A stretch of DNA of 64,000 bases. Origin: Thioalkalivibrio halophilus (lineage in GTDB: Bacteria > Pseudomonadota > Gammaproteobacteria > Ectothiorhodospirales > Ectothiorhodospiraceae). Both the position numbers and the translations under genes were made by a program. Below are positions 1 to 64,000 of the stretch, piece by piece. Under the pieces are notes generated by a model. That model made no database searches. It was not told the DNA's origin and saw only the letters and a program-made list of their open reading frames with translations. Positions within the stretch are counted from its first letter, which is position 1, and each line of letters opens with the position of its first letter. The DNA lies in NCBI RefSeq assembly GCF_001995255.1, contig NZ_MUZR01000035.1, forward strand, positions 1-64,000. The letters are read 5' to 3'.

Positions 1-1
1 C

Positions 2-34
2 AGCTTCAACCCGCGCGAGCTGCTGGCCGGCTGA
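2..34 (+). CDS. C-terminal end of an unidentified protein (partial)
   Basis: The window opens inside an open frame that reads SFNPRELLAG and stops at a TGA at 32-34. It converges on moaE, whose stop lies about 27 bases further on. Only ten residues are visible, so no family can be assigned. That it is a real gene end is itself an inference from the frame and the convergent layout. Confidence 0.35.
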   Translation, partial: SFNPRELLAG

Positions 35-60
35 TCCCGCTCGCGCGCGACGCGCGGGAT

Positions 61-495
61 TCAGCCGGGCGTGTTGCGCTCCACCCAGCGGCTGCTGCCG
101 TCGGCCAGGCGCTCGCGTTTCCAGAACGGGGCCTCGTGCTTGAGCCGCTCCAGGATGTCGCTGCAGGCATCGCGGGCGGCCGCACGATGGGCCGACCAGG
201 TCGCCACCAGCACCAGCGCATCGCCCGGCCGCACCTCGCCCACGCGGTGCGCAACGTGCACGCCCAGCAGGGGCCAGCGCTGCTGGGCGGCCTCCACGAT
301 GCGCTCCAGCTCCTGCTCGGTCATTCCCGGGTAGTGCTCCAGAAACAGCCCGGTGACCGTGTCGTCCTCGTTGAAGTCGCGCATGCGGCCGACGAACACG
401 CTGGCCGCGCCACGTGCTTCGACGGGAATGCCCTGCTCCGCCGCGCGCAGCGCGTCCCAGGGGTCGAAGTCCTCGTGATGGATCATCACCGTCAT
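61..495 (-). CDS. moaE: Molybdopterin synthase catalytic subunit MoaE
   Basis: MoaE is the large subunit of molybdopterin synthase. With thiocarboxylated MoaD it adds the dithiolene sulfurs to cyclic pyranopterin monophosphate in the cytoplasm. The 144-residue length is normal for the family. The sequence has the expected blocks: an N-terminal GAASVFVGRMRD strand-loop, the HYPGM motif, the HRVG segment and the C-terminal FWKRE block carrying the conserved lysine. It starts 2 nt after the moaD stop, so the two subunits are almost certainly co-transcribed and translationally coupled. moaC is divergent next door, so all three genes serve molybdenum cofactor synthesis. Confidence 0.95.
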   Translation of the reverse strand: MTVMIHHEDFDPWDALRAAEQGIPVEARGAASVFVGRMRDFNEDDTVTGLFLEHYPGMTEQELERIVEAAQQRWPLLGVHVAHRVGEVRPGDALVLVATWSAHRAAARDACSDILERLKHEAPFWKRERLADGSSRWVERNTPG

Positions 496-497
496 GC

Positions 498-731
498 TCA
501 GCCTCCGGTGACCGGCGGAAAGAAGGCCACCTCGTCGCCGTCGCGCACCGGGGTGTCCGGGCCCGCCTGGGACTGGTTGACCGCCGTCATCAGGCGCTGC
601 GGCGGGGGTTCACCGTGCAGGTTTTCCCACAGACCGGCCACCGTGCACCCTTCGGCGGGCAGCTCGGCCTGCTCGCCATCGCGGCCCAGTTCCTCGCGCA
701 GCCGCGCGAAATACAGCACTTTTACCGTCAT
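498..731 (-). CDS. moaD: Molybdopterin synthase sulfur carrier subunit MoaD
   Basis: MoaD is a ubiquitin-fold sulfur carrier. Its C-terminal Gly-Gly is adenylated and thiocarboxylated, and the sulfur is then passed to precursor Z inside MoaE. The ATG at 729-731 gives 77 residues beginning [13 protein letters not shown], the usual MoaD opening, and ending VTGG with the diagnostic diglycine. The frame runs further upstream but gives an atypical N-terminus. A TATAAT hexamer on this strand at 764-769 could be its -10 box; I see no good -35. The gene precedes moaE by 2 nt. Confidence 0.93.
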
Positions 732-775
732 ACGGCCCCTACACGTGTGTCGCTCAAACAAGCATTATAGCCAGC

Positions 776-1270
776 ATGAACAATTTCACTCATTTTGACT
801 CTCAGGGCCACGCGCACATGGTGGATGTCGGCGACAAGGCCGTCTCCCACCGCGTGGCCATCGCCGAGGGCCGCATCCGCATGCAGCCGGAAACCCTGCA
901 AAAGGTCCGCGAAGGCAATCATTCCAAAGGGGATGTTCTGGGCATTGCCCGCATCGCCGGTATCATGGGTGCCAAGAGAACGGGTGACCTGATCCCGCTG
1001 TGCCATCCCATCGGACTCAGCCGCGTGGCGGTCGAATTCGATCTGCAAGATGACGCGGTCGTGGCCCGGGCCACCTGCGAGGTGCATGCAGTCACCGGCG
1101 TGGAGATGGAGGCCCTGACCGCCGTCTCCACCGCCCTTCTGACCATCTACGATATGTGCAAGGCCGTGGACCGGGGCATGGTGCTGGAAACGGTCCGGCT
1201 TCTGGAAAAACACGGCGGTCGCAGCGGCAGCTGGAAGGCCCCCGACCCGCAAGGAGATTCCCGAACATGA
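776..1270 (+). CDS. moaC: Cyclic pyranopterin monophosphate synthase MoaC
   Basis: MoaC acts with the radical-SAM enzyme MoaA to turn GTP into cyclic pyranopterin monophosphate, the first step of molybdenum cofactor synthesis. The 164-residue protein contains the family landmarks: KGDVLG near residue 51, LIPLCHPI near 72-79, the [13 protein letters not shown] block near 102-114, and DMCKAVD at 126-132 with the expected catalytic Asp and Lys. It is divergent from moaD-moaE across a 44-bp gap. Its TGA overlaps the ATG of the AsmA-like gene in an ATGA junction, so the downstream gene is probably translated from the same transcript although the functions are unrelated. Confidence 0.95.
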
Positions 1271-3555
1271 AATGGATCAAGCGCCTGTTTGGCCTGATCG
1301 GCATCCTGATCCTCGTGGTGATCGTCGTCGCCGCGTATCTGCTGGTGACGTTCGACGCCAACGATTACAAGGAGCGCATCGAGGCCCAGGTGCACGAACA
1401 GACCGGGCGCGATCTGGAACTGGCCGGCGATGTCAGCCTGACGCTGTTCCCCACCCTCGGCCTGCGCCTGGAAGACGTGCGCTTCGGCAACGCCGAGGGC
1501 TTCGGCGACGAACCCTTCGCCGAGGTCGACGTGGTCGACGTGGCCGTCGCGGTCATGCCGCTGCTGCGCCGCGAGCTGGAAGTGCAACGGGTTGAAGGCG
1601 ACGGCGTGCGCCTGAACCTGGCGCGCGACGAGGACGGCCGCAACAACTGGGACGACCTCGCTGCGCGCGCCGACGAAGCCCGCGACGAGGCCGTGACCGG
1701 CGACGAGGACGAAGAACGGACCGCCACCGAATCGCGCCTGGCCATGGAGCGGATCGATATCGCCGGCATCAGCCTGACCAACGCCCGCGTGGTGTGGGAC
1801 GACCGCGAGACCGGGATGCGTGCCGTGCTGGACCCGTTCAGCCTGCAGGTGGGCCGCTTCCAGCCCGGCGTGGAGACCCGGCTGGAAATGTCCGCCGCGC
1901 TGGAGGCCGAGGGCGGCCCGCTGGAGCAGCCGCTCAGCACCACCATGGACCTGACCGGACTGGTCAACCTCGACCTGCTGAACAATCGCTATGCAGTGCG
2001 TCGCCTGGACCTCAACCTCGACGTGGAAGGCGGCCCGGTGCCGCAGCCGATGGCCGTCGTCTTCCGCAGCGACGTGGCGCTGGAGGTGGACGAAGACGAC
2101 ACCCGCCTGCGCATGGAACGCCTGACGGTGGAGGCCTCCAGGGTAACCCTCACCGGGTTTGCCGAACTGGGCAACCTGCAGGGCGACCAGCCACAGATGC
2201 GTGGCGAACTGCGCTCCAACACCTTCAACCTGCGCTCGGTCATGGACGACCTGGGGCTGGAAGCCCCGGCCACCGCGGATCCGGATGCCCTGCAGCGGGT
2301 CGCGTTCGACCTTTCCGCGGCCGGTACGCCGGGCAACCTGGAACTGTCGCCGTTCCTGTTCACCCTCGACGACACGACCCTCAGCGGTGACGCCACGCTG
2401 GACACCACCGGCGAGCGCCCGCATTTCGGTTTCGACCTGCGCGGCAACGAGCTCAATGTCGACCGCTACCTCCCGCCGGAGGTCGAAGAGGCGCGCACCG
2501 GCGAAGCCAACGGCGCCCCCGACGAGGAAGAAGCCGAGGAGCTGCGTATCGAACTGCCGATGGAAGCCCTGCGTTCCGTCGACGTGGACGGCAGCCTGGC
2601 CCTCGATGGTCGCCTGATCCTGATGGGCCTGGAGCTGCGCGACATCGCACTGGACATCCGGGCGCGCGGCGGCGACTGGGTGATCGACCCGCTGTCCGCC
2701 ACCGGCTACGACGGCGAACTGACCAGCCGCATCCAGCTGGACGCCTCGGGCAGCCAGCCGCGCTACGGCCTCACCACCGACCTGGCCGGCCTGGATATCG
2801 GCGCCCTGCTGGACGACCTGCAGGGTGACGACGCCATGCTGCTGGGCACCGGCAACCTCACGCTCGACATCACCACGCAAGGCGAGGCGCTGTCCGACCT
2901 GCGGGCCAACCTCAACGGCGACGGCGACATGCGCTTCGAGGACGGCGCGGTGCGCGGCATCAATGTCGCCGACATCATCCGCCGCGCGGAGGCCCGCATC
3001 CGCGGCCGTGAATACGAGTCGGACGAGCCGCGGCAGACGGACTTCAGCGAGATCTCCGGCAGTTTCGACATCGAGAACGGCGTGGTCTCCAACAACGACC
3101 TGGAAGGCAACTCCCCGCTGCTGCGCGTCCGCGGCCAGGGCTCGGCCGACCTCAACGACGAGTCGCTGGACTACCGCGTGGACACGACCCTCGTCGGCAC
3201 CCTGGAAGGCCAGGGCGGACGTTCGCTGGAAGACCTGCGCGGCGTCCGCCTGCCGATCCGCATCAGCGGCACGTTCGACGACCCCAGCTTCCGCCTCGAC
3301 CTCGAGTCCATCCTGCGTGAACGCGCCGCCGAAGAGCTGGGCGTGGACGAGGACGAACTGCGTGACGAGGCCACCCGGCGCCTGATGGAGCGCCTCGGCC
3401 TCTCGCGCGACGAAGCGGACGAGGAAGAAGCAAACGACGAACAAGCCGAAGAAGCTGACGAAGACGAGGAAGACGAGGAAGACGAAGAAGACGAAGAGGC
3501 CGAACGCAGCCTCGAGCAGGAAGCGGAAGACCGCATGCGGGAACTCCTCGAGTAA
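1267..3555 (+). CDS. AsmA family envelope protein with poly-acidic C-terminus
   Basis: This is a 762-residue AsmA-family protein: an N-terminal signal anchor (residues about 7-26), then a long beta-rich periplasmic region typical of AsmA/TamB-like bridge proteins. The family is linked to phospholipid transport and outer-membrane homeostasis. The start chosen is the ATG overlapping the moaC stop, because it puts [12 protein letters not shown] directly before the hydrophobic segment. The AsmA C-terminal block ([27 protein letters not shown], near residues 550-580) is clear. The last 45 or so residues are almost entirely Asp and Glu, an unusual tail. A strong hairpin follows the gene. Confidence 0.85.
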
Positions 3556-3600
3556 ACCGGGGAACCCGGGTCACCCGCACTCGTTCAACCCGACCGCGAA

Positions 3601-3636
3601 CACCGACGCCCGGGCACATCGCCCCGGGCGTCGGTG
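3601..3636 (+). terminator. Strong hairpin between the AsmA-like gene and mutY
   Basis: A perfect 14-bp stem (CACCGACGCCCGGG at 3601-3614 with its complement at 3623-3636) encloses an 8-nt loop. It follows the AsmA-like stop by 45 bp and lies just before mutY. No T-run follows, so it may be a weak terminator or an mRNA-stabilising hairpin. Confidence 0.55.
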
Positions 3637-3653
3637 CCTCCTCCCCCGCCATC

Positions 3654-4709
3654 ATGCAACCCTTCGCCCAACGCCTGCTGGACTGGTTCGACCGCAACGG
3701 TCGTCACGATCTCCCGTGGCAGCACCCGCGCACGCCCTACCGCGTATGGGTCTCCGAGATCATGTTGCAGCAGACCCGGGTCGAGACCGTCATCCCGTAT
3801 TTCGAGCGGTTCACCGCGAGCTTCCCGGACGTGCAGAGCCTGGCCGCCGCCCCCGTGGACGACGTCCTCGCCCTGTGGGCCGGCCTCGGCTACTACGCCC
3901 GCGCCCGCAACCTGCACCGCTGCGCCCGGACCATCGTGGAAGACCACAACGGCCATTTCCCGCGCGAACGCGTGGCGCTGGAGGCCCTGCCCGGCATCGG
4001 CCGCTCCACCGCCGCCGCCATCGTCGCCCAGGCACACGACGCCCCCGAGGCCATCCTCGACGGCAACGCCAAGCGCGTGCTCGCCCGCCACGCCGCGGTG
4101 GACGGCTGGCCCGGCAGCACCGCCAGCCAGAAGACCCTGTGGCGCGAAGCCGAGGCCCGCACGCCCGCCAGCCGCTGCGCCGACTACACCCAGGCGATCA
4201 TGGATCTGGGCGCGCTGGTGTGCACCCGCAGCCGCCCCGACTGCGCCGCCTGCCCGGTAGCCGTGGACTGCGGCGCCCGCCTGCAGGAACGGACCGCCGA
4301 GCTGCCGCACCCGCGGCCGAAGCGCGAACGCCCGACACGCACGCGCTGGGCCGCCCTGCTGCACGCCCCCGAAGGGATCTACCTGGAACAGCGCCCGCCC
4401 AGCGGCATCTGGGGCGGGCTGTACACCCTGCCCGAGGCCGAAGACCCGGAGCATCTGGAGGCCTGGGTGCACACCCACTGGCCACGCGCCGAGGCACTGG
4501 CAGGCGATGCGCTCAACCACGGCTTCAGCCACTACCAGCTCGACCTGCGCGTGCAGCGCTACCGGCTCCCGGCGGGTGAGTGCGGGATCATGGATGCCCC
4601 CGGGGTGATCTGGTATAAACCGGGCCAGTCGCGGCCGGCAGGCATCCCGGCCCCCATACAAGGCTTACTGCAAAGCGAAAAGGATTCCGGCCATGGCACG
4701 AACCGTTAA
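3654..4709 (+). CDS. mutY: Adenine DNA glycosylase MutY
   Basis: MutY removes adenine mispaired with 8-oxoguanine or guanine, the third arm of the GO repair system. The 351-residue protein shows the catalytic Glu in [10 protein letters not shown] (residue 35), the helix-hairpin-helix [10 protein letters not shown] (112-121) followed by the catalytic Asp in LDGN (136), and a C-x6-C-x2-C-x5-C [4Fe-4S] loop at 190-206. The C-terminal Nudix-like 8-oxoG recognition domain follows (about 220-340). The last 17 nt overlap the start of yggX. That pairing is conserved in gammaproteobacteria: both products deal with iron and oxidative DNA damage. Confidence 0.96.
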
Positions 4710-4968
4710 CTGCGTAAAACTCGGCAAAGAGGCCGAAGGCCTGGACGTCCCGCCCTACCCGGGCGAGATGGGCAAGAAGATCTACCTCAACGTCTCCAAG
4801 GAAGCCTGGAACGCCTGGCTGAGCCACCAGACCATGCTCATCAACGAGTATCGCCTGACCCCGGTGGACCCCAAGGCGCGCAAGTTCCTGGAAGAGGAAA
4901 TGGAGAAGTTCCTGTTCGGCGACGGCTCCGAAAAACCCGAAGGCTTCGTCGACCCCAACCAGTCCTGA
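4693..4968 (+). CDS. yggX: Probable Fe(2+)-trafficking protein YggX
   Basis: YggX is a small cytoplasmic protein that protects iron-sulfur clusters and limits Fenton chemistry. The 91-residue product has the family signature: MARTVNC with a conserved Cys at position 7, [21 protein letters not shown] and the [12 protein letters not shown] helix. Length and sequence match the family closely. It starts inside the 3' end of mutY, so translation is probably coupled. The tRNA-Phe promoter begins about 20 bp after its stop. Confidence 0.95.
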
Positions 4969-4989
4969 AGCCGGCCCCGGGGCGCGCCC

Positions 4990-5018
4990 TTGACGTGAGC
5001 GCCCCGGACCGCTTTAAT
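4990..5018 (+). promoter_or_regulatory. Sigma-70 promoter of tRNA-Phe
   Basis: A -35 box TTGACG (4990-4995) and a -10-like TTTAAT (5013-5018) are separated by exactly 17 bp. The predicted start, about 5025, lies 37 bp before the mature tRNA 5' end, as expected for a tRNA leader. Confidence 0.65.
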
Positions 5019-5061
5019 ACTGCTCTTCGCCTCACGGCGAACCCCGCAACAAGTCAGTACT

Positions 5062-5137
5062 GGCCGGGTAGCTCAGTCGGTAGAGCAGGGGATTGAAAAT
5101 CCCCGTGTCGGCGGTTCGATTCCGTCCCCGGCCACCA
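5062..5137 (+). tRNA. tRNA-Phe (GAA anticodon)
   Basis: A 76-nt cloverleaf folds by eye: acceptor GGCCGGG pairs with CCCGGCC, the D arm is GCTC-AGTCGGT-AGAGC, the anticodon stem is GGGGA/TCCCC around loop TTGAAAA (anticodon GAA), and the T arm is GGCGG-TTCGATT-CCGTC. CCA is encoded. Its 3' end is repeated at 5904-5928, which marks it as the attachment site of an integrated element. Confidence 0.97.
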
Positions 5138-5139
5138 TT
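5115..5139 (+). repeat. attL-like copy: 25-bp direct repeat in the tRNA-Phe 3' end
   Basis: This block covers the T loop, 3' acceptor strand, CCA and two further bases. It is repeated without mismatch at 5904-5928. A tRNA 3' end repeated as a direct repeat is the hallmark of tyrosine-recombinase integration. The segment between the copies holds only the yefM-yoeB module and a def fragment, and no integrase remains. Confidence 0.75.
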
Positions 5140-5211
5140 TCCCTGTCCGCAGTCGTCCTCTCGCGTCCGCATGCCCCGTTCGGCGAGGGCCAGCGGCCCC
5201 ATCAATCGCGC

Positions 5212-5475
5212 TCAATAGTGGTATCTGCAGGAGATGATGGTGATGGACGAACCGTCCACGGCATAGACCAGGCGATGGGTGTCATCAATACGGCGCGACC
5301 AGAAACCAGCCAGGTTCTCCTTGAGAGGTTCCGGCTTGCCAATGCCTTCCAGTGGTGACCGCTTCACATCCGCGATCAACTTGTTGATCCGCCTGAGGGT
5401 CTTCCGGTCCTGGGCTTGCCAGTAGATGTAGTCGTTCCATGCTTCGTCCGTCCAGCAAAGGAGCCGACTACTCAT
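5212..5475 (-). CDS. yoeB: YoeB family mRNA interferase toxin
   Basis: This is the toxin of a YefM-YoeB type II system, a ribosome-dependent mRNA endonuclease. The 87 residues align well with E. coli YoeB (84): WxDxAWxDYxYW near the start, KPEPLKENLAGFWSRRI in the middle, HRLVYAV, and the C-terminal CRYHY. The residues equivalent to catalytic Glu46, Arg65 and His83 are present as Glu49, Arg68 and His86, so the enzyme looks intact. The start overlaps the antitoxin end by 8 nt. The module lies between the two tRNA-Phe repeats. Confidence 0.93.
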   Translation of the reverse strand: MSSRLLCWTDEAWNDYIYWQAQDRKTLRRINKLIADVKRSPLEGIGKPEPLKENLAGFWSRRIDDTHRLVYAVDGSSITIISCRYHY

Positions 5476-5728
5476 CCCCGTCTACCAGCTCACGCTCGGT
5501 GGCCTTTCCTGCCTTGTATTGCGCAATGGACTTGTTGAGATGCTCGGCATTCGCCGGGGAACGCAGAAGATGCACGGTCTCCATCAGGCTGTTGTAGTAA
5601 TCCAGCGACATTACCACGGCGTCTTCCGAATCGCGGCGCGTAATCACCGTGGTGTCGGCATCATCGACCACGCCATCGAGTACGGCTTTGAGGCCGTTGC
5701 GAGCCTCAGTGAATGACACAATCTTCAT
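5468..5728 (-). CDS. yefM: YefM/Phd family antitoxin
   Basis: The 86-residue antitoxin partner of YoeB and autorepressor of the operon. The ATG at 5726-5728 is chosen because it gives the typical Phd/YefM N-terminus MKIVSFTEARN and has an AGGAGG Shine-Dalgarno sequence just upstream. The N-terminal half is the DNA-binding fold (TTVITRRDSEDAVVMSLDYYNSL); the charged C-terminal half is the toxin-binding region. TGTACA operator motifs lie over its promoter (see 5739-5785), supporting active autoregulation. Confidence 0.92.
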   Translation of the reverse strand: MKIVSFTEARNGLKAVLDGVVDDADTTVITRRDSEDAVVMSLDYYNSLMETVHLLRSPANAEHLNKSIAQYKAGKATERELVDGDE

Positions 5729-5738
5729 GGAGCCCTCC

Positions 5739-5785
5739 TGTACAGTCACCCGTACAAGTATAGGGCGAGCAGCCCAAATGTACAA
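5739..5785 (-). promoter_or_regulatory. yefM-yoeB promoter with TGTACA operators
   Basis: On the minus strand a -35 box TTGTAC (5780-5785) and a -10 box TATACT (5757-5762) are 17 bp apart. TGTACA, the core bound by E. coli YefM, occurs at 5779-5784 over the -35 and again at 5739-5744 downstream of the -10. A degenerate CGTACA lies at 5751-5756. Confidence 0.75.
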
Positions 5786-5836
5786 TTTACGGGACAGGCC
5801 ACGGCATCGACTCGCCGGGAAGCCCCGTTTGCACTA

Positions 5837-5885
5837 TGGCACCATCGATGCCATGAGCGTTCGTCGTATTCTGCGTATGGGGCAC
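5837..5885 (+). pseudogene. Duplicated 5' end of the deformylase gene (fragment)
   Basis: These 49 bp match 9945-9993 at 48 positions. They hold the 16 bases before the def ATG and its first 11 codons (MSVRRILRMGH); the only difference is a synonymous T/C at 5870. After codon 11 the match ends abruptly and DUF2283-like sequence begins at 5891. The fragment cannot encode an enzyme and is best read as a scar of duplication or recombination. Confidence 0.9.
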
Positions 5886-5903
5886 GCAGATTCGTCCAGG
5901 TCT

Positions 5904-5928
5904 TTCGATTCCGTCCCCGGCCACCATT
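5904..5928 (+). repeat. attR-like second copy of the tRNA-Phe 3' end
   Basis: An exact 25-bp copy of 5115-5139. Its first 10 bp, TTCGATTCCG, also end a 23-bp stretch (5891-5913) that is identical to 10669-10691 inside the DUF2283 gene. The site is therefore a chimera of DUF2283-like sequence on the left and tRNA-Phe 3' end on the right. Confidence 0.85.
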
Positions 5929-5945
5929 CCTTCTCCCACGTTCCA

Positions 5946-7421
5946 TCAGCTTCTGGGTGGTCTGACGCCTCCCTTGCGGCGAATCCCGAATCCCACTCGA
6001 AAGATGTCCGGAATGTTGATCCGGCCTTCTACGGTTCTGTAGAGCACCCCCAGTTCCTCGAGATCGTCGACCAGCAGTTCGATATCCGCCCTTCCTTCCG
6101 GTTCGGACGAAAAACGGCGCGGCGGCAGCTTCTCGCGCGAAACCTCGAGAACCCTCTGCAGGATTTCCTCCGACCAGTGGCGGCGCAGATCGTCGACTTC
6201 CAGCGGCACGGTTGCATCTCGCAGGCCCGAAAGAAGCGGGGTGACCCACGGGTAATCCTCGCGGCCCAGCTCCGCCACACGGGTCTCCGAGGCTTCGGCC
6301 ACGCCGTGCTTGATCGCTTCATAGTGAAGCGGACTGGTGTGATCGGCATACTTTTCGTGGGTGCGGTGGGCCGCCTCGCGCAGCGCCAGGAGCAAGCTTC
6401 GCGGGGCGATACGGCCGTGGGCATCCGCCAGATGCCCCGTAATCCAGGTATAGGTATAGCCTCGACGGCGGTTGGTTCCCATATACGGCCCAGCCAGATA
6501 CTCCAGCAACGGCCATTGAAGCGATTCGCCGGCACGCACGACTGTCGGCACCCGCCGTTCGCCCTGCGCATGCTCCCAGGACTCACCAGTGAGCTGCTGC
6601 GCCCGGGCGGCAAACACATCACCCGCCGCCCCGTTGGCAAGCAGGTGAAACAGCAACCCGTAGAGATCCACCGGGCGCCACGCAAGGTCGACCCGGTTAT
6701 GCAGCAATTTGGAACTGTCGCGGAAACCGAATATGCCCCCGTCTTCTTCCATATCGGGCCGCAGAAAAAACTTCAGGCGGATGTTCGGATAGGGTCGACA
6801 AGCGAGCGCGACTTCGAGGGCGCCCCGAGTCAATGCGCGCACGGATTCCCAGCCGCCCCGGGCGATCGTATCGAGCGAGTCGAACACCAGCAGAAGGTAT
6901 TGTTCTCTGCGCGTCAGTTCGCGACTGGCCGCAGCCAGCAACTCGGCGAAGGCCTCAGGGTCGGCCTGCGCCCACCGGGCCGCTTCCGTCGCACGGCCAA
7001 ACGGCGCCTGCATGCCACAAACTTCGGCCAGTTGCCGTGCCAGCAACCCGCGCCATATGTGACGGGGCTCCAGCCCCTCGGCCAGAAGCTGCTCCAGGGT
7101 CTCCGCGTCGGGATGCTGACCCATGTGCGGATCCGTACTGAAACCGATCCGCACCACGGTGTTCTCCAGAGCCTTCGGCCCCCCCGACCCCACAAGACGC
7201 TGGCGGGTCGGTTGATCGAACAGGGCCGCCGTCCACACCGATTTGCCGGAACCCCGCATGCCGATCACGACCGTCGTGTCCAGACTCAGGGCACGGGTGT
7301 GGCTTTCCGGCACGTATAGCTCCCCCGGGCCGGGTGGCGTCAGGTTCTCCTGAGCGGAGACATCGGGCAATTCACACAACGCCGCCCGCAGGGCCTCCAC
7401 TTCCGATTGCGTGCCGGTCAC
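5946..7421 (-). CDS. P-loop ATPase of a three-gene conflict-type operon
   Basis: A 491-residue protein with a clear Walker A (GMRGSGKS, residues 54-61) and Walker B (YLLLVFDSLD, 175-184). This is the layout of AAA/STAND-type NTPases used in defence and signalling. The C-terminal third (about 395-480) is helical and may be a winged-helix or effector region; it ends in IPDIFRVGFGIRRKG. I do not recognise a named family. Its ATG overlaps the stop of the KGGVGR ATPase gene, and that gene follows a small HEPN-like gene, so the three form one operon. The stop lies 17 bp beyond the tRNA-Phe repeat. A role in phage or plasmid defence is inference from gene content. Confidence 0.72.
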   Translation of the reverse strand: MTGTQSEVEALRAALCELPDVSAQENLTPPGPGELYVPESHTRALSLDTTVVIGMRGSGKSVWTAALFDQPTRQRLVGSGGPKALENTVVRIGFSTDPHMGQHPDAETLEQLLAEGLEPRHIWRGLLARQLAEVCGMQAPFGRATEAARWAQADPEAFAELLAAASRELTRREQYLLLVFDSLDTIARGGWESVRALTRGALEVALACRPYPNIRLKFFLRPDMEEDGGIFGFRDSSKLLHNRVDLAWRPVDLYGLLFHLLANGAAGDVFAARAQQLTGESWEHAQGERRVPTVVRAGESLQWPLLEYLAGPYMGTNRRRGYTYTWITGHLADAHGRIAPRSLLLALREAAHRTHEKYADHTSPLHYEAIKHGVAEASETRVAELGREDYPWVTPLLSGLRDATVPLEVDDLRRHWSEEILQRVLEVSREKLPPRRFSSEPEGRADIELLVDDLEELGVLYRTVEGRINIPDIFRVGFGIRRKGGVRPPRS

Positions 7422-8737
7422 TCCTCACCCCTCCGGACACCGAGCTTCAGGCGCTCCCCGGCCACGCGGAAAAACTCGCCGTAGACCTTGTCCAGAACCT
7501 GGGCCACCGGCATCTCCGCAGGCATATTGAACGTGGCGCCTGACATCGATGTATCGGCGTACACCGGGATCGGCCAGTGCGGCATACCCTCGTCTTCCTC
7601 CTCCGGTGCAGACGGTCCGGCTTCGGCCTCTTCATCGTAGAGCCATTGCCAGGTCTCGTAGGAACGCTCCCGGAACGCGGCCTGTGCCTTCGGCGTGGAC
7701 CCCGCCATGGCACCGACCGTGCTCAACCGCCAGCGCAGATCCGTATCCGGCATGTTGAACGTGATGGCGGGTGACCAGCGCAGGTGCCGGAACAGCTGTT
7801 CATAACCCGCCCATGTCGGCGGATCGTCCCGGGCGAACAGAAACGCATGCGCCCCCAGGCGGGTCACCGCCGCCGCGCCGATGTCGTGCATGCCGGCCCT
7901 CGCATCAAGCAACGCCACGTCGAACGGCTCGATGCGGTCGGCCGCAGTTTGCAAAAGCGCATGCACCGCCTCCGCGAACCCGTATTCCGCCCCGTCGACC
8001 CTGACCGACAGATACGCACGCCCCAGCTTGGCGACATAATCCCGAGTCCGGGAACCAAAGGCCGGAGCCAGCCGGATCTCCCCGGGCGTTCCGGGTGCCA
8101 GCTCGACGCTTCCCAGCATCCCTTCGAACAACTCGCGATCAGCCTGCCCCACTCGGCCCTCGACCAGCCAGTCCACCACGCCGTAATCCGGCCAGGGGGA
8201 CGCAGCCTCGCGCCTCGGTCCCAGCAGGAAGTTCTGGACCCCGGGAGCCTCCAGGTCCAGGTCCACCACCAGCACCTTCATGCCCCGGCCCGCCAGATGA
8301 TGAGCCCAGGCCGCCAGCGTGGTTGACCGTCCCACCCCACCCTTCAGGCTGAAGGCCACCGCCGTTGGCAGCGGGGGCTGGTCGGTGACGGGCGTTCGCA
8401 ACCAGTCCTGGTTGTTCATCAGGCGGTCCACCAGACGAATTTCGAGGGTGTCGTCACCGTCGAGCCCGACCCATTCCGGCGACTCGAATACTTCCTCCGG
8501 CATGAGCAGGTCGTCGCGCGTCTGCACGGCTTCGTCGGCACCGGGGGCAAACCGTCCGAGGCGCGCATTCAGGTCACCGGAGAGCTGCGCGCGCTCCGGC
8601 AGCTCTTCCGCGGACACGTTCACCGCCAGAGAGACCCGACCCAGCAAATCCCGAATGGCGTACACACACTTGAAGCGGGCCAGTCGTTCACACGCGAACG
8701 ATTCCGCAATCTGGAGCGCATCGTGGAATCGAACCAT
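7418..8737 (-). CDS. ParA/MinD-like ATPase with KGGVGR Walker A variant
   Basis: A 439-residue protein with a SIMIBI (MinD/ParA-type) domain starting near residue 125. The P-loop reads KGGVGRS (132-138), so the deviant lysine is kept but the usual GK[ST] lysine is Arg. LVVDLDLEAPG (about 156-166) and VALLDARAGMHDIG further on match MinD switch regions. The first 120 residues are a separate domain I cannot name. A KGGVGR-variant ATPase family is recognised in annotation databases, to my recollection. It overlaps the downstream ATPase by ATGA and follows the HEPN-like gene by 3 nt. The Arg variant raises the question of whether it hydrolyses ATP or only senses nucleotide. Confidence 0.75.
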   Translation of the reverse strand: MVRFHDALQIAESFACERLARFKCVYAIRDLLGRVSLAVNVSAEELPERAQLSGDLNARLGRFAPGADEAVQTRDDLLMPEEVFESPEWVGLDGDDTLEIRLVDRLMNNQDWLRTPVTDQPPLPTAVAFSLKGGVGRSTTLAAWAHHLAGRGMKVLVVDLDLEAPGVQNFLLGPRREAASPWPDYGVVDWLVEGRVGQADRELFEGMLGSVELAPGTPGEIRLAPAFGSRTRDYVAKLGRAYLSVRVDGAEYGFAEAVHALLQTAADRIEPFDVALLDARAGMHDIGAAAVTRLGAHAFLFARDDPPTWAGYEQLFRHLRWSPAITFNMPDTDLRWRLSTVGAMAGSTPKAQAAFRERSYETWQWLYDEEAEAGPSAPEEEDEGMPHWPIPVYADTSMSGATFNMPAEMPVAQVLDKVYGEFFRVAGERLKLGVRRGEE

Positions 8738-8740
8738 CCA

Positions 8741-9124
8741 TTACCCCCTGAACAGGCCAGTTGCCACCAACAAGCGGCGCGCCCCTTCGCAGTGCCGCTC
8801 CACGGCGGCCTCCGGCACCGCGCTGTCTGCCACGTACCGCTGTTCGACATCCCAGTCCGCAAACCGCTCCTCGCCTGCCAGCTCTCCAGCAAGTCCCGGA
8901 AACTGGTTCCGGAATGCAGTCGCCTGAATCTTCCTCCACAGAACGTTGATGTGCTTGCGGTGCTGGTCCTCACGAAAATACCCGGCCCTCTTCAGCGCCG
9001 ATTTCAAGGCGCACTCGGCCGCAAGACCGTAGAGCTGGTCCGCGTTCTCCCACCGGCTCCGCTCGTCCAGCAAACGGGCATCTCCCCAGTGGCGGCGGGC
9101 TGCCTCGTCATAGTTCTCGTCCAT
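8741..9124 (-). CDS. HEPN-like small protein, first gene of the three-gene operon
   Basis: The ATG at 9122-9124 gives 127 residues (MDENYDEAARRHWGDA...) with a GTGGAG ribosome site upstream. The frame is open for 170 codons further but that extension shadows the DUF429 gene. The helix WENADQLYGLAAECALKSAL is a strong HEPN-fold signature (compare the AAECALKA helix of HEPN proteins), followed by HRKHINVLW. The catalytic Rx4-6H ribonuclease motif is not obvious, so it may be a non-catalytic HEPN or a divergent RNase. It is the promoter-proximal gene, with two ATPases behind it at 3-nt and overlapping junctions. It could be an RNase effector held in check by the ATPases; this is inference. Confidence 0.65.
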   Translation of the reverse strand: MDENYDEAARRHWGDARLLDERSRWENADQLYGLAAECALKSALKRAGYFREDQHRKHINVLWRKIQATAFRNQFPGLAGELAGEERFADWDVEQRYVADSAVPEAAVERHCEGARRLLVATGLFRG

Positions 9125-9241
9125 GCATGCTCCACAAACCGGTTCCCTGAAAACCCCGACTTTGCCGCTTCCGGGACCGAACGGGAACCCCCGGCGTTCG
9201 GCTCGCCGGCACGTTGACCAGCCCACGTCCGTCCACAATGC

Positions 9242-9260
9242 GCTGAGCCACAAGCTCAGC
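9242..9260 (-). terminator. Hairpin at the end of the DUF429 gene
   Basis: A 7-bp perfect stem (GCTGAGC at 9242-9248, complement at 9254-9260) with a 5-nt loop overlaps the DUF429 stop codon. No T-run follows, so termination is uncertain. Confidence 0.3.
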
Positions 9261-9888
9261 AGACGAAAGCGTACGGGTGTTGCGGTGGCTCGGCCGGGTG
9301 GATCCATGCGGAGCGGCCCCGGCTCCACTGCCAGGCGGCCCATGCCGCGGCGCAGGCGGCAACCGAATGGTCGCTGGCATCGGCGAGATCGAGCACCCCG
9401 TCCAGACCCTGCCGATCCAGCCAGGCCAGCAGGTCCCGTCGCGCGTCCGCCGCGTGCTTCATCGCCTTCAGGGTCTCGACCGAAGCCCCGCCCAGCGCCA
9501 TGGCCACCGTGGGGTGCACCTCCGCCACGCGTGCATCCGGGCGCTCGAAGGCGAGCATACGGCTGACCGCGACACCGCGCAGCGTCAGGTAGCTCATCCT
9601 CGGCGCGGAAGGCGCCATCACGGTGCCGGCCGGCAGGCCGCACTCCACCGCCAGGCGGCGCAGGGACTGATCGGACGTGCGACTGCCCCCGGTGGGCGAG
9701 TACGACAGCGGTGCATCCAGCCCCACCACCGCCGCGGCCGGCACACGCTCCAGGATCGCCTGATCGTCCGCCCCCGCAAGCAGCTCCCGCAGCCGGAGCG
9801 CCCCGCCGCGTTCAGCGAAAACGGCGAGGGACGTCTGCCCGGCACTCCCGGGCCCGGACAGATCCACCCCGACGATCCACTGCCCCAT
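9256..9888 (-). CDS. DUF429 family protein (predicted RNase H-fold nuclease)
   Basis: The ATG at 9886-9888 has a textbook AAAGGAGATCGC leader and gives 210 residues starting MGQWIVGVDLSGPGS. The VGVDLSG strand, the GLDAPLSY block, the EVHPTVAMALG segment and the late DASDHSVAACAAAWAAW helix match the DUF429 family, whose fold resembles RNase H/RuvC. The enzymatic role of the family is not established. It is divergent from def across 72 bp, so the two genes may share a control region, part of which (from 9945) is copied at 5837. Confidence 0.78.
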   Translation of the reverse strand: MGQWIVGVDLSGPGSAGQTSLAVFAERGGALRLRELLAGADDQAILERVPAAAVVGLDAPLSYSPTGGSRTSDQSLRRLAVECGLPAGTVMAPSAPRMSYLTLRGVAVSRMLAFERPDARVAEVHPTVAMALGGASVETLKAMKHAADARRDLLAWLDRQGLDGVLDLADASDHSVAACAAAWAAWQWSRGRSAWIHPAEPPQHPYAFVC

Positions 9889-9944
9889 GCGATCTCCTTT
9901 GGCCGGCTTCGAACGCGCCAGGCTGCGAACGTTGTTCTTCGCTG

Positions 9945-9993
9945 TGGCACCATCGATGCCATGAGCGTTCGTCGTATCCTGCGTATGGGGCAC
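9945..9993 (+). repeat. Parent copy of the duplicated def 5' end
   Basis: These 49 bp, 16 bp of leader plus the first 11 def codons, are repeated at 5837-5885 with one mismatch, 4.1 kb upstream and in the same orientation. Everything between the copies is the three-ATPase operon, the DUF429 gene and the tRNA-Phe 3' repeat. Confidence 0.9.
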
Positions 9994-10497
9994 CCCGACC
10001 TGCGTCGCGTGTGCCACCCGGTGGCCGATGGCGACTTCGACAGCGCCGGGCTGCAGGCCCTGGTGGACGACCTGGTGGACACCATGCACGCCAGCGAAGG
10101 GCTCGGCCTCGCCGCCGCCCAGATCGGCGACACCCGACGCGTGGCCGTGATCGAGATTCAGCCCGGCAACACGCGCTACCCCGATGCCGTACCCACCGGC
10201 CGCCTGGTGCTGGTGAACCCGGTGGTCACCGTGCTGGACCCGACGCCGCAACGCTACTGGGAAGGCTGCCTGTCCGTGCCCGGCCTGCGCGGCGAAGTCG
10301 CCCGGCCGCGCCACATCGCCGTCGACTACCACGAGCCCGACGGCACGCCCCGCCACCTGGAACCCGAAGGCTTCCTCGCCACCGTGTTCCAGCACGAGAT
10401 CGACCACCTCGACGGCACCCTGTTCATCGACCGGGTGACCGACACCACCCGCCTCGCCTTCCTCGACGAATACCGCGAGTTCCACGCAGAAGCATAG
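9961..10497 (+). CDS. def: Peptide deformylase
   Basis: Removes the formyl group from the initiator methionine of nascent proteins. The 178-residue protein has all three metalloenzyme motifs: GLAAAQIG (about 49-56), EGCLSVPG with the metal-binding Cys (near residue 102), and QHEIDHLDG with the two metal-binding His and catalytic Glu (near 143-151). It looks fully functional. In most gammaproteobacteria def is followed by fmt; here it stands alone inside an accessory island, so it may be an extra copy or an essential gene used as an insertion hotspot. Both its ends are duplicated nearby (5837-5885 and 11074-11180). Confidence 0.96.
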   Translation: MSVRRILRMGHPDLRRVCHPVADGDFDSAGLQALVDDLVDTMHASEGLGLAAAQIGDTRRVAVIEIQPGNTRYPDAVPTGRLVLVNPVVTVLDPTPQRYWEGCLSVPGLRGEVARPRHIAVDYHEPDGTPRHLEPEGFLATVFQHEIDHLDGTLFIDRVTDTTRLAFLDEYREFHAEA

Positions 10498-10515
10498 GGC
10501 TCACGCCCGGTGCAG
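10409..10515 (+). repeat. Parent copy of the duplicated def 3' end
   Basis: This 107-bp block holds the last 29 codons of def, the stop and the left arm of its terminator. It recurs at 11074-11180 with three mismatches in the same orientation. The 558 bp between the copies hold exactly the DUF4258-DUF2283 pair. Confidence 0.92.
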
Positions 10516-10531
10516 CTTACGGCGCCGGGCG
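10504..10531 (+). terminator. def terminator hairpin
   Basis: CGCCCGG at 10504-10510 pairs with CCGGGCG at 10525-10531, followed by CTTTA. In the downstream copy of the def 3' end only the left arm is kept, so that copy has lost the hairpin. Confidence 0.5.
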
Positions 10532-10557
10532 CTTTATGGCGTCAAAAAAAGGAGAGC

Positions 10558-10755
10558 TTATGCCGCAATACCCTCGACAATGAGATGGCTAACGTCGGTA
10601 CGCTGGCTTGCATGTTCAAAGGTGATCGCGCAGACATTGCCGCTGGCATCCACATCCAGAATGGTGTTTTCGTCCAGGTCTTTCGATTCCGCAATGTCGC
10701 TGCTGCGGAACTCGATGTACAGAGTATCGCTGTCATCGAAATAGCTGACTTTCAT
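10558..10755 (-). CDS. DUF2283 family protein (likely antitoxin-like partner)
   Basis: A 65-residue protein with the DUF2283 pattern: MKVSYFDDSDTLYIEFRSSDIAESKDLDENTILDVDASGNVCAITFEHAS. It is compact and acidic. Its start overlaps the DUF4258 stop (ATGA), so the two are coupled. DUF2283 and DUF4258 genes often lie together and are suspected toxin-antitoxin pairs; that role is inference. An internal 23-bp stretch (10669-10691) reappears at 5891-5913 in the chimeric junction next to the tRNA-Phe repeat. Confidence 0.8.
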   Translation of the reverse strand: MKVSYFDDSDTLYIEFRSSDIAESKDLDENTILDVDASGNVCAITFEHASQRTDVSHLIVEGIAA

Positions 10756-10988
10756 GGCCGGAACCCCCGATCAAAGAATGCATTGTGAATCGTCTCGCCA
10801 TCGTCCAGCAGAATCACCCGCAGGTACCGGCCTTCCATTGCCTCGATCCTGGCCCATCGCCTTATTCGGCCATCTGCCTGCACGTGCTCTCTCTCGGGAT
10901 GCTGCACCACGTACTGGATCCATTCGTCCTTGATTCTCGCACGGTCCGGCCTGCCCCGAGTCGCCCGGAAGTATTTCGTGGTTTTCAC
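10752..10988 (-). CDS. DUF4258 family protein (likely toxin-like partner)
   Basis: A 78-residue basic protein reading from a GTG at 10986-10988, with an AAGGA ribosome site about ten bases upstream. The WIQYVVQHPEREHVQADGRIRRWARIEAMEGRYLRVILLDDGETIHNAFFDRGF pattern fits the DUF4258/BrnT-like small RNase-toxin fold. It lies upstream of, and overlaps, the DUF2283 gene. The whole pair is framed by two copies of the def 3' end. Toxin activity is not shown by the sequence. Confidence 0.7.
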   Translation of the reverse strand: MKTTKYFRATRGRPDRARIKDEWIQYVVQHPEREHVQADGRIRRWARIEAMEGRYLRVILLDDGETIHNAFFDRGFRP

Positions 10989-11073
10989 AGATATTTTTCC
11001 TTTCCTGCATGAATCGCCGGCATCGTTCCCGTCAGGTAACCGAGGCGCCAGGCTGACTATCAGCCCCCCTCAC

Positions 11074-11180
11074 TCGACGACACCCTGTTCATCGACCGGG
11101 TGACCGACACCACCCGCCTCGCCTTCCTCGAGGAATACCGCGAGTTCCACGCAGAAGCATAGGACTCACGCCCGGTGCAG
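11074..11180 (+). pseudogene. Duplicated 3' end of the deformylase gene (fragment)
   Basis: These 107 bp match 10409-10515 at 104 positions, covering the last 29 codons of def, its stop and downstream bases as far as CCCGGTGCAG. No start or catalytic motifs are present. The copy sits just beyond the DUF4258-DUF2283 pair and ends 6 bp before the stop of the next gene. Confidence 0.92.
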
Positions 11181-11186
11181 GACCGG

Positions 11187-11507
11187 TCAGTCGTGCACGA
11201 TGATGCGGGAGCCGGCGGCGTCGATGTCCACGCGGGAACTGGAGTAGTCGCAGGCCTTCGCGATGTCTTTCAGAGCCGGCATGTCATTGAGCTCCGCCAG
11301 ACGATGCAGCAGGCTGCCGCCCTCGCAGTCACGCGGCATGCCGCCGTCGTCCAGCGTGCAGCCGAACTCGCCGCCATCCACCGACCAGTCCATGTCGGCC
11401 GGCATATTCAGCACCACCGGTTCCTCGTGCATCACCTGGAACTTCGCCCGCATGGCGTTCTTGCCGTTTTCCCAATCCAGGGCCGGCATGTTGTCTACGC
11501 TGCGCAT
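11187..11507 (-). CDS. Conserved-looking hypothetical protein, 106 residues
   Basis: Reads MRSVDNMPALDWENGKN..., with a strong AAGGAGG ribosome site seven bases before the ATG, so it is probably translated. It is acidic, with two cysteines around residues 50-61 and a third near 86, and no signal peptide or membrane segment. I do not recognise a family. It lies between the def 3' duplicate and a 396-bp stretch without a convincing gene, so it belongs to the accessory island. Confidence 0.6.
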   Translation of the reverse strand: MRSVDNMPALDWENGKNAMRAKFQVMHEEPVVLNMPADMDWSVDGGEFGCTLDDGGMPRDCEGGSLLHRLAELNDMPALKDIAKACDYSSSRVDIDAAGSRIIVHD

Positions 11508-11847
11508 GGTGTGCCTCCTTCGCGATTCCGCGAGGTTGCAACGGGTTTGCCGGAGCCGTTCCCTGCCCCTCTCCTTTGACGCTAGACGCCGTCCACGAGG
11601 CGGTCAAAGGTGACCCCGGCGGCGATGGGGAAGGATTCGTGTGGTCCATTACCGTTTGGTGGACTCCTTCAACAGGTGGCACACCGCAGGGCAAGCGGCA
11701 ATTGCCCCCGAAGTTCTCGCTCCCGATCAAGCTATTTGGCGGTCCAGGACGTCGGTTCAAGGGCCCGCCCACGCGCATGGAGAGCCGTAGGTCCCTGACT
11801 ACGGTGAAAAACTGGAGCCCGGACCGAGCATCAGCTACACAACAGCT
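11508..11847 (+). other. Gene-poor stretch, no supported feature
   Basis: About 340 bp before the hicAB promoter. Open frames here are short and lack ribosome sites, and no tRNA, terminal repeats or transposase motifs are visible. Its composition is less regular than the flanking genes and it may be decayed mobile DNA; I see nothing specific to support that. Confidence 0.4.
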
Positions 11848-11851
11848 TGAC

Positions 11852-11875
11852 GACTCGTACACAAATGTACGAGTC
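11852..11875 (+). promoter_or_regulatory. hicAB operator palindrome
   Basis: A perfect inverted repeat, GACTCGTAC (11852-11860) and GTACGAGTC (11867-11875), with a 6-bp spacer. A TTGACG -35-like hexamer (11848-11853) overlaps its left edge and the hicA start is 28 bp downstream. Position and symmetry fit a site for HicB autorepression. The -10 element is weak. Confidence 0.65.
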
Positions 11876-11903
11876 TATGGGCAAGGGATTAGTGGGCCGC
11901 AAC

Positions 11904-12116
11904 ATGAATGGAAACGAATACCTGAAGCGGCTGCAGAAGCTGGGAAAGAAAACCGGCACGCCGGTTCAACTGGTCGAGCACCAAGGGAAAGGGAGCCATG
12001 GCCGAATCTACTACGGTGACCGCTTCACGACCCTGAAGGACCGTAAGAAGGAGATCGGCCCCGGGCTGCTGAAAGCCATGTGCAAGCAGCTCGGTATCGA
12101 CCCGAACGACATTTGA
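11904..12116 (+). CDS. hicA: HicA family mRNA interferase toxin
   Basis: A 70-residue toxin with the double-stranded-RNA-binding-like HicA fold. MNGNEYLKRLQKLGKK forms the first helix and GKGSHGRIYYGDRFTTL the strand with the catalytic His (residue 32). The ATG at 11904 is preferred over upstream in-frame starts because those would lie inside the operator palindrome and give an atypical N-terminus. hicB follows after 10 bp. HicA cleaves mRNA independently of the ribosome in characterised systems. Confidence 0.88.
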   Translation: MNGNEYLKRLQKLGKKTGTPVQLVEHQGKGSHGRIYYGDRFTTLKDRKKEIGPGLLKAMCKQLGIDPNDI

Positions 12117-12126
12117 GGACAGAGCC

Positions 12127-12573
12127 ATGCGCTACGCATACCCCGTACAACTCGAACGCGACGAAGGCGGCCACTACCTGGCGACGTGCCGGGACGTGCC
12201 CGAGGCCCTGACGGACGGGGAATCTCAAGAGGAGGCGCTGCGCGAAATGGGCGAGGCCCTGGGCGCGGCGCTCGCTGGCTACGTCATGGAGGGGCGCCCC
12301 ATCCCCTCCCCCACCGACGCGGAACCGGGCGAGGCAATCGCGCCGGTGTCGCCCCTGATCGCCGCCAAACTCGCGCTCCGGGTCGCCATGCGGGCGGAAG
12401 GGGTCAGCAACTCGGAACTGGCACGCCGAATGGGCAGCCATGAGGGTGCGATCCGGCGGCTAATCGACGTGGATCACCGCTCCAGGATCGAGGCGGTCCA
12501 CGCCGCGATCGCCAGTCTGGGTCATGGTCTCGTCGTGGAGGATGCTCGCCCCTTTAAACCCGTCGCAGCATAG
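12127..12573 (+). CDS. hicB: HicB family antitoxin with C-terminal HTH
   Basis: A 148-residue antitoxin. The N-terminal half (MRYAYPVQLERDEGGHYLATCRDVPEALTDG) is the partial RNase H-like HicB domain that blocks HicA. The C-terminal half holds a helix-turn-helix (NSELARRMGSHEGAIRRLID), which presumably binds the palindrome at 11852-11875. It is the second gene of a toxin-first operon, the usual HicAB order. GAGGACAGAGCC upstream provides the ribosome site. Confidence 0.9.
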   Translation: MRYAYPVQLERDEGGHYLATCRDVPEALTDGESQEEALREMGEALGAALAGYVMEGRPIPSPTDAEPGEAIAPVSPLIAAKLALRVAMRAEGVSNSELARRMGSHEGAIRRLIDVDHRSRIEAVHAAIASLGHGLVVEDARPFKPVAA

Positions 12574-12608
12574 AGGGTAACCGCCAGCGCCCGCCCGGGC
12601 TCGCGGGT

Positions 12609-14456
12609 TCAGGCCTGCGCGGCCTCGCCGATGCGGCGGAGGAAGGGGGCCTGCGGCGGGCCGGTGACGATCAGCTCGTCCATGGCCCGGGTCATGGCCA
12701 CGTAGAGCAGGCGGGCCTCTTCGGCCTCGCGCTCCTCGGCGGTGTCCATCTCGCCCAGGCCGGTCAGGGCCACCACGGGAAACTCCAGGCCCTTGCTGGA
12801 GTGCATGGTCACCATCTTGACCGTGTCGGCCGGGGTGGCCGACTTCTGGCGATTGCGGTCCCCGAGGTTTTCCAGCGGGATGCCCGCACGCTCGAACACC
12901 GCGCGGATCTTGCCGGCGGCGGGCACGCGGCGGTGCAGCACGGCCATCTCGCTCCAGGGGCGGCCCTGTTCGTGCAGCCGCTTGAAGTGCCCGGCGATGT
13001 ATTCGATCTCCTGCGGCTGGGCGGGCAGGGGGATGATCGCGGGCTCCGGGCCTTCGCGGCCCGCGCTTTCCGGCGGCACGAGCGGGATGCCGTCTTCCTC
13101 GGCCTCCTGCGGGTCCAGCAGTTCGCGGGCGAAGCGGGTGGCCAGGTCCAGCACCTGGCGGGTGTTGCGGTAATTCACCCGCAGGATGGTGGTGCGCCCG
13201 CGGGCCTCCACGCCCACGCTGGAGAAGCTGAACCGGCTCTGGCTGCGGCCGTAGATCGACTGAGCGTCGTCGTACAGCACGAGCACCGAGTTGGTGTCTG
13301 GGTCGACCATCTGCGTGGCCAGCCGGAACCAGTGCGGCTCGAAGTCGTGGCCCTCGTCGATCATCACCGCGCCGTACTGCCCGCCGGGGATCTGCCCCTG
13401 GTCGACGCCGTCGATCACCTGCTGCACCAGCTGGTCGAAGAAGGCCCGCTTGTCCGTGTTATTCGGCGGGGGCGGCACGTTGTAGGTACGCAGCTGCGCG
13501 TGGCACCAGCGATGGAAGTTGTACACCACCACCTGATCGCCCGCGCCCTTCTCCGCCAGGATGGCCTGCAGGCGGTCGGCCAGGGTGCGGTTGTAACACA
13601 GCACCAGGATCGGCTTGCGCAGCGCCCGCGCCAGATGCAGGCAGCGGTAGACCAGGATCAGCGTCTTGCCCGCCCCGGCCGCGCCATGGATCACCCGGTG
13701 CCCGGTTCCCAGGCTGCGGGCCAGCTGCTCCTGCTGCAGGTCCATCACCCGCATCAGGTCCGGGAGCACTTCGGCCGGGGATTCGGTCTCGTCCGCGTCG
13801 GACGCATCGTCGAACAGGCTGCCCTGGCGGATGCGAATCTCGGGGAACAGATGGCCGCGGATGCGGTCGATCTGCGGCAGCGACAACCGGTGCGGGAACT
13901 GCACAGTGAACATGTCCCACAGCCGCTTCTGGAAATCCTCCGGATCCTGGGACTCCGTCATCTCGTCGCGACAGATGACCCGATTGGCCGGAATCACCTC
14001 GCCCAGCTCCTGCTGCTCGAACTGCGCGCGGGTAATGTTGGCCAGCACCACCCCGTGCCCGAACGGCAGCATCAACCGGCCCTGCAGCGAAGATCCCGGC
14101 GGATGCACCAGCTGCGGATCGCGCTCCAGTGGCTTGATGACCTGATAGGCATACTGGCGCGCCTGCTCCAGCGGGTTGGGGACCACTTTCAGGCCCCGGT
14201 CCGTCAGGATGGTCGCCTCCTGGCGATCGATCTGCCGGATGGTCTCCAGCCGCCAGTCCTTCACCTCCAGGATCAGCAGACCCCGCTGCGGATGCAGCAC
14301 GATGAAATCCGGATGCTCCGACCGCCCGCCCACCGGCACGTCGTACCAGCACAGGTAGTCATCCTCCAGGAAGTGCTCCAGTCGCCGCGCAAAGCGCTTC
14401 TCGCCCGACGTCATCCGCGGCAGGCAGCTGTTCAGCGAAGGTATGAGTGTTGTCAC
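12609..14456 (-). CDS. NERD-domain nuclease-helicase (SF1, UvrD/PcrA-like)
   Basis: A 615-residue fusion. The N-terminal NERD domain (about 10-115) has the nuclease-like HPDFIVLHPQRG...LEVKDW core. A superfamily 1 helicase follows: Walker A GAAGAGKT, Walker B VMIDEGHDF, VNYRNTRQVL, MHSSKGLEF and a final LLYVAMTRAMDEL. The GTG at 14454-14456 is preferred because it gives VTTLIPSLNSC, the usual start of this family, and follows a GGGAG ribosome site; the frame extends 20 codons further. Such proteins are frequent in defence islands, presumably attacking foreign DNA. It is divergent from the PD-(D/E)XK-like gene at 14687. Confidence 0.85.
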   Translation of the reverse strand: MTTLIPSLNSCLPRMTSGEKRFARRLEHFLEDDYLCWYDVPVGGRSEHPDFIVLHPQRGLLILEVKDWRLETIRQIDRQEATILTDRGLKVVPNPLEQARQYAYQVIKPLERDPQLVHPPGSSLQGRLMLPFGHGVVLANITRAQFEQQELGEVIPANRVICRDEMTESQDPEDFQKRLWDMFTVQFPHRLSLPQIDRIRGHLFPEIRIRQGSLFDDASDADETESPAEVLPDLMRVMDLQQEQLARSLGTGHRVIHGAAGAGKTLILVYRCLHLARALRKPILVLCYNRTLADRLQAILAEKGAGDQVVVYNFHRWCHAQLRTYNVPPPPNNTDKRAFFDQLVQQVIDGVDQGQIPGGQYGAVMIDEGHDFEPHWFRLATQMVDPDTNSVLVLYDDAQSIYGRSQSRFSFSSVGVEARGRTTILRVNYRNTRQVLDLATRFARELLDPQEAEEDGIPLVPPESAGREGPEPAIIPLPAQPQEIEYIAGHFKRLHEQGRPWSEMAVLHRRVPAAGKIRAVFERAGIPLENLGDRNRQKSATPADTVKMVTMHSSKGLEFPVVALTGLGEMDTAEEREAEEARLLYVAMTRAMDELIVTGPPQAPFLRRIGEAAQA

Positions 14457-14686
14457 TTCCGGGGCTCTCCCAAAGTTGCGCGGAATGGCCCCCGCTTGTC
14501 GCGAAAGCCCCGCCACCGCAATCGATCTCTATCCCCCACTCCGGCCCGAAAGGCCCCACTGACCGGCCCGCCGGCAAAGCGCCACTAGCGAAATCGACGC
14601 TGAACCACACATAGGCTATGGTTTCCACAAGCTGGCACGCAAGGATGCCGCGTTACCGATTCGCCCGGAGCCAGGAGGAACCAACC

Positions 14687-16060
14687 ATGGCCGAGCTACC
14701 CGAGTTCATCGAGTCAGGCGAAGCTGCCCGGCTGATCCCCGTCACCGCCGACTCCAACAAAGAACAACGAGCGGCCTCCATCGTCCTGGCGGCCATGCGA
14801 AGCATCTACGAGCTCCGCCAATCCATGCTGGGCTCCCTGGGCGTCCGTGTAGGCAACCGTGCAAGGCTCGGCGCCTGGACCGAAGTCACGTTCAAGGAAG
14901 AGAAGAGCGCGAAATCGAGCTCCAAAAAGAACGACCGCCCCGACGGCCTGCTGGTCCTCGATACCGGGAAGAAGCGTTGGACCGCCCTGATCGAAGCCAA
15001 GATCGGCAATGCCGAAGTGGACGAGGAACAACTCCAGTCCTACGTGCAGCAGGCCCGCGCTCACAAGATCGATGCGGTGATCACCATCACCAACCAGTTC
15101 GTGGCCCAGCCTACCCACCACCCGATCAAGCTGCCGAAAAACCAGACGCGCAACGTCGAGCTCTATCACTGGTCCTGGATGTACATCCTCACGCAAGCCA
15201 CCCTCCTGCTGGAGGCCGACGGGATCAGCTCACCCGACCAGCGCTTCATCCTCGCGGAAGTGACCCGGTATCTGAATCATGACTCGAGCGGCGTCAGCCG
15301 CTTCGACAGCATGAACCGGGAATGGAAGGACGTCGTCGCCAAGGTCAAGAATGGCGCGAAGCTGAACAAGAACTCCGAAGAGGTCGAAAACACGGTTTCC
15401 AGCTGGCACCAGGAACAACGCGATCTGAGCCTGGTTCTTTCGCGGAAACTCGGTCAGGCCGTCAAACTGCGGCTGAGCCGGATACACCGCACCGACCCGC
15501 AGGCCCGCCTGAAAAGTGATTGCGAGCTCCTCGCCTGCGAACACGTACTGCGCTGCGAACTGGACATCCCGCACGCCGCGGCCGAGCTTCACGTGGAAGC
15601 GAACCTGGAGAAGCGCGTGATCGTCACGAGCATGCGGCTCGACGCACCGAAGGACAAAAAGAAGACCAGCGCCCGCGTCAACTGGCTACGCCGCCAGCTC
15701 GACAACGTCGAATCCGAGGGCTTCTTCGTGAAGGCGATCCGTCCGGGCAAGGCCGAATCCACGCAGGCCCCTCTCGGCCTCGTACTGGAAGACCCTGAAC
15801 ACCTCGAGTCCGAGAATACCGAAGCCGTTCCAACTGCCTTCGAAGTGCGCTATGTGACCGATCAAGCCTCCCGCTTCTCCGGCAACAAGGTGTTCATCGA
15901 GGAACTTGAGCGTGCCGTGCCCCATTTCTACGAACAGGTTGGCCAGCGACTCCGGGCATGGGTGCCACCGCCGCCGAAAATGAAATCTGACCCAGTGAAC
16001 ACGGCATCCGAGACCGAACAGGAAGAAGAGGCCACCCCGCCAGACGACAGGCCGAACTGA
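14687..16060 (+). CDS. Predicted PD-(D/E)XK nuclease-like protein
   Basis: The start is the ATG after AGGAGGAACCAACC, giving 457 residues (MAELPEFIESGEAARLIPV...). The core RPDGLLVLDTGKKRWTALIEAKI has Asp86, Glu103 and Lys105 in the D...ExK arrangement of restriction-like nucleases, followed by EEQLQSYVQQARAHKIDAVITI, typical of the helix-strand after the active site. The C-terminal 200 residues are of unknown fold and end in an acidic tail. I do not recognise a named family. It is divergent from the NERD helicase, so the two may act as a pair; both point to nucleic-acid defence, by inference. Confidence 0.65.
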   Translation: MAELPEFIESGEAARLIPVTADSNKEQRAASIVLAAMRSIYELRQSMLGSLGVRVGNRARLGAWTEVTFKEEKSAKSSSKKNDRPDGLLVLDTGKKRWTALIEAKIGNAEVDEEQLQSYVQQARAHKIDAVITITNQFVAQPTHHPIKLPKNQTRNVELYHWSWMYILTQATLLLEADGISSPDQRFILAEVTRYLNHDSSGVSRFDSMNREWKDVVAKVKNGAKLNKNSEEVENTVSSWHQEQRDLSLVLSRKLGQAVKLRLSRIHRTDPQARLKSDCELLACEHVLRCELDIPHAAAELHVEANLEKRVIVTSMRLDAPKDKKKTSARVNWLRRQLDNVESEGFFVKAIRPGKAESTQAPLGLVLEDPEHLESENTEAVPTAFEVRYVTDQASRFSGNKVFIEELERAVPHFYEQVGQRLRAWVPPPPKMKSDPVNTASETEQEEEATPPDDRPN

Positions 16061-16114
16061 GGCAAGATGGCTCAATGGGCCTGCCCATGGCACCGTCACT
16101 GCGCTCTTGGGCTG

Positions 16115-16175
16115 CTGTAACGCAAAGCTAACCGGCGCGAGGTACGAGCGTCCGGTTGAGCGCCGAGTTAGGAGC
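16115..16175 (-). repeat. attC recombination site 2 (end of cassette B)
   Basis: Read on the minus strand, the site runs from R'' GCTCCTAAC through CTCAACCGG...CCGGTTAG to R' GCGTTACAG. The two L arms pair except for one extra base, the extrahelical base used by integron integrases. The R'' box is the exact complement of the left end of the same cassette (GTTAGGAG at 16571-16578), the signature of a mobile gene cassette. It overlaps the stop codon of the cassette gene. Confidence 0.82.
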
Positions 16176-16563
16176 TGGTACCCCAAGAATTGACTTCCCC
16201 CGACGCGGATACCCAATACACAGTGATCCCCTGCCTCCTACAGAAATCACGGAGGCCGTCCATGCGTCTCCGGTAATCAGAGGTATCAGGTATAGCTAAA
16301 GCGATTTCGTCTCCATTCTCCGGGTCTTCGGTATCTTTTATAAGGTTGAACAAACCGTGCGACAGGTTTCTCCATGCGTTATCCCACTGGTTCTTTGCGT
16401 TGCTCTCACCCTTGCACTCGATCGCAAGACGAACCCCTGACGTCGGATCCTTCCCCTCCACATCGATCCCATTTGCTTTTCCCATGCGCGGGATAACATC
16501 AATGTAGCCCTGACGCACAAGCCAGTCTGCCATGGTCGTTTTCACGTAATCTTCTGAAATCAA
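16168..16563 (-). CDS. Cassette B gene: restriction-endonuclease-like protein
   Basis: A TTG at 16561-16563, 7 bases after an AGGAG site, gives 131 residues (MISEDYVKTTMADWLVRQGY...). The frame runs 21 codons further upstream, but that stretch is attC DNA. The core GIDVEGKDPTSGVRLAIECKGE places Asp34, Glu49 and Lys51 as a PD-(D/E)XK-type site. GC content is visibly lower than in neighbouring genes. attC sites flank both sides, so this is a captured integron cassette. The function is presumably nuclease-like; the substrate is unknown. Confidence 0.7.
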   Translation of the reverse strand: MISEDYVKTTMADWLVRQGYIDVIPRMGKANGIDVEGKDPTSGVRLAIECKGESNAKNQWDNAWRNLSHGLFNLIKDTEDPENGDEIALAIPDTSDYRRRMDGLRDFCRRQGITVYWVSASGEVNSWGTSS

Positions 16564-16571
16564 CCTCTTAC

Positions 16572-16644
16572 TCCTAACGCCTGGCTTTGCGGCGCGCCGG
16601 AGCGCCAGCGTAGGTGCGTCCGACAACAGCCACTGGTTATGTGC
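16572..16644 (-). repeat. attC recombination site 1 (end of cassette A)
   Basis: On the minus strand the site runs from R'' GCACATAAC through TGGCTGTTG...CAAAGCCA to R' GCGTTAGGAG. The L arms TGGCT(G)TTG and CAAAGCCA pair with a single bulged G, the extrahelical base. R'' is complementary to GTTATGTGC at 17119-17127, the left end of the same cassette. The central variable segment is a GC-rich hairpin. Confidence 0.83.
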
Positions 16645-17104
16645 TGCTACGGCGCTGCACCACGGTTTTATTGATGATACGTCGATTGATTTTCTGCTTC
16701 CAGGCGGTTTGCTTGGGCGATAATTTCCGCTTCCTTCGGGTATCCATCAAAAACTTGTATTCTTGATCGAAGATGTAACCAAGCTTGAAAGCATGATAGA
16801 TCAAATCTTCGTTCGCATTGGCGGTATCATCGACTGCTATTCGGCGAAGCCCGGCGAAGAGGTTCCCGGTCTCAATACCGATAAATCGGTTAATACAGAC
16901 ATTACCGACGTAAGTTGTGTTGCCATTGATCTGATTGCGAATGTAGCAATGCTCTTTGATGTCCTGACCGCAGGGACAGCTATCAAATTCTTCGCTGACT
17001 TCCACGCCAATGAGCGCCCACTCCGTTCTCGCAGTATCAAAATCGCTTGCCACTGACAGGGGGGAGAATATGGGCAGCCAACCGTTCTCTATTGTGATCC
17101 ACAA
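16637..17104 (-). CDS. Cassette A gene: cysteine-cluster hypothetical protein
   Basis: A 155-residue protein reading from a TTG just after GGAGG; the spacing is short, so the start is tentative. It has a putative zinc-binding cluster (CPCGQDIKEHC with a further Cys in GNVCINRFIG) and a very basic C-terminus (RRKRKL...QKINRR...). Base composition is clearly more AT-rich than the surroundings, pointing to foreign origin. It fills a complete cassette: left boundary at 17126/17127, stop codon inside attC 1. I do not recognise the family; a nucleic-acid-binding role is only a guess from the charges and cysteines. Confidence 0.6.
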   Translation of the reverse strand: MWITIENGWLPIFSPLSVASDFDTARTEWALIGVEVSEEFDSCPCGQDIKEHCYIRNQINGNTTYVGNVCINRFIGIETGNLFAGLRRIAVDDTANANEDLIYHAFKLGYIFDQEYKFLMDTRRKRKLSPKQTAWKQKINRRIINKTVVQRRSST

Positions 17105-17118
17105 TTACCTCCCCATGA

Positions 17119-17127
17119 GCACATAAC
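17119..17127 (-). repeat. Left boundary of cassette A
   Basis: The minus-strand sequence GTTATGTGC is the exact complement of the R'' box at 16636-16644. In a cassette, the left end and R'' together rebuild the attC in the circular form, so this places the recombination point just after the G at 17127. Confidence 0.75.
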
Positions 17128-17136
17128 AGTAGATTA

Positions 17137-17178
17137 GACAGAATCTGTCATATTGGTGATATACAGATTCTGCATATC
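17137..17178. promoter_or_regulatory. Two adjacent palindromic operator-like sites
   Basis: GACAGAATCTGTC (17137-17149) is a perfect 13-bp palindrome. Nine bases on, 17158-17178 is a 21-bp palindrome GATATACAGATTCTGCATATC with one mismatched pair. Both share the CAGAnTCTG core. A third related site lies at 17432-17448. They look like binding sites of one dimeric regulator. Confidence 0.6.
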
Positions 17179-17431
17179 ATCCTGGCGTTCTCCTCTCGGT
17201 GGCACACCAATGCGGTAAACCATGCTTTTATCATGGTAGTGGACGTCGCGTCGAGTGGCAGGGCGCCCCGCGCGCTGGGACGAACGATTTTCGTCTCTTG
17301 GTCAAAGTCTTACAGGGGCCCTATCGGTCAACGTAGGGGAGACGTAGGGGCCCACGTTAAAGGCTTGCGGGTGGACTGATTCGGGGCGAGACATGGGAAG
17401 CGGGGGCTCGGGCGTGACAGAGCGCGGTGCT
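17179..17431. other. Gap between operator sites, no gene seen
   Basis: About 250 bp with no convincing open frame, RNA gene or terminator. It separates the two groups of CAGAATCTG-type palindromes and probably holds the promoter of the Nudix-helicase operon, though no clear -35/-10 pair stands out. Confidence 0.4.
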
Positions 17432-17448
17432 ATACAGAATCGGTATAT
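17432..17448. promoter_or_regulatory. Third CAGA-type palindromic site upstream of the Nudix gene
   Basis: TATACAGAATCGGTATA pairs at seven of eight positions around its central base. It resembles the sites at 17137-17178 and lies about 120 bp before the Nudix start, so it may control that operon. Confidence 0.5.
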
Positions 17449-17570
17449 CACGGTTATTGCAGCGTAGCGTGGCGAGCGGAGGCACCACGCGTGGCCCGAG
17501 AATTGGGCTTCCGCCGGGAGCTGTGGCGGCGTTCCCTGGTACGATCCGGCCAGAGACGAACCGGGAGCCG

Positions 17571-17987
17571 GTGTTGGAAACGCTCAAGGAAGCGAATCAG
17601 GCGGTGGTGGTCTGCGGCATTCTGGAGGACGCGCAGGGCCGGATCTTTGTGGCGCGTCGCGGGGCCGATCAGGCGCTGGCGGGGTATTGGGAGTTCCCCG
17701 GTGGCAAGGCGGAGCCGGGTGAGAGCCTGGAGGCCGCGGTGTGCCGCGAATTCCGCGAAGAGCTGGCGCTGGAGCTTCGAGTCGGGGAAGAGATCGGGCG
17801 CACGCCGATTCCGGGTAATGGGATCCTTGAGTTGGTGGCGCTGCGAGCGTGGACGGATGACGAGAGCCCGGTGCTGACGGTGCACGATCGCTGGTGCTGG
17901 GTGTCGCCGGCGGAGGCGCCTGGGCTCGACCTCGCGCCCGCGGACATCCCGTTGCTCGAAGCCTTTATTGCAGGACGGTCCGCATGA
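17571..17987 (+). CDS. Nudix hydrolase, MutT-like
   Basis: A MutT-type pyrophosphohydrolase. The Nudix box GGKAEPGESLEAAVCREFREELALEL fits GX5EX7REUXEEXGU and the preceding VARRGADQALAGYWEFPGG is typical of 8-oxo-dGTPase relatives. The frame extends upstream, but a GTG at 17571 (or TTG at 17574) after GGGAG gives a normal 138-residue enzyme starting VLETLKEANQAVVVCG. Its stop overlaps the helicase ATG (ATGA), so the two are coupled. Nudix genes coupled to DUF3427 helicases recur in defence islands, to my recollection. It may sanitise or degrade nucleotides during the response rather than serve normal repair. Confidence 0.85.
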   Translation: MLETLKEANQAVVVCGILEDAQGRIFVARRGADQALAGYWEFPGGKAEPGESLEAAVCREFREELALELRVGEEIGRTPIPGNGILELVALRAWTDDESPVLTVHDRWCWVSPAEAPGLDLAPADIPLLEAFIAGRSA

Positions 17988-20900
17988 GCCGGGATTGCGC
18001 CGCCAAGTCCCTGCCCGGGGCCGAATGGGTTGGCCTGCATGAACGGCTGGATACGCCGCGGGTGCGGCAGGCGCTGGAAGCCCTGGGGCTGGAGGACCAT
18101 GCCCGCTGGAGCCAGGGGCTGGAAGGCGACGATCTGGCCATGACCCTGGCGGCGGAACTGGCCCAGCGCCTCGCCGAGCGCGCCGGGGAACTGCGCGAGA
18201 AGGGGCATGAAGACTGGACCCGGGCCGTGCAGATCCTGGCGGATGCGCTGGCGGCGGCTGGGCATCCGCTGTCGGGCATTGAGGAAGACCTTCCGCTGCC
18301 GCCGTTTCGGCAGTTGTTGGAGGTGCGCTCTCCGACCGCCGACCAGGTTGGGCAGCAGGAGACACCGCGGCCGGATATACCGTTGGCGCTGTCCAGCCTG
18401 CTCACCGGGTCCGATCGCACGCCGAGTCTGGTGACGCAGATCGAGAAGGAACTGGCCAGTGCGGAGCGGGCGGACTGGCTGGTGTCGTTCATCAAGTGGA
18501 GCGGGATTCGCGCCCTGCGCGAGACGCTGAAGCGCTTTACCGAGACCCCGACGGCCGATGGCTCGCCCAGGCTGCGGATCGCGACGACCTCGTACCTCGG
18601 GGCCACGGATCTGAAGGCGATCGAGTTTCTGCTGGGCCTGCCGAACACCGAGATTCGGGTCTCGTACGACACGCATCGCACGCGCCTGCACGCCAAGGCC
18701 TACCTGTTCCATCGGAACACGGGGTTTGGCAGTGCCTACATCGGCTCGGCGAATGTCTCGCGGGTGGCGCTGGATGAGGGGCTGGAGTGGACGGCCAAGG
18801 TCAGCGAGTACGAGCTGCCGCATATGTGGCGCCAGATCGAGGCCTCGTTCGAGGCGCACTGGGCAGACCCGGCCGAGTTTGAGCCTCTAACCGCGGAAGA
18901 CCTGCCTCGCCTGCAGCAGGCGCTGGAGTCGGAATCCAGCGCAGGGCCAGCCGCGCAGAAAGACGCTGCCACATTCTTCGATCTGCGGCCGTATGCCTTT
19001 CAGCAGGAGATCCTGGAGGACATCCAGCGCGAGCGCCGTTCGGGGATCGACCGCCATCTGGTGATCGCCGCCACCGGGACCGGCAAGACCATGATCGCGG
19101 CGTTCGACTATCGCCGGTTTGCGCGCGAGCAGGCGGACAAGGGGCGGCCGTCGCTGCTGTTCATCGCCCACCGCGAGGAGATCCTGCGTCAGGCGATGGC
19201 CAGCTTCCGTCAGGTGCTGCAGGACAACGAATTTGGCGACGTGCTGGTGGGCGGGGCGCGCCCGAGTCAGGACCGCCACCTGTTCTGCACGGTGCAGAGC
19301 TGGAACGCGCGGGACCTCGATCGCCTCGACCCGGCGCATTTCGATTACGTGGTACTGGATGAGGCTCACCACAGTAGCGCCGGGAGCTATCAGCGCATCC
19401 TGGACCATGTGCGGCCCCAATGCCTGCTGGGCCTGACGGCGACCCCGGAGCGCACGGATGCCGACGACATCCGCCAGCACTTCGGCCAGCGTTACACGCA
19501 CGAGATCCGCCTGCCGGATGCGATCGAGCGTCGCCTGCTGGTGCCGTTCCATTACTTCGGCGTGGCCGACCACGAGTCCGTGGACCTGAGCCGGGTGAGC
19601 TGGCAGCGCGGGGGCTATGACGCGCAAGAACTGGAGGGCGTCTTCACCGGCAACCAAGCGCGCGCCGACTGGGTGTTGCGGCAGGCCCATGAACACGCGA
19701 CCGACCTGGGCTCGGTTCGGGGTCTGGGGTTTTGCATCAGCCGCGCCCATGCGCGGTTCATGGCCGAGCATTTTTCAGCCAAGCAGGTGCCCAGCGCGGT
19801 GCTGACCGGCGAGAGCCCGGACCACGAGCGCGAATCGGTGCAGCGCGACCTGCGCGAGGGGCGCATCCGCTTCATCTTTACCGTGGACCTCTACAACGAG
19901 GGCGTGGATCTGCCGGAGGTGGACACCCTGTTGCTGCTGCGCCCGACCGAGAGCCTGACGGTCTACCTGCAGCAACTCGGGCGCGGGCTGCGGCTGCATG
20001 AAGACAAGCCGCACCTCACGGTGCTGGATTTCGTCGCGCCGCAGGATCGGCGCTTTCGCTACGCCGCGCGGTTCCGTGCGCTCAGCGCGCGGCCGGAGAA
20101 GCGGGTGGATCACCAGATCGAGGAGGGCTTCCCCTGGCTGCCCAGCGGCTGCCTGATCCACCTCGACCGGTTGGCCACCCAGCGGGTCCTCGACAACATC
20201 CGCGCGCAGATCAACCGCCAGCGCCCGCAGATCGTGCGCGAGCTGAAGGGCTGTTTCCAGGAGGACATCGACTCCGCCAGCCTGCCCAAGATGCTCGACT
20301 GCCTGCATATGGACGACGCCGAGGACCTGCTGCGCAAGGACCTGCCCTCACGGCTGCGCGCGGACTGCGGTGGGGAGTCGACCGAGGCACTGAAACCGTA
20401 TGCCAACGGCCTCAAGCGCGGGCTGCAACGCCTGGTCCGCTGTGATGACCAGCAGTTGCTGGAAACCCTGCAAAGCCATCTGGCGGAATCCGCGTCGAAC
20501 GTGGATGAGCTCAGCGAGGAAGAACGACTCCGGCTGGCCCTCATCCACAGCACGCTATGGGGCAAGTCGCGCCCGGGGAACGGCGACCTCTCGTCGGTGG
20601 ACCGCTTCGTCCGCGAACAACGCCCGCTCTACCGGGATCTTCAGGAGGTCGCCGAATGGCGGCGCGAGCGCATGGTGCCGGCCAGCGGCATCACATTCCC
20701 GGAGCAGACGGGGCCGCTGGAGCTGCATGCGTCCTACACCCGCGAGCAGATCCTGCTGGCGCTGGGCCTCGGGAGCCTGGAGAAGCCGATTACTCAGCAG
20801 GAGGGTGTGCGGCATGTGCCGGAACGGCGAGTGGATGCGCTGTTCGTCACCCTGGAGAAATCCGAGCAGGAGTTCTCGCCCACCACCATGTACGAGGACT

Positions 20901-21184
20901 ATGCCCTCAACGAGCGGCGGTTCCACTGGCAGTCGCAGTCCGGCACCTCACCCACCTCGGAGACCGGGCAGCGCTACATCCACCACGAACAGCTCGGCTA
21001 CACCCCCATGCTGTTCATACGCCCGGCCAAGCGCGACGCCACCGGACTGAGCCAGCCGTTCACCTTCTGCGGCCCGGTGCGCTACCAGCGCCATGAAGGC
21101 AGCAAGCCGATGAGCATCATCTGGGAACTGGATTACGAACTGCCCGCCCGCCTCCTGCACCTCGCCCGCCGCACGGTCCTGTAG
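17984..21184 (+). CDS. PLD-nuclease / SF2 helicase / DUF3427 protein
   Basis: A 1066-residue multidomain protein. An N-terminal region of about 130 residues is of unknown fold. A phospholipase-D-type nuclease domain follows, with LHAKAYLF...GSANVS near 234-255. Next is an SF2 helicase: Walker A ATGTGKT (about 363), Walker B VVLDEAHHS (about 458), LTATPERTD (about 485), GVDLPEVD, and motif VI QQLGRGLR (about 662). The C-terminal DUF3427 region (about 890-1066) is a predicted restriction-like module. The single HxK half-site suggests the PLD domain works as a dimer. Domain order and the coupled Nudix gene indicate an anti-phage or anti-plasmid nuclease-helicase; this is established for relatives only in outline. 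Confidence 0.88.
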   Translation: MSRDCAAKSLPGAEWVGLHERLDTPRVRQALEALGLEDHARWSQGLEGDDLAMTLAAELAQRLAERAGELREKGHEDWTRAVQILADALAAAGHPLSGIEEDLPLPPFRQLLEVRSPTADQVGQQETPRPDIPLALSSLLTGSDRTPSLVTQIEKELASAERADWLVSFIKWSGIRALRETLKRFTETPTADGSPRLRIATTSYLGATDLKAIEFLLGLPNTEIRVSYDTHRTRLHAKAYLFHRNTGFGSAYIGSANVSRVALDEGLEWTAKVSEYELPHMWRQIEASFEAHWADPAEFEPLTAEDLPRLQQALESESSAGPAAQKDAATFFDLRPYAFQQEILEDIQRERRSGIDRHLVIAATGTGKTMIAAFDYRRFAREQADKGRPSLLFIAHREEILRQAMASFRQVLQDNEFGDVLVGGARPSQDRHLFCTVQSWNARDLDRLDPAHFDYVVLDEAHHSSAGSYQRILDHVRPQCLLGLTATPERTDADDIRQHFGQRYTHEIRLPDAIERRLLVPFHYFGVADHESVDLSRVSWQRGGYDAQELEGVFTGNQARADWVLRQAHEHATDLGSVRGLGFCISRAHARFMAEHFSAKQVPSAVLTGESPDHERESVQRDLREGRIRFIFTVDLYNEGVDLPEVDTLLLLRPTESLTVYLQQLGRGLRLHEDKPHLTVLDFVAPQDRRFRYAARFRALSARPEKRVDHQIEEGFPWLPSGCLIHLDRLATQRVLDNIRAQINRQRPQIVRELKGCFQEDIDSASLPKMLDCLHMDDAEDLLRKDLPSRLRADCGGESTEALKPYANGLKRGLQRLVRCDDQQLLETLQSHLAESASNVDELSEEERLRLALIHSTLWGKSRPGNGDLSSVDRFVREQRPLYRDLQEVAEWRRERMVPASGITFPEQTGPLELHASYTREQILLALGLGSLEKPITQQEGVRHVPERRVDALFVTLEKSEQEFSPTTMYEDYALNERRFHWQSQSGTSPTSETGQRYIHHEQLGYTPMLFIRPAKRDATGLSQPFTFCGPVRYQRHEGSKPMSIIWELDYELPARLLHLARRTVL

Positions 21185-21262
21185 CGCTCAGCGGCGAGTT
21201 CAGGTGGTGGAAAGCGGGCAGGTGATCCGGCAGCCGGGAGCAGTTCTGTTCGACTGCTTTGC

Positions 21263-21607
21263 TCAGAGGGCCTGTCCGTGGTCTTCGACGTCGCGGCGCA
21301 GTTCGTCGCCGGCCTCGGTCAGATCGACCAGATCGAAGGTGTAGAGCGTCCGCAGGTCCTCGATGCGGCCGCGCAGCCGGCCCCAGTCGCTGACGGAAAC
21401 GTGCCGGGCCGGCACGATCGCCAGGTCGATGTCGGAGTTCCAGCGCGCCGTGCCACGCGGCCAGGAGCCGAACCAGATCACCCGGGCATCGTCGCCGAAT
21501 TCCTCACGCACGATGGCCGCGGCGTCATGCGCCAGCCCGGTCACCCGCTCGCGCGGCGACTGCGCCTCTTCGGCCTTCGGGATGTTGGCGTAACCCGCTG
21601 TTTCCAT
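21263..21607 (-). CDS. MNT-type nucleotidyltransferase, apparently solitary
   Basis: The ATG at 21605-21607 gives 114 residues (METAGYANIPKAEEAQ...). WFGSWPRGTARWNSDIDLAIV is an exact GSx10DxD nucleotidyltransferase motif, as in MntA antitoxins that AMPylate HEPN toxins. No HEPN partner is adjacent; its neighbours are the DUF3427 helicase and a divergent HTH regulator. It could act on a distant partner, be an orphan antitoxin, or regulate a neighbour. The frame is open upstream but without a ribosome site. Confidence 0.78.
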   Translation of the reverse strand: METAGYANIPKAEEAQSPRERVTGLAHDAAAIVREEFGDDARVIWFGSWPRGTARWNSDIDLAIVPARHVSVSDWGRLRGRIEDLRTLYTFDLVDLTEAGDELRRDVEDHGQAL

Positions 21608-21720
21608 GCTCCGGCCGTCCCCTGAGTACAGGAGGACTATAGCATCCGGGGTTGCTGACAAGCCTCGGGTCCGAGCGTACAGTTCGATGTAAAGCGCACC
21701 CCCGCATGAGGAGCCACCCC

Positions 21721-22254
21721 ATGAGTCGCCCGTCAGCAAGCATGCCGTTGCGCCATGCCTTGGCCAAGGCGCGTTTCACCCCCGTTCGCGAGATGGCCGA
21801 ATACGTACCATTGCTGCAGGGAGAGACCGGCACCATTGCGAACGAAGCGCGGGACGCTTCTCGGGTCCTTGCCGCGTTGCGCGAGTCGCTGGGATTGTCG
21901 ATCACCGGCCTTGCTCGGGCGTTCGATGTCTCGCGGCCCACGATCTACGCCTGGATGAAGGGTGAAACCGAGCCGCGCTCCGAGCTTTGGCTCCGCTTGC
22001 GGGAGATGGAACAACTGGCCAGCCGGGCACAGCGTTATTCGCTTTCCCGCCCGGCGCGTCTGGTGCGCCGACCGGCTCTGGACGGAACCAGCCTGCTCGA
22101 ACGGTTGCAGGCAGGACAGGAGATCGGGGAGGAGCACCTGCAGGCTCTGGCCGATCTTTCCCGTGACGAGGAGACAAAGCGCGCAAAGCCCCGGGGTGGA
22201 GCAGAACGCCCTGCCGAGGATGTGGCAGCGGAATACGGTCGCCCGACCGGATAG
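21721..22254 (+). CDS. XRE-like helix-turn-helix regulator
   Basis: A 177-residue protein from the ATG preceded by GAGGAGCCACCCC. The HTH is LAALRESLGLSITGLARAFDVSRPTIYAWMKGE (about residues 48-80), with recognition helix VSRPTIYAWM. The C-terminal part is charged and probably disordered (KRAKPRGGAERPAEDVAAEYG). It is divergent from the solitary nucleotidyltransferase and converges on AbiEii. It may control either neighbour. XRE-family membership is clear from the motif; the target is unknown. Confidence 0.75.
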   Translation: MSRPSASMPLRHALAKARFTPVREMAEYVPLLQGETGTIANEARDASRVLAALRESLGLSITGLARAFDVSRPTIYAWMKGETEPRSELWLRLREMEQLASRAQRYSLSRPARLVRRPALDGTSLLERLQAGQEIGEEHLQALADLSRDEETKRAKPRGGAERPAEDVAAEYGRPTG

Positions 22255-22319
22255 GGAGGTAAAAGGCGGCCTCCGTGCGAGCACGCTCTCCGATGACCAG
22301 GTCGCCGCTACCATCGATT

Positions 22320-23219
22320 TCACTCGGTGTTGGGCGTCCCGGTCTCGGAAGCCCGGATGCCGACAAGCATCTTTTCGAGCAGTCTGAGAATGCTGGCGGT
22401 GCCCGCAGGATCATGCGGCAGGTTGGCGACCATGTCGCCGACAAGCTGAAGCCGCCCGTCCGGTGCTGTCTCCTGTTCCAGGATTTTGATGACACTGGCC
22501 CGGGTTGCCTGCGCCATGATCGAGGCCAGATCCCCACCGAGAATGTACGCTCCGGCTTCCAGATAGTCGAAGTCTTCGTGGTCAAGCAGGCCGACATATT
22601 CACGGAACAACCGATCACGATTGCCGGCATCCAGATACGTCTCGACAAGATACCGGAGGTCTTCCGCGTCGCGCCGTCGACGGCCATCCTGCCGGCCGTC
22701 ATCCCAGGCGATGAGTTTGAGCAGGGCCAGACCCGCTGGAGAGATGCATTGCGTGTCAGTTGGTGGGTCGCTCCTGACCCGCACTAGGCGGGCGGTCCTG
22801 GAAGCATCGGCGAACCCCTGCACATTCAGATGGAACACGTGGTCGGGTGGCCAGCTGATGGTATGAGCCGGCCTTTCGATCCCGCCAAACGGGATAAGAT
22901 CGACCCGCACAGGTTGTTGCGCAGCAATGTACAGCAGGCGCTGCGCGGCACGATCCGTGCGGAAACGACCAGTGGCCAGGAGACCTTTTTCGAGACCCTG
23001 GAATGTATCCCAGTGTGCGATCTCCAGCGCGAGATCGATGTCCCGAGTGGCCCGCCGGACCTCGAGGCCAAAACCATGATGGAGAACCATATCCCGCGCG
23101 GTGGCCCCGACCACTACAAATGGGATACCCAGCTCGGCGGCCAGGCGACCCACCTCACCCAGCACTTCGGCTAGTAATGGGTCAATCCGGTTCGAGACGT
23201 CCAGCCAGACCGTGCTCAT
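22320..23219 (-). CDS. AbiEii-like nucleotidyltransferase toxin
   Basis: The 299-residue protein starts at the ATG giving MSTVWLDVSNRIDPLLAEVL. The nucleotidyltransferase signature is VVGATARDMVLHHGFGLEVRRATRDIDLALEI (residues about 32-64), and the later ISPAGLALLKLIAWDDGR...RDAEDL block is typical of AbiEii-type proteins. It overlaps the 3' end of the abiEi-like gene by 38 nt, the usual order of type IV AbiE systems, where the antitoxin comes first and no direct protein contact is needed. Characterised AbiE systems block phage growth by bacteriostasis. Confidence 0.85.
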   Translation of the reverse strand: MSTVWLDVSNRIDPLLAEVLGEVGRLAAELGIPFVVVGATARDMVLHHGFGLEVRRATRDIDLALEIAHWDTFQGLEKGLLATGRFRTDRAAQRLLYIAAQQPVRVDLIPFGGIERPAHTISWPPDHVFHLNVQGFADASRTARLVRVRSDPPTDTQCISPAGLALLKLIAWDDGRQDGRRRRDAEDLRYLVETYLDAGNRDRLFREYVGLLDHEDFDYLEAGAYILGGDLASIMAQATRASVIKILEQETAPDGRLQLVGDMVANLPHDPAGTASILRLLEKMLVGIRASETGTPNTE

Positions 23220-24195
23220 ACAGCATCCTTGCAGTTTCAATGTTGCGTTCGTCGCCGCTCGCCATGAGTTCGGCATGGACGAGCAGTCGCGGCGCGAGTT
23301 CCGGGCCCTCGGTGTGACATTCCGGCGGCCAGAAGGTCTGATGGAGTTCGATGTCTCCATCCGGATCCTTGCGCAGGCCGAAGGCGGCCATCAGCCGGTT
23401 GGGGGTCATGCGAGTGTGGATGGAAACCCGCTCCGGGATCAGGTATCCGGTCAGCCTTGCGGCCGCGACCTCCCCTCCCCAGACGGCACCGTACGGTTCC
23501 AGGTCGGCGTGCTCCCACCACCCGGGCCCGGGGGCGCGGTAACGCCCGAGTAACGTCCTGGGCCGCAGTTGTTCCGGGTATGCGAGGGTCCACCGTTGAA
23601 TGAGGGCATGATGGTTGTGCAGACGGCGGGTTCGCGATCCCGTTTCGAGGAGAAAGCCCTGGTCGCGCAGTGCCTGAAGACTGCGGCTGGCACTGCCGAG
23701 CGAGACGCCGGCGGCATCGGCAATCTCGCGGTAGGTCGCGTGGAGAAGACGGGGAGCGCACAGCAGGGCGAAGACGACGCGCAGGCCGGCGCTCTGGAAG
23801 GCAGCGCGGCCTGCCGGGTCGCGGTCCACCGATTCCGCGGCCACCGGCTTGTTGCCCCGGACGTAGACGTACACCGGCGGGGCATTGATGTAGGCGTTTC
23901 CGGCCAGGTCCAGATAGCCGATATCCATGCTCTTCAGGCGTTCGGCCAGGCGCGGGTTCACATACTCGCTGACGATCAGTACGGGGTATTCGGGCTCGAG
24001 ACGGGCGGCGATCCAGCTCACGCTGGCCGGGGTGAGACGGGGCACGGTGTGGACCTCGAAGCACCGCTGGGTGCGTTCCGGGGCAACCCGCAGGTAAAGG
24101 GATGATGCACGTTCGATCTGCGGGTGCAGCCCGGTCGCGCCTTCCAGGCATTCGCATGCCTGTTCCAGAAGCTGTTGTTCCTGTAAACCATCCAT
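23182..24195 (-). CDS. AbiEi-like antitoxin and autoregulator
   Basis: The ATG at 24193-24195 (MDGLQEQQLLEQACE) gives 337 residues; the longer frame would need a TTG start. The N-terminal part is an unusually long sensor-like domain. A winged-helix (YREIADAAGVSLGSASRSLQALRDQGFLLETGSRTRRL, about residues 158-194) and the C-terminal AbiEi domain follow. Upstream, a perfect 21-bp palindrome (24223-24243) overlaps the likely promoter, fitting the autoregulation known for AbiEi. Confidence 0.82.
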   Translation of the reverse strand: MDGLQEQQLLEQACECLEGATGLHPQIERASSLYLRVAPERTQRCFEVHTVPRLTPASVSWIAARLEPEYPVLIVSEYVNPRLAERLKSMDIGYLDLAGNAYINAPPVYVYVRGNKPVAAESVDRDPAGRAAFQSAGLRVVFALLCAPRLLHATYREIADAAGVSLGSASRSLQALRDQGFLLETGSRTRRLHNHHALIQRWTLAYPEQLRPRTLLGRYRAPGPGWWEHADLEPYGAVWGGEVAAARLTGYLIPERVSIHTRMTPNRLMAAFGLRKDPDGDIELHQTFWPPECHTEGPELAPRLLVHAELMASGDERNIETARMLYEHGLAGRLEPD

Positions 24196-24222
24196 GACCG
24201 GGCGCCTGTTCAAAGATTAAGC

Positions 24223-24243
24223 TTGTTCAATATTATTGAACAA
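24223..24243 (-). promoter_or_regulatory. AbiE operator: perfect 21-bp palindrome
   Basis: TTGTTCAATA, one central base, then TATTGAACAA. On the minus strand it contains a -35-like TTGTTC followed 17 bp later by TTAATC, and the abiEi-like ATG is about 27 bp downstream. It is AT-rich in a GC-rich region. Confidence 0.68.
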
Positions 24244-24275
24244 AACCAAACAATGAACAACGCGAGGATGGGCGC

Positions 24276-25142
24276 TCAGTCGAAGACGACGGTCTTGTTG
24301 CCGTGGGTGAGCACGCGGCCTTCGAGGTGGTAGCGCAGGCCGCGGGCGAGGACCCAGCGTTCCACGTCGCGGCCCTTGCGGATCATGTCCTGCACGCTGT
24401 CGTCGTGACGTACCCGGGTGACGTCCTGTTCGATGATGGGGCCGGCGTCCAGTTCTTCGGTCACGTAGTGGCTGGTGGCGCCGATCAGCTTGACCCCGCG
24501 GGTGTGCGCCTGGTGGTAGGGGCGCGCGCCGGAGAACGAGGGCAGGAAGCTGTGGTGGATGTTGATGATGCGCTGCGGGTAGCGCTCGCACATCCACGGC
24601 GGGAGGATCTGCATGTAGCGGGCGAGCACCACGGTGTCGGGCTGCAGGTCGTCAAGGCGTTCCTGCAGTTGGGCGAAGGCGCTCGCGCGGTCATCGCGCG
24701 GGACGGGGATGTGCTCGAACGGGATGCCGTAGCAGCGCGCCAGGGGTTCGTGGTCGGTGTGGTTGGAGAGGATGGCGGGGATGTCCATGGGCAGCTCGCC
24801 GGCGTTCCAGCGGGCGAGCAGGTCGCTGAGGCAGTGTCCTTCGCGGCTGACCATGAGCACCACGCGCTGGCGGCTGCGCGAGTCGGCCAGGACCCAGTCC
24901 ATGCGCATGTCTTCGCCCAGATGCAGCAGGCGGTCGCGTAGTTCGCCTTCGCGCGCGGGGTCGAGGGCGAAGACCCAGCGCATGAAGAACCAGCCGGCCT
25001 CGGCGTCGGTGTGCTGGGCGGCCTCGGTGATCCAGCCGTCGGTGCCGGCAATGGCCTCGGCCACCCGGGCCACGATGCCGTGCTGGTCGGGGCAGACGAT
25101 GCTGAGGCGAAAGTCGTGGCGCGCGGGCGTGGTTTCGGTCAT
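24276..25142 (-). CDS. purU: Formyltetrahydrofolate deformylase PurU
   Basis: Hydrolyses 10-formyl-THF to formate and THF, supplying formate for PurT and balancing one-carbon pools. The 288-residue protein has an N-terminal ACT domain (LSIVCPDQHGIVARVAEAIAG) and a C-terminal formyltransferase-fold domain with INIHHSFLPSFSGARPYHQAH and the later LDAGPIIEQDV. The length is typical. It marks the return to housekeeping genes on the right side of the island. The upstream AbiE operator and the purU stop are only 33 bp apart. Confidence 0.95.
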   Translation of the reverse strand: MTETTPARHDFRLSIVCPDQHGIVARVAEAIAGTDGWITEAAQHTDAEAGWFFMRWVFALDPAREGELRDRLLHLGEDMRMDWVLADSRSRQRVVLMVSREGHCLSDLLARWNAGELPMDIPAILSNHTDHEPLARCYGIPFEHIPVPRDDRASAFAQLQERLDDLQPDTVVLARYMQILPPWMCERYPQRIINIHHSFLPSFSGARPYHQAHTRGVKLIGATSHYVTEELDAGPIIEQDVTRVRHDDSVQDMIRKGRDVERWVLARGLRYHLEGRVLTHGNKTVVFD

Positions 25143-25219
25143 GGTCGAGATATTCCGGGGAGATTGAAGCGGTCAGGGTACACCGGGGCGCCCGGGAGAC
25201 CGATACCCGGCAGGAATGA

Positions 25220-25642
25220 CTACGGGCTCGACCGGACGCGCTCCCCGGCCCAGCTGGCAAAGGCGGAATACACCTCCAGGGCGTCGGGCACGGCGCCGAT
25301 CACGCGATCCAGATCGATCGTGTCATAAAGATGCGTCAGTACGTTGCGCATCGCGCAGGCGTCCACCAGCTGATCGGCCAGCCCGGCATCCAGGCCATGG
25401 CGGTCGCGCAGAGCGATGAAAACTTCGCGATAGGCCGAGGCCAGCCGGTCTCCATCCCTGCGCAGGAGTTGCAGCCCGATATCGGCCGCCGATTCACACA
25501 AAAGCTGAAGCAGGCGTTCGATCGCATAGTGCTCCTGCCTCTGCACGGACACGTCCAGAGCTGCGTAATACTCCATGTCCGTCAGGAAACGATGGAGCAT
25601 GTCGAGCTTGCGCCCGATCACCTCGGCGGTATCAGGAGGCAT
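25220..25642 (-). CDS. hepT: HepT-like HEPN ribonuclease toxin (DUF86)
   Basis: From the ATG at 25640-25642 (MPPDTAEVIGRKLDMLHRFLTD) the protein has 140 residues. It is all-helical, with the HEPN active-site motif RNVLTHLY (Rx4HxY) near residue 106. This is the toxin of HepT-MntA modules: an RNase, or in some studies the target of poly-AMPylation by MntA at the Tyr of RX4HXY. Its start overlaps the MntA-like gene end by 11 nt. Confidence 0.88.
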   Translation of the reverse strand: MPPDTAEVIGRKLDMLHRFLTDMEYYAALDVSVQRQEHYAIERLLQLLCESAADIGLQLLRRDGDRLASAYREVFIALRDRHGLDAGLADQLVDACAMRNVLTHLYDTIDLDRVIGAVPDALEVYSAFASWAGERVRSSP

Positions 25643-26018
25643 CCGTGCCCTCCATCCGGTGTTGCTGGAAGAGTACGGAGTCGGCGTGCAGGAAGAAGGC
25701 CCGGTCCTGCTCGGCGTGGAAGCGCCCGGCCTGTGCTTCGTACAGGCAGACGCCATCCCGGAAGACCTCGAACCGGGTCAGCGGGGAAGTACCCTCGCTC
25801 AGAACCAGCAGATCAACCGGGCAGGGTTCCAGGATCTCTTCCAGTTGCCGTTGCCAGCGGCCCTGGGTCATCAGGCCTGGCATCTCCGCCGGCTGAACGG
25901 CAAGGTCGATGTCCCGGCCGGTGCCGTCCCGCGCCGTGGAGCCGAACAGGACCAGCAGCTCCCAGCCATGCTCTCTGGCGAGGTGCTCGAGCTGCGAAGT
26001 TTGTTCGGGAGAAAGCAT
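25632..26018 (-). CDS. mntA: MntA-like nucleotidyltransferase antitoxin
   Basis: A 128-residue nucleotidyltransferase with LLVLFGSTARDGTGRDIDLAVQP. The GS and DxD elements are eight residues apart here, shorter than the usual ten. The second part (CPVDLLVLSEGTSPLTRFEVFRDGVCLYEAQAGRF) matches the family. It precedes and overlaps hepT. The antitoxin adds AMP to HepT in characterised systems; the motif here looks intact. Confidence 0.86.
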   Translation of the reverse strand: MLSPEQTSQLEHLAREHGWELLVLFGSTARDGTGRDIDLAVQPAEMPGLMTQGRWQRQLEEILEPCPVDLLVLSEGTSPLTRFEVFRDGVCLYEAQAGRFHAEQDRAFFLHADSVLFQQHRMEGTDAS

Positions 26019-26068
26019 GGGGCACCGGGGCAGCGAATCCGAAAGGGTCCAGATTAGGACAACTCCAG

Positions 26069-26163
26069 TTCGCGGCCAAGGCCGTTCCTACGGGGCGGGG
26101 GCTGCAGGAGCGAGCTTGCTCGCGAATGGTGAGCAGCCTGTTCGCGGCCGAGGCCGCTCCTAC
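26069..26163. repeat. Cluster of three REP-type palindromes
   Basis: Three related elements lie in the mntA-ispH gap: 26069-26091 and 26141-26163 (TTCGCGGCC..GGCCG.TCCTAC type), and 26106-26126 in the opposite orientation (AGGAGCGAGCTTGCTCGCGAA). The alternating orientation is that of a BIME. Related single copies are at 34354 and 59994. Confidence 0.75.
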
Positions 26164-26168
26164 CGGGG

Positions 26169-27116
26169 TCAGGCGGTGTCGCGCAGGCCGGGGGGGATGG
26201 AGAAGGTGATGGTCTCTTCCTGGCCGGCGACTTCGCTGACCTCGTTCACGCCGCGCTCGCGCAGGTAGTCGATGACTTCCTGCACCAGCAGTTCGGGGGC
26301 GGAGGCGCCGGCGGTCACGGCGATTCGGTCGCGGCCTTCGAGCCAGGCGGGGTCGATGTCGGTGGCTCCATCCACCAGATACGACGGCACGCCGGCGCGC
26401 GCGCCGATCTCGGCGAGGCGGTTGGAGTTGGAGCTGTTCTTCGAGCCGACCACCAGCAGCAGGTCGCAGTCGTCGGCGAGGGTCTTCACCGCGTCCTGGC
26501 GGTTCTGCGTGGCGTAGCAGATGTCCATCTTGCGCGGCCCCTCGATGTTGGGGAAGCGCGCGGTGAGGGCGTCGATGATGTGGGCGGTGTCGTCCATCGA
26601 CAGCGTGGTCTGCGAAACGAACGCCAGGCGGTCGGGCTCGCTCACCTCCAGGCGTTCCACGTCTTCCACGGTTTCCACCAGCATCATGCGCCCGCCCTTC
26701 GAGGTGTCGAACTGGCCCAGGGTGCCCTCCACCTCGGGGTGCCCGGCATGGCCGATGAGGACCACTTCGCGCCCCTCGCGGGCGTGCTTCGACACCTCGA
26801 GGTGGACCTTGGTCACCAGCGGGCAGGTGGCGTCGAACACGGTCAGGCCGCGGCGCTCGGCCTCTTCCTCCACGCGGCGCGGTACGCCGTGCGCGGAGAA
26901 GATGACCACGTTCCCGTCCGGCACTTCGTCCAGCTCTTCCACGAACACCACGCCGGCGTCTTCCAGGCGCCCGACCACGTGGCGGTTGTGCACCACCTCG
27001 TGGCGTACGTACAGCGGGGCGCCGTGGATCTCCAGGGCGCGTTCCACGATCTCGATGGCGCGTTCGACGCCGGCACAGAAGCCGCGGGGGTTGGCGAGCC
27101 GGACCTGCATGTTCAT
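26169..27116 (-). CDS. ispH: 4-hydroxy-3-methylbut-2-enyl diphosphate reductase
   Basis: Last step of the MEP pathway: reduces HMBPP to IPP and DMAPP using a [4Fe-4S] cluster. The 315 residues include the three cluster cysteines (Cys14 in RGFCAGV, Cys98 in DATCPLV, Cys200 in [11 protein letters not shown]), and the [24 protein letters not shown] and TAGASAPE blocks. It is the last gene of murJ-ribF-ileS-lspA-fkpB-ispH, a conserved gammaproteobacterial cluster, and starts 19 nt after the fkpB stop. Confidence 0.97.
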
Positions 27117-27135
27117 GGCCTGTTCTCCTCGCGGA

Positions 27136-27573
27136 TCACTCGTCCGCCGGGTGCACTTCCAGGATCTCCACCTCGAAGGTGAAGTTCTTGCCCGCCAGCG
27201 GGTGGTTGAAGTCCACGGTCACGGTCTCCTCGCTCAATTCGCTGATGCGGCCGGGCACGGCCTCGGCCGAAGGGCTGGTGAACTCGTAGATCTGACCCTC
27301 TGCCAGCTCCGCCTCGGGCGGGAACTGGTTGCGGGGCACCGACTGGAAAGCCTCTTTCTCGGGCCAAGGGAACATGGTCCCGGCCTCGATCGCAAATTCC
27401 CGCTGATCGCCCGGCTGCAGGCCGATCAGCAGGTCTTCCAGCCCGGGCAGGATCTCGCCGGCGCCGACCTCCAGCTCGGTGGGTTCCTCGCCGGTGGAAT
27501 CCACCACCAGGCCGTTTTCCAGCACCAGCCGGTAATGCATGCGTACGCGCTTTTCTTTTACTACGGTCGTCAT
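27136..27573 (-). CDS. fkpB: FKBP-type peptidyl-prolyl isomerase (FkpB/SlpA type)
   Basis: A small cytoplasmic FKBP. The ATG at 27571-27573 gives 145 residues. [22 protein letters not shown] and the [25 protein letters not shown] block are FKBP strands; an insert-in-flap region follows ([32 protein letters not shown]), ending [20 protein letters not shown]. Position between lspA and ispH is diagnostic of fkpB. Confidence 0.93.
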
Positions 27574-27607
27574 CTTTGCTCCAGTTCGCTTGCAGACGCG
27601 GGGCGGG

Positions 27608-28105
27608 TCAGCTGCGGCGGGTGGCCTCGCCTTCGGTAAAGGCGGCAACGATCAGCAGCACCGCGCCCACGGTGATCGCCATGTCGGCGACGTTGAATGC
27701 GGGCCAGTGATAACCGGCCCAGTGGAAATCGAGAAAATCCACCACCTTGCCGATGCGCAGGCGGTCCACCAGGTTGCCGATGGCCCCGCCCACGATCAGC
27801 CCCAGCGAGGCGATGGTCAGCCAGGCATTGCGCGGCAGACGCGCCAGCCAGACGGTGATCAGCACCCCGGCGGCGATCGCGATCCCGGACAGCAGCCAGC
27901 GGCCCCAGCCGCCGGCATCGGCCAGCAGGCTGAACGCGGCCCCCGGGTTGTACAGCAGGGTGAAGTTGAAGAACGGGGCCACTTCCACTGAGGCGAACTG
28001 GGTGAGCGCGCGCTCGGCCCAGAACTTGGTGATCTGGTCCAGGACCAGCACCACCGCGGCCAGGGCGAGCCCCGGCGCCAGTCCGGAATGCCCCGGCAGT
28101 CTCAT
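27608..28105 (-). CDS. lspA: Lipoprotein signal peptidase LspA
   Basis: Inner-membrane aspartic protease that cuts prolipoprotein signal peptides. The 165-residue protein has four membrane helices and the two catalytic aspartates in the conserved blocks [15 protein letters not shown] and [12 protein letters not shown]. Its ATG overlaps the ileS stop (ATGA), indicating coupled translation, as in most relatives. Confidence 0.96.
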
Positions 28106-30945
28106 GCGAACCGCCGGGTCTCGCCCGGCCCCTCCACGTTGGTCACACAGCGCCCGCACAGTTCCGGATGCGCCGGGTTCTCGCCCACATCGGGACGCAG
28201 GTGCCAGCAACGCACGCACTTGGCGTGTTCACTGCGGTGCACCACCACGCCGATCGCGGTGCCGTCCTCCAGGGTCGCGACATGCGCATCGGCCGGGGCG
28301 GGCTCGGTGCTCAGGCGCACCTCCGAGGTAATGAACACGAACCGCACCTCGTCACCCAGGCGTTCCAGCGGGGCGCGCACCGGGGCATCGGCAGGCACGT
28401 GCAGGTCGATCTCGGCGGTCAGCGAGGCGCCGATGCGCTGCTCGTTGCGGGCGGTTTCCAGCGCGCGGGCGGCGTGGGTGCGCATCTCCAGGATACGGTC
28501 CCAGTCGGCACTGCTGAACGTCGCGTCCTCCGGCAGCGGGGCCAGGCCCTCGTACCAGGTGGCGAACAGCACGGAGTCCGCGCGTTCGCCCGGCAGCAGC
28601 TCCCAGATCTCCTCGGCGGTGAAGGTCAGGATCGGCGCGATCCACCGGGTCAGGGCCTCGGCCACGTGGTACAGCGCGGTCTGCGCGGAACGCCGCGCGT
28701 GCGAGTCCGCCGGCGTGGTGTACTGGCGGTCCTTGATCACGTCGAGGTAGAAGCTGCCCAGCTCCACCGAGCAGAAGTTGTGCACCCGCTGGTAGATCGG
28801 GTGGAACAGGAACTCGTCGTACGAGCGGGTGACCTGTTCCTGCACCTGCAGCGCGCGGGCCACGATCCAGCGGTCCAGCGGCAGCAGTTCGTCCAGCGGC
28901 ACCGCGTGCTCCTGCGGATCGAACCCGCTGAGGTTGCCGAGCAGAAAGCGCATGGTGTTGCGGATGCGGCGATAGGCATCGGCGGTACGGTCGAGGATGT
29001 TGTCGGAGATCGCCATCTCGCCGGAGAAGTCGGTCGCCGCGACCCACAGGCGCAGGATGTCCGCGCCCAGGGTGGAGACAACCTCCTGCGGCGCGACGAC
29101 ATTGCCGCGCGACTTCGACATCTTCTCGCCGTTCTCGTCCACGGTGAAGCCGTGGGTCAGCACCCCGCGGTAGGGCGCCTCACCGCGCATGGCCACGCTG
29201 GTCAGCAGGCTGGACTGGAACCAGCCGCGGTGCTGGTCGGAACCCTCGAGGAACAGATCCGCCGGCAGGCCGCCCAGCTCGGGGCGCTTCTCCACCACCG
29301 TGCTGTGCAGCACGCCGGAGTCGAACCACACGTCCAGGGTGTCGGTGAGCTTGACGTACTCGGCGGCCTCCTCGCCCAGCAGTTCTTCCGGCTCCAGGCG
29401 GAACCAGGCCTCGATACCCTCCTCTTCGATCCGCCGAGCCACCTGCTCGGTGAGTTCGGGGGTCATCGGGTGCACGCGGCCGGTCTTGCGATGCAGGAAG
29501 AACGGGATTGGCACGCCCCAGTGGCGCTGACGCGAGATGCACCAGTCGGGCCGGTTGGCCACCATGCCGTGGATGCGCGCCTGTCCCCAGTCGGGCATCC
29601 AGCGGGTCTCGCCGATCGCGCGCAGGGCGTCGGCACGCAGTTCCTCGCGGTCCATGCTGATGAACCACTGCGGCGTGGCGCGGAAGATGATGGGGGTCTT
29701 GTGCCGCCAGCAGTGCGGGTAGCTGTGGTGGAGTTTGCGCGCCACGATCAGCGCGGCCTTCTCGTGCAGCACGTCGATCACGTGGCCGTTGGCCTGGTGC
29801 ACGTTCTGCCCGGCGAAATACGGCGTGCCCTCCACGAACACCCCGTCGGGGCCCACCGGGTTGTCCACCGGCAGGTTGTACTGCAGGCCCACGGCGTAGT
29901 CGTCCTGACCGTGGCCGGGGGCGGTATGCACGCAGCCGGTACCAGCCTCGGTGGTCACGTGGTCGCCGAGAATCAGCGGCACCTCGCGCTCCAGGAACGG
30001 GTGCTGCAGCACCAGGCCTTCCAGCGCGGCACCCTTCACGCGTGCCAGCACGCGGCCTTCGCCCAGGTCGTAGCGGGCCAGGCAGTCCTCCAGCAGCCCC
30101 TCCGCCAGCAGAAGGCGCTCGTGTTCCAGTTCCACCAGCGCGTAATCCAGCTCCGGGTGCACGGCCACCGCCTGGTTGGCCGGCAGGGTCCACGGCGTGG
30201 TGGTCCAGATCACCACGCTCACCGGACCGTCGGCATCCGCCCCGGAGAAACGCCGCACCAGGTCCACGTCGTCCACCACGCGGAAGCGCACGTCGATCGC
30301 CTGCGAGATCTTGTCCTCGTACTCCACCTCGGCCTCGGCCAGTGCGGAACCGCAGTCCACACACCAGTGCACGGGCTTCTCGCCCATCTGCACATGGCCG
30401 CGTTCGTAGATACGGGCGAGGGCGCGCACGGTGTCCGCCTCGACCTGGTAGTCCATGGTCAGGTACGGGTTCTCCCAGTCCCCCAGCACGCCCAGGCGCT
30501 GGAAGTCGGCCGACTGCCCCGCTACCTGCTCGGCGGCATACGCCCGGCAGGCCTCGCGGAAGGAGGCCGCGTCCACTTCGTGTCCCGGCTTGCCGATGTT
30601 GTGCTCCACCTGCAGCTCGATCGGCAGGCCGTGGCAGTCCCAGCCCGGCACGTAGGGGGCGTCGAAGCCCGCCAGCGTGCGGCTCTTGACGATAATGTCC
30701 TTGAGGATCTTGTTGACCGCGTGGCCGACGTGGATCGAGCCGTTGGCGTACGGCGGGCCGTCGGCCAGCACGAACCGCGGGCGTCCGGCGCAGTGCTCGC
30801 GCAGGCGGCGATAACGGTCCTCCGCCCGCCACTGCTCCAGCCATTCCGGCTCGCGCTTTGCCAGGTTCGCCCGCATGGGGAAGGCGGTCTGCGGCAGGTT
30901 GAGCGTATCCTTGTAGGGATTCGGCGGTGCCTGTTTCTTGGCCAT
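28102..30945 (-). CDS. ileS: Isoleucyl-tRNA synthetase
   Basis: Class I synthetase of 947 residues. The HIGH variant is GSIHVGHA (near 67-74), the CP1 editing domain contains [11 protein letters not shown], and KMSKS (KMSKSRGN) is near residue 605. The C-terminal zinc site ([12 protein letters not shown]...LCGRCVTNV) is complete. The length is typical of the bacterial type. The gene is in the ribF-ileS-lspA cluster. No T-box or special leader is visible. Confidence 0.97.
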
Positions 30946-31014
30946 GGCTCTTCCGGATGGGCCCCGCGGGGCCGGTTGCTGTGGAGTTGAAGGATTCGGC
31001 AGTTTCGACCGGTG

Positions 31015-32004
31015 TCAGCAGACGGTACGGGGCACACGGCCCGGTTCATCGCCCGCCAGGCATTCACGCGCCGTGTCGGCGTCCCGTGCGATCTGCGCCT
31101 TGAGGGCATCCAGCCCGTCGAAGCGCTGTTCGCCGCGAACCAGCGCGCGCGGTTCGAACGCCACGCGCGCGCCGTAGAGCTCGGGGGCGGCGTCCAGCAC
31201 ATGGATCTCCAGGCGCTGTTCGGTGCCCTGCACCGTGGGCCGCCAGCCGATGTTCGCCACCGCAGCCAGCGGTTCGCCGCCCGCGCCTTGCAGCCAGCCG
31301 GCATACACCCCGCGCAGCGCCAGCGGCCAGCGGCCCAGGCGCACGTTGGCGGTGGGAAAGCCGATGGTGCGCCCAAGGCGATCGCCATGCGCCACCCGGC
31401 CATGCAGCCGGTACGGCCGTCCAAGCAGCCGCGCGACCTCGTCGAAGCCGCCCTCGCGCGCGGCGGCGCGCACCCGGGTGCTGCTGATGCGCCCGTCGGC
31501 ATCGCTGACCGTGGGCGTGGACTCCACGCTGAAGCCCAGCCGCTCCCCTTCGGCACGCATCAGGGCGCTGTCGCCCTCGCGCCCGCGGCCGAAGCGGAAA
31601 TCATCGCCCACCAGCACGTGGCGCGCGCCCAGCCGCCGGTACAGGACCTCCTCGAGGAAGTCGCGCGCCGGCAGCCCCGCCAGGCGGGCATCGAAACGCA
31701 GCACCCAGGCGGCGTCCAGGCCGCGGCCGTCCAGCGCCACCAGACGGTCGCGCAGGCGCTGCAGCCGCCCCGGCGGCGTGGGCGCCCCGGCGTGTTCGGC
31801 GAAATATTCGCGCGGCAGCGGCTCGAAGGTCATCAGCACCGACGGCGCCGCATGCTCGCGCGCGGCCGCCAGCAGGCGATCCACCACCGCCTGATGCCCG
31901 CAGTGCAGACCATCGAAGTTGCCGATGGTCACCACGGCGCCACGCACCGCGGTCAGCCCGGAATCCGTACCGTCGGGCCTTCCCAGCCCTCGAATCAGCC
32001 GCAT
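31015..32004 (-). CDS. ribF: Bifunctional riboflavin kinase/FAD synthetase RibF
   Basis: Makes FMN and FAD. The 329-residue protein has an N-terminal adenylyltransferase domain (TIGNFDGLHCGHQAVV near 26-41, VLVGDDFRFGRGREG, ISSTRVR) and a C-terminal riboflavin kinase domain (GRVAHGDRLGRTIGFPTANV, GVYAGW). The GNFDGLHCGH variant has Cys where many have a small residue. It lies between murJ and ileS. Confidence 0.96.
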   Translation of the reverse strand: MRLIRGLGRPDGTDSGLTAVRGAVVTIGNFDGLHCGHQAVVDRLLAAAREHAAPSVLMTFEPLPREYFAEHAGAPTPPGRLQRLRDRLVALDGRGLDAAWVLRFDARLAGLPARDFLEEVLYRRLGARHVLVGDDFRFGRGREGDSALMRAEGERLGFSVESTPTVSDADGRISSTRVRAAAREGGFDEVARLLGRPYRLHGRVAHGDRLGRTIGFPTANVRLGRWPLALRGVYAGWLQGAGGEPLAAVANIGWRPTVQGTEQRLEIHVLDAAPELYGARVAFEPRALVRGEQRFDGLDALKAQIARDADTARECLAGDEPGRVPRTVC

Positions 32005-32055
32005 TGCCCCGTATCCAGGAAAAACGGCAAGTATAACCCGGCGTGCCCCGCGAGA

Positions 32056-33615
32056 TCAGGCCTCGCGCAACAGGAAATGCCGCGGACGCAGCCCGGCCAG
32101 CCACAGCGTCACCCCGAGACTGGCCACCCCGGCGACGATCAGCCCGGTCAGCGCGGTCCCGCGCTCGGGGATGGACCAGTCCGTCCACGCGTCCAGCGCC
32201 GGCGACAGCACCACCAGCACCGCCACCATCACCGCCAGGGCCACGGGCAGCCCGTAGCGCAGGCGCCGCAGGGCCGGTCCCGGCCGGTAGATCCCTTCGC
32301 GCAGCAGGCCGCGGTACAGCAGCCCGGCGTTGATGTAGGCCGAGGCCGAGGTCGCCAGCGCCAGCCCGGCATGCGCACCCGGCACCCCGGACAGATACCA
32401 CGGCAGCACGAACAGGCCGTTGAGCAGCATGTTCCACAGCATGGCAATGATCGCGATGCGCACCGGGGTTTTCGTGTCCTGGCGGGCGAAGAAGCCCGGC
32501 GCGAGCACCTTGATCAGGATGAAGCCCGGGAGCCCCAGCGAATAGGCGGCCAGCGCCAGTGCGGTCATGTGGGTGTCGTGCGGGGTGAACTCCTGATACT
32601 GGATCAGCGTCGCGAGGATCGGCACCGCCAGCACCACCAGCCCGGCCATCGCCGGCAGGGCCACCAGCATCGCCGTGCGCAGCGCCCAGTCCAGGGTGCG
32701 GCCGAAGGCCTCGGGCCGCTCCTCGTTGAACTGTTTCGCCAGGCGCGGAAGGATTACCGTGCCGATGGCGATGCCGAACAGCGCCAGCGGCAGTTCGACG
32801 AAGCGATCGCCGAAATACAGCCAGGAGATCGAACCCGCCACCAGGAACGAGGCGATCAGGGTGTCCACCAGCAGGTTGATCTGCACCACCGAGGTCCCGA
32901 GGATCGCGGGCAGCATCAGCTTGACGATCCGGCGCACGCCCTCGTGCGCCCGGCGGAAACGCGGCCGTGGCAGCAGCCCGGCCCGCCACAGAAACGGGAT
33001 CTGGAAAGCCAGCTGCAGCCCCCCGGCGATGAACACGCCCCAGGCCAGCGCGACCACCGGTTCGGCGAACATCGGCGCCAGCCACAGCGCGGCGCCGATC
33101 AGCGCCAGGTTGAGAAACACCGGAGTGAACGCCGGCACCGCGAAGCGCCCGATGCTGTTGAGGATGCCCGCCGCCATCGCCGTCAGGGAGATGAACAGCA
33201 GGTACGGGAAGGTGATGCGCAGCATGTCCGCCGCCAGGTCCTGGCGGCCTTCCGCCTGCGCCAGCCCGGGCGCGAAGACCCAGATCAGCAGCGGGGCCGC
33301 GAGGATGCCCAGCAGCGTGATTACCGAGACTGCCGCCATCAGCGCCCCGGCGGTATGGTCCAGCAAATCGCGCAGGGCCTCGCGCCCGCGCTTCTCGCGG
33401 AATTCGGCAAACACCGGCACGAAGGCCTGGTTGAAGGCCCCCTCGGCGAACAGCCGGCGCAGAAAATTGGGGATGCGGAAGGCGACAAAGAAGGCGTCGG
33501 TGGCCGCGCTGGCCCCGAAGGTCACCGCCAGCACCATGTCGCGCAGATAGCCCATGATCCGCGAGATCATGGTCATGCCGCTGACCACAGCGGTGGATCG
33601 GAACAGTCGGTTCAT
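32056..33615 (-). CDS. murJ: Lipid II flippase MurJ
   Basis: MOP-superfamily flippase that moves lipid II across the inner membrane. The 519 residues form about 14 membrane helices. The N-terminal MISRIMGYLRDMVLAVTFGASAATDAFFVAFRIPNFLRRLFAEGAF is the strongly conserved MurJ opening. First gene of the murJ-ribF-ileS-lspA-fkpB-ispH series. Confidence 0.96.
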   Translation of the reverse strand: MNRLFRSTAVVSGMTMISRIMGYLRDMVLAVTFGASAATDAFFVAFRIPNFLRRLFAEGAFNQAFVPVFAEFREKRGREALRDLLDHTAGALMAAVSVITLLGILAAPLLIWVFAPGLAQAEGRQDLAADMLRITFPYLLFISLTAMAAGILNSIGRFAVPAFTPVFLNLALIGAALWLAPMFAEPVVALAWGVFIAGGLQLAFQIPFLWRAGLLPRPRFRRAHEGVRRIVKLMLPAILGTSVVQINLLVDTLIASFLVAGSISWLYFGDRFVELPLALFGIAIGTVILPRLAKQFNEERPEAFGRTLDWALRTAMLVALPAMAGLVVLAVPILATLIQYQEFTPHDTHMTALALAAYSLGLPGFILIKVLAPGFFARQDTKTPVRIAIIAMLWNMLLNGLFVLPWYLSGVPGAHAGLALATSASAYINAGLLYRGLLREGIYRPGPALRRLRYGLPVALAVMVAVLVVLSPALDAWTDWSIPERGTALTGLIVAGVASLGVTLWLAGLRPRHFLLREA

Positions 33616-33685
33616 GCGGAAGCCGGCACCACACAGACAATGAGCGGACCGGAGTGTAACCGACTCGCCCGTCGCCAGGCCCGGC

Positions 33686-33718
33686 GACGGCTGTCCCGGG
33701 GAACCGCGGGCAGCCGTC
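33686..33718 (-). terminator. Hairpin downstream of the DsrE-like gene
   Basis: GACGGCTG with CCC at 33686-33697 pairs with GGGCAGCCGTC at 33708-33718. It lies between the DsrE-like stop and murJ. There is no clear T-run, so it is only a likely terminator. Confidence 0.4.
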
Positions 33719-33733
33719 AGGAGGAAGGGAGGA

Positions 33734-34264
33734 TTACTCGATCTTCAGGTAGGCGAAGCCTTCGTCGTTCTGCAGCTCGGTCAGGCGCACCACGCCGGAG
33801 GGCACCAGCTCGATGTCCACGCCATCCATCAGATCCTCTTCCGGAAGGCCGATGTCACCGCGGGTGATGTCGCACAGCTCCAGCGTCACACCATAGGTGT
33901 TGGCCAGGGTGCGCAGGCGGCTCTGCAGCCGTTCGCGCTCCTCCAGCAATTCCTCGTCGGCCTCGAACGGGGTGTCTTCGAGGTCATCATCGGCGATGAA
34001 ACGGATGCCGTGGGACACGAACACGATCCGCACGTCCGCCTCGATGAACTCGCGCTCGTAATGGGTGACCATGTTGTTGATGCTGGTGAGCATTGCCGAG
34101 AAGCGCCGCGGGTCGGCGAAATCGGCGTGGTAGGCGACCTTGGCCTCGGGCTCGAAGGCACGCGCCTGCTGCGGGACCAGGACCAGGCTGGCGGCAAACA
34201 GGGCCAGCAGCACCAGCACGAAGCCGGGGACCACGGCGTTGTTGCGGGCGGCGGGGTATTTCAT
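33734..34264 (-). CDS. Exported DsrE/F-like protein
   Basis: The ATG at 34262-34264 is chosen because AAGGAG is seven bases upstream; the ATG two codons earlier is too close to it. The 176 residues begin with a signal peptide ending QARA-F, then a DsrE/F-like domain: KVAYHADFADPRRFSAMLTSINNMV...VRIVFVSHGIRFI...TYGVTLELCDI. A single Cys sits where DsrE-type proteins carry a sulfur-binding Cys. Periplasmic DsrE-like proteins occur in sulfur-oxidising bacteria, but the substrate here is unknown. It stands alone between murJ and rpsT. Confidence 0.75.
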   Translation of the reverse strand: MKYPAARNNAVVPGFVLVLLALFAASLVLVPQQARAFEPEAKVAYHADFADPRRFSAMLTSINNMVTHYEREFIEADVRIVFVSHGIRFIADDDLEDTPFEADEELLEERERLQSRLRTLANTYGVTLELCDITRGDIGLPEEDLMDGVDIELVPSGVVRLTELQNDEGFAYLKIE

Positions 34265-34353
34265 CTCCATGCTCCTTTTTGTGTTGTGATGCCTGCAATG
34301 TAGACGCACAGGCTCCGGGATTCCATTCCGGGGGGCGACCGGGGCCGGTTCGC

Positions 34354-34376
34354 GTAGGAGCCTGCTTGCAGGCGAA
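34354..34376 (+). repeat. REP-type palindrome before the rpsT promoter
   Basis: GTAGGAGCCTGCTTGCAGGCGAA matches the REP type at 26069-26163 and ends 7 bp before the rpsT -35 box. Confidence 0.6.
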
Positions 34377-34383
34377 GACGAGC

Positions 34384-34412
34384 TTGACCCTGACCGGCGC
34401 CCCGAGTATGCT
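34384..34412 (+). promoter_or_regulatory. rpsT promoter
   Basis: TTGACC (34384-34389) and TATGCT (34407-34412) are 17 bp apart. The start codon lies about 40 bp beyond the predicted transcription start. Confidence 0.72.
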
Positions 34413-34458
34413 TTGTCGCCTTTCAGAGAACCCGGCGAATCACGCGAGGGATAGAGTT

Positions 34459-34725
34459 TTGGCGAATATTGCTTCTGCCCGTAAAAGGGCCCGTCAGTCC
34501 ATGAAGAACCGCGCCCACAACATGGCGCTGCGGTCGCGTTTCCGTACGTACATGAAGGCGGTCCTCAAGCCGCTGCGTCAGGGAGACGTCGAGGCTGCCC
34601 GCGAGGCGTATAGCCAGGCGGTCCCGATCATCGACAAGACCGCGAACAAGGGCCTGATCCACAAAAACAAGGCGGCCCGGCACAAGAGCCGCCTGAACCA
34701 GCGGATCCGCGCCCTGCAGGCGTAA
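34459..34725 (+). CDS. rpsT: 30S ribosomal protein S20
   Basis: An 88-residue, very basic protein (LANIASARKRARQSMKNRAHN...) matching S20. The start is TTG. E. coli rpsT also uses UUG, linked there to autogenous control, so the same logic is plausible. Any ATG start upstream would need a much longer atypical N-terminus. Convergent with proB. Confidence 0.96.
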   Translation: MANIASARKRARQSMKNRAHNMALRSRFRTYMKAVLKPLRQGDVEAAREAYSQAVPIIDKTANKGLIHKNKAARHKSRLNQRIRALQA

Positions 34726-34767
34726 GATCCCCGGGCCTGCGGGCCCCGGCCGGCAGCCTGAAGACCG

Positions 34768-34803
34768 AACGGGCCCGCCCCAGTGCAAAGGGGCGGGCCC
34801 GTT
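34768..34803. terminator. Bidirectional terminator between rpsT and proB
   Basis: A 14-bp perfect stem (AACGGGCCCGCCCC at 34768-34781 with its complement at 34790-34803) and an 8-nt loop lie between two convergent genes. The stem is flanked by A/T on both sides. Confidence 0.75.
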
Positions 34804-34829
34804 TGCGTGCGTATGTCGTGCGCGTGTCG

Positions 34830-37047
<2,218 letters not shown>

Positions 37048-37075
37048 ACGGCGATCCGCGTAGCGGTCAGCCGGA

Positions 37076-37336
37076 TTACTGCTGCGGCTGGACCGTCACG
37101 AAACGGCGGTTGAAACGACCGCCCTTCTTGAACACGACCTCGCCATCCACCTTGGCGAACAGCGTGTGGTCCTTGCCGCAACCCACGTTCTCGCCGGGAT
37201 GATACTGCGTACCGCGCTGACGCACGAGGATGTTGCCGGCGCTCACGATCTGGCCGCCAAACCGCTTGACGCCAAGGCGTTTACTCTCGGAATCGCGCCC
37301 GTTCTTGGAACTGCCGCCTGCCTTCTTGTGTGCCAT
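37076..37336 (-). CDS. rpmA: 50S ribosomal protein L27
   Basis: 86 residues starting [28 protein letters not shown], the canonical L27 N-terminus that reaches the peptidyl-transferase centre. It sits 34 bp after rplU and before a strong terminator. The length is normal. Confidence 0.97.
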
Positions 37337-37370
37337 GTTCTCGTTCTCCCGAGTACTGTCGTGCCGCAGC

Positions 37371-37682
37371 TCAGCCGGCGATGCCGGTGATGCGCACGGT
37401 GGTGTAGTGCTGCCGGTGGCCCGCCTGCTTCATGCTGTGCTTGCGGCGCCGGAATTTGATGATGCGGACCTTGTCGCCGCGGCCGTGGTCCTCGACTTTG
37501 GCGGTGACCTTGCCGCCATCGACCACCGGGGCCCCGACGCGGACATCGTCACCCGCACCCACCATCAGCACCTGGTCGAAATCGACCTCGGAACCGACTT
37601 CGGCGTCGAGCTTTTCGATGCGGATCACGTCACCTTCGGCGACGCGGTACTGTTTACCACCTGTTGCGATGATCGCGTACAT
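37371..37682 (-). CDS. rplU: 50S ribosomal protein L21
   Basis: 103 residues starting [14 protein letters not shown], the standard L21 opening, with the [19 protein letters not shown] block near the end. It is the first gene of the ribosomal operon and has its own promoter at 37753-37781, back to back with the ispB promoter. Confidence 0.97.
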
Positions 37683-37752
37683 TTCCCTGGGACTCCGTTG
37701 CGATGACCTGTATGGACCAGGTGCTGATGACTGGTCTCGCGAAAGGGCGGCA

Positions 37753-37781
37753 ATGCTAGCAGCACCCCCGCCGGGGGTCAA
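37753..37781 (-). promoter_or_regulatory. rplU-rpmA promoter
   Basis: On the minus strand TTGACC (37776-37781), 17 bp, then TAGCAT (37753-37758). The leader to rplU is about 65 nt. Confidence 0.72.
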
Positions 37782-37802
37782 CGTTTCGGCCACCCGTATT
37801 GC

Positions 37803-37831
37803 TTGACACCCCGCCACCCCCTTTCTAGCAT
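37803..37831 (+). promoter_or_regulatory. ispB promoter
   Basis: TTGACA (37803-37808), 17 bp, then TAGCAT (37826-37831): a consensus -35 and the same -10 hexamer as the divergent rplU promoter. The two -35 boxes are 21 bp apart. Confidence 0.75.
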
Positions 37832-37914
37832 GCCGGGCTCTTCATTTGCTGGAGGCGGCGCGCGCGTGCGGGCCTGCCGAAACCGACCCCACCCTCACCG
37901 GCCTGCCGAACCGC

Positions 37915-38883
37915 ATGTCCATAGACGCCATCCGAGAGCTCGCTGCCGACGACATGCAGGCAGTCGACGCCTGCATCCGCGACCGGCTCAGCTCCCCCGT
38001 GGTGCTGATCAACCAGCTCGGACACTACATCATCCACAGTGGCGGCAAGCGACTGCGGCCGTTGCTGGCGACCCTGTCGGCCCGGGCCTGCGGTTACGAG
38101 GGCGACAAGCACGTCACCCTGGCGGCGCTGGTGGAGTTCATCCACACCGCGACCCTGCTGCACGACGACGTGGTGGATGCCTCGGAAATGCGCCGCGGCA
38201 ACGAGACCGCGAACCACATCTTCGGCAACGAGGCCGCCGTGCTGGTGGGTGACTTCCTCTACACCCGCGCCTTCGAGATGATGGTCGAGATCGACTCGAT
38301 GCGGGTGATGGAGATCCTGTCGCGCGCGACCAACGTCATCGCGGAAGGCGAAGTGATGCAGCTGATGAACTGCCACGACGCGGATGTCGACGAGGCGCGC
38401 TACATGGACGTGATCCAGTCGAAGACCGCCAAGCTGTTCGAGGCGGCCTGCCAGATCGGCGGCATCCTCGCGCAGCGCGACGCCGCCGACGAGGCCGCGC
38501 TGGCGCGCTACGGCATGCACCTGGGCACCGCGTTCCAGCTGATCGACGATGTGCTCGACTATTCGGCCGACCCCGAGGTGACCGGCAAGCAGCTGGGCGA
38601 CGACCTCGCCGAGGGCAAGCCGACCCTGCCGCTGATCCACGTGCTGCGCGAGGGCAGCGACGCCGAAAAGGCCGTGGTGCGCCGGGCGATCGAACAGGGC
38701 GGGCGCGAGGAAACCGACGCGGTGATCGCGGCCATGCACTCCACCGGCGCGCTGGAGTACGCCCGGGCGCGGGCGGAGGCCGAAACCGACGCGGCGATCG
38801 ACGCCATCGCCGGGCTGCCGGACACCCCCCACCGCCGCGCCCTGGCGGACATCGCCCGCTTCGCCGTGGGCCGCGATCACTGA
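37915..38883 (+). CDS. ispB: Polyprenyl (octaprenyl-type) diphosphate synthase
   Basis: Makes the ubiquinone side-chain precursor. From the ATG at 37915 (MSIDAIRELAADDMQAVDACIRDRLSS) it has 322 residues, matching the IspB N-terminus; the frame extends 23 codons upstream but starts atypically. Both aspartate-rich motifs are present: LLHDDVVDAS near 82-91 and LIDDVLDY near 208-215. GGKRLRPLL is the IPP-binding block. It is divergent from rplU, as in E. coli. The exact chain length cannot be read from sequence. Confidence 0.94.
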   Translation: MSIDAIRELAADDMQAVDACIRDRLSSPVVLINQLGHYIIHSGGKRLRPLLATLSARACGYEGDKHVTLAALVEFIHTATLLHDDVVDASEMRRGNETANHIFGNEAAVLVGDFLYTRAFEMMVEIDSMRVMEILSRATNVIAEGEVMQLMNCHDADVDEARYMDVIQSKTAKLFEAACQIGGILAQRDAADEAALARYGMHLGTAFQLIDDVLDYSADPEVTGKQLGDDLAEGKPTLPLIHVLREGSDAEKAVVRRAIEQGGREETDAVIAAMHSTGALEYARARAEAETDAAIDAIAGLPDTPHRRALADIARFAVGRDH

Positions 38884-38903
38884 CACCGCGTTCGCCCGGG
38901 GCA

Positions 38904-39741
<838 letters not shown>

Positions 39742-39775
39742 CATACGCAACAGACGCAACAGCCGGAGCAAGACC

Positions 39776-40051
39776 ATGGCCCGCATAACCGTCGAGGACT
39801 GCCTCGAAAAAGTCGACAACCGCTTCGAGCTGGTGATGATGGCCGCCCGTCGCGCGCGTCACATCGCCCACGGCAAGGAACCCCGAGTGCCCGAGAACAA
39901 CGACAAGCCAACGGTCATCGCCCTGCGCGAGATCGCAGCGGGCGTGGTCGGGGCCGAGGTGTTCGACGAGCACGACGAGCGTCCGCAGAACCAGATGCTG
40001 GATTTCTCCACGATCCGGCACCTGGAACAGCTCGAAGCCGACGAACGGTAG
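39776..40051 (+). CDS. rpoZ: RNA polymerase omega subunit
   Basis: 91 residues starting [20 protein letters not shown], the typical omega N-terminus with the (A/V)R and ALREIA blocks that contact beta-prime. Omega also forms the ppGpp site 1 with beta-prime, which fits its place directly before spoT. AGCCGGAGCAAGACC upstream holds a GGAG ribosome site. Confidence 0.97.
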
Positions 40052-42244
40052 GTGGAGCCCTTGGCCGCTGGGCTTTCAGCGCCCGGGGCCGTCTCCTCGG
40101 CTTCCTCGGGCTCCGCGCGTTTCCTGATCAGCGACCTGTGCGCTGAGCTGGAGGCGTACCTGGAGCCCGAGCAGGTCGAGGAGATCTATCGCGCGTATCT
40201 ATTCGGCGCCGAGGCCCACGAGGGCCAGACGCGCAAGACCGGCGAGCCGTACATCTACCACCCCCTGGCCGTGGCCCGCACCATGGCCGAGATGCGCATG
40301 GACCACCGCGCGATCTGCGCGGCCATCCTCCATGACGTGATGGAGGACACCCCCACCAGCAAGGACCGCATCCACGCCGAGTTCGGCGAGGAAGTCGCAG
40401 AGCTGGTCGACGGGGTCTCCAAGCTGACCCACCTGCAGTTCCAGTCCAAGGCCGAGGCGCAGGCGGAGAACTTCCGCAAGATGATGCTGGCGATCACCCG
40501 CGACATTCGGGTGATCCTGGTCAAGCTGGCCGACCGCCTGCACAACATGCGCACCCTGGGCGTGATGCGCCCGGACAAGAAGCGCCGCATCGCCAACGAG
40601 ACCCTGGAGATCTACGCCCCCATCGCGCAGCGCCTGGGGATGAACGCCATGCGCCGCGAGCTGGAACACCTCGGCTTTGTCGCCAGGCATCCCTGGCGGT
40701 CCGCGGTCCTGGAACGCGCGATGCAGGACGCCCGCGGCAACCGCCGCGAGCCGATGCGCAACATCGAGCAGGCGATCTGCTCGCGCATGGAGGCCGCGGG
40801 CATCGAGGGCCGGATCTCCGGACGCGAGAAATCGCTGTACAGCATCTACCGCAAGATGCGCTCGAAGCGGCACACCTTCGAAGATGTGTTCGACGTGTTC
40901 GCGATCCGCATCGTGGTCGACGACATGGACACCTGCTACCGCTCGCTGGGGGTGGTCCACAACCTGTACAAGCCGGTGCCGGGGCGCTTCAAGGACTACA
41001 TCGCGATCCCCAAGTCCAACGGCTACCAGTCACTGCACACCGTGCTGTTCGGCCCGCAGGGCATCCCGATCGAGGTGCAGATCCGCACCACCGAGATGGA
41101 TCGTGTCGCGGAAAGCGGCATCGCCGCCCACTGGCAGTACAAGTCGGGGGGCGAGCTGGCGCAGACGGCGCAGAGCCGCGCACGCGAATGGCTCAAGGAT
41201 GTCCTCGAGATCCAGAACAGCGTGGGCAATTCGATCGAGTTCCTGGAAAACGTGAAGGTCGACCTGTTCCCCGACGAGGTCTACACCTTCACCCCGGGTG
41301 GCGACATCCTGGTCCTGCCGCGCAACGCCACGCCCATCGACTTCGCCTATGCCGTGCACTCGGACGTCGGCAACCGCTGCGTGGCCGCCAAGATCGACCG
41401 CCAGCTGGCGCCGCTCTCCAGCCGGCTGCAAAGCGGCCAGACGGTGGAGATCGTCACCGCGCAGGGTGCCCGGCCCAACCCGGCCTGGCTGTCGTTCGTG
41501 GTCACCGGCAAGGCCCGCACCGGCATCCGCCACTGCCTGAAATCCATGCAGAAGGACGAGGCGCGGGCCCTTGGCCGCCGCCTGCTGGAAAAATCCCTGG
41601 CGGCACTGGATTCCAGCCTCGCGCGGATCTCCCCGGCACAGCTGGACCAGCTCCTGGACAACATGAAACTCACCGAGCTGGATGATCTGCTGGCCGAGAT
41701 CGGTCTGGGGAATCGCATGGCCTCGCTGGTGGCACGCCAGCTGGTGGGCCTGGACGGCGAGGCGGCCGAGATCGAGGGCGAGACCGACGGCCACGAGACC
41801 GCATCCCTGGCGATCCGCGGGACCGAGGGCATGGTCCTGAACTACGGCCGCTGCTGCTATCCCATCCCGGGTGATCCAATCATCGGTCAGCTGAGCGCCG
41901 GGCGCGGCCTGGTGGTCCATCGCGAAAACTGCCGCAACCTGCACGAGGGCCGCGAACGTCCGGATCGCAGGATCGACCTCGAGTGGTCGCACGAACCGGG
42001 CCTGCAGTTCACCGCTGCGGTGCGCACGCGTACTGCCAACCGCCGCGGCGCGCTGGCCGAGATGGCTGCCTGCATCGCCGACCAGGGCTCCAACATCGAG
42101 CACATCTCGTTCAACGAGCAGGACGGCCACTCCACCGCCATGACCTTCCAGCTGACAGTGCGCGACCGCCAGCACCTGGCGCAGATCATGCGCGGCCTGC
42201 GGCGCCTGCCGGACGTGCTGCGGATCTCGCGCCCGCGCGGCTGA
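40052..42244 (+). CDS. spoT: Bifunctional (p)ppGpp synthetase/hydrolase SpoT
   Basis: A 730-residue RelA/SpoT homologue. In order: HD hydrolase domain with AAILHDVMEDT (intact HD pair), synthetase domain (VFDVFAIRIVVDDMDTCY...NGYQSLHTVLFG), TGS domain (VYTFTPGGDILVLPRNATPIDFAYAVHSDVG), and C-terminal zinc-finger and ACT regions. The GTG at 40052 follows the rpoZ stop directly. It gives about 24 residues more than E. coli SpoT before the matching helix; no ATG lies between, so the start is somewhat uncertain. Confidence 0.95.
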   Translation: MEPLAAGLSAPGAVSSASSGSARFLISDLCAELEAYLEPEQVEEIYRAYLFGAEAHEGQTRKTGEPYIYHPLAVARTMAEMRMDHRAICAAILHDVMEDTPTSKDRIHAEFGEEVAELVDGVSKLTHLQFQSKAEAQAENFRKMMLAITRDIRVILVKLADRLHNMRTLGVMRPDKKRRIANETLEIYAPIAQRLGMNAMRRELEHLGFVARHPWRSAVLERAMQDARGNRREPMRNIEQAICSRMEAAGIEGRISGREKSLYSIYRKMRSKRHTFEDVFDVFAIRIVVDDMDTCYRSLGVVHNLYKPVPGRFKDYIAIPKSNGYQSLHTVLFGPQGIPIEVQIRTTEMDRVAESGIAAHWQYKSGGELAQTAQSRAREWLKDVLEIQNSVGNSIEFLENVKVDLFPDEVYTFTPGGDILVLPRNATPIDFAYAVHSDVGNRCVAAKIDRQLAPLSSRLQSGQTVEIVTAQGARPNPAWLSFVVTGKARTGIRHCLKSMQKDEARALGRRLLEKSLAALDSSLARISPAQLDQLLDNMKLTELDDLLAEIGLGNRMASLVARQLVGLDGEAAEIEGETDGHETASLAIRGTEGMVLNYGRCCYPIPGDPIIGQLSAGRGLVVHRENCRNLHEGRERPDRRIDLEWSHEPGLQFTAAVRTRTANRRGALAEMAACIADQGSNIEHISFNEQDGHSTAMTFQLTVRDRQHLAQIMRGLRRLPDVLRISRPRG

Positions 42245-42283
42245 CGCGGTATGGTTCCCGGCGCTGAATAACCAGGAGGTTCC

Positions 42284-42673
42284 ATGTCCCGCGAAGTAAT
42301 CCAGACCGACGCCGCCCCGGCCGCCATCGGCCCCTACTCCCAGGCGGTGCGCACCGGCGACACCCTGTACCTCTCCGGCCAGATCCCGCTGGACCCGGCC
42401 ACCATGGACCTGGTGGACGGCGGCATCGAGGCGCAGATCCGCCGGGTGTTCGACAACCTGGCGGCAGTGCTGGATGCCGCCGGCGCGCGCCTGGGCGATA
42501 TCGCCAAGCTCAACATCTACCTCGTCGACCTGACCCATTTCCCGCTGGTCAACGAGCTGATGAGCGAATACTTCAGCGAGCCTTATCCGGCGCGCGCGGC
42601 GATCGGCGTGGCCGCCCTGCCCAAGGGGGCACAGGTGGAGATGGACGCCATCGCCTGGTGTCCGCGGGGCTGA
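42284..42673 (+). CDS. ridA: RidA family enamine/imine deaminase
   Basis: Clears reactive enamine intermediates from PLP enzymes. 129 residues with [28 protein letters not shown] and the C-terminal [24 protein letters not shown]; the Arg in PARAAI is the catalytic one. CAGGAGGTTCC provides a strong ribosome site. The position between spoT and recG is common. Confidence 0.94.
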
Positions 42674-42698
42674 GGCCCCGCGCCCCGGAGCACTGCAG

Positions 42699-44762
42699 AT
42701 GGACCTGCAGGCCCCGCTGACCGAACTCACCGGCGTGGGTCCGCGCCAGGCCGAACGCCTGGCGCGGCTGGGCCTGCACGTCTGCGGGGATCTGCTGTTC
42801 CATCTGCCGCTGCGCTTCGAGGACCGCACCCGCATCACCCCGCTGGACCGTCTGCGCCCGGGCCGCGCCGCCCTGTTCGAGGGCGTGGTCGAGCGCAGCG
42901 AGGTCGTGATCCGCCGTCGGCGCATGCTGGTGGTGACCCTGGGGGACGGTCAGGGCGTCATTACCCTGCGCTTCTTTCATTTCGGCAACGCGCAGCAGAA
43001 ACGCCTGGCGAGCGGTACCCGGGTCCGCGCCTTCGGTGAACCGCGCGGCGTGCCCGGGGCGCTGGAATGCGTGCACCCGGAGACCGAGATCGTCGATCCG
43101 GACGCCCCGCCGGCGCTGGAACAGCGCCTGACCCCGGTCTACCCGGTCACCGAGGGTGTGTCCCAGCCGCTGCTGCGCAAGCTGGTGCGCCAGGCCCTGC
43201 TTGGCATCCGGCAGCTGCCCGACCTGTTGCCGGAACTGGAGCGTGAAGGCCTGCCGCCGCTGCAGCAGGCCGTGCAGGACCTCCACCAGCCGCCACCCAA
43301 CGCGCAGGCCCCGGCGCTCGAACCCGGCATCGACGGGCGCTCCGCCGCGCAGACCCGCCTCGCGCTGGAAGAGCTGGTCGCGCACCAGCTAGCGCGCCTG
43401 CAGCATGCCCGTGCCGAACCCGACGAACACGCCCCGGCGCTGGACCCGCCCGGCGACCTGTGGGAACACCTGCATGCCGGACTGCCGTTCCCGCTGACCG
43501 GCGCCCAGCAGCGCGTGATCGGCGAGATCCGCGCGGATCTCGCCCGCCAGCAGCCGATGAACCGCCTGCTGCAGGGCGACGTGGGCTCCGGCAAAACCCT
43601 GGTGGCGGTGGCCGCCGCCCTGGCCGCGGTGGAGGCCGGCTACCAGGTCGCGTTCATGGCCCCCACCGAACTGCTGGCACGCCAGCACGCCCGCAACCTG
43701 GCGGCCTGGCTGGAGCCCATGGGCATCCCCATCGCCTGGCTGGGCGGGCGCCAGGCACGCGGGGAGCGCGGCCAGCTGCTGAACGAACTGGCCAGCGGCG
43801 ACCGCCCGGTCGCGGTGGGCACCCACGCCCTGTTCCAGGAAGACGTGCGCTTCCACCGGCTGGGCCTGGCGGTGGTGGACGAGCAGCACCGCTTCGGCGT
43901 GCATCAGCGCATGGCGCTGCGCGAGAAGGGCAACGGGGGCACCCCGCACCAGCTGATCATGACTGCCACGCCCATCCCTCGCACCCTGGCGATGACCCTG
44001 TATGCCGGGCTGGAGACCTCGATCATCGACGAGCGCCCGCCCGGGCGCACGCCGGTGCGCACCGCGCTGATCAGCCACGAGCGCCGCGACGAGGTGATCG
44101 AGCGCATCCGCGTGGCCTGCGGCGACGGCACCCAGGCCTACTGGGTGTGTCCGCTGGTGGAAGACTCGGAGCAGCTGGAGGCCGAATCCGCCGAGGCCAC
44201 CCGCGAGCGCCTGGCCGAGGCCCTGCCGGGGCTGCGCATCGGGCTGGCCCACGGCCGCATGAAGGGCAGCGAGCGCGATCAGGTGATGGAGGGGTTCCGG
44301 CGCGGCGAGATCGACCTGCTGGTGGCTACCACGGTGATCGAGGTCGGCGTGGACGTGCCCAACGCCAGCCTGATGGTCATCGAGAACGCCGAACGCATGG
44401 GCCTGTCGCAGCTGCACCAGCTGCGCGGACGGGTTGGGCGCGGCAATGCCGCCAGCGCCTGCGTGCTGCTGTATCGCCCGCCGCTGGGCGAGACCGCACG
44501 CGAACGACTGGAGGCGATGCGCCGCACCGACGACGGTTTCGAGATTGCCGAGGTGGACCTGAAGCTGCGCGGCCCGGGGGAACTGCTGGGCACGCGCCAG
44601 ACCGGCGACCGCAGCTTCCGCGTGGCCGACTGGTCACGCGATCAGGACCTTCTGCCACGCGCCACCCGGATCGCCGAGGGCCTGCTGCAGGACCCGCCGC
44701 GCGGCGGGGCGCTGATCGATCGCTGGCTGGGGGATGCGACCCGCTACGGCCAGGTCGGCTGA
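42699..44762 (+). CDS. recG: ATP-dependent DNA helicase RecG
   Basis: Branch-migrating helicase for stalled forks and Holliday junctions. The 687-residue length is normal. The N-terminal wedge (about 55-150) holds the OB fold; helicase motifs are LLQGDVGSGKTLVA (Walker A), LAVVDEQHRFG (DExH), MTATPIPRTLA and the C-terminal HQLRGRVGRG. It is the last gene of the gmk cluster and converges on the alpha/beta-hydrolase gene. Confidence 0.97.
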   Translation: MDLQAPLTELTGVGPRQAERLARLGLHVCGDLLFHLPLRFEDRTRITPLDRLRPGRAALFEGVVERSEVVIRRRRMLVVTLGDGQGVITLRFFHFGNAQQKRLASGTRVRAFGEPRGVPGALECVHPETEIVDPDAPPALEQRLTPVYPVTEGVSQPLLRKLVRQALLGIRQLPDLLPELEREGLPPLQQAVQDLHQPPPNAQAPALEPGIDGRSAAQTRLALEELVAHQLARLQHARAEPDEHAPALDPPGDLWEHLHAGLPFPLTGAQQRVIGEIRADLARQQPMNRLLQGDVGSGKTLVAVAAALAAVEAGYQVAFMAPTELLARQHARNLAAWLEPMGIPIAWLGGRQARGERGQLLNELASGDRPVAVGTHALFQEDVRFHRLGLAVVDEQHRFGVHQRMALREKGNGGTPHQLIMTATPIPRTLAMTLYAGLETSIIDERPPGRTPVRTALISHERRDEVIERIRVACGDGTQAYWVCPLVEDSEQLEAESAEATRERLAEALPGLRIGLAHGRMKGSERDQVMEGFRRGEIDLLVATTVIEVGVDVPNASLMVIENAERMGLSQLHQLRGRVGRGNAASACVLLYRPPLGETARERLEAMRRTDDGFEIAEVDLKLRGPGELLGTRQTGDRSFRVADWSRDQDLLPRATRIAEGLLQDPPRGGALIDRWLGDATRYGQVG

Positions 44763-44777
44763 CGCCACACCGTCGGC

Positions 44778-46481
44778 TCAGCCACCACCCAGGTGGTCCT
44801 TCAGCCGCTGCAGCTCGTCTTCCGACCAGCCTTCGGGATCCGTCACGTGGCGCCAGGCGTAGACATAGTGTTCCGGGGCATACACATGGCCGTAGCCCAC
44901 CGGGGCATCATCCGCGGCGGCCACGTCGATCGCCAGCTGCAGCATGGTCACCACCGGGTACCATTGCAGCTTGTCGGTCACGTCCGGGCCGCGCGGTTCT
45001 TCCATCCATTCCGGCTGGCGGTAAAAGGCCTCGGGCTCGAAGAAGGTGACGGGGTCGCTGGCGTACTGCAGGTACACGATGCGCATGCTCCCCCATTCGG
45101 CACCGGGGATCTCCAGGTGCGGATCCTGGTTGGTGAACCGCACGATGGAACTGTCGCGAAAACGCGGCAGCCACGCGGGCGAGTCCGGCTCGCGCTGCGC
45201 GGTGATCTCGCGCCAGGCCTCGGAGCGGAACGGCGGGCCGCTCCACAGGGCGCCGGAGAACGGATCGCCGACGATGTCGTAGAGATCCGCCGCGCGTTCG
45301 GAGTTCAGTGCCCCCAGACTGAGCCCGTAGAGATACAGCTCGGGGCGTTCGTCGACCGGCAGCTCACGCCAGTGGCCATAGACTTCGGCGAAGACCGCCT
45401 GCGCGGTCTCCAGCCCGTAGGACGACTCCGACATCAGCGACAGCCAGCTCGGCAGGTAGGAGTACTGCACCGCCACCGAGGCCACGTCGCCCCGATGCAG
45501 GTACTCCACCGCCTGCATCGCATCGCGATCCACCCAGCCGCGCCCGGTAGGGGTCGCCAGCACCAGCACCGAGCGGTCGAAGGCATCGGTACGCTTGAGC
45601 TCGTCCAGGGCCAGGCGGGCGCGTTCCTCGATGGTCTCCGCGGCGTTCAGCCCCACGTATACCCGCAACGGGGCCGGCGTGGGCTCGCCGAAGAACTCGC
45701 TCATCTGTTCGGTGTCGGGCGTGAAGCCGACGTAGCGCCGGCCGTGCTGCCCCAGCTCCTCCCAGCGGATGAGCGATTCCTCGCTGCCGGAGAGCTGCGA
45801 GTCACCGGGATGCTCCACGTCCGCTTCCATGCGCACGTCGAACTGGCGGAAAGTGTTGTCGGCGGTGCGCAGGCCGTATTCCAGCAGCACCCCGTCGATC
45901 ACCGCCCAGAACAGTGCCAGCGCTACGATCACGCCGGTCACGTTCGCCAGCCGCCGCGGGATGAAGCGGCGCAGGCGCACGGCAACGAATCGGAAACTGA
46001 GCAGGAACAGCCGCCCCACCGCCAGCGCCGCCGCGAACACCGCAAGACCGATCACGCCCGTACGGAACGGATGGGCGCTGTCCACCGGGTCCATCTCCAT
46101 CAGCTCGCGGATCGAGTTCTGCCACTGGGCGGCCTGCATCAGGAACCCGACGGCGATCACCGCACACAGCGCCGCGGCCACGATCACCATGATCCGGTGC
46201 ACCCGTTCGCCCGCCTCCGGCAGCTCGAGGTAAGCCCACAGCCAGTGCAGGAAAACCCCGAGCAGATAGCCCGCCGACAGGGAGATCCCGGACAGGATGC
46301 CCTGCATCTCCCAGGTCCGCGGGATCAGGCTGGGCGACAGCGAGGCGGCGAAGAACAGCGTGCCCAGCAGCAGCCCGGGCACCGACAGCGAGGCGGCCTG
46401 GCGCCGCGCCCAGCCCGGCGCCAGCCAGCGGGACAACGGGATGCGGGCGGTCAGACGGGCCACGGAATCAGGGAACGACAT
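44778..46481 (-). CDS. Membrane alpha/beta-hydrolase family protein
   Basis: 567 residues: an N-terminal membrane domain with about five helices, and a soluble C-terminal alpha/beta-hydrolase domain with nucleophile elbow GLSLGA and upstream VLATPTGRGWVD. The two-domain layout matches the Abhydrolase_9_N/Abhydrolase_9 family, of unknown substrate. The catalytic Ser lies in an envelope or cytoplasmic domain; topology is not certain. It follows the LpxL-like gene by 6 nt, so a link to lipid or envelope metabolism is possible, as inference. Confidence 0.85.
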   Translation of the reverse strand: MSFPDSVARLTARIPLSRWLAPGWARRQAASLSVPGLLLGTLFFAASLSPSLIPRTWEMQGILSGISLSAGYLLGVFLHWLWAYLELPEAGERVHRIMVIVAAALCAVIAVGFLMQAAQWQNSIRELMEMDPVDSAHPFRTGVIGLAVFAAALAVGRLFLLSFRFVAVRLRRFIPRRLANVTGVIVALALFWAVIDGVLLEYGLRTADNTFRQFDVRMEADVEHPGDSQLSGSEESLIRWEELGQHGRRYVGFTPDTEQMSEFFGEPTPAPLRVYVGLNAAETIEERARLALDELKRTDAFDRSVLVLATPTGRGWVDRDAMQAVEYLHRGDVASVAVQYSYLPSWLSLMSESSYGLETAQAVFAEVYGHWRELPVDERPELYLYGLSLGALNSERAADLYDIVGDPFSGALWSGPPFRSEAWREITAQREPDSPAWLPRFRDSSIVRFTNQDPHLEIPGAEWGSMRIVYLQYASDPVTFFEPEAFYRQPEWMEEPRGPDVTDKLQWYPVVTMLQLAIDVAAADDAPVGYGHVYAPEHYVYAWRHVTDPEGWSEDELQRLKDHLGGG

Positions 46482-46487
46482 GACGCG

Positions 46488-47390
46488 TCAGCGACGGGCA
46501 TACACCGGGGGATGTCCCGGCGGCGGTGGGTGGAAGCGCTTGTAGGCCCAGTTGTACTGCTCCGGGCAGCGCCTTACCAGGTCCTCGACGATGCGGTTGA
46601 CCGCCGCGGCGGCACGCACGAAATCGGGGTCGCGGACCTCGGGGCCGGCCTCGATCTCGTGGTAGCGGAAGCCGCGCCCGCGCGGCAGGCGCTCGGCGAA
46701 CAGGAACACCACAGGGTCGTCGCGCCCGCGCAGCAGGCGCGGCAGCAGGGTCATGGTCAGGGCCCGGCGGCCGAAAAACGGCGCGTGCACGCCCGACGCC
46801 CCCTTCGGGCTCTGGTCGGGCAGCACGCCGATGATCTCGCCGGCATCGCGCGCCTTCTGCAGGATGCGCAGCCCGGAGCGGTCGGCCGGCGCCAGCTTCG
46901 CCCCGGTGGCGGAACGGGCCTTGCGCACCCACCGGTCGATCTCGGGGGTCGGAAGCGGGCTGTACAGCGAGGCCATCGGCCCGTGCATGGCCGCGTGCAG
47001 GCCGGCGAATTCCCAGGAGCCCAGATGCGGCGTGGCCAGGAACAGCGCACGGCCGGGCTCTCGGCTCTGCAGCCGGGCGTAGCACGGCGGCGCCTCCGCC
47101 AGCCCCGCCAGGCGCTCGGGCCCGGCCCGCCACAGCCAGGGCGACTCGGTCAGCGAGCGCGCCATGGCCTGCAGCGAACGGCGTGCGGTGCGCCGGTGCC
47201 AGGCCGCGTCCTTGTCCGGAAAGCACAGCGCCAGGTTGATGCGCGTGAGCCGTGCGGAGCGCGTGGGCAGCAGCCACACCAGGGTACCCAGAACACCGCC
47301 CAGGGCGTGGTTGACCCGCAGCGGCAGGCGCCCCAGCACCCGCAGGATCACCCCGATCAGGCGGTCGCGCAGCTGCCGTCGCTCAGCCAT
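46488..47390 (-). CDS. Lipid A biosynthesis acyltransferase (LpxL/HtrB family)
   Basis: Adds secondary acyl chains to lipid A at the inner membrane. The ATG at 47388-47390 gives 300 residues (MAERRQLRDRLIGVIL). The HX4E active site is ATPHLGSWEF (near 118-127), and LPDQSPKGASGVHAPFFG matches the acyltransferase block. Whether the acyl chain is laurate, myristate or palmitoleate cannot be read. The start overlaps the ttcA stop by 8 nt. Confidence 0.88.
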   Translation of the reverse strand: MAERRQLRDRLIGVILRVLGRLPLRVNHALGGVLGTLVWLLPTRSARLTRINLALCFPDKDAAWHRRTARRSLQAMARSLTESPWLWRAGPERLAGLAEAPPCYARLQSREPGRALFLATPHLGSWEFAGLHAAMHGPMASLYSPLPTPEIDRWVRKARSATGAKLAPADRSGLRILQKARDAGEIIGVLPDQSPKGASGVHAPFFGRRALTMTLLPRLLRGRDDPVVFLFAERLPRGRGFRYHEIEAGPEVRDPDFVRAAAAVNRIVEDLVRRCPEQYNWAYKRFHPPPPGHPPVYARR

Positions 47391-48195
47391 CGGCCGTTTC
47401 CCCGGATGCCACCGGATCCACGGCCCGCGAAGCATCGGCGGCATCGGGTGCATCATCCGGCCCCGGGATCCCCCCCTCGGTCATCAGTGGCCGCAGGGTG
47501 GTGCGCAGGTTGCGAAACAGTTCGGCAAACTCGCCCTCCTCGCGTGCCAGCAGGGCCTTCATGTGCTCGCGCCGGGTGGGCATGGAGAAGCAGGCCGGGC
47601 AATTGTCGAGGATGACCGGCAGTCCGGCCGCCTCGGCAAAGTCGCGGGTCTGGCGCTCGCGCACGTAGACCAGCGGCCGGATCACGCGCAGGTCGCCGGC
47701 ATCGATGCGGTAATGGGCCTTCATGGTGCGCAGCTGACCGCCATGGAACGCGCTCATCAGGAAGCTCTCGGCGAGGTCGTCCAGGTGCTGCCCCAGCGCC
47801 AGCACGTTGTAACCGTGCTCGCGCGCGGTGCGGTACATCAGGCCGCGTTTCATGCGCGAGCAGAACGAGCAGAAGGAGTCGTTGTCCATGTGCTCGCCGG
47901 CCAGCTCGGCGATCGGCTCGGAGACGAAGTGGTACGGGATCCCGTAGCCACCGAGGTAGTCCTGCAGGCGCTCCGGGTCGAAGCCGTCGATCTCCGGGTC
48001 GATGGTCACCGCGCCCACCTCGAAATGCACCGGCGCGCGACGCGCCAGCTCGTGCAGCAGCCACAGCAGGGTCAGCGAGTCCTTGCCACCGGACAGGCCG
48101 ACCAGCACGCGGTCGCCGTCGCGGATCATGTCGAACTCACGGATCGCCTGGCCGGCCAGACGACGGATGGAGCGGGGAACGGACGGTGTTTCCAT
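47383..48195 (-). CDS. ttcA: tRNA 2-thiocytidine biosynthesis protein TtcA
   Basis: ATP-pyrophosphatase that thiolates C32 of certain tRNAs using an iron-sulfur cluster. The 270-residue form begins METPSVPRSIRRLAGQ. It has the PP-loop GLSGGKDSLTLL (near 34-45), the CSFCSRMKRGLMYRTA cysteine pair (about 107-110) and a second CPAC. The frame runs upstream but without a plausible start. The C-terminal 30 residues are low complexity. Confidence 0.92.
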   Translation of the reverse strand: METPSVPRSIRRLAGQAIREFDMIRDGDRVLVGLSGGKDSLTLLWLLHELARRAPVHFEVGAVTIDPEIDGFDPERLQDYLGGYGIPYHFVSEPIAELAGEHMDNDSFCSFCSRMKRGLMYRTAREHGYNVLALGQHLDDLAESFLMSAFHGGQLRTMKAHYRIDAGDLRVIRPLVYVRERQTRDFAEAAGLPVILDNCPACFSMPTRREHMKALLAREEGEFAELFRNLRTTLRPLMTEGGIPGPDDAPDAADASRAVDPVASGETADG

Positions 48196-48415
48196 GCCCG
48201 CAACATAGGGACGGGGCGCGGCCCGCGCAAGCCCCGACGCCGACCGCGAGGGATGCACCGGGGCGGTGCGGTTGCCCTTGAGCGCGCGGGCTCCTGCACC
48301 AGCTCGATTCACCCGCGCGCTCGGTTATCGGGCACCCGGCCGTCATGAGCGGGACCGGTCGCCGTGGCATCGGGCTTGCATGCGCACCGGGACGGACACC
48401 GCGCGGAACCTCGAC

Positions 48416-48778
48416 ATGTACGACCGCAAGACCCTGACCCTCGCCGGCGAGCTCAAGCGTGCCCTGCGCAGCGAGTTCCCGGCGGCGGGTCGCCTCTCGT
48501 TCGCCGATCCGGATTTCATGGAGGTTCTGCTGGACTATGCCGGCCGCAGCCGCTCGAGCATGGTGCAGGCTGCGGCGATGACCCTGCGGGGGCATCTGAA
48601 CGCCCCGGCGGCGTCCCCGCGCCCCGCGGCCGATGCGGACGCCGACACCACGCAGGAAGGAGGTTCGGCCGCAGAGCCGGGGGAGACACCGGACGCCCCG
48701 GGTACGACCGATGTCGCCGAACCCGAAAAGAAGAAGGGTCGCCGGGTCTATCGCGGGAAGGTGATCGACGACGACTGA
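48416..48778 (+). CDS. Small hypothetical protein with disordered tail
   Basis: 120 residues if it starts at MYDRKTLTLAGELKRALRSEF (an earlier ATG at 48380 is possible). The N-terminal 65 residues look folded (SFADPDFMEVLLDYAGRSRSSMVQAAAMTLRGHL); the rest is Ala/Pro/Asp-rich and ends in a basic KKKGRRVYRGKVIDDD. It is divergent from ttcA and precedes pip. I do not recognise a family. Confidence 0.6.
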   Translation: MYDRKTLTLAGELKRALRSEFPAAGRLSFADPDFMEVLLDYAGRSRSSMVQAAAMTLRGHLNAPAASPRPAADADADTTQEGGSAAEPGETPDAPGTTDVAEPEKKKGRRVYRGKVIDDD

Positions 48779-48830
48779 CAGCCGCGCCGTTTTTGGCCAG
48801 ACTTGGGGCTGGTGTTATTCGAGGCTCGCC

Positions 48831-49814
48831 ATGGACGCGTTCTACCCCCCGACCGAACCCCATACCACCGGCACCCTGGAGGTCGGCGACGGCCACCGCC
48901 TGTATTACGAGGAATGCGGCAACCCGGAGGGCATCCCGGCGGTGTTCCTGCACGGCGGCCCCGGCTCCGGCTGCGAACCGTGGCACCGGCGGTTCTTTGA
49001 TCCGGCGCGCTATCGCATCGTGCTGTTCGACCAGCGCGGCTGCGGGCGTTCCACCCCGCACGCCAGCCTGGAGGCCAACACCACCTGGCACGCCGTGGCC
49101 GACATCGAACGTCTGCGCGAGGAACTGGGGATCGAGCGCTGGGTGGTGTTCGGCGGCTCCTGGGGCTCCACCCTGGGGCTGGCCTATGCGCAGACGCACC
49201 CCGGCCGGGTGCTGGGCCTGGTGCTGCGCGGGATCTTCCTGTGCCGGCCGCGCGACATCCAGTGGTTCTACCAGTCGGGGGCCGACCGCCTGTTCCCCGA
49301 GGCCTGGGCGGCCTATCGCGATCACATCCCCGCGGCGGAACGCGACGACCTGGTGGCGGCCTACCACCGGCGCCTGACCGACCCGGACCCGGCGGTGCGC
49401 GAGGCGGCCGCGCAGGCGTGGTCGGCCTGGGAGGGGCATGCCTCCTGCCTGATCCCCAACGACGACGTGATCGACCACTTCGAGGACCCGGAGGTGGCCC
49501 TGAGCCTGGCACGCATCGAGTGCCACTACTTCAGCCACGACACCTTCCTGGAACCCGACCAGCTGCAGCGCGATGCCCGACGCCTGCGCGACATCCCGGG
49601 CTTCATCGTCCACGGGCGCTACGACGTGGTGTGCCCGGTGGAGCAGGCGGTGGCGCTCGCGCAGGCGTGGCCCGAGGCGGATCTGCAGATCATCCCGGAC
49701 GCCGGGCACTCGGCCGCCGAACCGGGGATCGCGCGGGCGCTGGTCGCCGCCACCGATCGCCTGACCCACCTGGCGGGCGGGCTGGAACCGGGCAGCGGCA
49801 GGGCGCGGGCATGA
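48831..49814 (+). CDS. pip: Proline iminopeptidase
   Basis: Removes N-terminal proline from peptides. The 327-residue S33 peptidase has HGGPGSGC (oxyanion), [11 protein letters not shown], nucleophile GGSWGSTL and the late [10 protein letters not shown] and GHSA segments with catalytic Asp and His. Its TGA overlaps the dtd ATG (ATGA), so the two are coupled. Confidence 0.95.
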
Positions 49815-50260
49815 TCAGCCTGATCCAGCGGGTCAGCCGGGCGCGGGTGGAGGTCGCCGGGGAGATCACCGGCGAGATCGGCACCGGGCTGCTGGCGCTG
49901 GTGGGGGTGGAACCGGACGACGACGAATCGGCGGTCGAGCGCATGCTCGACCGCCTGCTGGGCTATCGCGTGTTCCCGGACGAGGAAGGGCGCATGAACC
50001 GCTCGCTGGGGGAGACCGGCGGCGGGCTGCTGCTGGTGCCGCAGTTCACCCTGGCGGCGGATACCGGCAAGGGCATGCGCCCCAGCTTTACCACGGCCGC
50101 CCTGCCGGAACGCGGCGAGGCCCTGTTCCACCACCTGCTGCAGCGGGCGCAGCGGCGCCACGAACCGGTCGCGACCGGGCGGTTCGGCGCCGACATGCAG
50201 GTGAGCCTGACCAACGACGGGCCGGTCACCTTCTGGCTGCAGGCGCGGCCCCGGGGCTGA
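49811..50260 (+). CDS. dtd: D-aminoacyl-tRNA deacylase
   Basis: Proofreads mischarged D-aminoacyl-tRNAs. 149 residues beginning [18 protein letters not shown]. The family SQFTL block reads [10 protein letters not shown] (Pro in place of Ser), and the cross-subunit Gly-cisPro motif is NDGPVTFWL near the end. It is coupled to pip. An inverted-repeat element follows 16 bp later. Confidence 0.95.
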
Positions 50261-50276
50261 ACCGCGTTCGGACTCA

Positions 50277-50544
50277 GGGAAACACTGATCAATATACACG
50301 CTCGCGTTGGCACCCCGGGTTCCGCGAGACAAGGCGCGGTGCACAGCTGGTAGTGGTTCTACCGGCAAGGGCCGCAACGCAGGATCGGGGAACCCGGGGT
50401 GCCAACCCCGAAGGGGCTCGGCCGCTTTTGTGCGCGCACGGCGTTGCGGCTCCCTTGTGCAGAATGACTGCACGGCGGTCACCGCGCCTTGTTCGCGCGC
50501 AAAAGCGACTCGAGCGCGAGCGTGTATATTGATCAGTGTTTCCC
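50277..50544. mobile_element. MITE-like folded element with 30-bp terminal inverted repeats
   Basis: Perfect 30-bp terminal inverted repeats (50277-50306 and 50515-50544; left end GGGAAACACTGATC) bound a 268-bp segment without coding capacity. TCA flanks both ends, a 3-bp target duplication. Inside are four more inverted pairs: 50307-50323 with 50389-50405 (17 bp), 50329-50341 with 50480-50492 (13 bp), 50366-50380 with 50441-50457, and 50423-50437 with 50495-50507. They interleave, so alternative folds are possible. The right TCA is the sucB stop codon on the minus strand. Confidence 0.85.
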
Positions 50545-51885
<1,341 letters not shown>

Positions 51886-51920
51886 CGGGCTTCCTTGTTC
51901 GGCGGTTTTGCGGGACGGAC

Positions 51921-54755
51921 TCAGGGGGTCGGGTGCGGGAGATCCCGGGTACTCAGCGGCCCGAAGGCGCGCTCCAGCAGCTCCTCGTGCTGGGAACGAT
52001 GGACCTCGGGATAGCCCACCGCGGGGGCCGCCGCCGGCGGGCGCGCAACCGCGTGCAGGGCATGACCGCGCTCGGCCAGCAGCGGGGCCAGGCGCGGATA
52101 CACGAAGCCGAGATAGCCCTGGTTTTCCGGCTCGTCCTGGATCCAGACGAATTCCTCGGCCTGCGGATAACGCTCCAGCACCTCGCGCATGCGGTCGCAG
52201 GGGAACGGGTAGCACTGCTCCAGGCGCACCACGGCGACATCCTCGCGTTCGTCGGTCTGGCGGGTGGAGACCAGATCGTAGTGGATGCGACCGCTGGTCA
52301 GCAGGACCCGACGGACCTGCTGCGGATCGGTCACCTCCGGGTCGTCCAGCACGGTCTCGAACCGTCCTTCGGCGAGGTCCTCCAGCGAGGACACGGCCTG
52401 GCGGTGCCGCAGCAGGCTCTTGGGGGTCATGACCACCAGCGGCTTGCGGTAGGGGCGCACCATCTGCCGGCGCAGCAGATGGAAGATCTGCGCCGGCGTG
52501 GTCGGCACGCAGACCTGCATGTTCTCCTGCGCCGCCAGCTGCAGGAAGCGCTCGGGCCGCGCGGAGGAATGCTCCGGTCCCTGGCCCTCGTAGCCGTGCG
52601 GCAGGAACAGGGTCAGGCCACACAGCCGCCCCCATTTCTGCTCGCCGGAGGAGATGAACTGGTCGATCACCACCTGAGCGCCGTTGACGAAGTCGCCGAA
52701 CTGCGCCTCCCAGATCACCAGCGCCTCGGGGGCCGCGGTGGCATAACCGTATTCGAACGCGAGCACGGCCTCCTCGGACAGCAGCGAGTCGATGACCAGG
52801 AAGCGCGGATGGTCCGGGTCCAGGCGGCGCAGCGGGACGTAGGTGTCGCCGGTGTTGCGTTCGTGCAGCACGCTGTGACGATGGAAAAAGGTCCCGCGCC
52901 CGGAGTCCTGTCCGGACAGGCGCACGCGATAGCCGTCCTGGATCAGGCTGCCGTAGGCCAGGGTCTCCGCAGCACCCCAGTCCAGCGGCTGTTCGCCGCG
53001 CGCCATCTGGCGCCTCGCCTCGAGGATCTTGTGCACTCGCGGATGCGGCTCGAAACCCTCGGGCGGGGTCGACAGGTGTTCCAGCGCGGTCGCCAGACGC
53101 TCGCGGTCGACGCCGGTATCGACCGGCTGATCCCAGGGCTGATGCAGATACGGGCCCCAGTTGGTGCCGCCCGCGCGGATCTCGCGGGTGCGATCGCGCA
53201 GCAGCGAGTCGGCCACCGCCTCGCCGGCATCCAGCCGGTCGCGGTAGGCGGCGAGGATCTGCTCCTGCTGCTGCGCGTCGGTCAGGCCTTCCTCGATCAG
53301 CTGACGGGCATAGCGCTCGCGGGTAGTCGGCAGGTCGCGGATGCGGTGATACATGCGCGGCTGGGTCGCGGCGGGTTCGTCGGCCTCGTTGTGCCCCTGA
53401 CGGCGATAGCAGACCAGGTCGATAACCACGTCCTTGCCGAACCGCATGCGGTAATCCAGTGCGATCTGGGTGACGAAGACCACCGCCTCGGGGTCGTCGC
53501 CGTTCACGTGCAGGATGGGCGCATTCACCATCTTGGCGACATCGGTCGCGTAATGCGTCGAACGCGCATCCTTCAGCGTGCTGGTAGTGAATCCGATCTG
53601 GTTGTTCACGACCACGTGCACGGTGCCCTTGGTGGAGAACCCGCGGGTCTGCGACATGTTGAGGGTTTCCATCACCACGCCCTGCCCGGCGAAGGCCGCA
53701 TCGCCGTGGATCACCACCGGCATCACCCGGTTGCCCTGGCGGTCGCCCAGGCGCACCTGACGCGCGCGCACCGAACCCTCGACGACCGGCGTCACGATCT
53801 CCAGATGCGAGGGGTTGAAGGCCAGCGCCAGATGCACCGCCCCGCCGGGGGTCTCCACGTCGGAGGAGAACCCCATGTGGTACTTGACGTCACCGGTACC
53901 CCGATCGTCGCGCGGGCGCCCTTCGAACTCGTCGGCGAGCTCGCCCGGCGATTTGCCCAGCAGGTTCACCAGCACGTTGAGACGGCCACGATGCGCCATG
54001 CCCAGCACGAGCTCGGTCAGGCCGCGGGCGCCACCGCGCTGGACCAGGGCATTGAGCAGCGGGATCAGGCTCTCCGCGCCCTCCAGCGAGAAACGCTTCT
54101 GGCCCACGTAGCGCTTGTGCAGATAACGCTCCAGACCCTCGGCAGCGGTCAGGCGCTCGAGGATCGCCAGGCGCGTGTCGTCGCCGAAGCCGAAGCGCCC
54201 GTGCGCCGATTCCAGGCGCTCCTGCAGCCAGCGCTTCTCGTCGGTGGCCGTGATGTGCATGTATTCCGCGCCGATACTGGCGCAGTAGGTCTCGCGCAGG
54301 ACCTGTTCGATGGTGTCCAGCGGTGCCGGACCGTCGAGGAACAGCGAGCCGGGGTCGAAGGTCATGTCCGGGCCCACGCCTTCCAGCCCGTGGTATTCGC
54401 GGCTCAGCTCGCGCGGCGCCACCGGGGCCTCGCGCTCCAGCGGGTCCAGACGCGCGCCGAAATGCCCGAGGTAACGATAGGCGTTGATGAACTGCAGCAC
54501 GCGGATCTGCAGGCGCTCGTGCTCGAGGTCGGGGCGGTCGGTATGCCGGCGGCGCTCCTCGCCCCGCGCCGGCGCACGCGCCTGCGGTGCCGCATCCTCC
54601 AGGGCCCGGAAATAGTCGGCCCAGGCCGCCGGGACCGAAGACGGATCCTCGCGGAAACGCTCCAGCAGCGTCTCGGCAAACGCCAGATTGTCCGGGTGGG
54701 GGTCCTGTCCGGAAACCGGTTGATCCAGCCGATGGCGGGATGACATGTCGTTCAT
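51921..54755 (-). CDS. sucA: 2-oxoglutarate dehydrogenase E1
   Basis: Thiamine-diphosphate enzyme that decarboxylates 2-oxoglutarate (944 residues). ATG at 54753-54755 follows AGGACCACC. The N-terminal E2-binding segment is followed by [38 protein letters not shown] and [11 protein letters not shown], all classic E1o blocks, and by the C-terminal transketolase-like half with EAQFGDF. The unrelated uvrD is divergent 75 bp away. Confidence 0.97.
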
Positions 54756-54830
54756 GGTGGTCCTGTGACGTCGGGCGTGCGCGCGAAGTTCTGCAGACCT
54801 CGACTGTACCGCGTTTGCTACCATGCGCGC

Positions 54831-57026
54831 ATGGACGTTTCTCCCCTTCTTGAAGGCCTCAATCCGGCGCAGCGCGAGGCCGTGGCCGCGCCGTCGCAAC
54901 CCGTTCTGGTGCTGGCCGGTGCCGGCTCCGGCAAGACCCGCGTGCTGGTCCACCGCATCGCGTGGCTGATCGGCGTGGAAGGCATCGCCCCGCACGGACT
55001 GCTGGCGGTGACCTTCACCAACAAGGCCGCCAGCGAGATGCGCGGGCGCATCGAGGAACTGCTGGACTATCCGGCCAGCGGGCTGTGGGTGGGGACCTTC
55101 CACGGTCTGGCCCACCGCCTGCTGCGTCAGCACTGGCAGGAGGCCGGACTGCCGCAGAGCTTCCAGATCCTGGATTCCGACGACCAGCTGCGCATGGTCA
55201 AGCGCGTGCTGCGCGGGCTGGAGCTGGAGGAGTCCCACTGGCCGCCGAAACAGGCGCAGGGCTACATCAACGCGCGCAAGGACGAGGGTTCCCGCCCGGA
55301 ACACCTGCCGGACACCGGCGATCCGATCGCACGGCAGTGGGTGCGTATCTACACCGCGTATCAGCAGGCCTGCGAACGCGCCGGGGTGGTGGATTTCGCC
55401 GAGCTGCTGCTGCGCTCGCTGGAACTGCTGCGCGACAACCCGGGGCTGCTGGAGCATTACCGCACGCGCTTTCGCCACGTGCTGGTGGACGAGTTCCAGG
55501 ACACCAACGACATCCAGTACGCCTGGCTGCGGCTGATCGCCGGCGGCAGCCCGGTGTTCGCGGTGGGCGACGACGACCAGTCGATCTACGGCTGGCGCGG
55601 GGCGAAGATCGAGAACATCCAGCACTTCCAGAAGGACTACCCCGGCACGCAGGTGGTGCGGCTGGAACAGAACTACCGCTCCACCGCCAGCATCCTCAAC
55701 GCCGCCAACGCGCTGATCCGCCACAACAGCGGCCGTCTGGGCAAGGAGCTGTGGACCGAGGACCTCGAGGGCGCGCCGGTGCGGCTGTACACCGCGCTGA
55801 ACGAGCAGGAGGAGGCGCGCTTCATCGCCGAGACCATCGCCCGGCACATCGAGGACGGCGGCCAGCACCGCGAATGTGCGGTGCTGTACCGTTCCAACGC
55901 GCAGTCGCGCGTGCTGGAAGAGACCTTCATCGCGCGGCGCCTGCCGTACCGGGTGTACGGCGGGCTGCGCTTCTTCGAGCGCCAGGAGATCCGCGACGCG
56001 CTGGCCTATCTGCGCCTGGCCGGGAACAGCGACGACGACCCGGCCTTCCTGCGCGCGGTCAACCAGCCGCCGCGCGGGATCGGCGAGAAGACCCTGGACG
56101 ACCTGCGCGCGGTGGCCGCGGAACAGGACATCTCGTTGCTGCGCGCGGCGCAGCGCGCGGTGCAGGCGAACGCCCTGCCCGGACGCGCACGCAACGCAGT
56201 GGCGGGTTTCCTGCAGCTGGTCGAACAGATCCGCGAAGCCCTGACCGGGCGGCCGCTGGGGGAACAGGTGGAACAGGCCATCGCCCTGTCCGGGCTGCGC
56301 GAGCACTACGCGAAGGAAAAGGGCGAACGCGGCGAGGCCCGTCTGGAGAACCTCGACGAGCTGGTGGGTGCGGCGCGGGCCTTCGACATGGAGGAGATCC
56401 GCGACGAGGAAACCACCGGCGACCGCCTGACCGACTTCCTGTCACACGCCGCGCTGGAGTCGGGCGAGGGGTCGGCGGACCCCGACGAGGACGCGATCCA
56501 GATGATGACCCTGCACTCGGCCAAGGGCCTGGAGTTCCCCCTGGTGTTCCTGACCGGGCTGGAGGACGGACTGTTTCCCAACGCCCGCTCGGTGGACGAA
56601 CCCGGGCGCCTGGAGGAAGAGCGCCGCCTGGCCTACGTGGGCATGACCCGGGCCGAACGCCAGCTGTACCTGACCCACGCCGAAACCCGCCGGCTGTACG
56701 GCCGCGAGGCCTCCAACCCGGCCTCGCGCTTTCTCAACGAGATCCCGGAAGACATGCTCGAGGTGCTACGCCCGCAGTCCTCGCCGTTCGGCGCCGGACG
56801 CTTTGCCGCCGCGCGCCAGCGGACCAGCGGCATGGACGCACGCGCGGAATCGGCCCGCGAGGAGGGCCTGGCGATCGGCACCCGGGTGCACCACGCGCGC
56901 TTCGGCGAGGGGCTGGTCACGGCCTTCGAAGGCTCGGGGTCCTCGGCCCGGGTACAGGTCAACTTCGCCGACGCCGGCGCCAAGTGGCTGGTGGTCGGCT
57001 TCGCCAAACTGGACGTGCTGGCCTGA
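54831..57026 (+). CDS. uvrD: DNA helicase II UvrD
   Basis: SF1A 3'-5' helicase of nucleotide excision and mismatch repair (731 residues). It begins MDVSPLLEGLNPAQREAV. Walker A AGAGSGKTRVL, Walker B VDEFQDTN, FAVGDDDQSIYGWRGA, EQNYRS, MTLHSAKGLEF and VGMTRAERQLYL are all present, and the C-terminal Tudor-like tail ends GAKWLVVGFAKLDVL. The frame is open upstream but the usual N-terminus is at this ATG. It converges on pyrE with a 6-bp gap. Confidence 0.97.
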   Translation: MDVSPLLEGLNPAQREAVAAPSQPVLVLAGAGSGKTRVLVHRIAWLIGVEGIAPHGLLAVTFTNKAASEMRGRIEELLDYPASGLWVGTFHGLAHRLLRQHWQEAGLPQSFQILDSDDQLRMVKRVLRGLELEESHWPPKQAQGYINARKDEGSRPEHLPDTGDPIARQWVRIYTAYQQACERAGVVDFAELLLRSLELLRDNPGLLEHYRTRFRHVLVDEFQDTNDIQYAWLRLIAGGSPVFAVGDDDQSIYGWRGAKIENIQHFQKDYPGTQVVRLEQNYRSTASILNAANALIRHNSGRLGKELWTEDLEGAPVRLYTALNEQEEARFIAETIARHIEDGGQHRECAVLYRSNAQSRVLEETFIARRLPYRVYGGLRFFERQEIRDALAYLRLAGNSDDDPAFLRAVNQPPRGIGEKTLDDLRAVAAEQDISLLRAAQRAVQANALPGRARNAVAGFLQLVEQIREALTGRPLGEQVEQAIALSGLREHYAKEKGERGEARLENLDELVGAARAFDMEEIRDEETTGDRLTDFLSHAALESGEGSADPDEDAIQMMTLHSAKGLEFPLVFLTGLEDGLFPNARSVDEPGRLEEERRLAYVGMTRAERQLYLTHAETRRLYGREASNPASRFLNEIPEDMLEVLRPQSSPFGAGRFAAARQRTSGMDARAESAREEGLAIGTRVHHARFGEGLVTAFEGSGSSARVQVNFADAGAKWLVVGFAKLDVLA

Positions 57027-57032
57027 CCCGGC

Positions 57033-57668
57033 TCAGACGCCGTATTCGGCGCGGTAGGCGCGCAGGGCATCCAGGTGTTCCGGCGCGCGGCCGGTCTGCT
57101 CCAGCAGGGTGACCAGGTCGGTCAGCCGCGCCACGCGCACCACCTGCATGCCCAGATCACTCTCCACCTCCTGGATGGCCGAGCGGTCGCCCGCACCGCG
57201 CTCCTCGCGGTCCAGGGCGATGGCCACCCCCACCGGCGAGGCGCCGGCGGCGCGGATGATGTCCACCGATTCGCGGATGGCGGTGCCGGCGGTGATCACG
57301 TCGTCCACGATCAGCACACGACCCTCCAGCGGGGCGCCCACGATGTTGCCGCCCTCGCCGTGGTCCTTGGCCTCCTTGCGGTTGAAGGCCCAGGGGCGGT
57401 CCATGTCGTGGTCGCGGTACAGGGCTTCGGCCACGGCCGCCGCCAGCGGGATGCCCTTGTAGGCCGGGCCGAAGATCAGGTCGAAGTCGATCCCGGAATC
57501 CACGATCGCCTGCGCATAGAACTCGCCCAGACGGGCCAGGTCGGAGCCGCGGTTGAACAGCCCGGCGTTGAAGAAATAGGGGCTGGTACGGCCCGATTTC
57601 AGCGTAAACTCGCCGAACCGCAGGACGTCGCGCTGCAGGGCGTATTCGAGGAAGGCGTGGGCGGTCAT
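57033..57668 (-). CDS. pyrE: Orotate phosphoribosyltransferase
   Basis: Forms OMP in pyrimidine synthesis. 211 residues with the family opening ([27 protein letters not shown]), the [14 protein letters not shown] flexible loop and the PRPP-binding [13 protein letters not shown]. It is divergent from xthA across 101 bp, as in E. coli relatives, and converges on uvrD with almost no gap. Confidence 0.96.
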
Positions 57669-57769
57669 GACGGCTCCATGGTCGATTGCGAGGGGAAACG
57701 GCCCCTATTCTGACACAGCGTCCGGGCGGGTCTTTTCGCCGGCCGCGCGCGCGGGTATCGTTGCGCGCC

Positions 57770-58543
57770 ATGCGCATAATGTCCATGAACGCCAACGGCA
57801 TCCGTGCCGCCGCCCGCAAGGGCTTCTTCGACTGGCTGCCCGCCACGGCAGCCGACGTGGTCTGCATCCAGGAGACCAAGGCCCAGATCCGCCAGATCCA
57901 GGGCGAGCCCTTCCATCCGCCCGGTTATCACAGCGCCTACGTGGACGCGGTGAAACCCGGCTACAGCGGTGTGGCCATGTACAGCCGGATGCAGCCGGAC
58001 GAGGTGATCACCCGGCTGGGCTTCGAGGAGGCGGACAACGAGGGGCGCTACGTGGAGATGCGCTTCGGCAACCTGTCGGTGGTGTCGCTGTACCTGCCGT
58101 CCGGCTCCTCGGGCGACCACCGTCAGGACTCGAAATGGCGCTTTCTCGATTTCTTCCGCCCGTGGCTGGCGGAGCGCATGCAGGACGGGCGCGAATGGGT
58201 GATCTGCGGCGACTGGAACATCGCGCACAAGGAGATCGACCTGACCAACTACCGTTCCAACCGCAAGAACTCGGGCTTTCTGCCCGAGGAACGGGCGTGG
58301 CTGGACCACCTGTTCGACGAGATCGGCATGGTGGATGTGTTCCGCCGGCTGGACGACCGCCCCGGGCAGTACACCTGGTGGTCCAACCGCGGTCAGGCCT
58401 GGGCGAAGAACGTGGGCTGGCGCATCGACTACCAGATCGCCACGCCGGGCATCGCCGCCACCGCGCGCGACCCGTTCATCTATACCGAGCAGCGCTTCTC
58501 CGATCACGCGCCGTTCTGGATCGATTATGACTACGCGCCCTGA
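57770..58543 (+). CDS. xthA: Exodeoxyribonuclease III family AP endonuclease
   Basis: Cuts abasic sites in base excision repair. The ATG giving MRIMSMNANGIRAAARKGFF is used (257 residues). Metal and catalytic motifs: NANGIRAA, IQETKAQ (Glu), GDWNIAHKEIDL (Asp-x-Asn) and the final SDHAPFWIDYDY (Asp-His). ampG follows after 39 bp. Confidence 0.95.
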   Translation: MRIMSMNANGIRAAARKGFFDWLPATAADVVCIQETKAQIRQIQGEPFHPPGYHSAYVDAVKPGYSGVAMYSRMQPDEVITRLGFEEADNEGRYVEMRFGNLSVVSLYLPSGSSGDHRQDSKWRFLDFFRPWLAERMQDGREWVICGDWNIAHKEIDLTNYRSNRKNSGFLPEERAWLDHLFDEIGMVDVFRRLDDRPGQYTWWSNRGQAWAKNVGWRIDYQIATPGIAATARDPFIYTEQRFSDHAPFWIDYDYAP

Positions 58544-58582
58544 CAGCCGCACCGGGCTCCCGGTCCGGCACATGCCCCGTCG

Positions 58583-59989
58583 ATGAGCGCCGCCGAGGAC
58601 GCGCAGGCCGCACCCCGTCGTGACTGGCGCGCGGCACTGGCGGTGTACCGCCATCCGCGCGTCATCGGCATGCTGTTCCTCGGCTTTGCCGCCGGGCTGC
58701 CGCTGCTGCTCACCGGCGGGACGTTTACCGCCTGGCTGCGCGACCTGGGGGTGGAGCTGTCGTCGATTGGCTTCCTCAGCTGGGTGGGCATGGCCTACAG
58801 CATCAAGGTGCTGTGGGCGCCGATCGTGGACCGCCTGGCGCTGCCGGTGCTGACGCGGCTGTTCGGCCGGCGCCGGGCGTGGATGCTGCTGGCGCAGGGC
58901 CTGATCATCATCTCGCTCACGGGCATCGCGCTCACCGACCCCACCGAGCAGCTATGGCTGGTCGCGGTGTGGGCGGTGATCACGGCGTTCGCGGCGGCAA
59001 CCCAGGACATCGCCATCGATGCCTACCGCATCGAGGCGGTGAGCAAGGAACGCCAGGGGGCGATGGCCGCGGCCTACGTGACCGGCTACCGCGTGGCACT
59101 GCTGACCGCCGGCGCCGGGGCACTGCACATCGCCGCGGTGGGGACCTGGGGCCTGGCCTACGGCACCATGGCCGCGCTCATGCTGGTGGGCGTGATCTGC
59201 ACCCTGATCGTGCGCGAGCCCGAGGTGGCCGAGCGCGACCGCAAGACCGCGCAGATCGAGCAGCGCGTGCTCGACTACATCAACAACACCTCGGACACCG
59301 GCTACTGGCGCGCCTTCAAGGCCTGGTTCATCGGCGCCTTCGTCTGCCCGTTCGTGGAGTTCTGGAAGCGCTTCGGCAAGATCGCCCTGCTGCTCATCGC
59401 GTTCATCGCGATCTTCCGCATCAGCGACATCTTCATGGGCGTGATGGCCAACCCGTTCTACCTGGACATCGGCTTCACCAAGGATCAGATCGCCAATATC
59501 GCCGCGGCCTTCGGCCTGGCGATGACCCTGGGCGGGGCCGCCGTGGGCGGACTGCTGGTCGCGCGCTTCGGCATCATGCGCATGCTGATCGCCACCGCGC
59601 TGCTGGCGCCGATCACCAACCTGACCTTCTCCTGGCTGGCCCTGCTGGGGCCGGAGCTCTACGGGCTGGTGTTCGCCATCATGGCCGACAACGTGACCGG
59701 CGGCATGGCGATCTCGGTGTTCATCGCCTACCTCTCCAGTCTCACCAACAGCGCCTACACCGCCACCCAGTACGCCCTGTTCAGCTCCTTGATGACCCTG
59801 CCGGGGCAGTTCCTCGCCGGTTTCACCGGGGTGATGGCCGAGTTCATGGGCTGGTTCTGGTTCTTCGTCAGTTCGGCCGCGATCGGCATCCCCGCGGTCC
59901 TGCTGGCGCTGTGGATCGCGCGCGTCGCCAACCCCGACCGCTTACCCCAGCCCGGGCGCGAAGAGGCCCCCGCCGAACGGACCGACTGA
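58583..59989 (+). CDS. ampG: AmpG-type muropeptide permease
   Basis: MFS transporter that imports anhydro-muropeptides for cell-wall recycling (468 residues, 12 or so helices). The opening LAVYRHPRVIGMLFLGFAAGLPLLLTGGTFTAWLRD, then SWVGMAYSIKVLWAPIVDR and ATQDIAIDAYRIE, are characteristic of AmpG. Two helices are interrupted by a long cytoplasmic loop near residue 225. The substrate assignment is by family. Confidence 0.92.
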   Translation: MSAAEDAQAAPRRDWRAALAVYRHPRVIGMLFLGFAAGLPLLLTGGTFTAWLRDLGVELSSIGFLSWVGMAYSIKVLWAPIVDRLALPVLTRLFGRRRAWMLLAQGLIIISLTGIALTDPTEQLWLVAVWAVITAFAAATQDIAIDAYRIEAVSKERQGAMAAAYVTGYRVALLTAGAGALHIAAVGTWGLAYGTMAALMLVGVICTLIVREPEVAERDRKTAQIEQRVLDYINNTSDTGYWRAFKAWFIGAFVCPFVEFWKRFGKIALLLIAFIAIFRISDIFMGVMANPFYLDIGFTKDQIANIAAAFGLAMTLGGAAVGGLLVARFGIMRMLIATALLAPITNLTFSWLALLGPELYGLVFAIMADNVTGGMAISVFIAYLSSLTNSAYTATQYALFSSLMTLPGQFLAGFTGVMAEFMGWFWFFVSSAAIGIPAVLLALWIARVANPDRLPQPGREEAPAERTD

Positions 59990-59993
59990 CCCC

Positions 59994-60017
59994 GTGGGAG
60001 CGTGCTCGCACCCGATG
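59994..60017 (+). repeat. Degenerate REP-type palindrome
   Basis: GTGGGAGCGTGCTCGCACCCGATG resembles the REP consensus seen at 26106 and 34354, with more mismatches. It lies between ampG and the protease gene. Confidence 0.4.
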
Positions 60018-60095
60018 CGGGCAACGGCCTTGCCCCCGCGCACCAAACCCGGTTGTATACGGGGTAACGGGGAGAGAAACGGGGACGGCGAAGGA

Positions 60096-62066
60096 ATGCG
60101 CTTCTTTGAATACCAGGACCGGGCACGCCGGCGGCTGACGCTGCTGCTGGGGCTGCTCGCCCTGGTGGTAGTGCTGATGGTGGCGCTGCTCAACCTCCTG
60201 CTGCTGTATACCCTGGTCGAACCCTGGCAGGAGCTCCGGCAGCTCATGCCCACCGCCGAGATGCTCGCGGAGCACCGTGGCTTCCTGCTGTGGACCACCG
60301 GCCTGGCGATCGCGGTCATCGCCGGGGCCAGCCTGTGGCGCCTGTACCAGCTGCGGCGTGCCGGCGGCGGGCGCGGCATCGCCCGCGAGATGGGCGGCGA
60401 TCCGGTGGACGCCGAGCCCGAGGACCCGAAGAACCGGCGGCTGCGCAACATCGTCGAGGAGATGGCGATCGCCTCCGGACTGCCGGTTCCGGCGATCTTC
60501 GTGCTGGAACGCGAGCTGGGCATCAACGCCTTCGCCGCCGGCTTCACCCCGCATGACGCGGCCATCGCGGTGACGCGCGGGGCGATCGAGAGCCTCAACC
60601 GGCAGGAACTGAAGGCGGTGGTCGCCCACGAATTCGGCCATATCCGTGCCGGCGACATGCGCCTGAACACGCAGCTGGTCGGCATCCTGTTCGGCATCGA
60701 GATGATCGCGCTGCTGGGCCTGGGCATGCTGCCCGGACGGCGCGCGCGCAGCGACCCGGGAGAGATGCGGGGGCCGGTGTGGTTCAACTTCGCGCTGGTG
60801 GCCGCCGGTGGGATCGGCCTGATCGGCGGGCGCCTGATCCGCGCAGCCATCGCGCGCGAACAGGAGTACCGCGCGGATGCCCACGCGGTGCAGTTCACCC
60901 GCAATGGGGACGGCATGGCCGGCGCCCTGCGCAAGGTAGCCGCGCGCTACGCCGGGCTCAACGCCAGCCCGGCGATGGTCGGACACATGCTGTTCGCCAA
61001 CGGCGCCATTGACCAGCTGCTCGATACCCATCCGCCGCTGGAGAAACGCCTGGAGCGGCTGGGCCAGCCACTCGACGAGGAGGGTCTGGAACGCCTGGGC
61101 CGCGAGGCCACCGACCGGGTGCGCCGTGCGGTGACCGAACGCGAACGCCGGCGCCGCGAGCAGGAGGCTGCCGCCGAGCAGCAGCGGGAAGAGGAGGAGA
61201 ACGGGCCGCTGGGCGAGGCCTTCGGGGCCGTGCCCGGCTCGCTGGCCGCCGCCCTGCTGGCCGCACTGCCGGGCGAACTGGCCCGCTCCGCCCGCAATCC
61301 GCACTGGGTCGCAGACCTGGTGCTCTACCTGATCCTGCATCCGGATCCGGAGATCCGCGAACAACAGCTCCATATGATCCTGGAGACCCGCGGCCCGGAG
61401 AGCGAAGAACGCGTGCGCCAGCTCCGCGCGATGGTCCCCGAACCCGCGGCCGAACACCGTCTTCCGCTGACCGAGATGGCCTTCCCTGCGCTGGCTCGGC
61501 TGAGCCGCGACGAACAACGGACCCTGGCCGGACTCGTGGAACGCCTGATCCATGCCGACGGCCGCCTGTCCGCCACCGAATACGCCCTCGGCCGCATGCT
61601 GATCGAACACCTCGACCGGCGTCACGGGCACGGGGGCGACAAGGCACACGGGCGCAAGGACCCCGCCGAGAAGAACGCCCGGCACCGCGAAAACGCGGCG
61701 CGCTACCTGCTGGCGACCCTCGCGCTGCATGGCCACCCCGACGACCCCGAGACGGCCGAGGCCGCGCTGATCGCCGGTCTGGGCCGCTTCACCGGCAGCC
61801 TGCCATTCAGCGCCCCCATCCCCGAGGAACTGCGTCAGGCCAGCCAGTCCGCGGCCTGGGCACGCATCCTCGACCGCGCGCTGGAGCGCCTGGCGCGCAT
61901 GCCGCGCCACGACCGCCAGCGGCTGCTGCAGGCCATGGACGACACCGTGCAGCAGCGCGGCGACCCCACCGCGGAACAGCGCGAACTCGTGCGGATGATG
62001 GCCGCCTCGCTGCACCTGAACGTGCCGCTGCCGGATGCCGGCGAACTGTTCGACGCCGGCCACTGA
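60096..62066 (+). CDS. M48 family membrane metalloprotease (HtpX-like)
   Basis: A 656-residue protein. Two N-terminal membrane helices (about 13-35 and 60-82) precede the M48 catalytic region: VVAHEFGHIRAGD (HExxH, about residues 176-188), two further helices, and the downstream metal ligand EQEYRADAHAVQ. The C-terminal 270 residues form an extra domain of helices absent from plain HtpX. M48 enzymes degrade or mature membrane proteins; the long C-terminal region suggests a specialised target. The start is the ATG of MRFFEYQDRARRR, directly after AAGGA. Confidence 0.88.
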   Translation: MRFFEYQDRARRRLTLLLGLLALVVVLMVALLNLLLLYTLVEPWQELRQLMPTAEMLAEHRGFLLWTTGLAIAVIAGASLWRLYQLRRAGGGRGIAREMGGDPVDAEPEDPKNRRLRNIVEEMAIASGLPVPAIFVLERELGINAFAAGFTPHDAAIAVTRGAIESLNRQELKAVVAHEFGHIRAGDMRLNTQLVGILFGIEMIALLGLGMLPGRRARSDPGEMRGPVWFNFALVAAGGIGLIGGRLIRAAIAREQEYRADAHAVQFTRNGDGMAGALRKVAARYAGLNASPAMVGHMLFANGAIDQLLDTHPPLEKRLERLGQPLDEEGLERLGREATDRVRRAVTERERRRREQEAAAEQQREEEENGPLGEAFGAVPGSLAAALLAALPGELARSARNPHWVADLVLYLILHPDPEIREQQLHMILETRGPESEERVRQLRAMVPEPAAEHRLPLTEMAFPALARLSRDEQRTLAGLVERLIHADGRLSATEYALGRMLIEHLDRRHGHGGDKAHGRKDPAEKNARHRENAARYLLATLALHGHPDDPETAEAALIAGLGRFTGSLPFSAPIPEELRQASQSAAWARILDRALERLARMPRHDRQRLLQAMDDTVQQRGDPTAEQRELVRMMAASLHLNVPLPDAGELFDAGH

Positions 62067-62112
62067 AGGGGCCTCGGGGCACACCGCGCCCCCGGCCCCG
62101 CTCCCAACGAAA

Positions 62113-62142
62113 GAAGGCCCGCATCTCGCGATGCGGGCCTTC
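62113..62142. terminator. Bidirectional terminator between the M48 gene and the porin
   Basis: A 13-bp perfect stem (GAAGGCCCGCATC at 62113-62125, complement at 62130-62142) around a 4-nt TCGC loop, between convergent genes. Confidence 0.78.
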
Positions 62143-62182
62143 CCGTTACAGCCGCTTGCTGAGACTCGCGCGGTGCGCGAGA

Positions 62183-63196
62183 TCAGAAGCTGTAGTGCAT
62201 GCCGGTCATGAACACGTTACCGGTATCGAACACGTTGATCCCGTCGTCATCCATGTCCCGCGCGCGCACGTCACCGATCGCACCGGAACCGGCATCGTCG
62301 CTTTCGCTCTCGCGATAGTACTCGGCGAAGAAGGTCAGGGCATCGTTAACGTGGTAGTCATACCCCAGGTGCGCGACATCGCCACCCCAGGTATCCATGG
62401 TCGCCAGCATGCCCTTGAAGGTGTGCTGACCCCAGTCGTAGGACGCAAAGACGTTGAAGGAATTGTCGCCGTCCACGTCATCGTCTGCGCTGTCCACGGT
62501 TTCGGCCTTGGCACCGATATACAGATCTCCCATGGTGTGCATCACGGAGAAGCCCCAGTTGCGATTACGATCATCCGCATTCGCGTCCTGCAGACCCACG
62601 GAGAACGTGGTGTCCCCCATCGAATAGGTGCCGGTCAGCTGATAGGGGTTGTCGTCATCGGCCCCGTCGGTCACGTAGGCACCGCCGAAGGAGAACCCGT
62701 TGAAGTCGGGCGAGTAGTAGAAAAGAGTATCGCTCTCACGGAACGCCGCATAGGTGATGAAACCCGACTGGAACGAGTTGAACATGTCCACCGGGAACGC
62801 AATGGCGTTGTAGTACGGCAGCCAGTCGCGTCCATAGGCGAAGGTGCCCGCCACGTCGGATTCAATGCCGATCTTGCCGATGCGGACATCTTCGTCCTGA
62901 CCATTGAACGGATCCTGGACCCGCCCGTTCGCCAGATCCAGCGGCAGCTCGAGCTGCGCAAAGGCACTCAGCCCTTCGTTGAATTCCATGGAGCCCATGA
63001 AGCCCACCCGGGAGTAGGCATCGCGGAAGCCATCGTAGCTGCTGTGGTTGTCCGGATCGGCAGCTTCATACTGGAGCCGCAGGGAGCCGTAGAAATCCCA
63101 GTCGATCGGACCGGCGCCTTCTTCCTGCGCCATGGCCATGCCGGGGGCGGCCAGAGTCGCGGCCACGGCCGCGGCAAGCATCTTCCTGTTCATCAT
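62183..63196 (-). CDS. Outer-membrane porin (gram-negative porin family)
   Basis: A 337-residue beta-barrel with signal peptide MMNRKMLAAAVAATLAAPGMAMA-QEE, alternating hydrophobic strands, and C-terminal HYSF ending in Phe for BAM recognition. It is very rich in Asp, as in halophile porins, suggesting cation selectivity or adaptation to salt. Two consecutive ATGs (63196, 63193); the second is better spaced from AGGA. It has a strong sigma-70 promoter at 63332-63360 and a 130-nt leader. Confidence 0.9.
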   Translation of the reverse strand: MMNRKMLAAAVAATLAAPGMAMAQEEGAGPIDWDFYGSLRLQYEAADPDNHSSYDGFRDAYSRVGFMGSMEFNEGLSAFAQLELPLDLANGRVQDPFNGQDEDVRIGKIGIESDVAGTFAYGRDWLPYYNAIAFPVDMFNSFQSGFITYAAFRESDTLFYYSPDFNGFSFGGAYVTDGADDDNPYQLTGTYSMGDTTFSVGLQDANADDRNRNWGFSVMHTMGDLYIGAKAETVDSADDDVDGDNSFNVFASYDWGQHTFKGMLATMDTWGGDVAHLGYDYHVNDALTFFAEYYRESESDDAGSGAIGDVRARDMDDDGINVFDTGNVFMTGMHYSF

Positions 63197-63331
63197 CTTC
63201 CTGTCCTCGCGCTCAATTGAAACTTTTCGGGATGTCCGGAACCGGCTCCGCCGTCCGGTCGGTGTGCGGCTTTTGCAACAGCTGCGCGCGGAACATCGCG
63301 GACGATCCATTCCACTGCACACCAGTGTGGT

Positions 63332-63360
63332 TATATAAACGAAGTCTAATTCGTTGTAAA
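63332..63360 (-). promoter_or_regulatory. Porin promoter
   Basis: On the minus strand TTTACA (63355-63360), exactly 17 bp, then TATATA (63332-63337). The spacer contains ACGAA...TTCGT, a short inverted repeat that could be a regulator site. Confidence 0.75.
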
Positions 63361-63517
63361 GGGCCCACACGCCCGTATCCGGTGTGTCTGTTGTGCGCCA
63401 CAAGCGGAAAGACCGCCTGCGGGTCCCGAAGTTCCGCCGAACGCACGGCGGCATGGCGCGGTCGCACGGGGTGAAGGCCACCGGGCCGTGTTTTCGTGAC
63501 ACGGTTTGCGCCGGAGG

Positions 63518-63535
63518 TATTTTTGCGCAAAAATA
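63518..63535. promoter_or_regulatory. Palindromic operator before the MarR gene
   Basis: TATTTTTGCGCAAAAATA is a perfect 18-bp palindrome 31 bp before the MarR start. AT-rich arms with a central GCGC fit MarR-type autoregulation. Confidence 0.62.
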
Positions 63536-63566
63536 GTGTTCGTTCACCATCACTGCCGAGAACCGC

Positions 63567-64000
63567 ATGTCATCCGCCAGCGCCGCCACGCAAACGTCCG
63601 CAGCCCCGTCCGGGGGCGAGGACCCCGCACGCTCGGTCATCCGCCAGCTGCGGGTGATCATCCGGGCGCTGCAGGGGCATTCGCGCGCGGTGGAGCGGGC
63701 CTGCGGGATCAGCGCCTCGCAGCTGTGGGCGCTGTGGGAGCTCCAGCGCACGCCGGGCCTGAACGTGAGCGACCTGTCGCGGCGGCTGTCGGTGCATGCC
63801 TCCACCACCTCCAACCTGCTGGACAAGCTGGAGCAGCAGGGCCTGGTCGAACGTCGCCGCCCGGAGCGCGACCAGCGCATCGTGCGTCTGTACGTGACCG
63901 AGACCGGACAGGAACTGCTGGAACGCGCCCCGGCCGCCCCCCAGGGCGAACTGAACCGGGCGCTGGAATCCATGCCGCCGGACGAACTGGCCGATCTGGA
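63567..64000 (+). CDS. MarR family transcriptional regulator (3' end outside window)
   Basis: The frame opens at the ATG at 63567 and is still open at the window edge (144 complete residues). The winged helix is LWALWELQRTPGLNVSDLSRRLSVHASTTSNLLDKLEQQGLVERRRPERDQRIVRLYVTETG, a clear MarR domain with the DxR wing. The first 20 residues are disordered. The perfect palindrome just upstream suggests autoregulation, and the divergent porin is a possible target. Confidence 0.88.
   Translation, partial: MSSASAATQTSAAPSGGEDPARSVIRQLRVIIRALQGHSRAVERACGISASQLWALWELQRTPGLNVSDLSRRLSVHASTTSNLLDKLEQQGLVERRRPERDQRIVRLYVTETGQELLERAPAAPQGELNRALESMPPDELADL

Follow-up and report, generated by a model that had tools for sequence, protein, structure and literature searches.

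A 95-bp chimera of def2, DUF2283 and tRNA-Phe pieces at the tRNA-Phe/def2 locus of Thioalkalivibrio

Sequence comparison of a 64-kb stretch of DNA from a soda-lake Thioalkalivibrio genome (the window) has brought to light a 95-bp patchwork at 5834-5928, which is composed of pieces of three genes: an accessory peptide deformylase gene (def2), a DUF2283 gene and tRNA-Phe. On balance, this chimera appears to be the scar of successive insertions at a hotspot between tRNA-Phe and def2. The locus is of a recurrent and ordinary hotspot type; insertion hotspots and sequential displacement are already known. Its interest rests on the def2 remnants, which serve as a record of past insertions. If this reading is true, the fragments of def2 would reveal when, and in which order, a defence island was assembled from insertions that needed no integrase. 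The locus would then also be a natural test case for the one-sided addition of defence and toxin-antitoxin cassettes in free-living bacteria.

Parts of the chimera and genes around it

All parts of the chimera read on the forward strand. The def2 5' remnant (5834-5885, -19 to +33) matches 9942-9993 at 50 of 52 positions, its left edge being 19 nt 5' of the ATG and its right edge in codon 11; the stretch 5837-5885 within it matches the def start (9945-9993) at 48 of 49. The filler that follows, GCAGA (5 nt, 5886-5890), together with the preceding CAC possibly represents the 3' end of def2 (CACGCAGA, 10483-10490), to which it is collinear. Such a match arises by chance in about 4-5% of trials; the filler was therefore dropped as proof of a shrunken copy and is only suggestive. 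At 5891-5913 lies an interior fragment of the DUF2283 gene, antisense to that gene and identical to 10669-10691 (23/23). This 23-mer matches the local DUF2283 gene only, and DUF2283-type genes elsewhere in the genus differ inside it. The last piece (5904-5928) is a copy of the tRNA-Phe 3' end from the T-arm to 2 nt past the gene (25/25 against 5115-5139). It overlaps the DUF2283 piece by the 10-mer TTCGATTCCG, which occurs three times only in the window, at 5115 (tRNA-Phe), 5904 (chimera) and 10682 (DUF2283). The three matches, their coordinates and the presence of the 10 bp in both parents had been described in the first-pass annotation of this DNA, and all were reproduced exactly. It had also placed the def and DUF2283 pieces in the same order as in the intact locus, and they are indeed collinear with it in order and orientation.

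Five exact direct repeats of at least 20 bp exist in the window and every one of them is at the chimera/def locus; three make the chimera and two belong to a def 3' duplication around the DUF2283 gene and its partner. In 20 simulated first-order Markov windows the longest repeat was 15-17 bp, and thus the matches of the chimera are not due to chance. The chimera occurs once in its own genome and was absent from the other genomes in a search of 30 Thioalkalivibrio genomes. A third, decayed def2 remnant right after tRNA-Phe in the same genome was also considered and rejected, as its alignment was no better than that of shuffled sequences (P 0.5-0.8).

The left border of the hotspot is tRNA-Phe (GAA; 5062-5137, forward strand, ARAGORN), which lies between yggX and the variable region here and in the compared Thioalkalivibrio loci. 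A YoeB-type toxin gene (5212-5475, reverse strand; Pfam PF06769, E 1e-41) and a YefM/Phd-type antitoxin gene (5468-5728, reverse strand; PF02604, E 3e-22) are the genes enclosed by the two 25-bp tRNA-Phe repeats (5115-5139 and 5904-5928). The def2 and DUF2283 pieces of the chimera adjoin this YoeB-YefM side, and the tRNA piece adjoins a candidate anti-phage operon, PDC-M28 C/B/A (5946-9121, reverse strand), which encodes an AAA ATPase, a ParA-like ATPase and a 126-aa protein (PADLOC E 6e-158, 8e-116 and 6e-35). The A, B and C genes adjoin each other in one orientation, and each PADLOC match is nearly full length. Contig C17 of this genome holds DNA with weaker similarity to parts of the operon.

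A DUF429 gene (9289-9888, reverse strand; PF04250) separates this operon from intact def2 (9961-10497, forward strand; PF01327); another deformylase of this genome is on contig C6. The DUF2283 gene (10558-10755, reverse strand; PF10049) is followed by an overlapping ORF for a 78-aa partner with no Pfam match (10752-10988, reverse strand). On the far side of this pair there is a def2 3' remnant (11073-11180, forward strand; 105/108 against 10408-10515), whose alignment to the uninterrupted locus runs on to 11194. This 108-bp def 3' duplication, which encloses the DUF2283 pair (10408-11180 with both copies), was absent from the first-pass list of features. The pair recurs at other loci in three relatives (G009, G004, G005), and it may be a toxin-antitoxin-like cassette.

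def2 and its remnants across the genus

The comparison set consisted of 30 Thioalkalivibrio genomes, the own genome among them, with relatives such as ALJ7, ALJ24, ALE31 and ARh2. The second, accessory deformylase gene def2 was found in 12 of the 30, the own genome included, and always downstream of tRNA-Phe. Three of these (G024, G025 and G029) have an intact def2 leader within ~10 nt of the tRNA-Phe 3' end, and this direct adjacency is presumably the ancestral state. The remaining nine have other DNA between tRNA-Phe and def2. Inserts at this position or behind def2 are toxin-antitoxin, defence or integrase islands, and most of them have left a truncated copy of def2. It follows that the chimera would be one scar of a recurrent process. 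The first-pass reading did not include the presumed ancestral adjacency of tRNA-Phe and def2, nor that insertions at this locus commonly leave partial copies of def2 behind.

Some form of deformylase gene was present in 29 of the 30 genomes, the exception being a 77%-complete assembly. An essential role of def2, by which only cells that kept it would survive an insertion, was considered and rejected: all complete genomes of the genus encode a further deformylase, and def2 was not detected in G008, G022 and G026. An apparent weak, decayed trace of the def2 5' end was seen beside the tRNA in G022.

Six relatives (G001, G002, G004, G005, G010 and G020) share the order of tRNA-Phe 3' end, decayed def2 5' remnant, and a HigB-like toxin gene with an HTH antitoxin gene (a HigBA-like cassette). 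Intact def2 comes next, except that in G004 it is preceded by another def2 5' remnant and an AbiEii gene. The alignment of these six shows one common event. As many remnants come from one shared event, the independent events would amount to no more than about seven. A def2 3' remnant lies behind YoeB-YefM in G004, behind 7.7 kb in G020 and behind the DUF2283 pair in the own genome. The closest relative (G012), in which the DUF429 gene also adjoins def2, has a DUF429 version of the pattern, with a DUF429 fragment, ~2 kb, the full DUF429 gene and def2. In G001 a truncated HigB gene is joined to ~45 bp of DUF429-type upstream sequence and def2, which is what one-sided replacement predicts.

Beyond the inserts def2 itself is intact; this, and the DUF429-type sequence upstream of def2 in G001, may reflect a homologous crossover on that side. 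The breakpoints within def2 vary: 5' remnants end at +33, about +100 and +73, and 3' remnants start at differing points. A fixed, site-specific breakpoint inside def2 was thus ruled out, and the variation argues against a site-specific enzyme acting on this gene.

Origin of the chimera

In the preferred reading, the recipient would have had tRNA-Phe, YoeB-YefM, def2 and the DUF2283 pair. An incoming block of DNA, possibly taken up by the cell, in the order tRNA-Phe 3' end, PDC-M28, DUF429 and def2 onward, would have undergone homologous recombination at its right-hand side (def2/DUF2283). Its left end, starting from the T-arm of tRNA-Phe, would have been joined illegitimately inside the DUF2283 gene of the recipient through the 10-bp TTCGATTCCG. 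The old def2-DUF2283 segment, now redundant and free to shrink, would have collapsed by deletion to the 95-bp remnant. The first-pass annotation had likewise proposed the deleted remnant of a second def-DUF2283 segment joined to the tRNA-Phe 3' end by the 10 bp. This stands as the most economical reading and gains strength from relatives with recurring truncated def2 copies beside tRNA-Phe, but the intermediate that it predicts was not seen: none of the 30 genomes has two def2-DUF2283 copies or, as that annotation had suggested checking, an intact def2-DUF2283 segment beside tRNA-Phe, and DUF2283 relatives are at unrelated loci. The first-pass observation was correct, and its interpretation, broadly borne out by the preferred reading, is partly supported and roughly right. 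A donor with PDC-M28 beside tRNA-Phe found no match in the genus. Other points also speak against the preferred reading, among them the shared origin of many of the remnants. One-sided homology usually brings deletion and not partial duplication (PMC3240628), and the def2-to-DUF2283 joint, unlike the DUF2283/tRNA-Phe joint, has no clear microhomology. End joining by Ku was rejected, as no Ku was detected. ComEC is present, but E. coli and other controls have it too, so that it is not specific to competence.

The tRNA piece had been taken for an attachment site. In that case the 25-bp copy would be the attR of an island that once integrated at tRNA-Phe and no longer has an integrase, and the def2 and DUF2283 pieces would be cargo acquired by it. 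Genuine integrase islands do exist at the same tRNA-Phe in G004 and G021, where the tRNA repeats measure 51 bp and a tyrosine integrase gene adjoins the repeat, and tRNA 3' copies of 28-30 bp are found just before intact def2 in G002 and G010. A sequence of 25 bp that stops shortly past the tRNA 3' end, like the copy here, is typical of an att core. However, there is no integrase on the own contig, the six of this genome being on other contigs, and the repeat has half the length of those in the islands with an integrase still present. The left edge of the repeat lies at the DUF2283 microhomology, def2 would be unexpected inside such an island, and breakpoints vary between cases. We regard this origin as rather unlikely; the tRNA piece could be no more than the left-hand terminus of the block that came in. 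Less likely again is template switching or short-patch illegitimate repair, in which a broken or stalled end copied def2, DUF2283 and tRNA-Phe in one event and a second def2-DUF2283 copy never existed. It would suit the shortness of the pieces (52, 23 and 25 bp), the presence of all parents within 6 kb and the 10-bp microhomology at one joint. It fits poorly with the collinearity of the def2 and DUF2283 pieces with the intact locus and with the two differences between the def2 piece and present def2, and the longer, decaying def2 remnants at a similar position in relatives favour remnants of real copies.

Single-crossover integration of a circle bearing a cassette and part of def2 would give full def2, cassette and partial def2, the same geometry of partial duplication that is seen at both ends of def2, and in E. 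coli, circularisation of linear DNA followed by integration of this kind is known (PMC3240628). But different circles would have to capture pieces of def2 repeatedly, no such element was found, and a circle alone leaves the DUF2283/tRNA joint unexplained, which makes this origin very improbable. An assembly artefact is scarcely credible: although the genome is a draft of 97 contigs, the repeats are short and the def2 repeat is imperfect (50/52), the whole junction fits in one ordinary read, and similar remnants exist in independent assemblies of relatives.

The successive insertions of the preferred reading would resemble homology-facilitated illegitimate recombination as described in Streptococcus pneumoniae, Acinetobacter baylyi and Pseudomonas stutzeri (PMC3240628), in which one end is joined by homology and the other by short microhomology, insertion is additive and the event is expected to be RecA-dependent and to occur during DNA uptake. 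The microhomology at such joints is 3-10 bp (PMC3240628), a range that includes the 10-bp TTCGATTCCG. The difference is that only fossils are available here, and that the anchor gene is partly duplicated with no coupled deletion. Another likeness is offered by the T6SS effector-immunity modules of Vibrio cholerae, which displace one another in sequence (PMC5361080), with repeated one-sided insertions and a string of older pieces beside the newest complete module; the same mechanism is proposed by the authors of that study. At the present locus, what remains is a truncated deformylase gene, and toxin-antitoxin and defence genes form the cargo. Like genomic islands at tRNA genes, the locus has a tRNA-Phe border and direct repeats of the tRNA 3' end at both borders, but it is without an integrase, its copy is of 25 bp and the def2 remnants are outside that scheme. 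Literature searches on deformylase as an integration site and on Thioalkalivibrio islands at tRNA genes yielded no report of the tRNA-Phe/def2 locus. More tentatively, def2, a dispensable gene beside a tRNA gene, could be serving as a reusable landing pad where one-sided recombination without an integrase piles up cassettes for toxin-antitoxin and defence systems to its left and right, the truncated def2 copies being a readable record of the order in which these arrived.

Other features of the region

To the right of the def2 3' remnant, a larger defence region extends rightward with a HicA/HicB-like pair, a NERD-UvrD helicase gene and a type IV-like restriction enzyme gene (11847-21184). A homologue of this type IV-like enzyme, together with galE, is close behind tRNA-Phe in G022 (locus L036, 3453-6653 and 6677-7654). 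The galE gene is behind the variable region in six relatives and not in the window. Directly ahead of the def2 3' remnant in each of two genomes (window ~11040; locus L028 ~12325) stands the 12-nt sequence GTCAGGTAACCG, in opposite orientation.

Follow-up and report, generated by a model that had tools for sequence, protein, structure and literature searches.

An attI site without a neighbouring integrase gene, conserved among Thioalkalivibrio species and putatively loaded with gene cassettes in trans

Arrays of gene cassettes without an integrase are commonly dismissed as debris or as off-target insertions. Whether either description suits a small array of Thioalkalivibrio halophilus is the question raised by a stretch of 64,000 nucleotides (contig NZ_MUZR01000035.1, positions 1 to 64,000), to which we refer as the window. 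An earlier note, made from the sequence alone, had described two complete integron cassettes on the minus strand and had classified them either as a cluster of attC sites lacking an integrase (CALIN) or as an insertion at a secondary site. The comparison of orthologous loci allows these cases to be separated, and it points to an integrase-less docking site of which the sequence has been kept in seven species and which has received different cassettes. With a probability of about 0.78, we regard the window as carrying a stable attI platform without intI, the cassettes of which would have been loaded in trans by an integron integrase (IntI) encoded elsewhere.

Cassettes and attC sites of the window

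The crossover positions place cassette 1 at 16578..17126 and cassette 2 at 16121..16577, both on the minus strand. The gene of cassette 1 (16637..17104, minus strand) starts with TTG and encodes a conserved protein of 155 amino acids with no assigned function. Relatives of this protein were found on 84 plasmid records, and relatives sought in viral contigs could not be confirmed; searches against Pfam, PADLOC and NCBIfam gave no match. The gene of cassette 2 (16168..16563, minus strand) also starts with TTG and likely encodes 131 amino acids; the start of an alternative, longer open reading frame (16168-16626) would fall within attC1. The cassette 2 protein matched no family in the same three databases and no plasmid, and it contains a D...ExK motif, spotted by eye, that we take to be nuclease-like. 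A consensus scan detected no sigma-70-like promoter beside the array.

Both cassettes and their attC sites turned out to be real. A covariance-model check had been suggested in the earlier note, and with our own attC model, R2, attC1 (16571-16644, minus strand; model match 16571-16643) scored 51.2 bits (E 4.6e-10) and attC2 (16114-16174, minus strand) 50.0 bits (E 9.1e-10), a test that is not fully independent because one training site, on contig C51 of the same genome, is identical to attC2 over 45 of 45 bases. These two were the only sites detected in the 64 kb, the third-best match having an E-value of 0.95. R2 was made in this analysis from 15 training sites, all of them from other loci; its alignment (A2) omits eight of the 23 listed sites, namely the two of the window, one of L060, two of L065, one of L069 and two of L074. 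In the training alignment, eight of the nine predicted pairs show two-sided changes that preserve pairing.

Both sites show the R''/L''/L'/R' anatomy, with R'' complementary to the left end of the same cassette. The R'' of attC1 (16636-16644, GCACATAAC) exactly complements the left end of cassette 1 (GTTATGTGC, from 17127), and so does the R'' of attC2 (16167-16174, CTCCTAAC) with the left end of cassette 2 (GTTAGGAG, from 16578). The stop codons of the two genes, at 16637 and 16168, each lie within the R'' of their own cassette; in these points coordinates and sequences agree with the earlier description. Two simpler searches were less informative. A degenerate DNA pattern for attC had no match in the own genome, and a search demanding R''/R' complementarity inside a single integrated site missed true attC sites, because R' is part of the next cassette.

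The claim of one extrahelical base per site was not upheld, as the bottom strands of attC1 and attC2, folded as DNA, have more than one bulged base each. They do form the R/L-box hairpin, and to this extent the folding check succeeded; the fold energies, however, are unremarkable (z -0.84 and -1.04), and 39 and 33 of 200 shuffles, respectively, fold equally well or better. These weak z-scores and the draft state of the genome (97 contigs) are what speaks for inverted repeats that arose by chance or for an error of assembly. However, the attC model gives E-values near 1e-9, and the identical junction between attI and its flank recurs in six other genomes, including those assembled in 2 contigs (G004) and in 5 contigs (G013), which makes this explanation practically negligible.

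The attI site and its orthologous positions

As in a complete integron, an attI stands at the start of the array. The site (17127..17184, minus strand; crossover between 17127 (G) and 17126) scores 72.5 bits with an attI model, R1, the 26 rows of which include the window's own site. The attI alignment (A1) omits L033, L053 and L054/L090, in which the core is mutated or degenerate, as well as L049 (the second G002 copy) and the duplicates L050, L095, L105 and L106. The stretch 17124-17160 is identical in 37/37 bases to C10:71531-71567, which lies some 0.1 kb away from where an intact intI begins on contig C10 of the same genome, and it shares 94% identity over 36 bases with a stretch of contig C51. 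The window attI had no match on plasmids, and one typed attI pattern had no exact match in viral contigs.

The attI contains a palindromic element (ATACAGATTCTGCATA, 17161..17176, plus strand), located by a pattern search of the own genome. Its matches with 0-1 mismatch are confined to three attI loci, by which a LexA-type or general regulatory palindrome was rejected. A distal palindrome (17421..17450, plus strand) lies about 0.27 kb from attI, and its counterpart on C10 is located inside intI. The palindromes may serve as binding sites.

The same attI, without intI, lies between def and mutT in 7 of the 30 genomes of the genus, at a locus designated platform A. In the window, the conserved flank on the attI side is a mutT/Nudix ORF (17427..17987, plus strand), the true start of which is probably near 17574, and the conserved far flank is the peptide deformylase gene def (9961..10497, plus strand; start inferred from a profile match). 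The region 17124-21186, comprising attI, mutT and a helicase gene, is syntenic and 87-93% identical in G010, G005, G004, G013, G014 and G011, with the contig of G005 ending earlier than this block. All six alignments break off at window positions 17122-17125, and the far side (def, 9942-10515, and 11073-11701) was found past the cassettes in G005, G004, G013 and G011. The cassettes themselves differ in each species. Moreover, no identical cassette was found at two platforms, and those of the window share only attC sequence with the other loci compared; for instance, an attC at platform A of G005, the gene of which differs, matches attC1 with 92% identity over 66 bases. In G015, def and mutT are about 100 bp apart with no attI, and G008 and G026 possess mutT with no attI at the corresponding place. 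Mean pairwise identity within platform A is 0.93 for attI, 0.91 for the distal palindrome (17421-17450), 0.76 between the two, 0.79 for 17451-17572 and 0.27 on the cassette side. The stretch 17515-17543 is the sole other part of platform A that is conserved as highly as attI.

Three sister platforms were compared. Platform B is an orthologous set without intI in G007, G014, G011, G029 and G005, the 3.4 kb upstream being 89-94% identical. Platform C, likewise without intI, comprises contig C51 of the own genome, G006, G008 and G014, and platform D comprises the own C10 and G006:C12, the latter with attI retained and intI gone. In 38 orthologous pairs from platforms A to D, the end of homology lies -1 to +27 nt from the crossover point G|TT, with a median of +3, and identity beyond the breakpoints is 0.15-0.47. 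The R'' of the first cassette matches its own left end at 8/8 positions in the window, G010, G005, G014 and G011 and at 7/8 in G004; the cassettes of C10 and C51 are their own and each match at 8/8. From the cassette walk, which overruns true ends (e.g. the false second and third cassettes of G010), only first cassettes and those with a 7-8/8 own-left-end match were used, and candidate attC ends were kept if they were of the YYYAAC/GTTRR type or matched the own left end, the others being dropped. No clean first cassette emerged from the walk at G013, G001a, G002a, G002b and G008. At platform A of G013, no clean attC was found for the first cassette, and at platform C of G008, where the attI core reads ACTTTG, no attC follows. 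The attI sequences in A1 cluster by platform, which is what old platforms, each inherited in place, should show.

Insertions of cassettes by IntI at secondary, non-attI sites (attG) do occur, and they may exist in this genus, in which 38 of 62 attC matches have no attI within 8 kb to explain them. At the window locus, however, such an insertion is refuted by the attI match. Cassette 1 adjoins an attI that has orthologues in seven species and a nearly identical, intI-linked counterpart on C10, and the secondary-site reading of the earlier note is thus very improbable. That note, made from the window alone, had overlooked the attI, the integrase gene elsewhere in the genome and the sister platforms.

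The array could also stem from a decayed complete integron, of which intI was lost once and different species keep different remnants of one ancestral array, with no IntI activity afterwards. CALINs are generally regarded as degraded integrons in the available text of PMC9024848. Moreover, C51, G006, G014, G008, G001 and G002 have decayed 5' pieces of intI beside attI, reaching to about codon 80-146 and mostly frameshifted, with the catalytic part absent. These remnants indicate that the platforms derive from intI-attI modules. However, in 7/7 genomes platform A shows only the two palindromes and no remnant of intI coding sequence, and deletion alone would not repeatedly create, at platforms A, B and C, a junction at the crossover between attI and a complete cassette with the matching R'' at its far end. 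An ancient loss of intI fits loading in trans as well, so that decay differs from it only in excluding IntI activity afterwards; in that form we consider it unlikely.

The surroundings of the window platform are rich in defence-type genes. They encode PDC-M28B (7418-8737, minus strand), a NERD+UvrD helicase (PADLOC C3a187; 12609-14516, minus strand), a type IV restriction-like PLD/helicase/DUF3427 protein (17894-21184, plus strand) and an AbiEi/AbiEii pair (22320-24213, minus strand). The NERD-UvrD stretch 12603-14455 is 97% identical at the far end of platform A of G010 and missing from the other platform A stretches compared. A pair of small genes (11847-12116 and 12127-12573, plus strand), judged by eye, is presumably HicA/HicB-like and had no NCBIfam match. 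Near the platforms L067 (G006:C12), L069 (G014:C15), L070 (G008:C5) and L148 (G011:C2), a shared repeat of about 220 bp was observed, of which G006 has more than one copy.

The integrase gene and the proposed loading in trans

The window contains no intI, as had been claimed. All six matches to TIGR02249 in the genome at E <= 0.001 lie on other contigs than that of the window, and attI is followed by mutT and the helicase gene, where a complete integron has intI adjacent to attI and cassettes. The search of the rest of the genome, which had been suggested along with the claim, uncovered an intact intI on contig C10 (C10:70031-71419). It encodes 462 amino acids, matches TIGR02249 with 460.6 bits over 70040-70969 and is the sole match above the cut-off in the genome. 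Residues 155-460 of the protein align with the solved integron integrase 2a3v, and about 146 residues precede the Pfam SAM-like domain (148-231).

This protein is the candidate enzyme for the loading in trans. At least seven species retain a true attI between def and mutT, and the two cassettes of the window would have been loaded there by an IntI that recombines attI with attC in trans, inserting and exchanging cassettes while no intI stood beside the window attI. Indeed, seven species have different cassettes attached at the crossover and none has intI there, for which an IntI acting from elsewhere is the best explanation. At the level of sequence comparison, this reading is supported by the 37/37 attI identity with C10, the orthology in 7 of 30 genomes, the breakpoints at the crossover, the R'' matches, the shared attC sequence, the intact intI of C10 and the side and strand of the attC sites. 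Against it count the lack of a TIGR02249 match in six of the seven platform A genomes, the first cassette of G013 with no clean attC, the failure to find an identical cassette at two platforms and the negative scan for a sigma-70-like promoter. Given several attI platforms at fixed positions in the genus, the working unit would be one integrase plus a dispersed set of attI, which suggests that a single integrase gene elsewhere is able to load many separate islands. The six other platform A genomes gave no TIGR02249 match at E <= 1e-25; cassette activity there would thus belong to the past, and their arrays are probably frozen.

Strong attI sites (R1 >= 35 bits) occur at 28 places in 14 of the 30 genomes of the genus, and a model attC lies within 5 kb on the cassette side at 17 of them. 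Among the 28 attC matches of the genus within 5 kb of an attI, 24 have the cassette orientation and four the other. At 19 further attI loci, two of which (L203 and L213) correspond to R1 training rows, 30/30 attC are on the cassette side and strand, distributed over 14 of the 19 sites; among the five others, L211, L212 and L216 offer just about 1.8, 2.1 and 0.1 kb of cassette-side sequence. Across the order, 46 distinct attI (R1 E <= 1e-6) were detected in 24 of 47 genomes, 13 of which have at least two sites. For six of the 46 attI a TIGR02249 match was present within 3 kb, and for seven within 10 kb; 14 of the 24 attI-bearing genomes gave no such match at E <= 1e-25. Clusters of attC without a recognised attI were observed at G015:C10, G013:C1:466-468 kb and G001:C1:1.69 Mb and are candidate secondary-site insertions.

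The C10 integrase (L009, G000:C10:70031-71419) and L109-L113 form an IntI lineage with about 146 extra N-terminal residues and the palindrome in attI and gene. In all five of L109-L113, the palindrome occurs near -100 (1-5 mismatches) and again within the gene at +245 (0-1 mismatches), and the extended L115 has a single match with 5 mismatches. Among 13 unextended integrases (L116-L128), none has the palindrome at <=3 mismatches and two have a match with 5 mismatches. This test excluded L114 and L129-L142, and a stricter palindrome test found none at L129-L132. The IntI of G043 (G043:C1:2845117-2846055), with a frame of 363 amino acids, is too short for the extension, and three palindromic attI lie elsewhere in that genome, far away. 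Kinship alone could explain the association of extension and palindrome. For the extended IntI of E. marina, AlphaFold gives a model of poor overall quality (pLDDT 57), in which the helical N-terminal part is predicted with confidence; a fold search with this model returned 2a3v and, below significance, the core-binding domains of Cre and lambda, the matching half of the model not being indicated. Very tentatively, and with doubt, a multi-docking-site integron may be envisaged, in which an IntI with an N-terminal domain of about 146 residues would read the TATACAGATTCTGTATA palindrome and load dispersed attI in trans. Modules consisting of the intI 5' part and attI would have spread as units, and one integrase gene would give rise to an archipelago of small arrays.

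Comparison with known systems

The platform makes the loading of several sites in trans by one integrase directly testable. Moreover, the alignments yield an attI sequence rule for a bacterial family for which none was found described in the open-licence literature. In open-licence papers, we found neither a report on integrons with multiple attI sites nor one on Thioalkalivibrio integrons with attC.

By definition, the CALIN label of the earlier note holds, as two clustered attC have no intI nearby, like the CALINs of IntegronFinder; yet it conceals the attI, which the window, unlike a CALIN, retains at the same place in seven species. According to the available text on IntegronFinder 2.0, attI sites are poorly described and go undetected outside class 1 (PMC9024848), so that attI-bearing cases are not separated from CALINs without attI. 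Cassettes inserted at attG are, like those of the window, distant from intI, whereas the target in the window is a dedicated attI. In the delta-attI-type gene cassettes of mobile integrons, pieces of attI likewise occur in odd places and are still substrates of IntI1; as far as the available text of PMC12901181 goes, the attI piece replaces attC in the cassette, whereas the window attI is a full, chromosomal docking site. The chromosomal integrons and CALINs of Xanthomonas resemble the present case in their ancestral platform, the frequent loss of intI, the fairly conserved positions of CALINs and the possible mobilisation in trans, as described in the available text of PMC12444791, which mentions no attI at those CALINs. 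Here, in contrast, attI sites of one family occur at several separate loci, and homology ends at the crossover.
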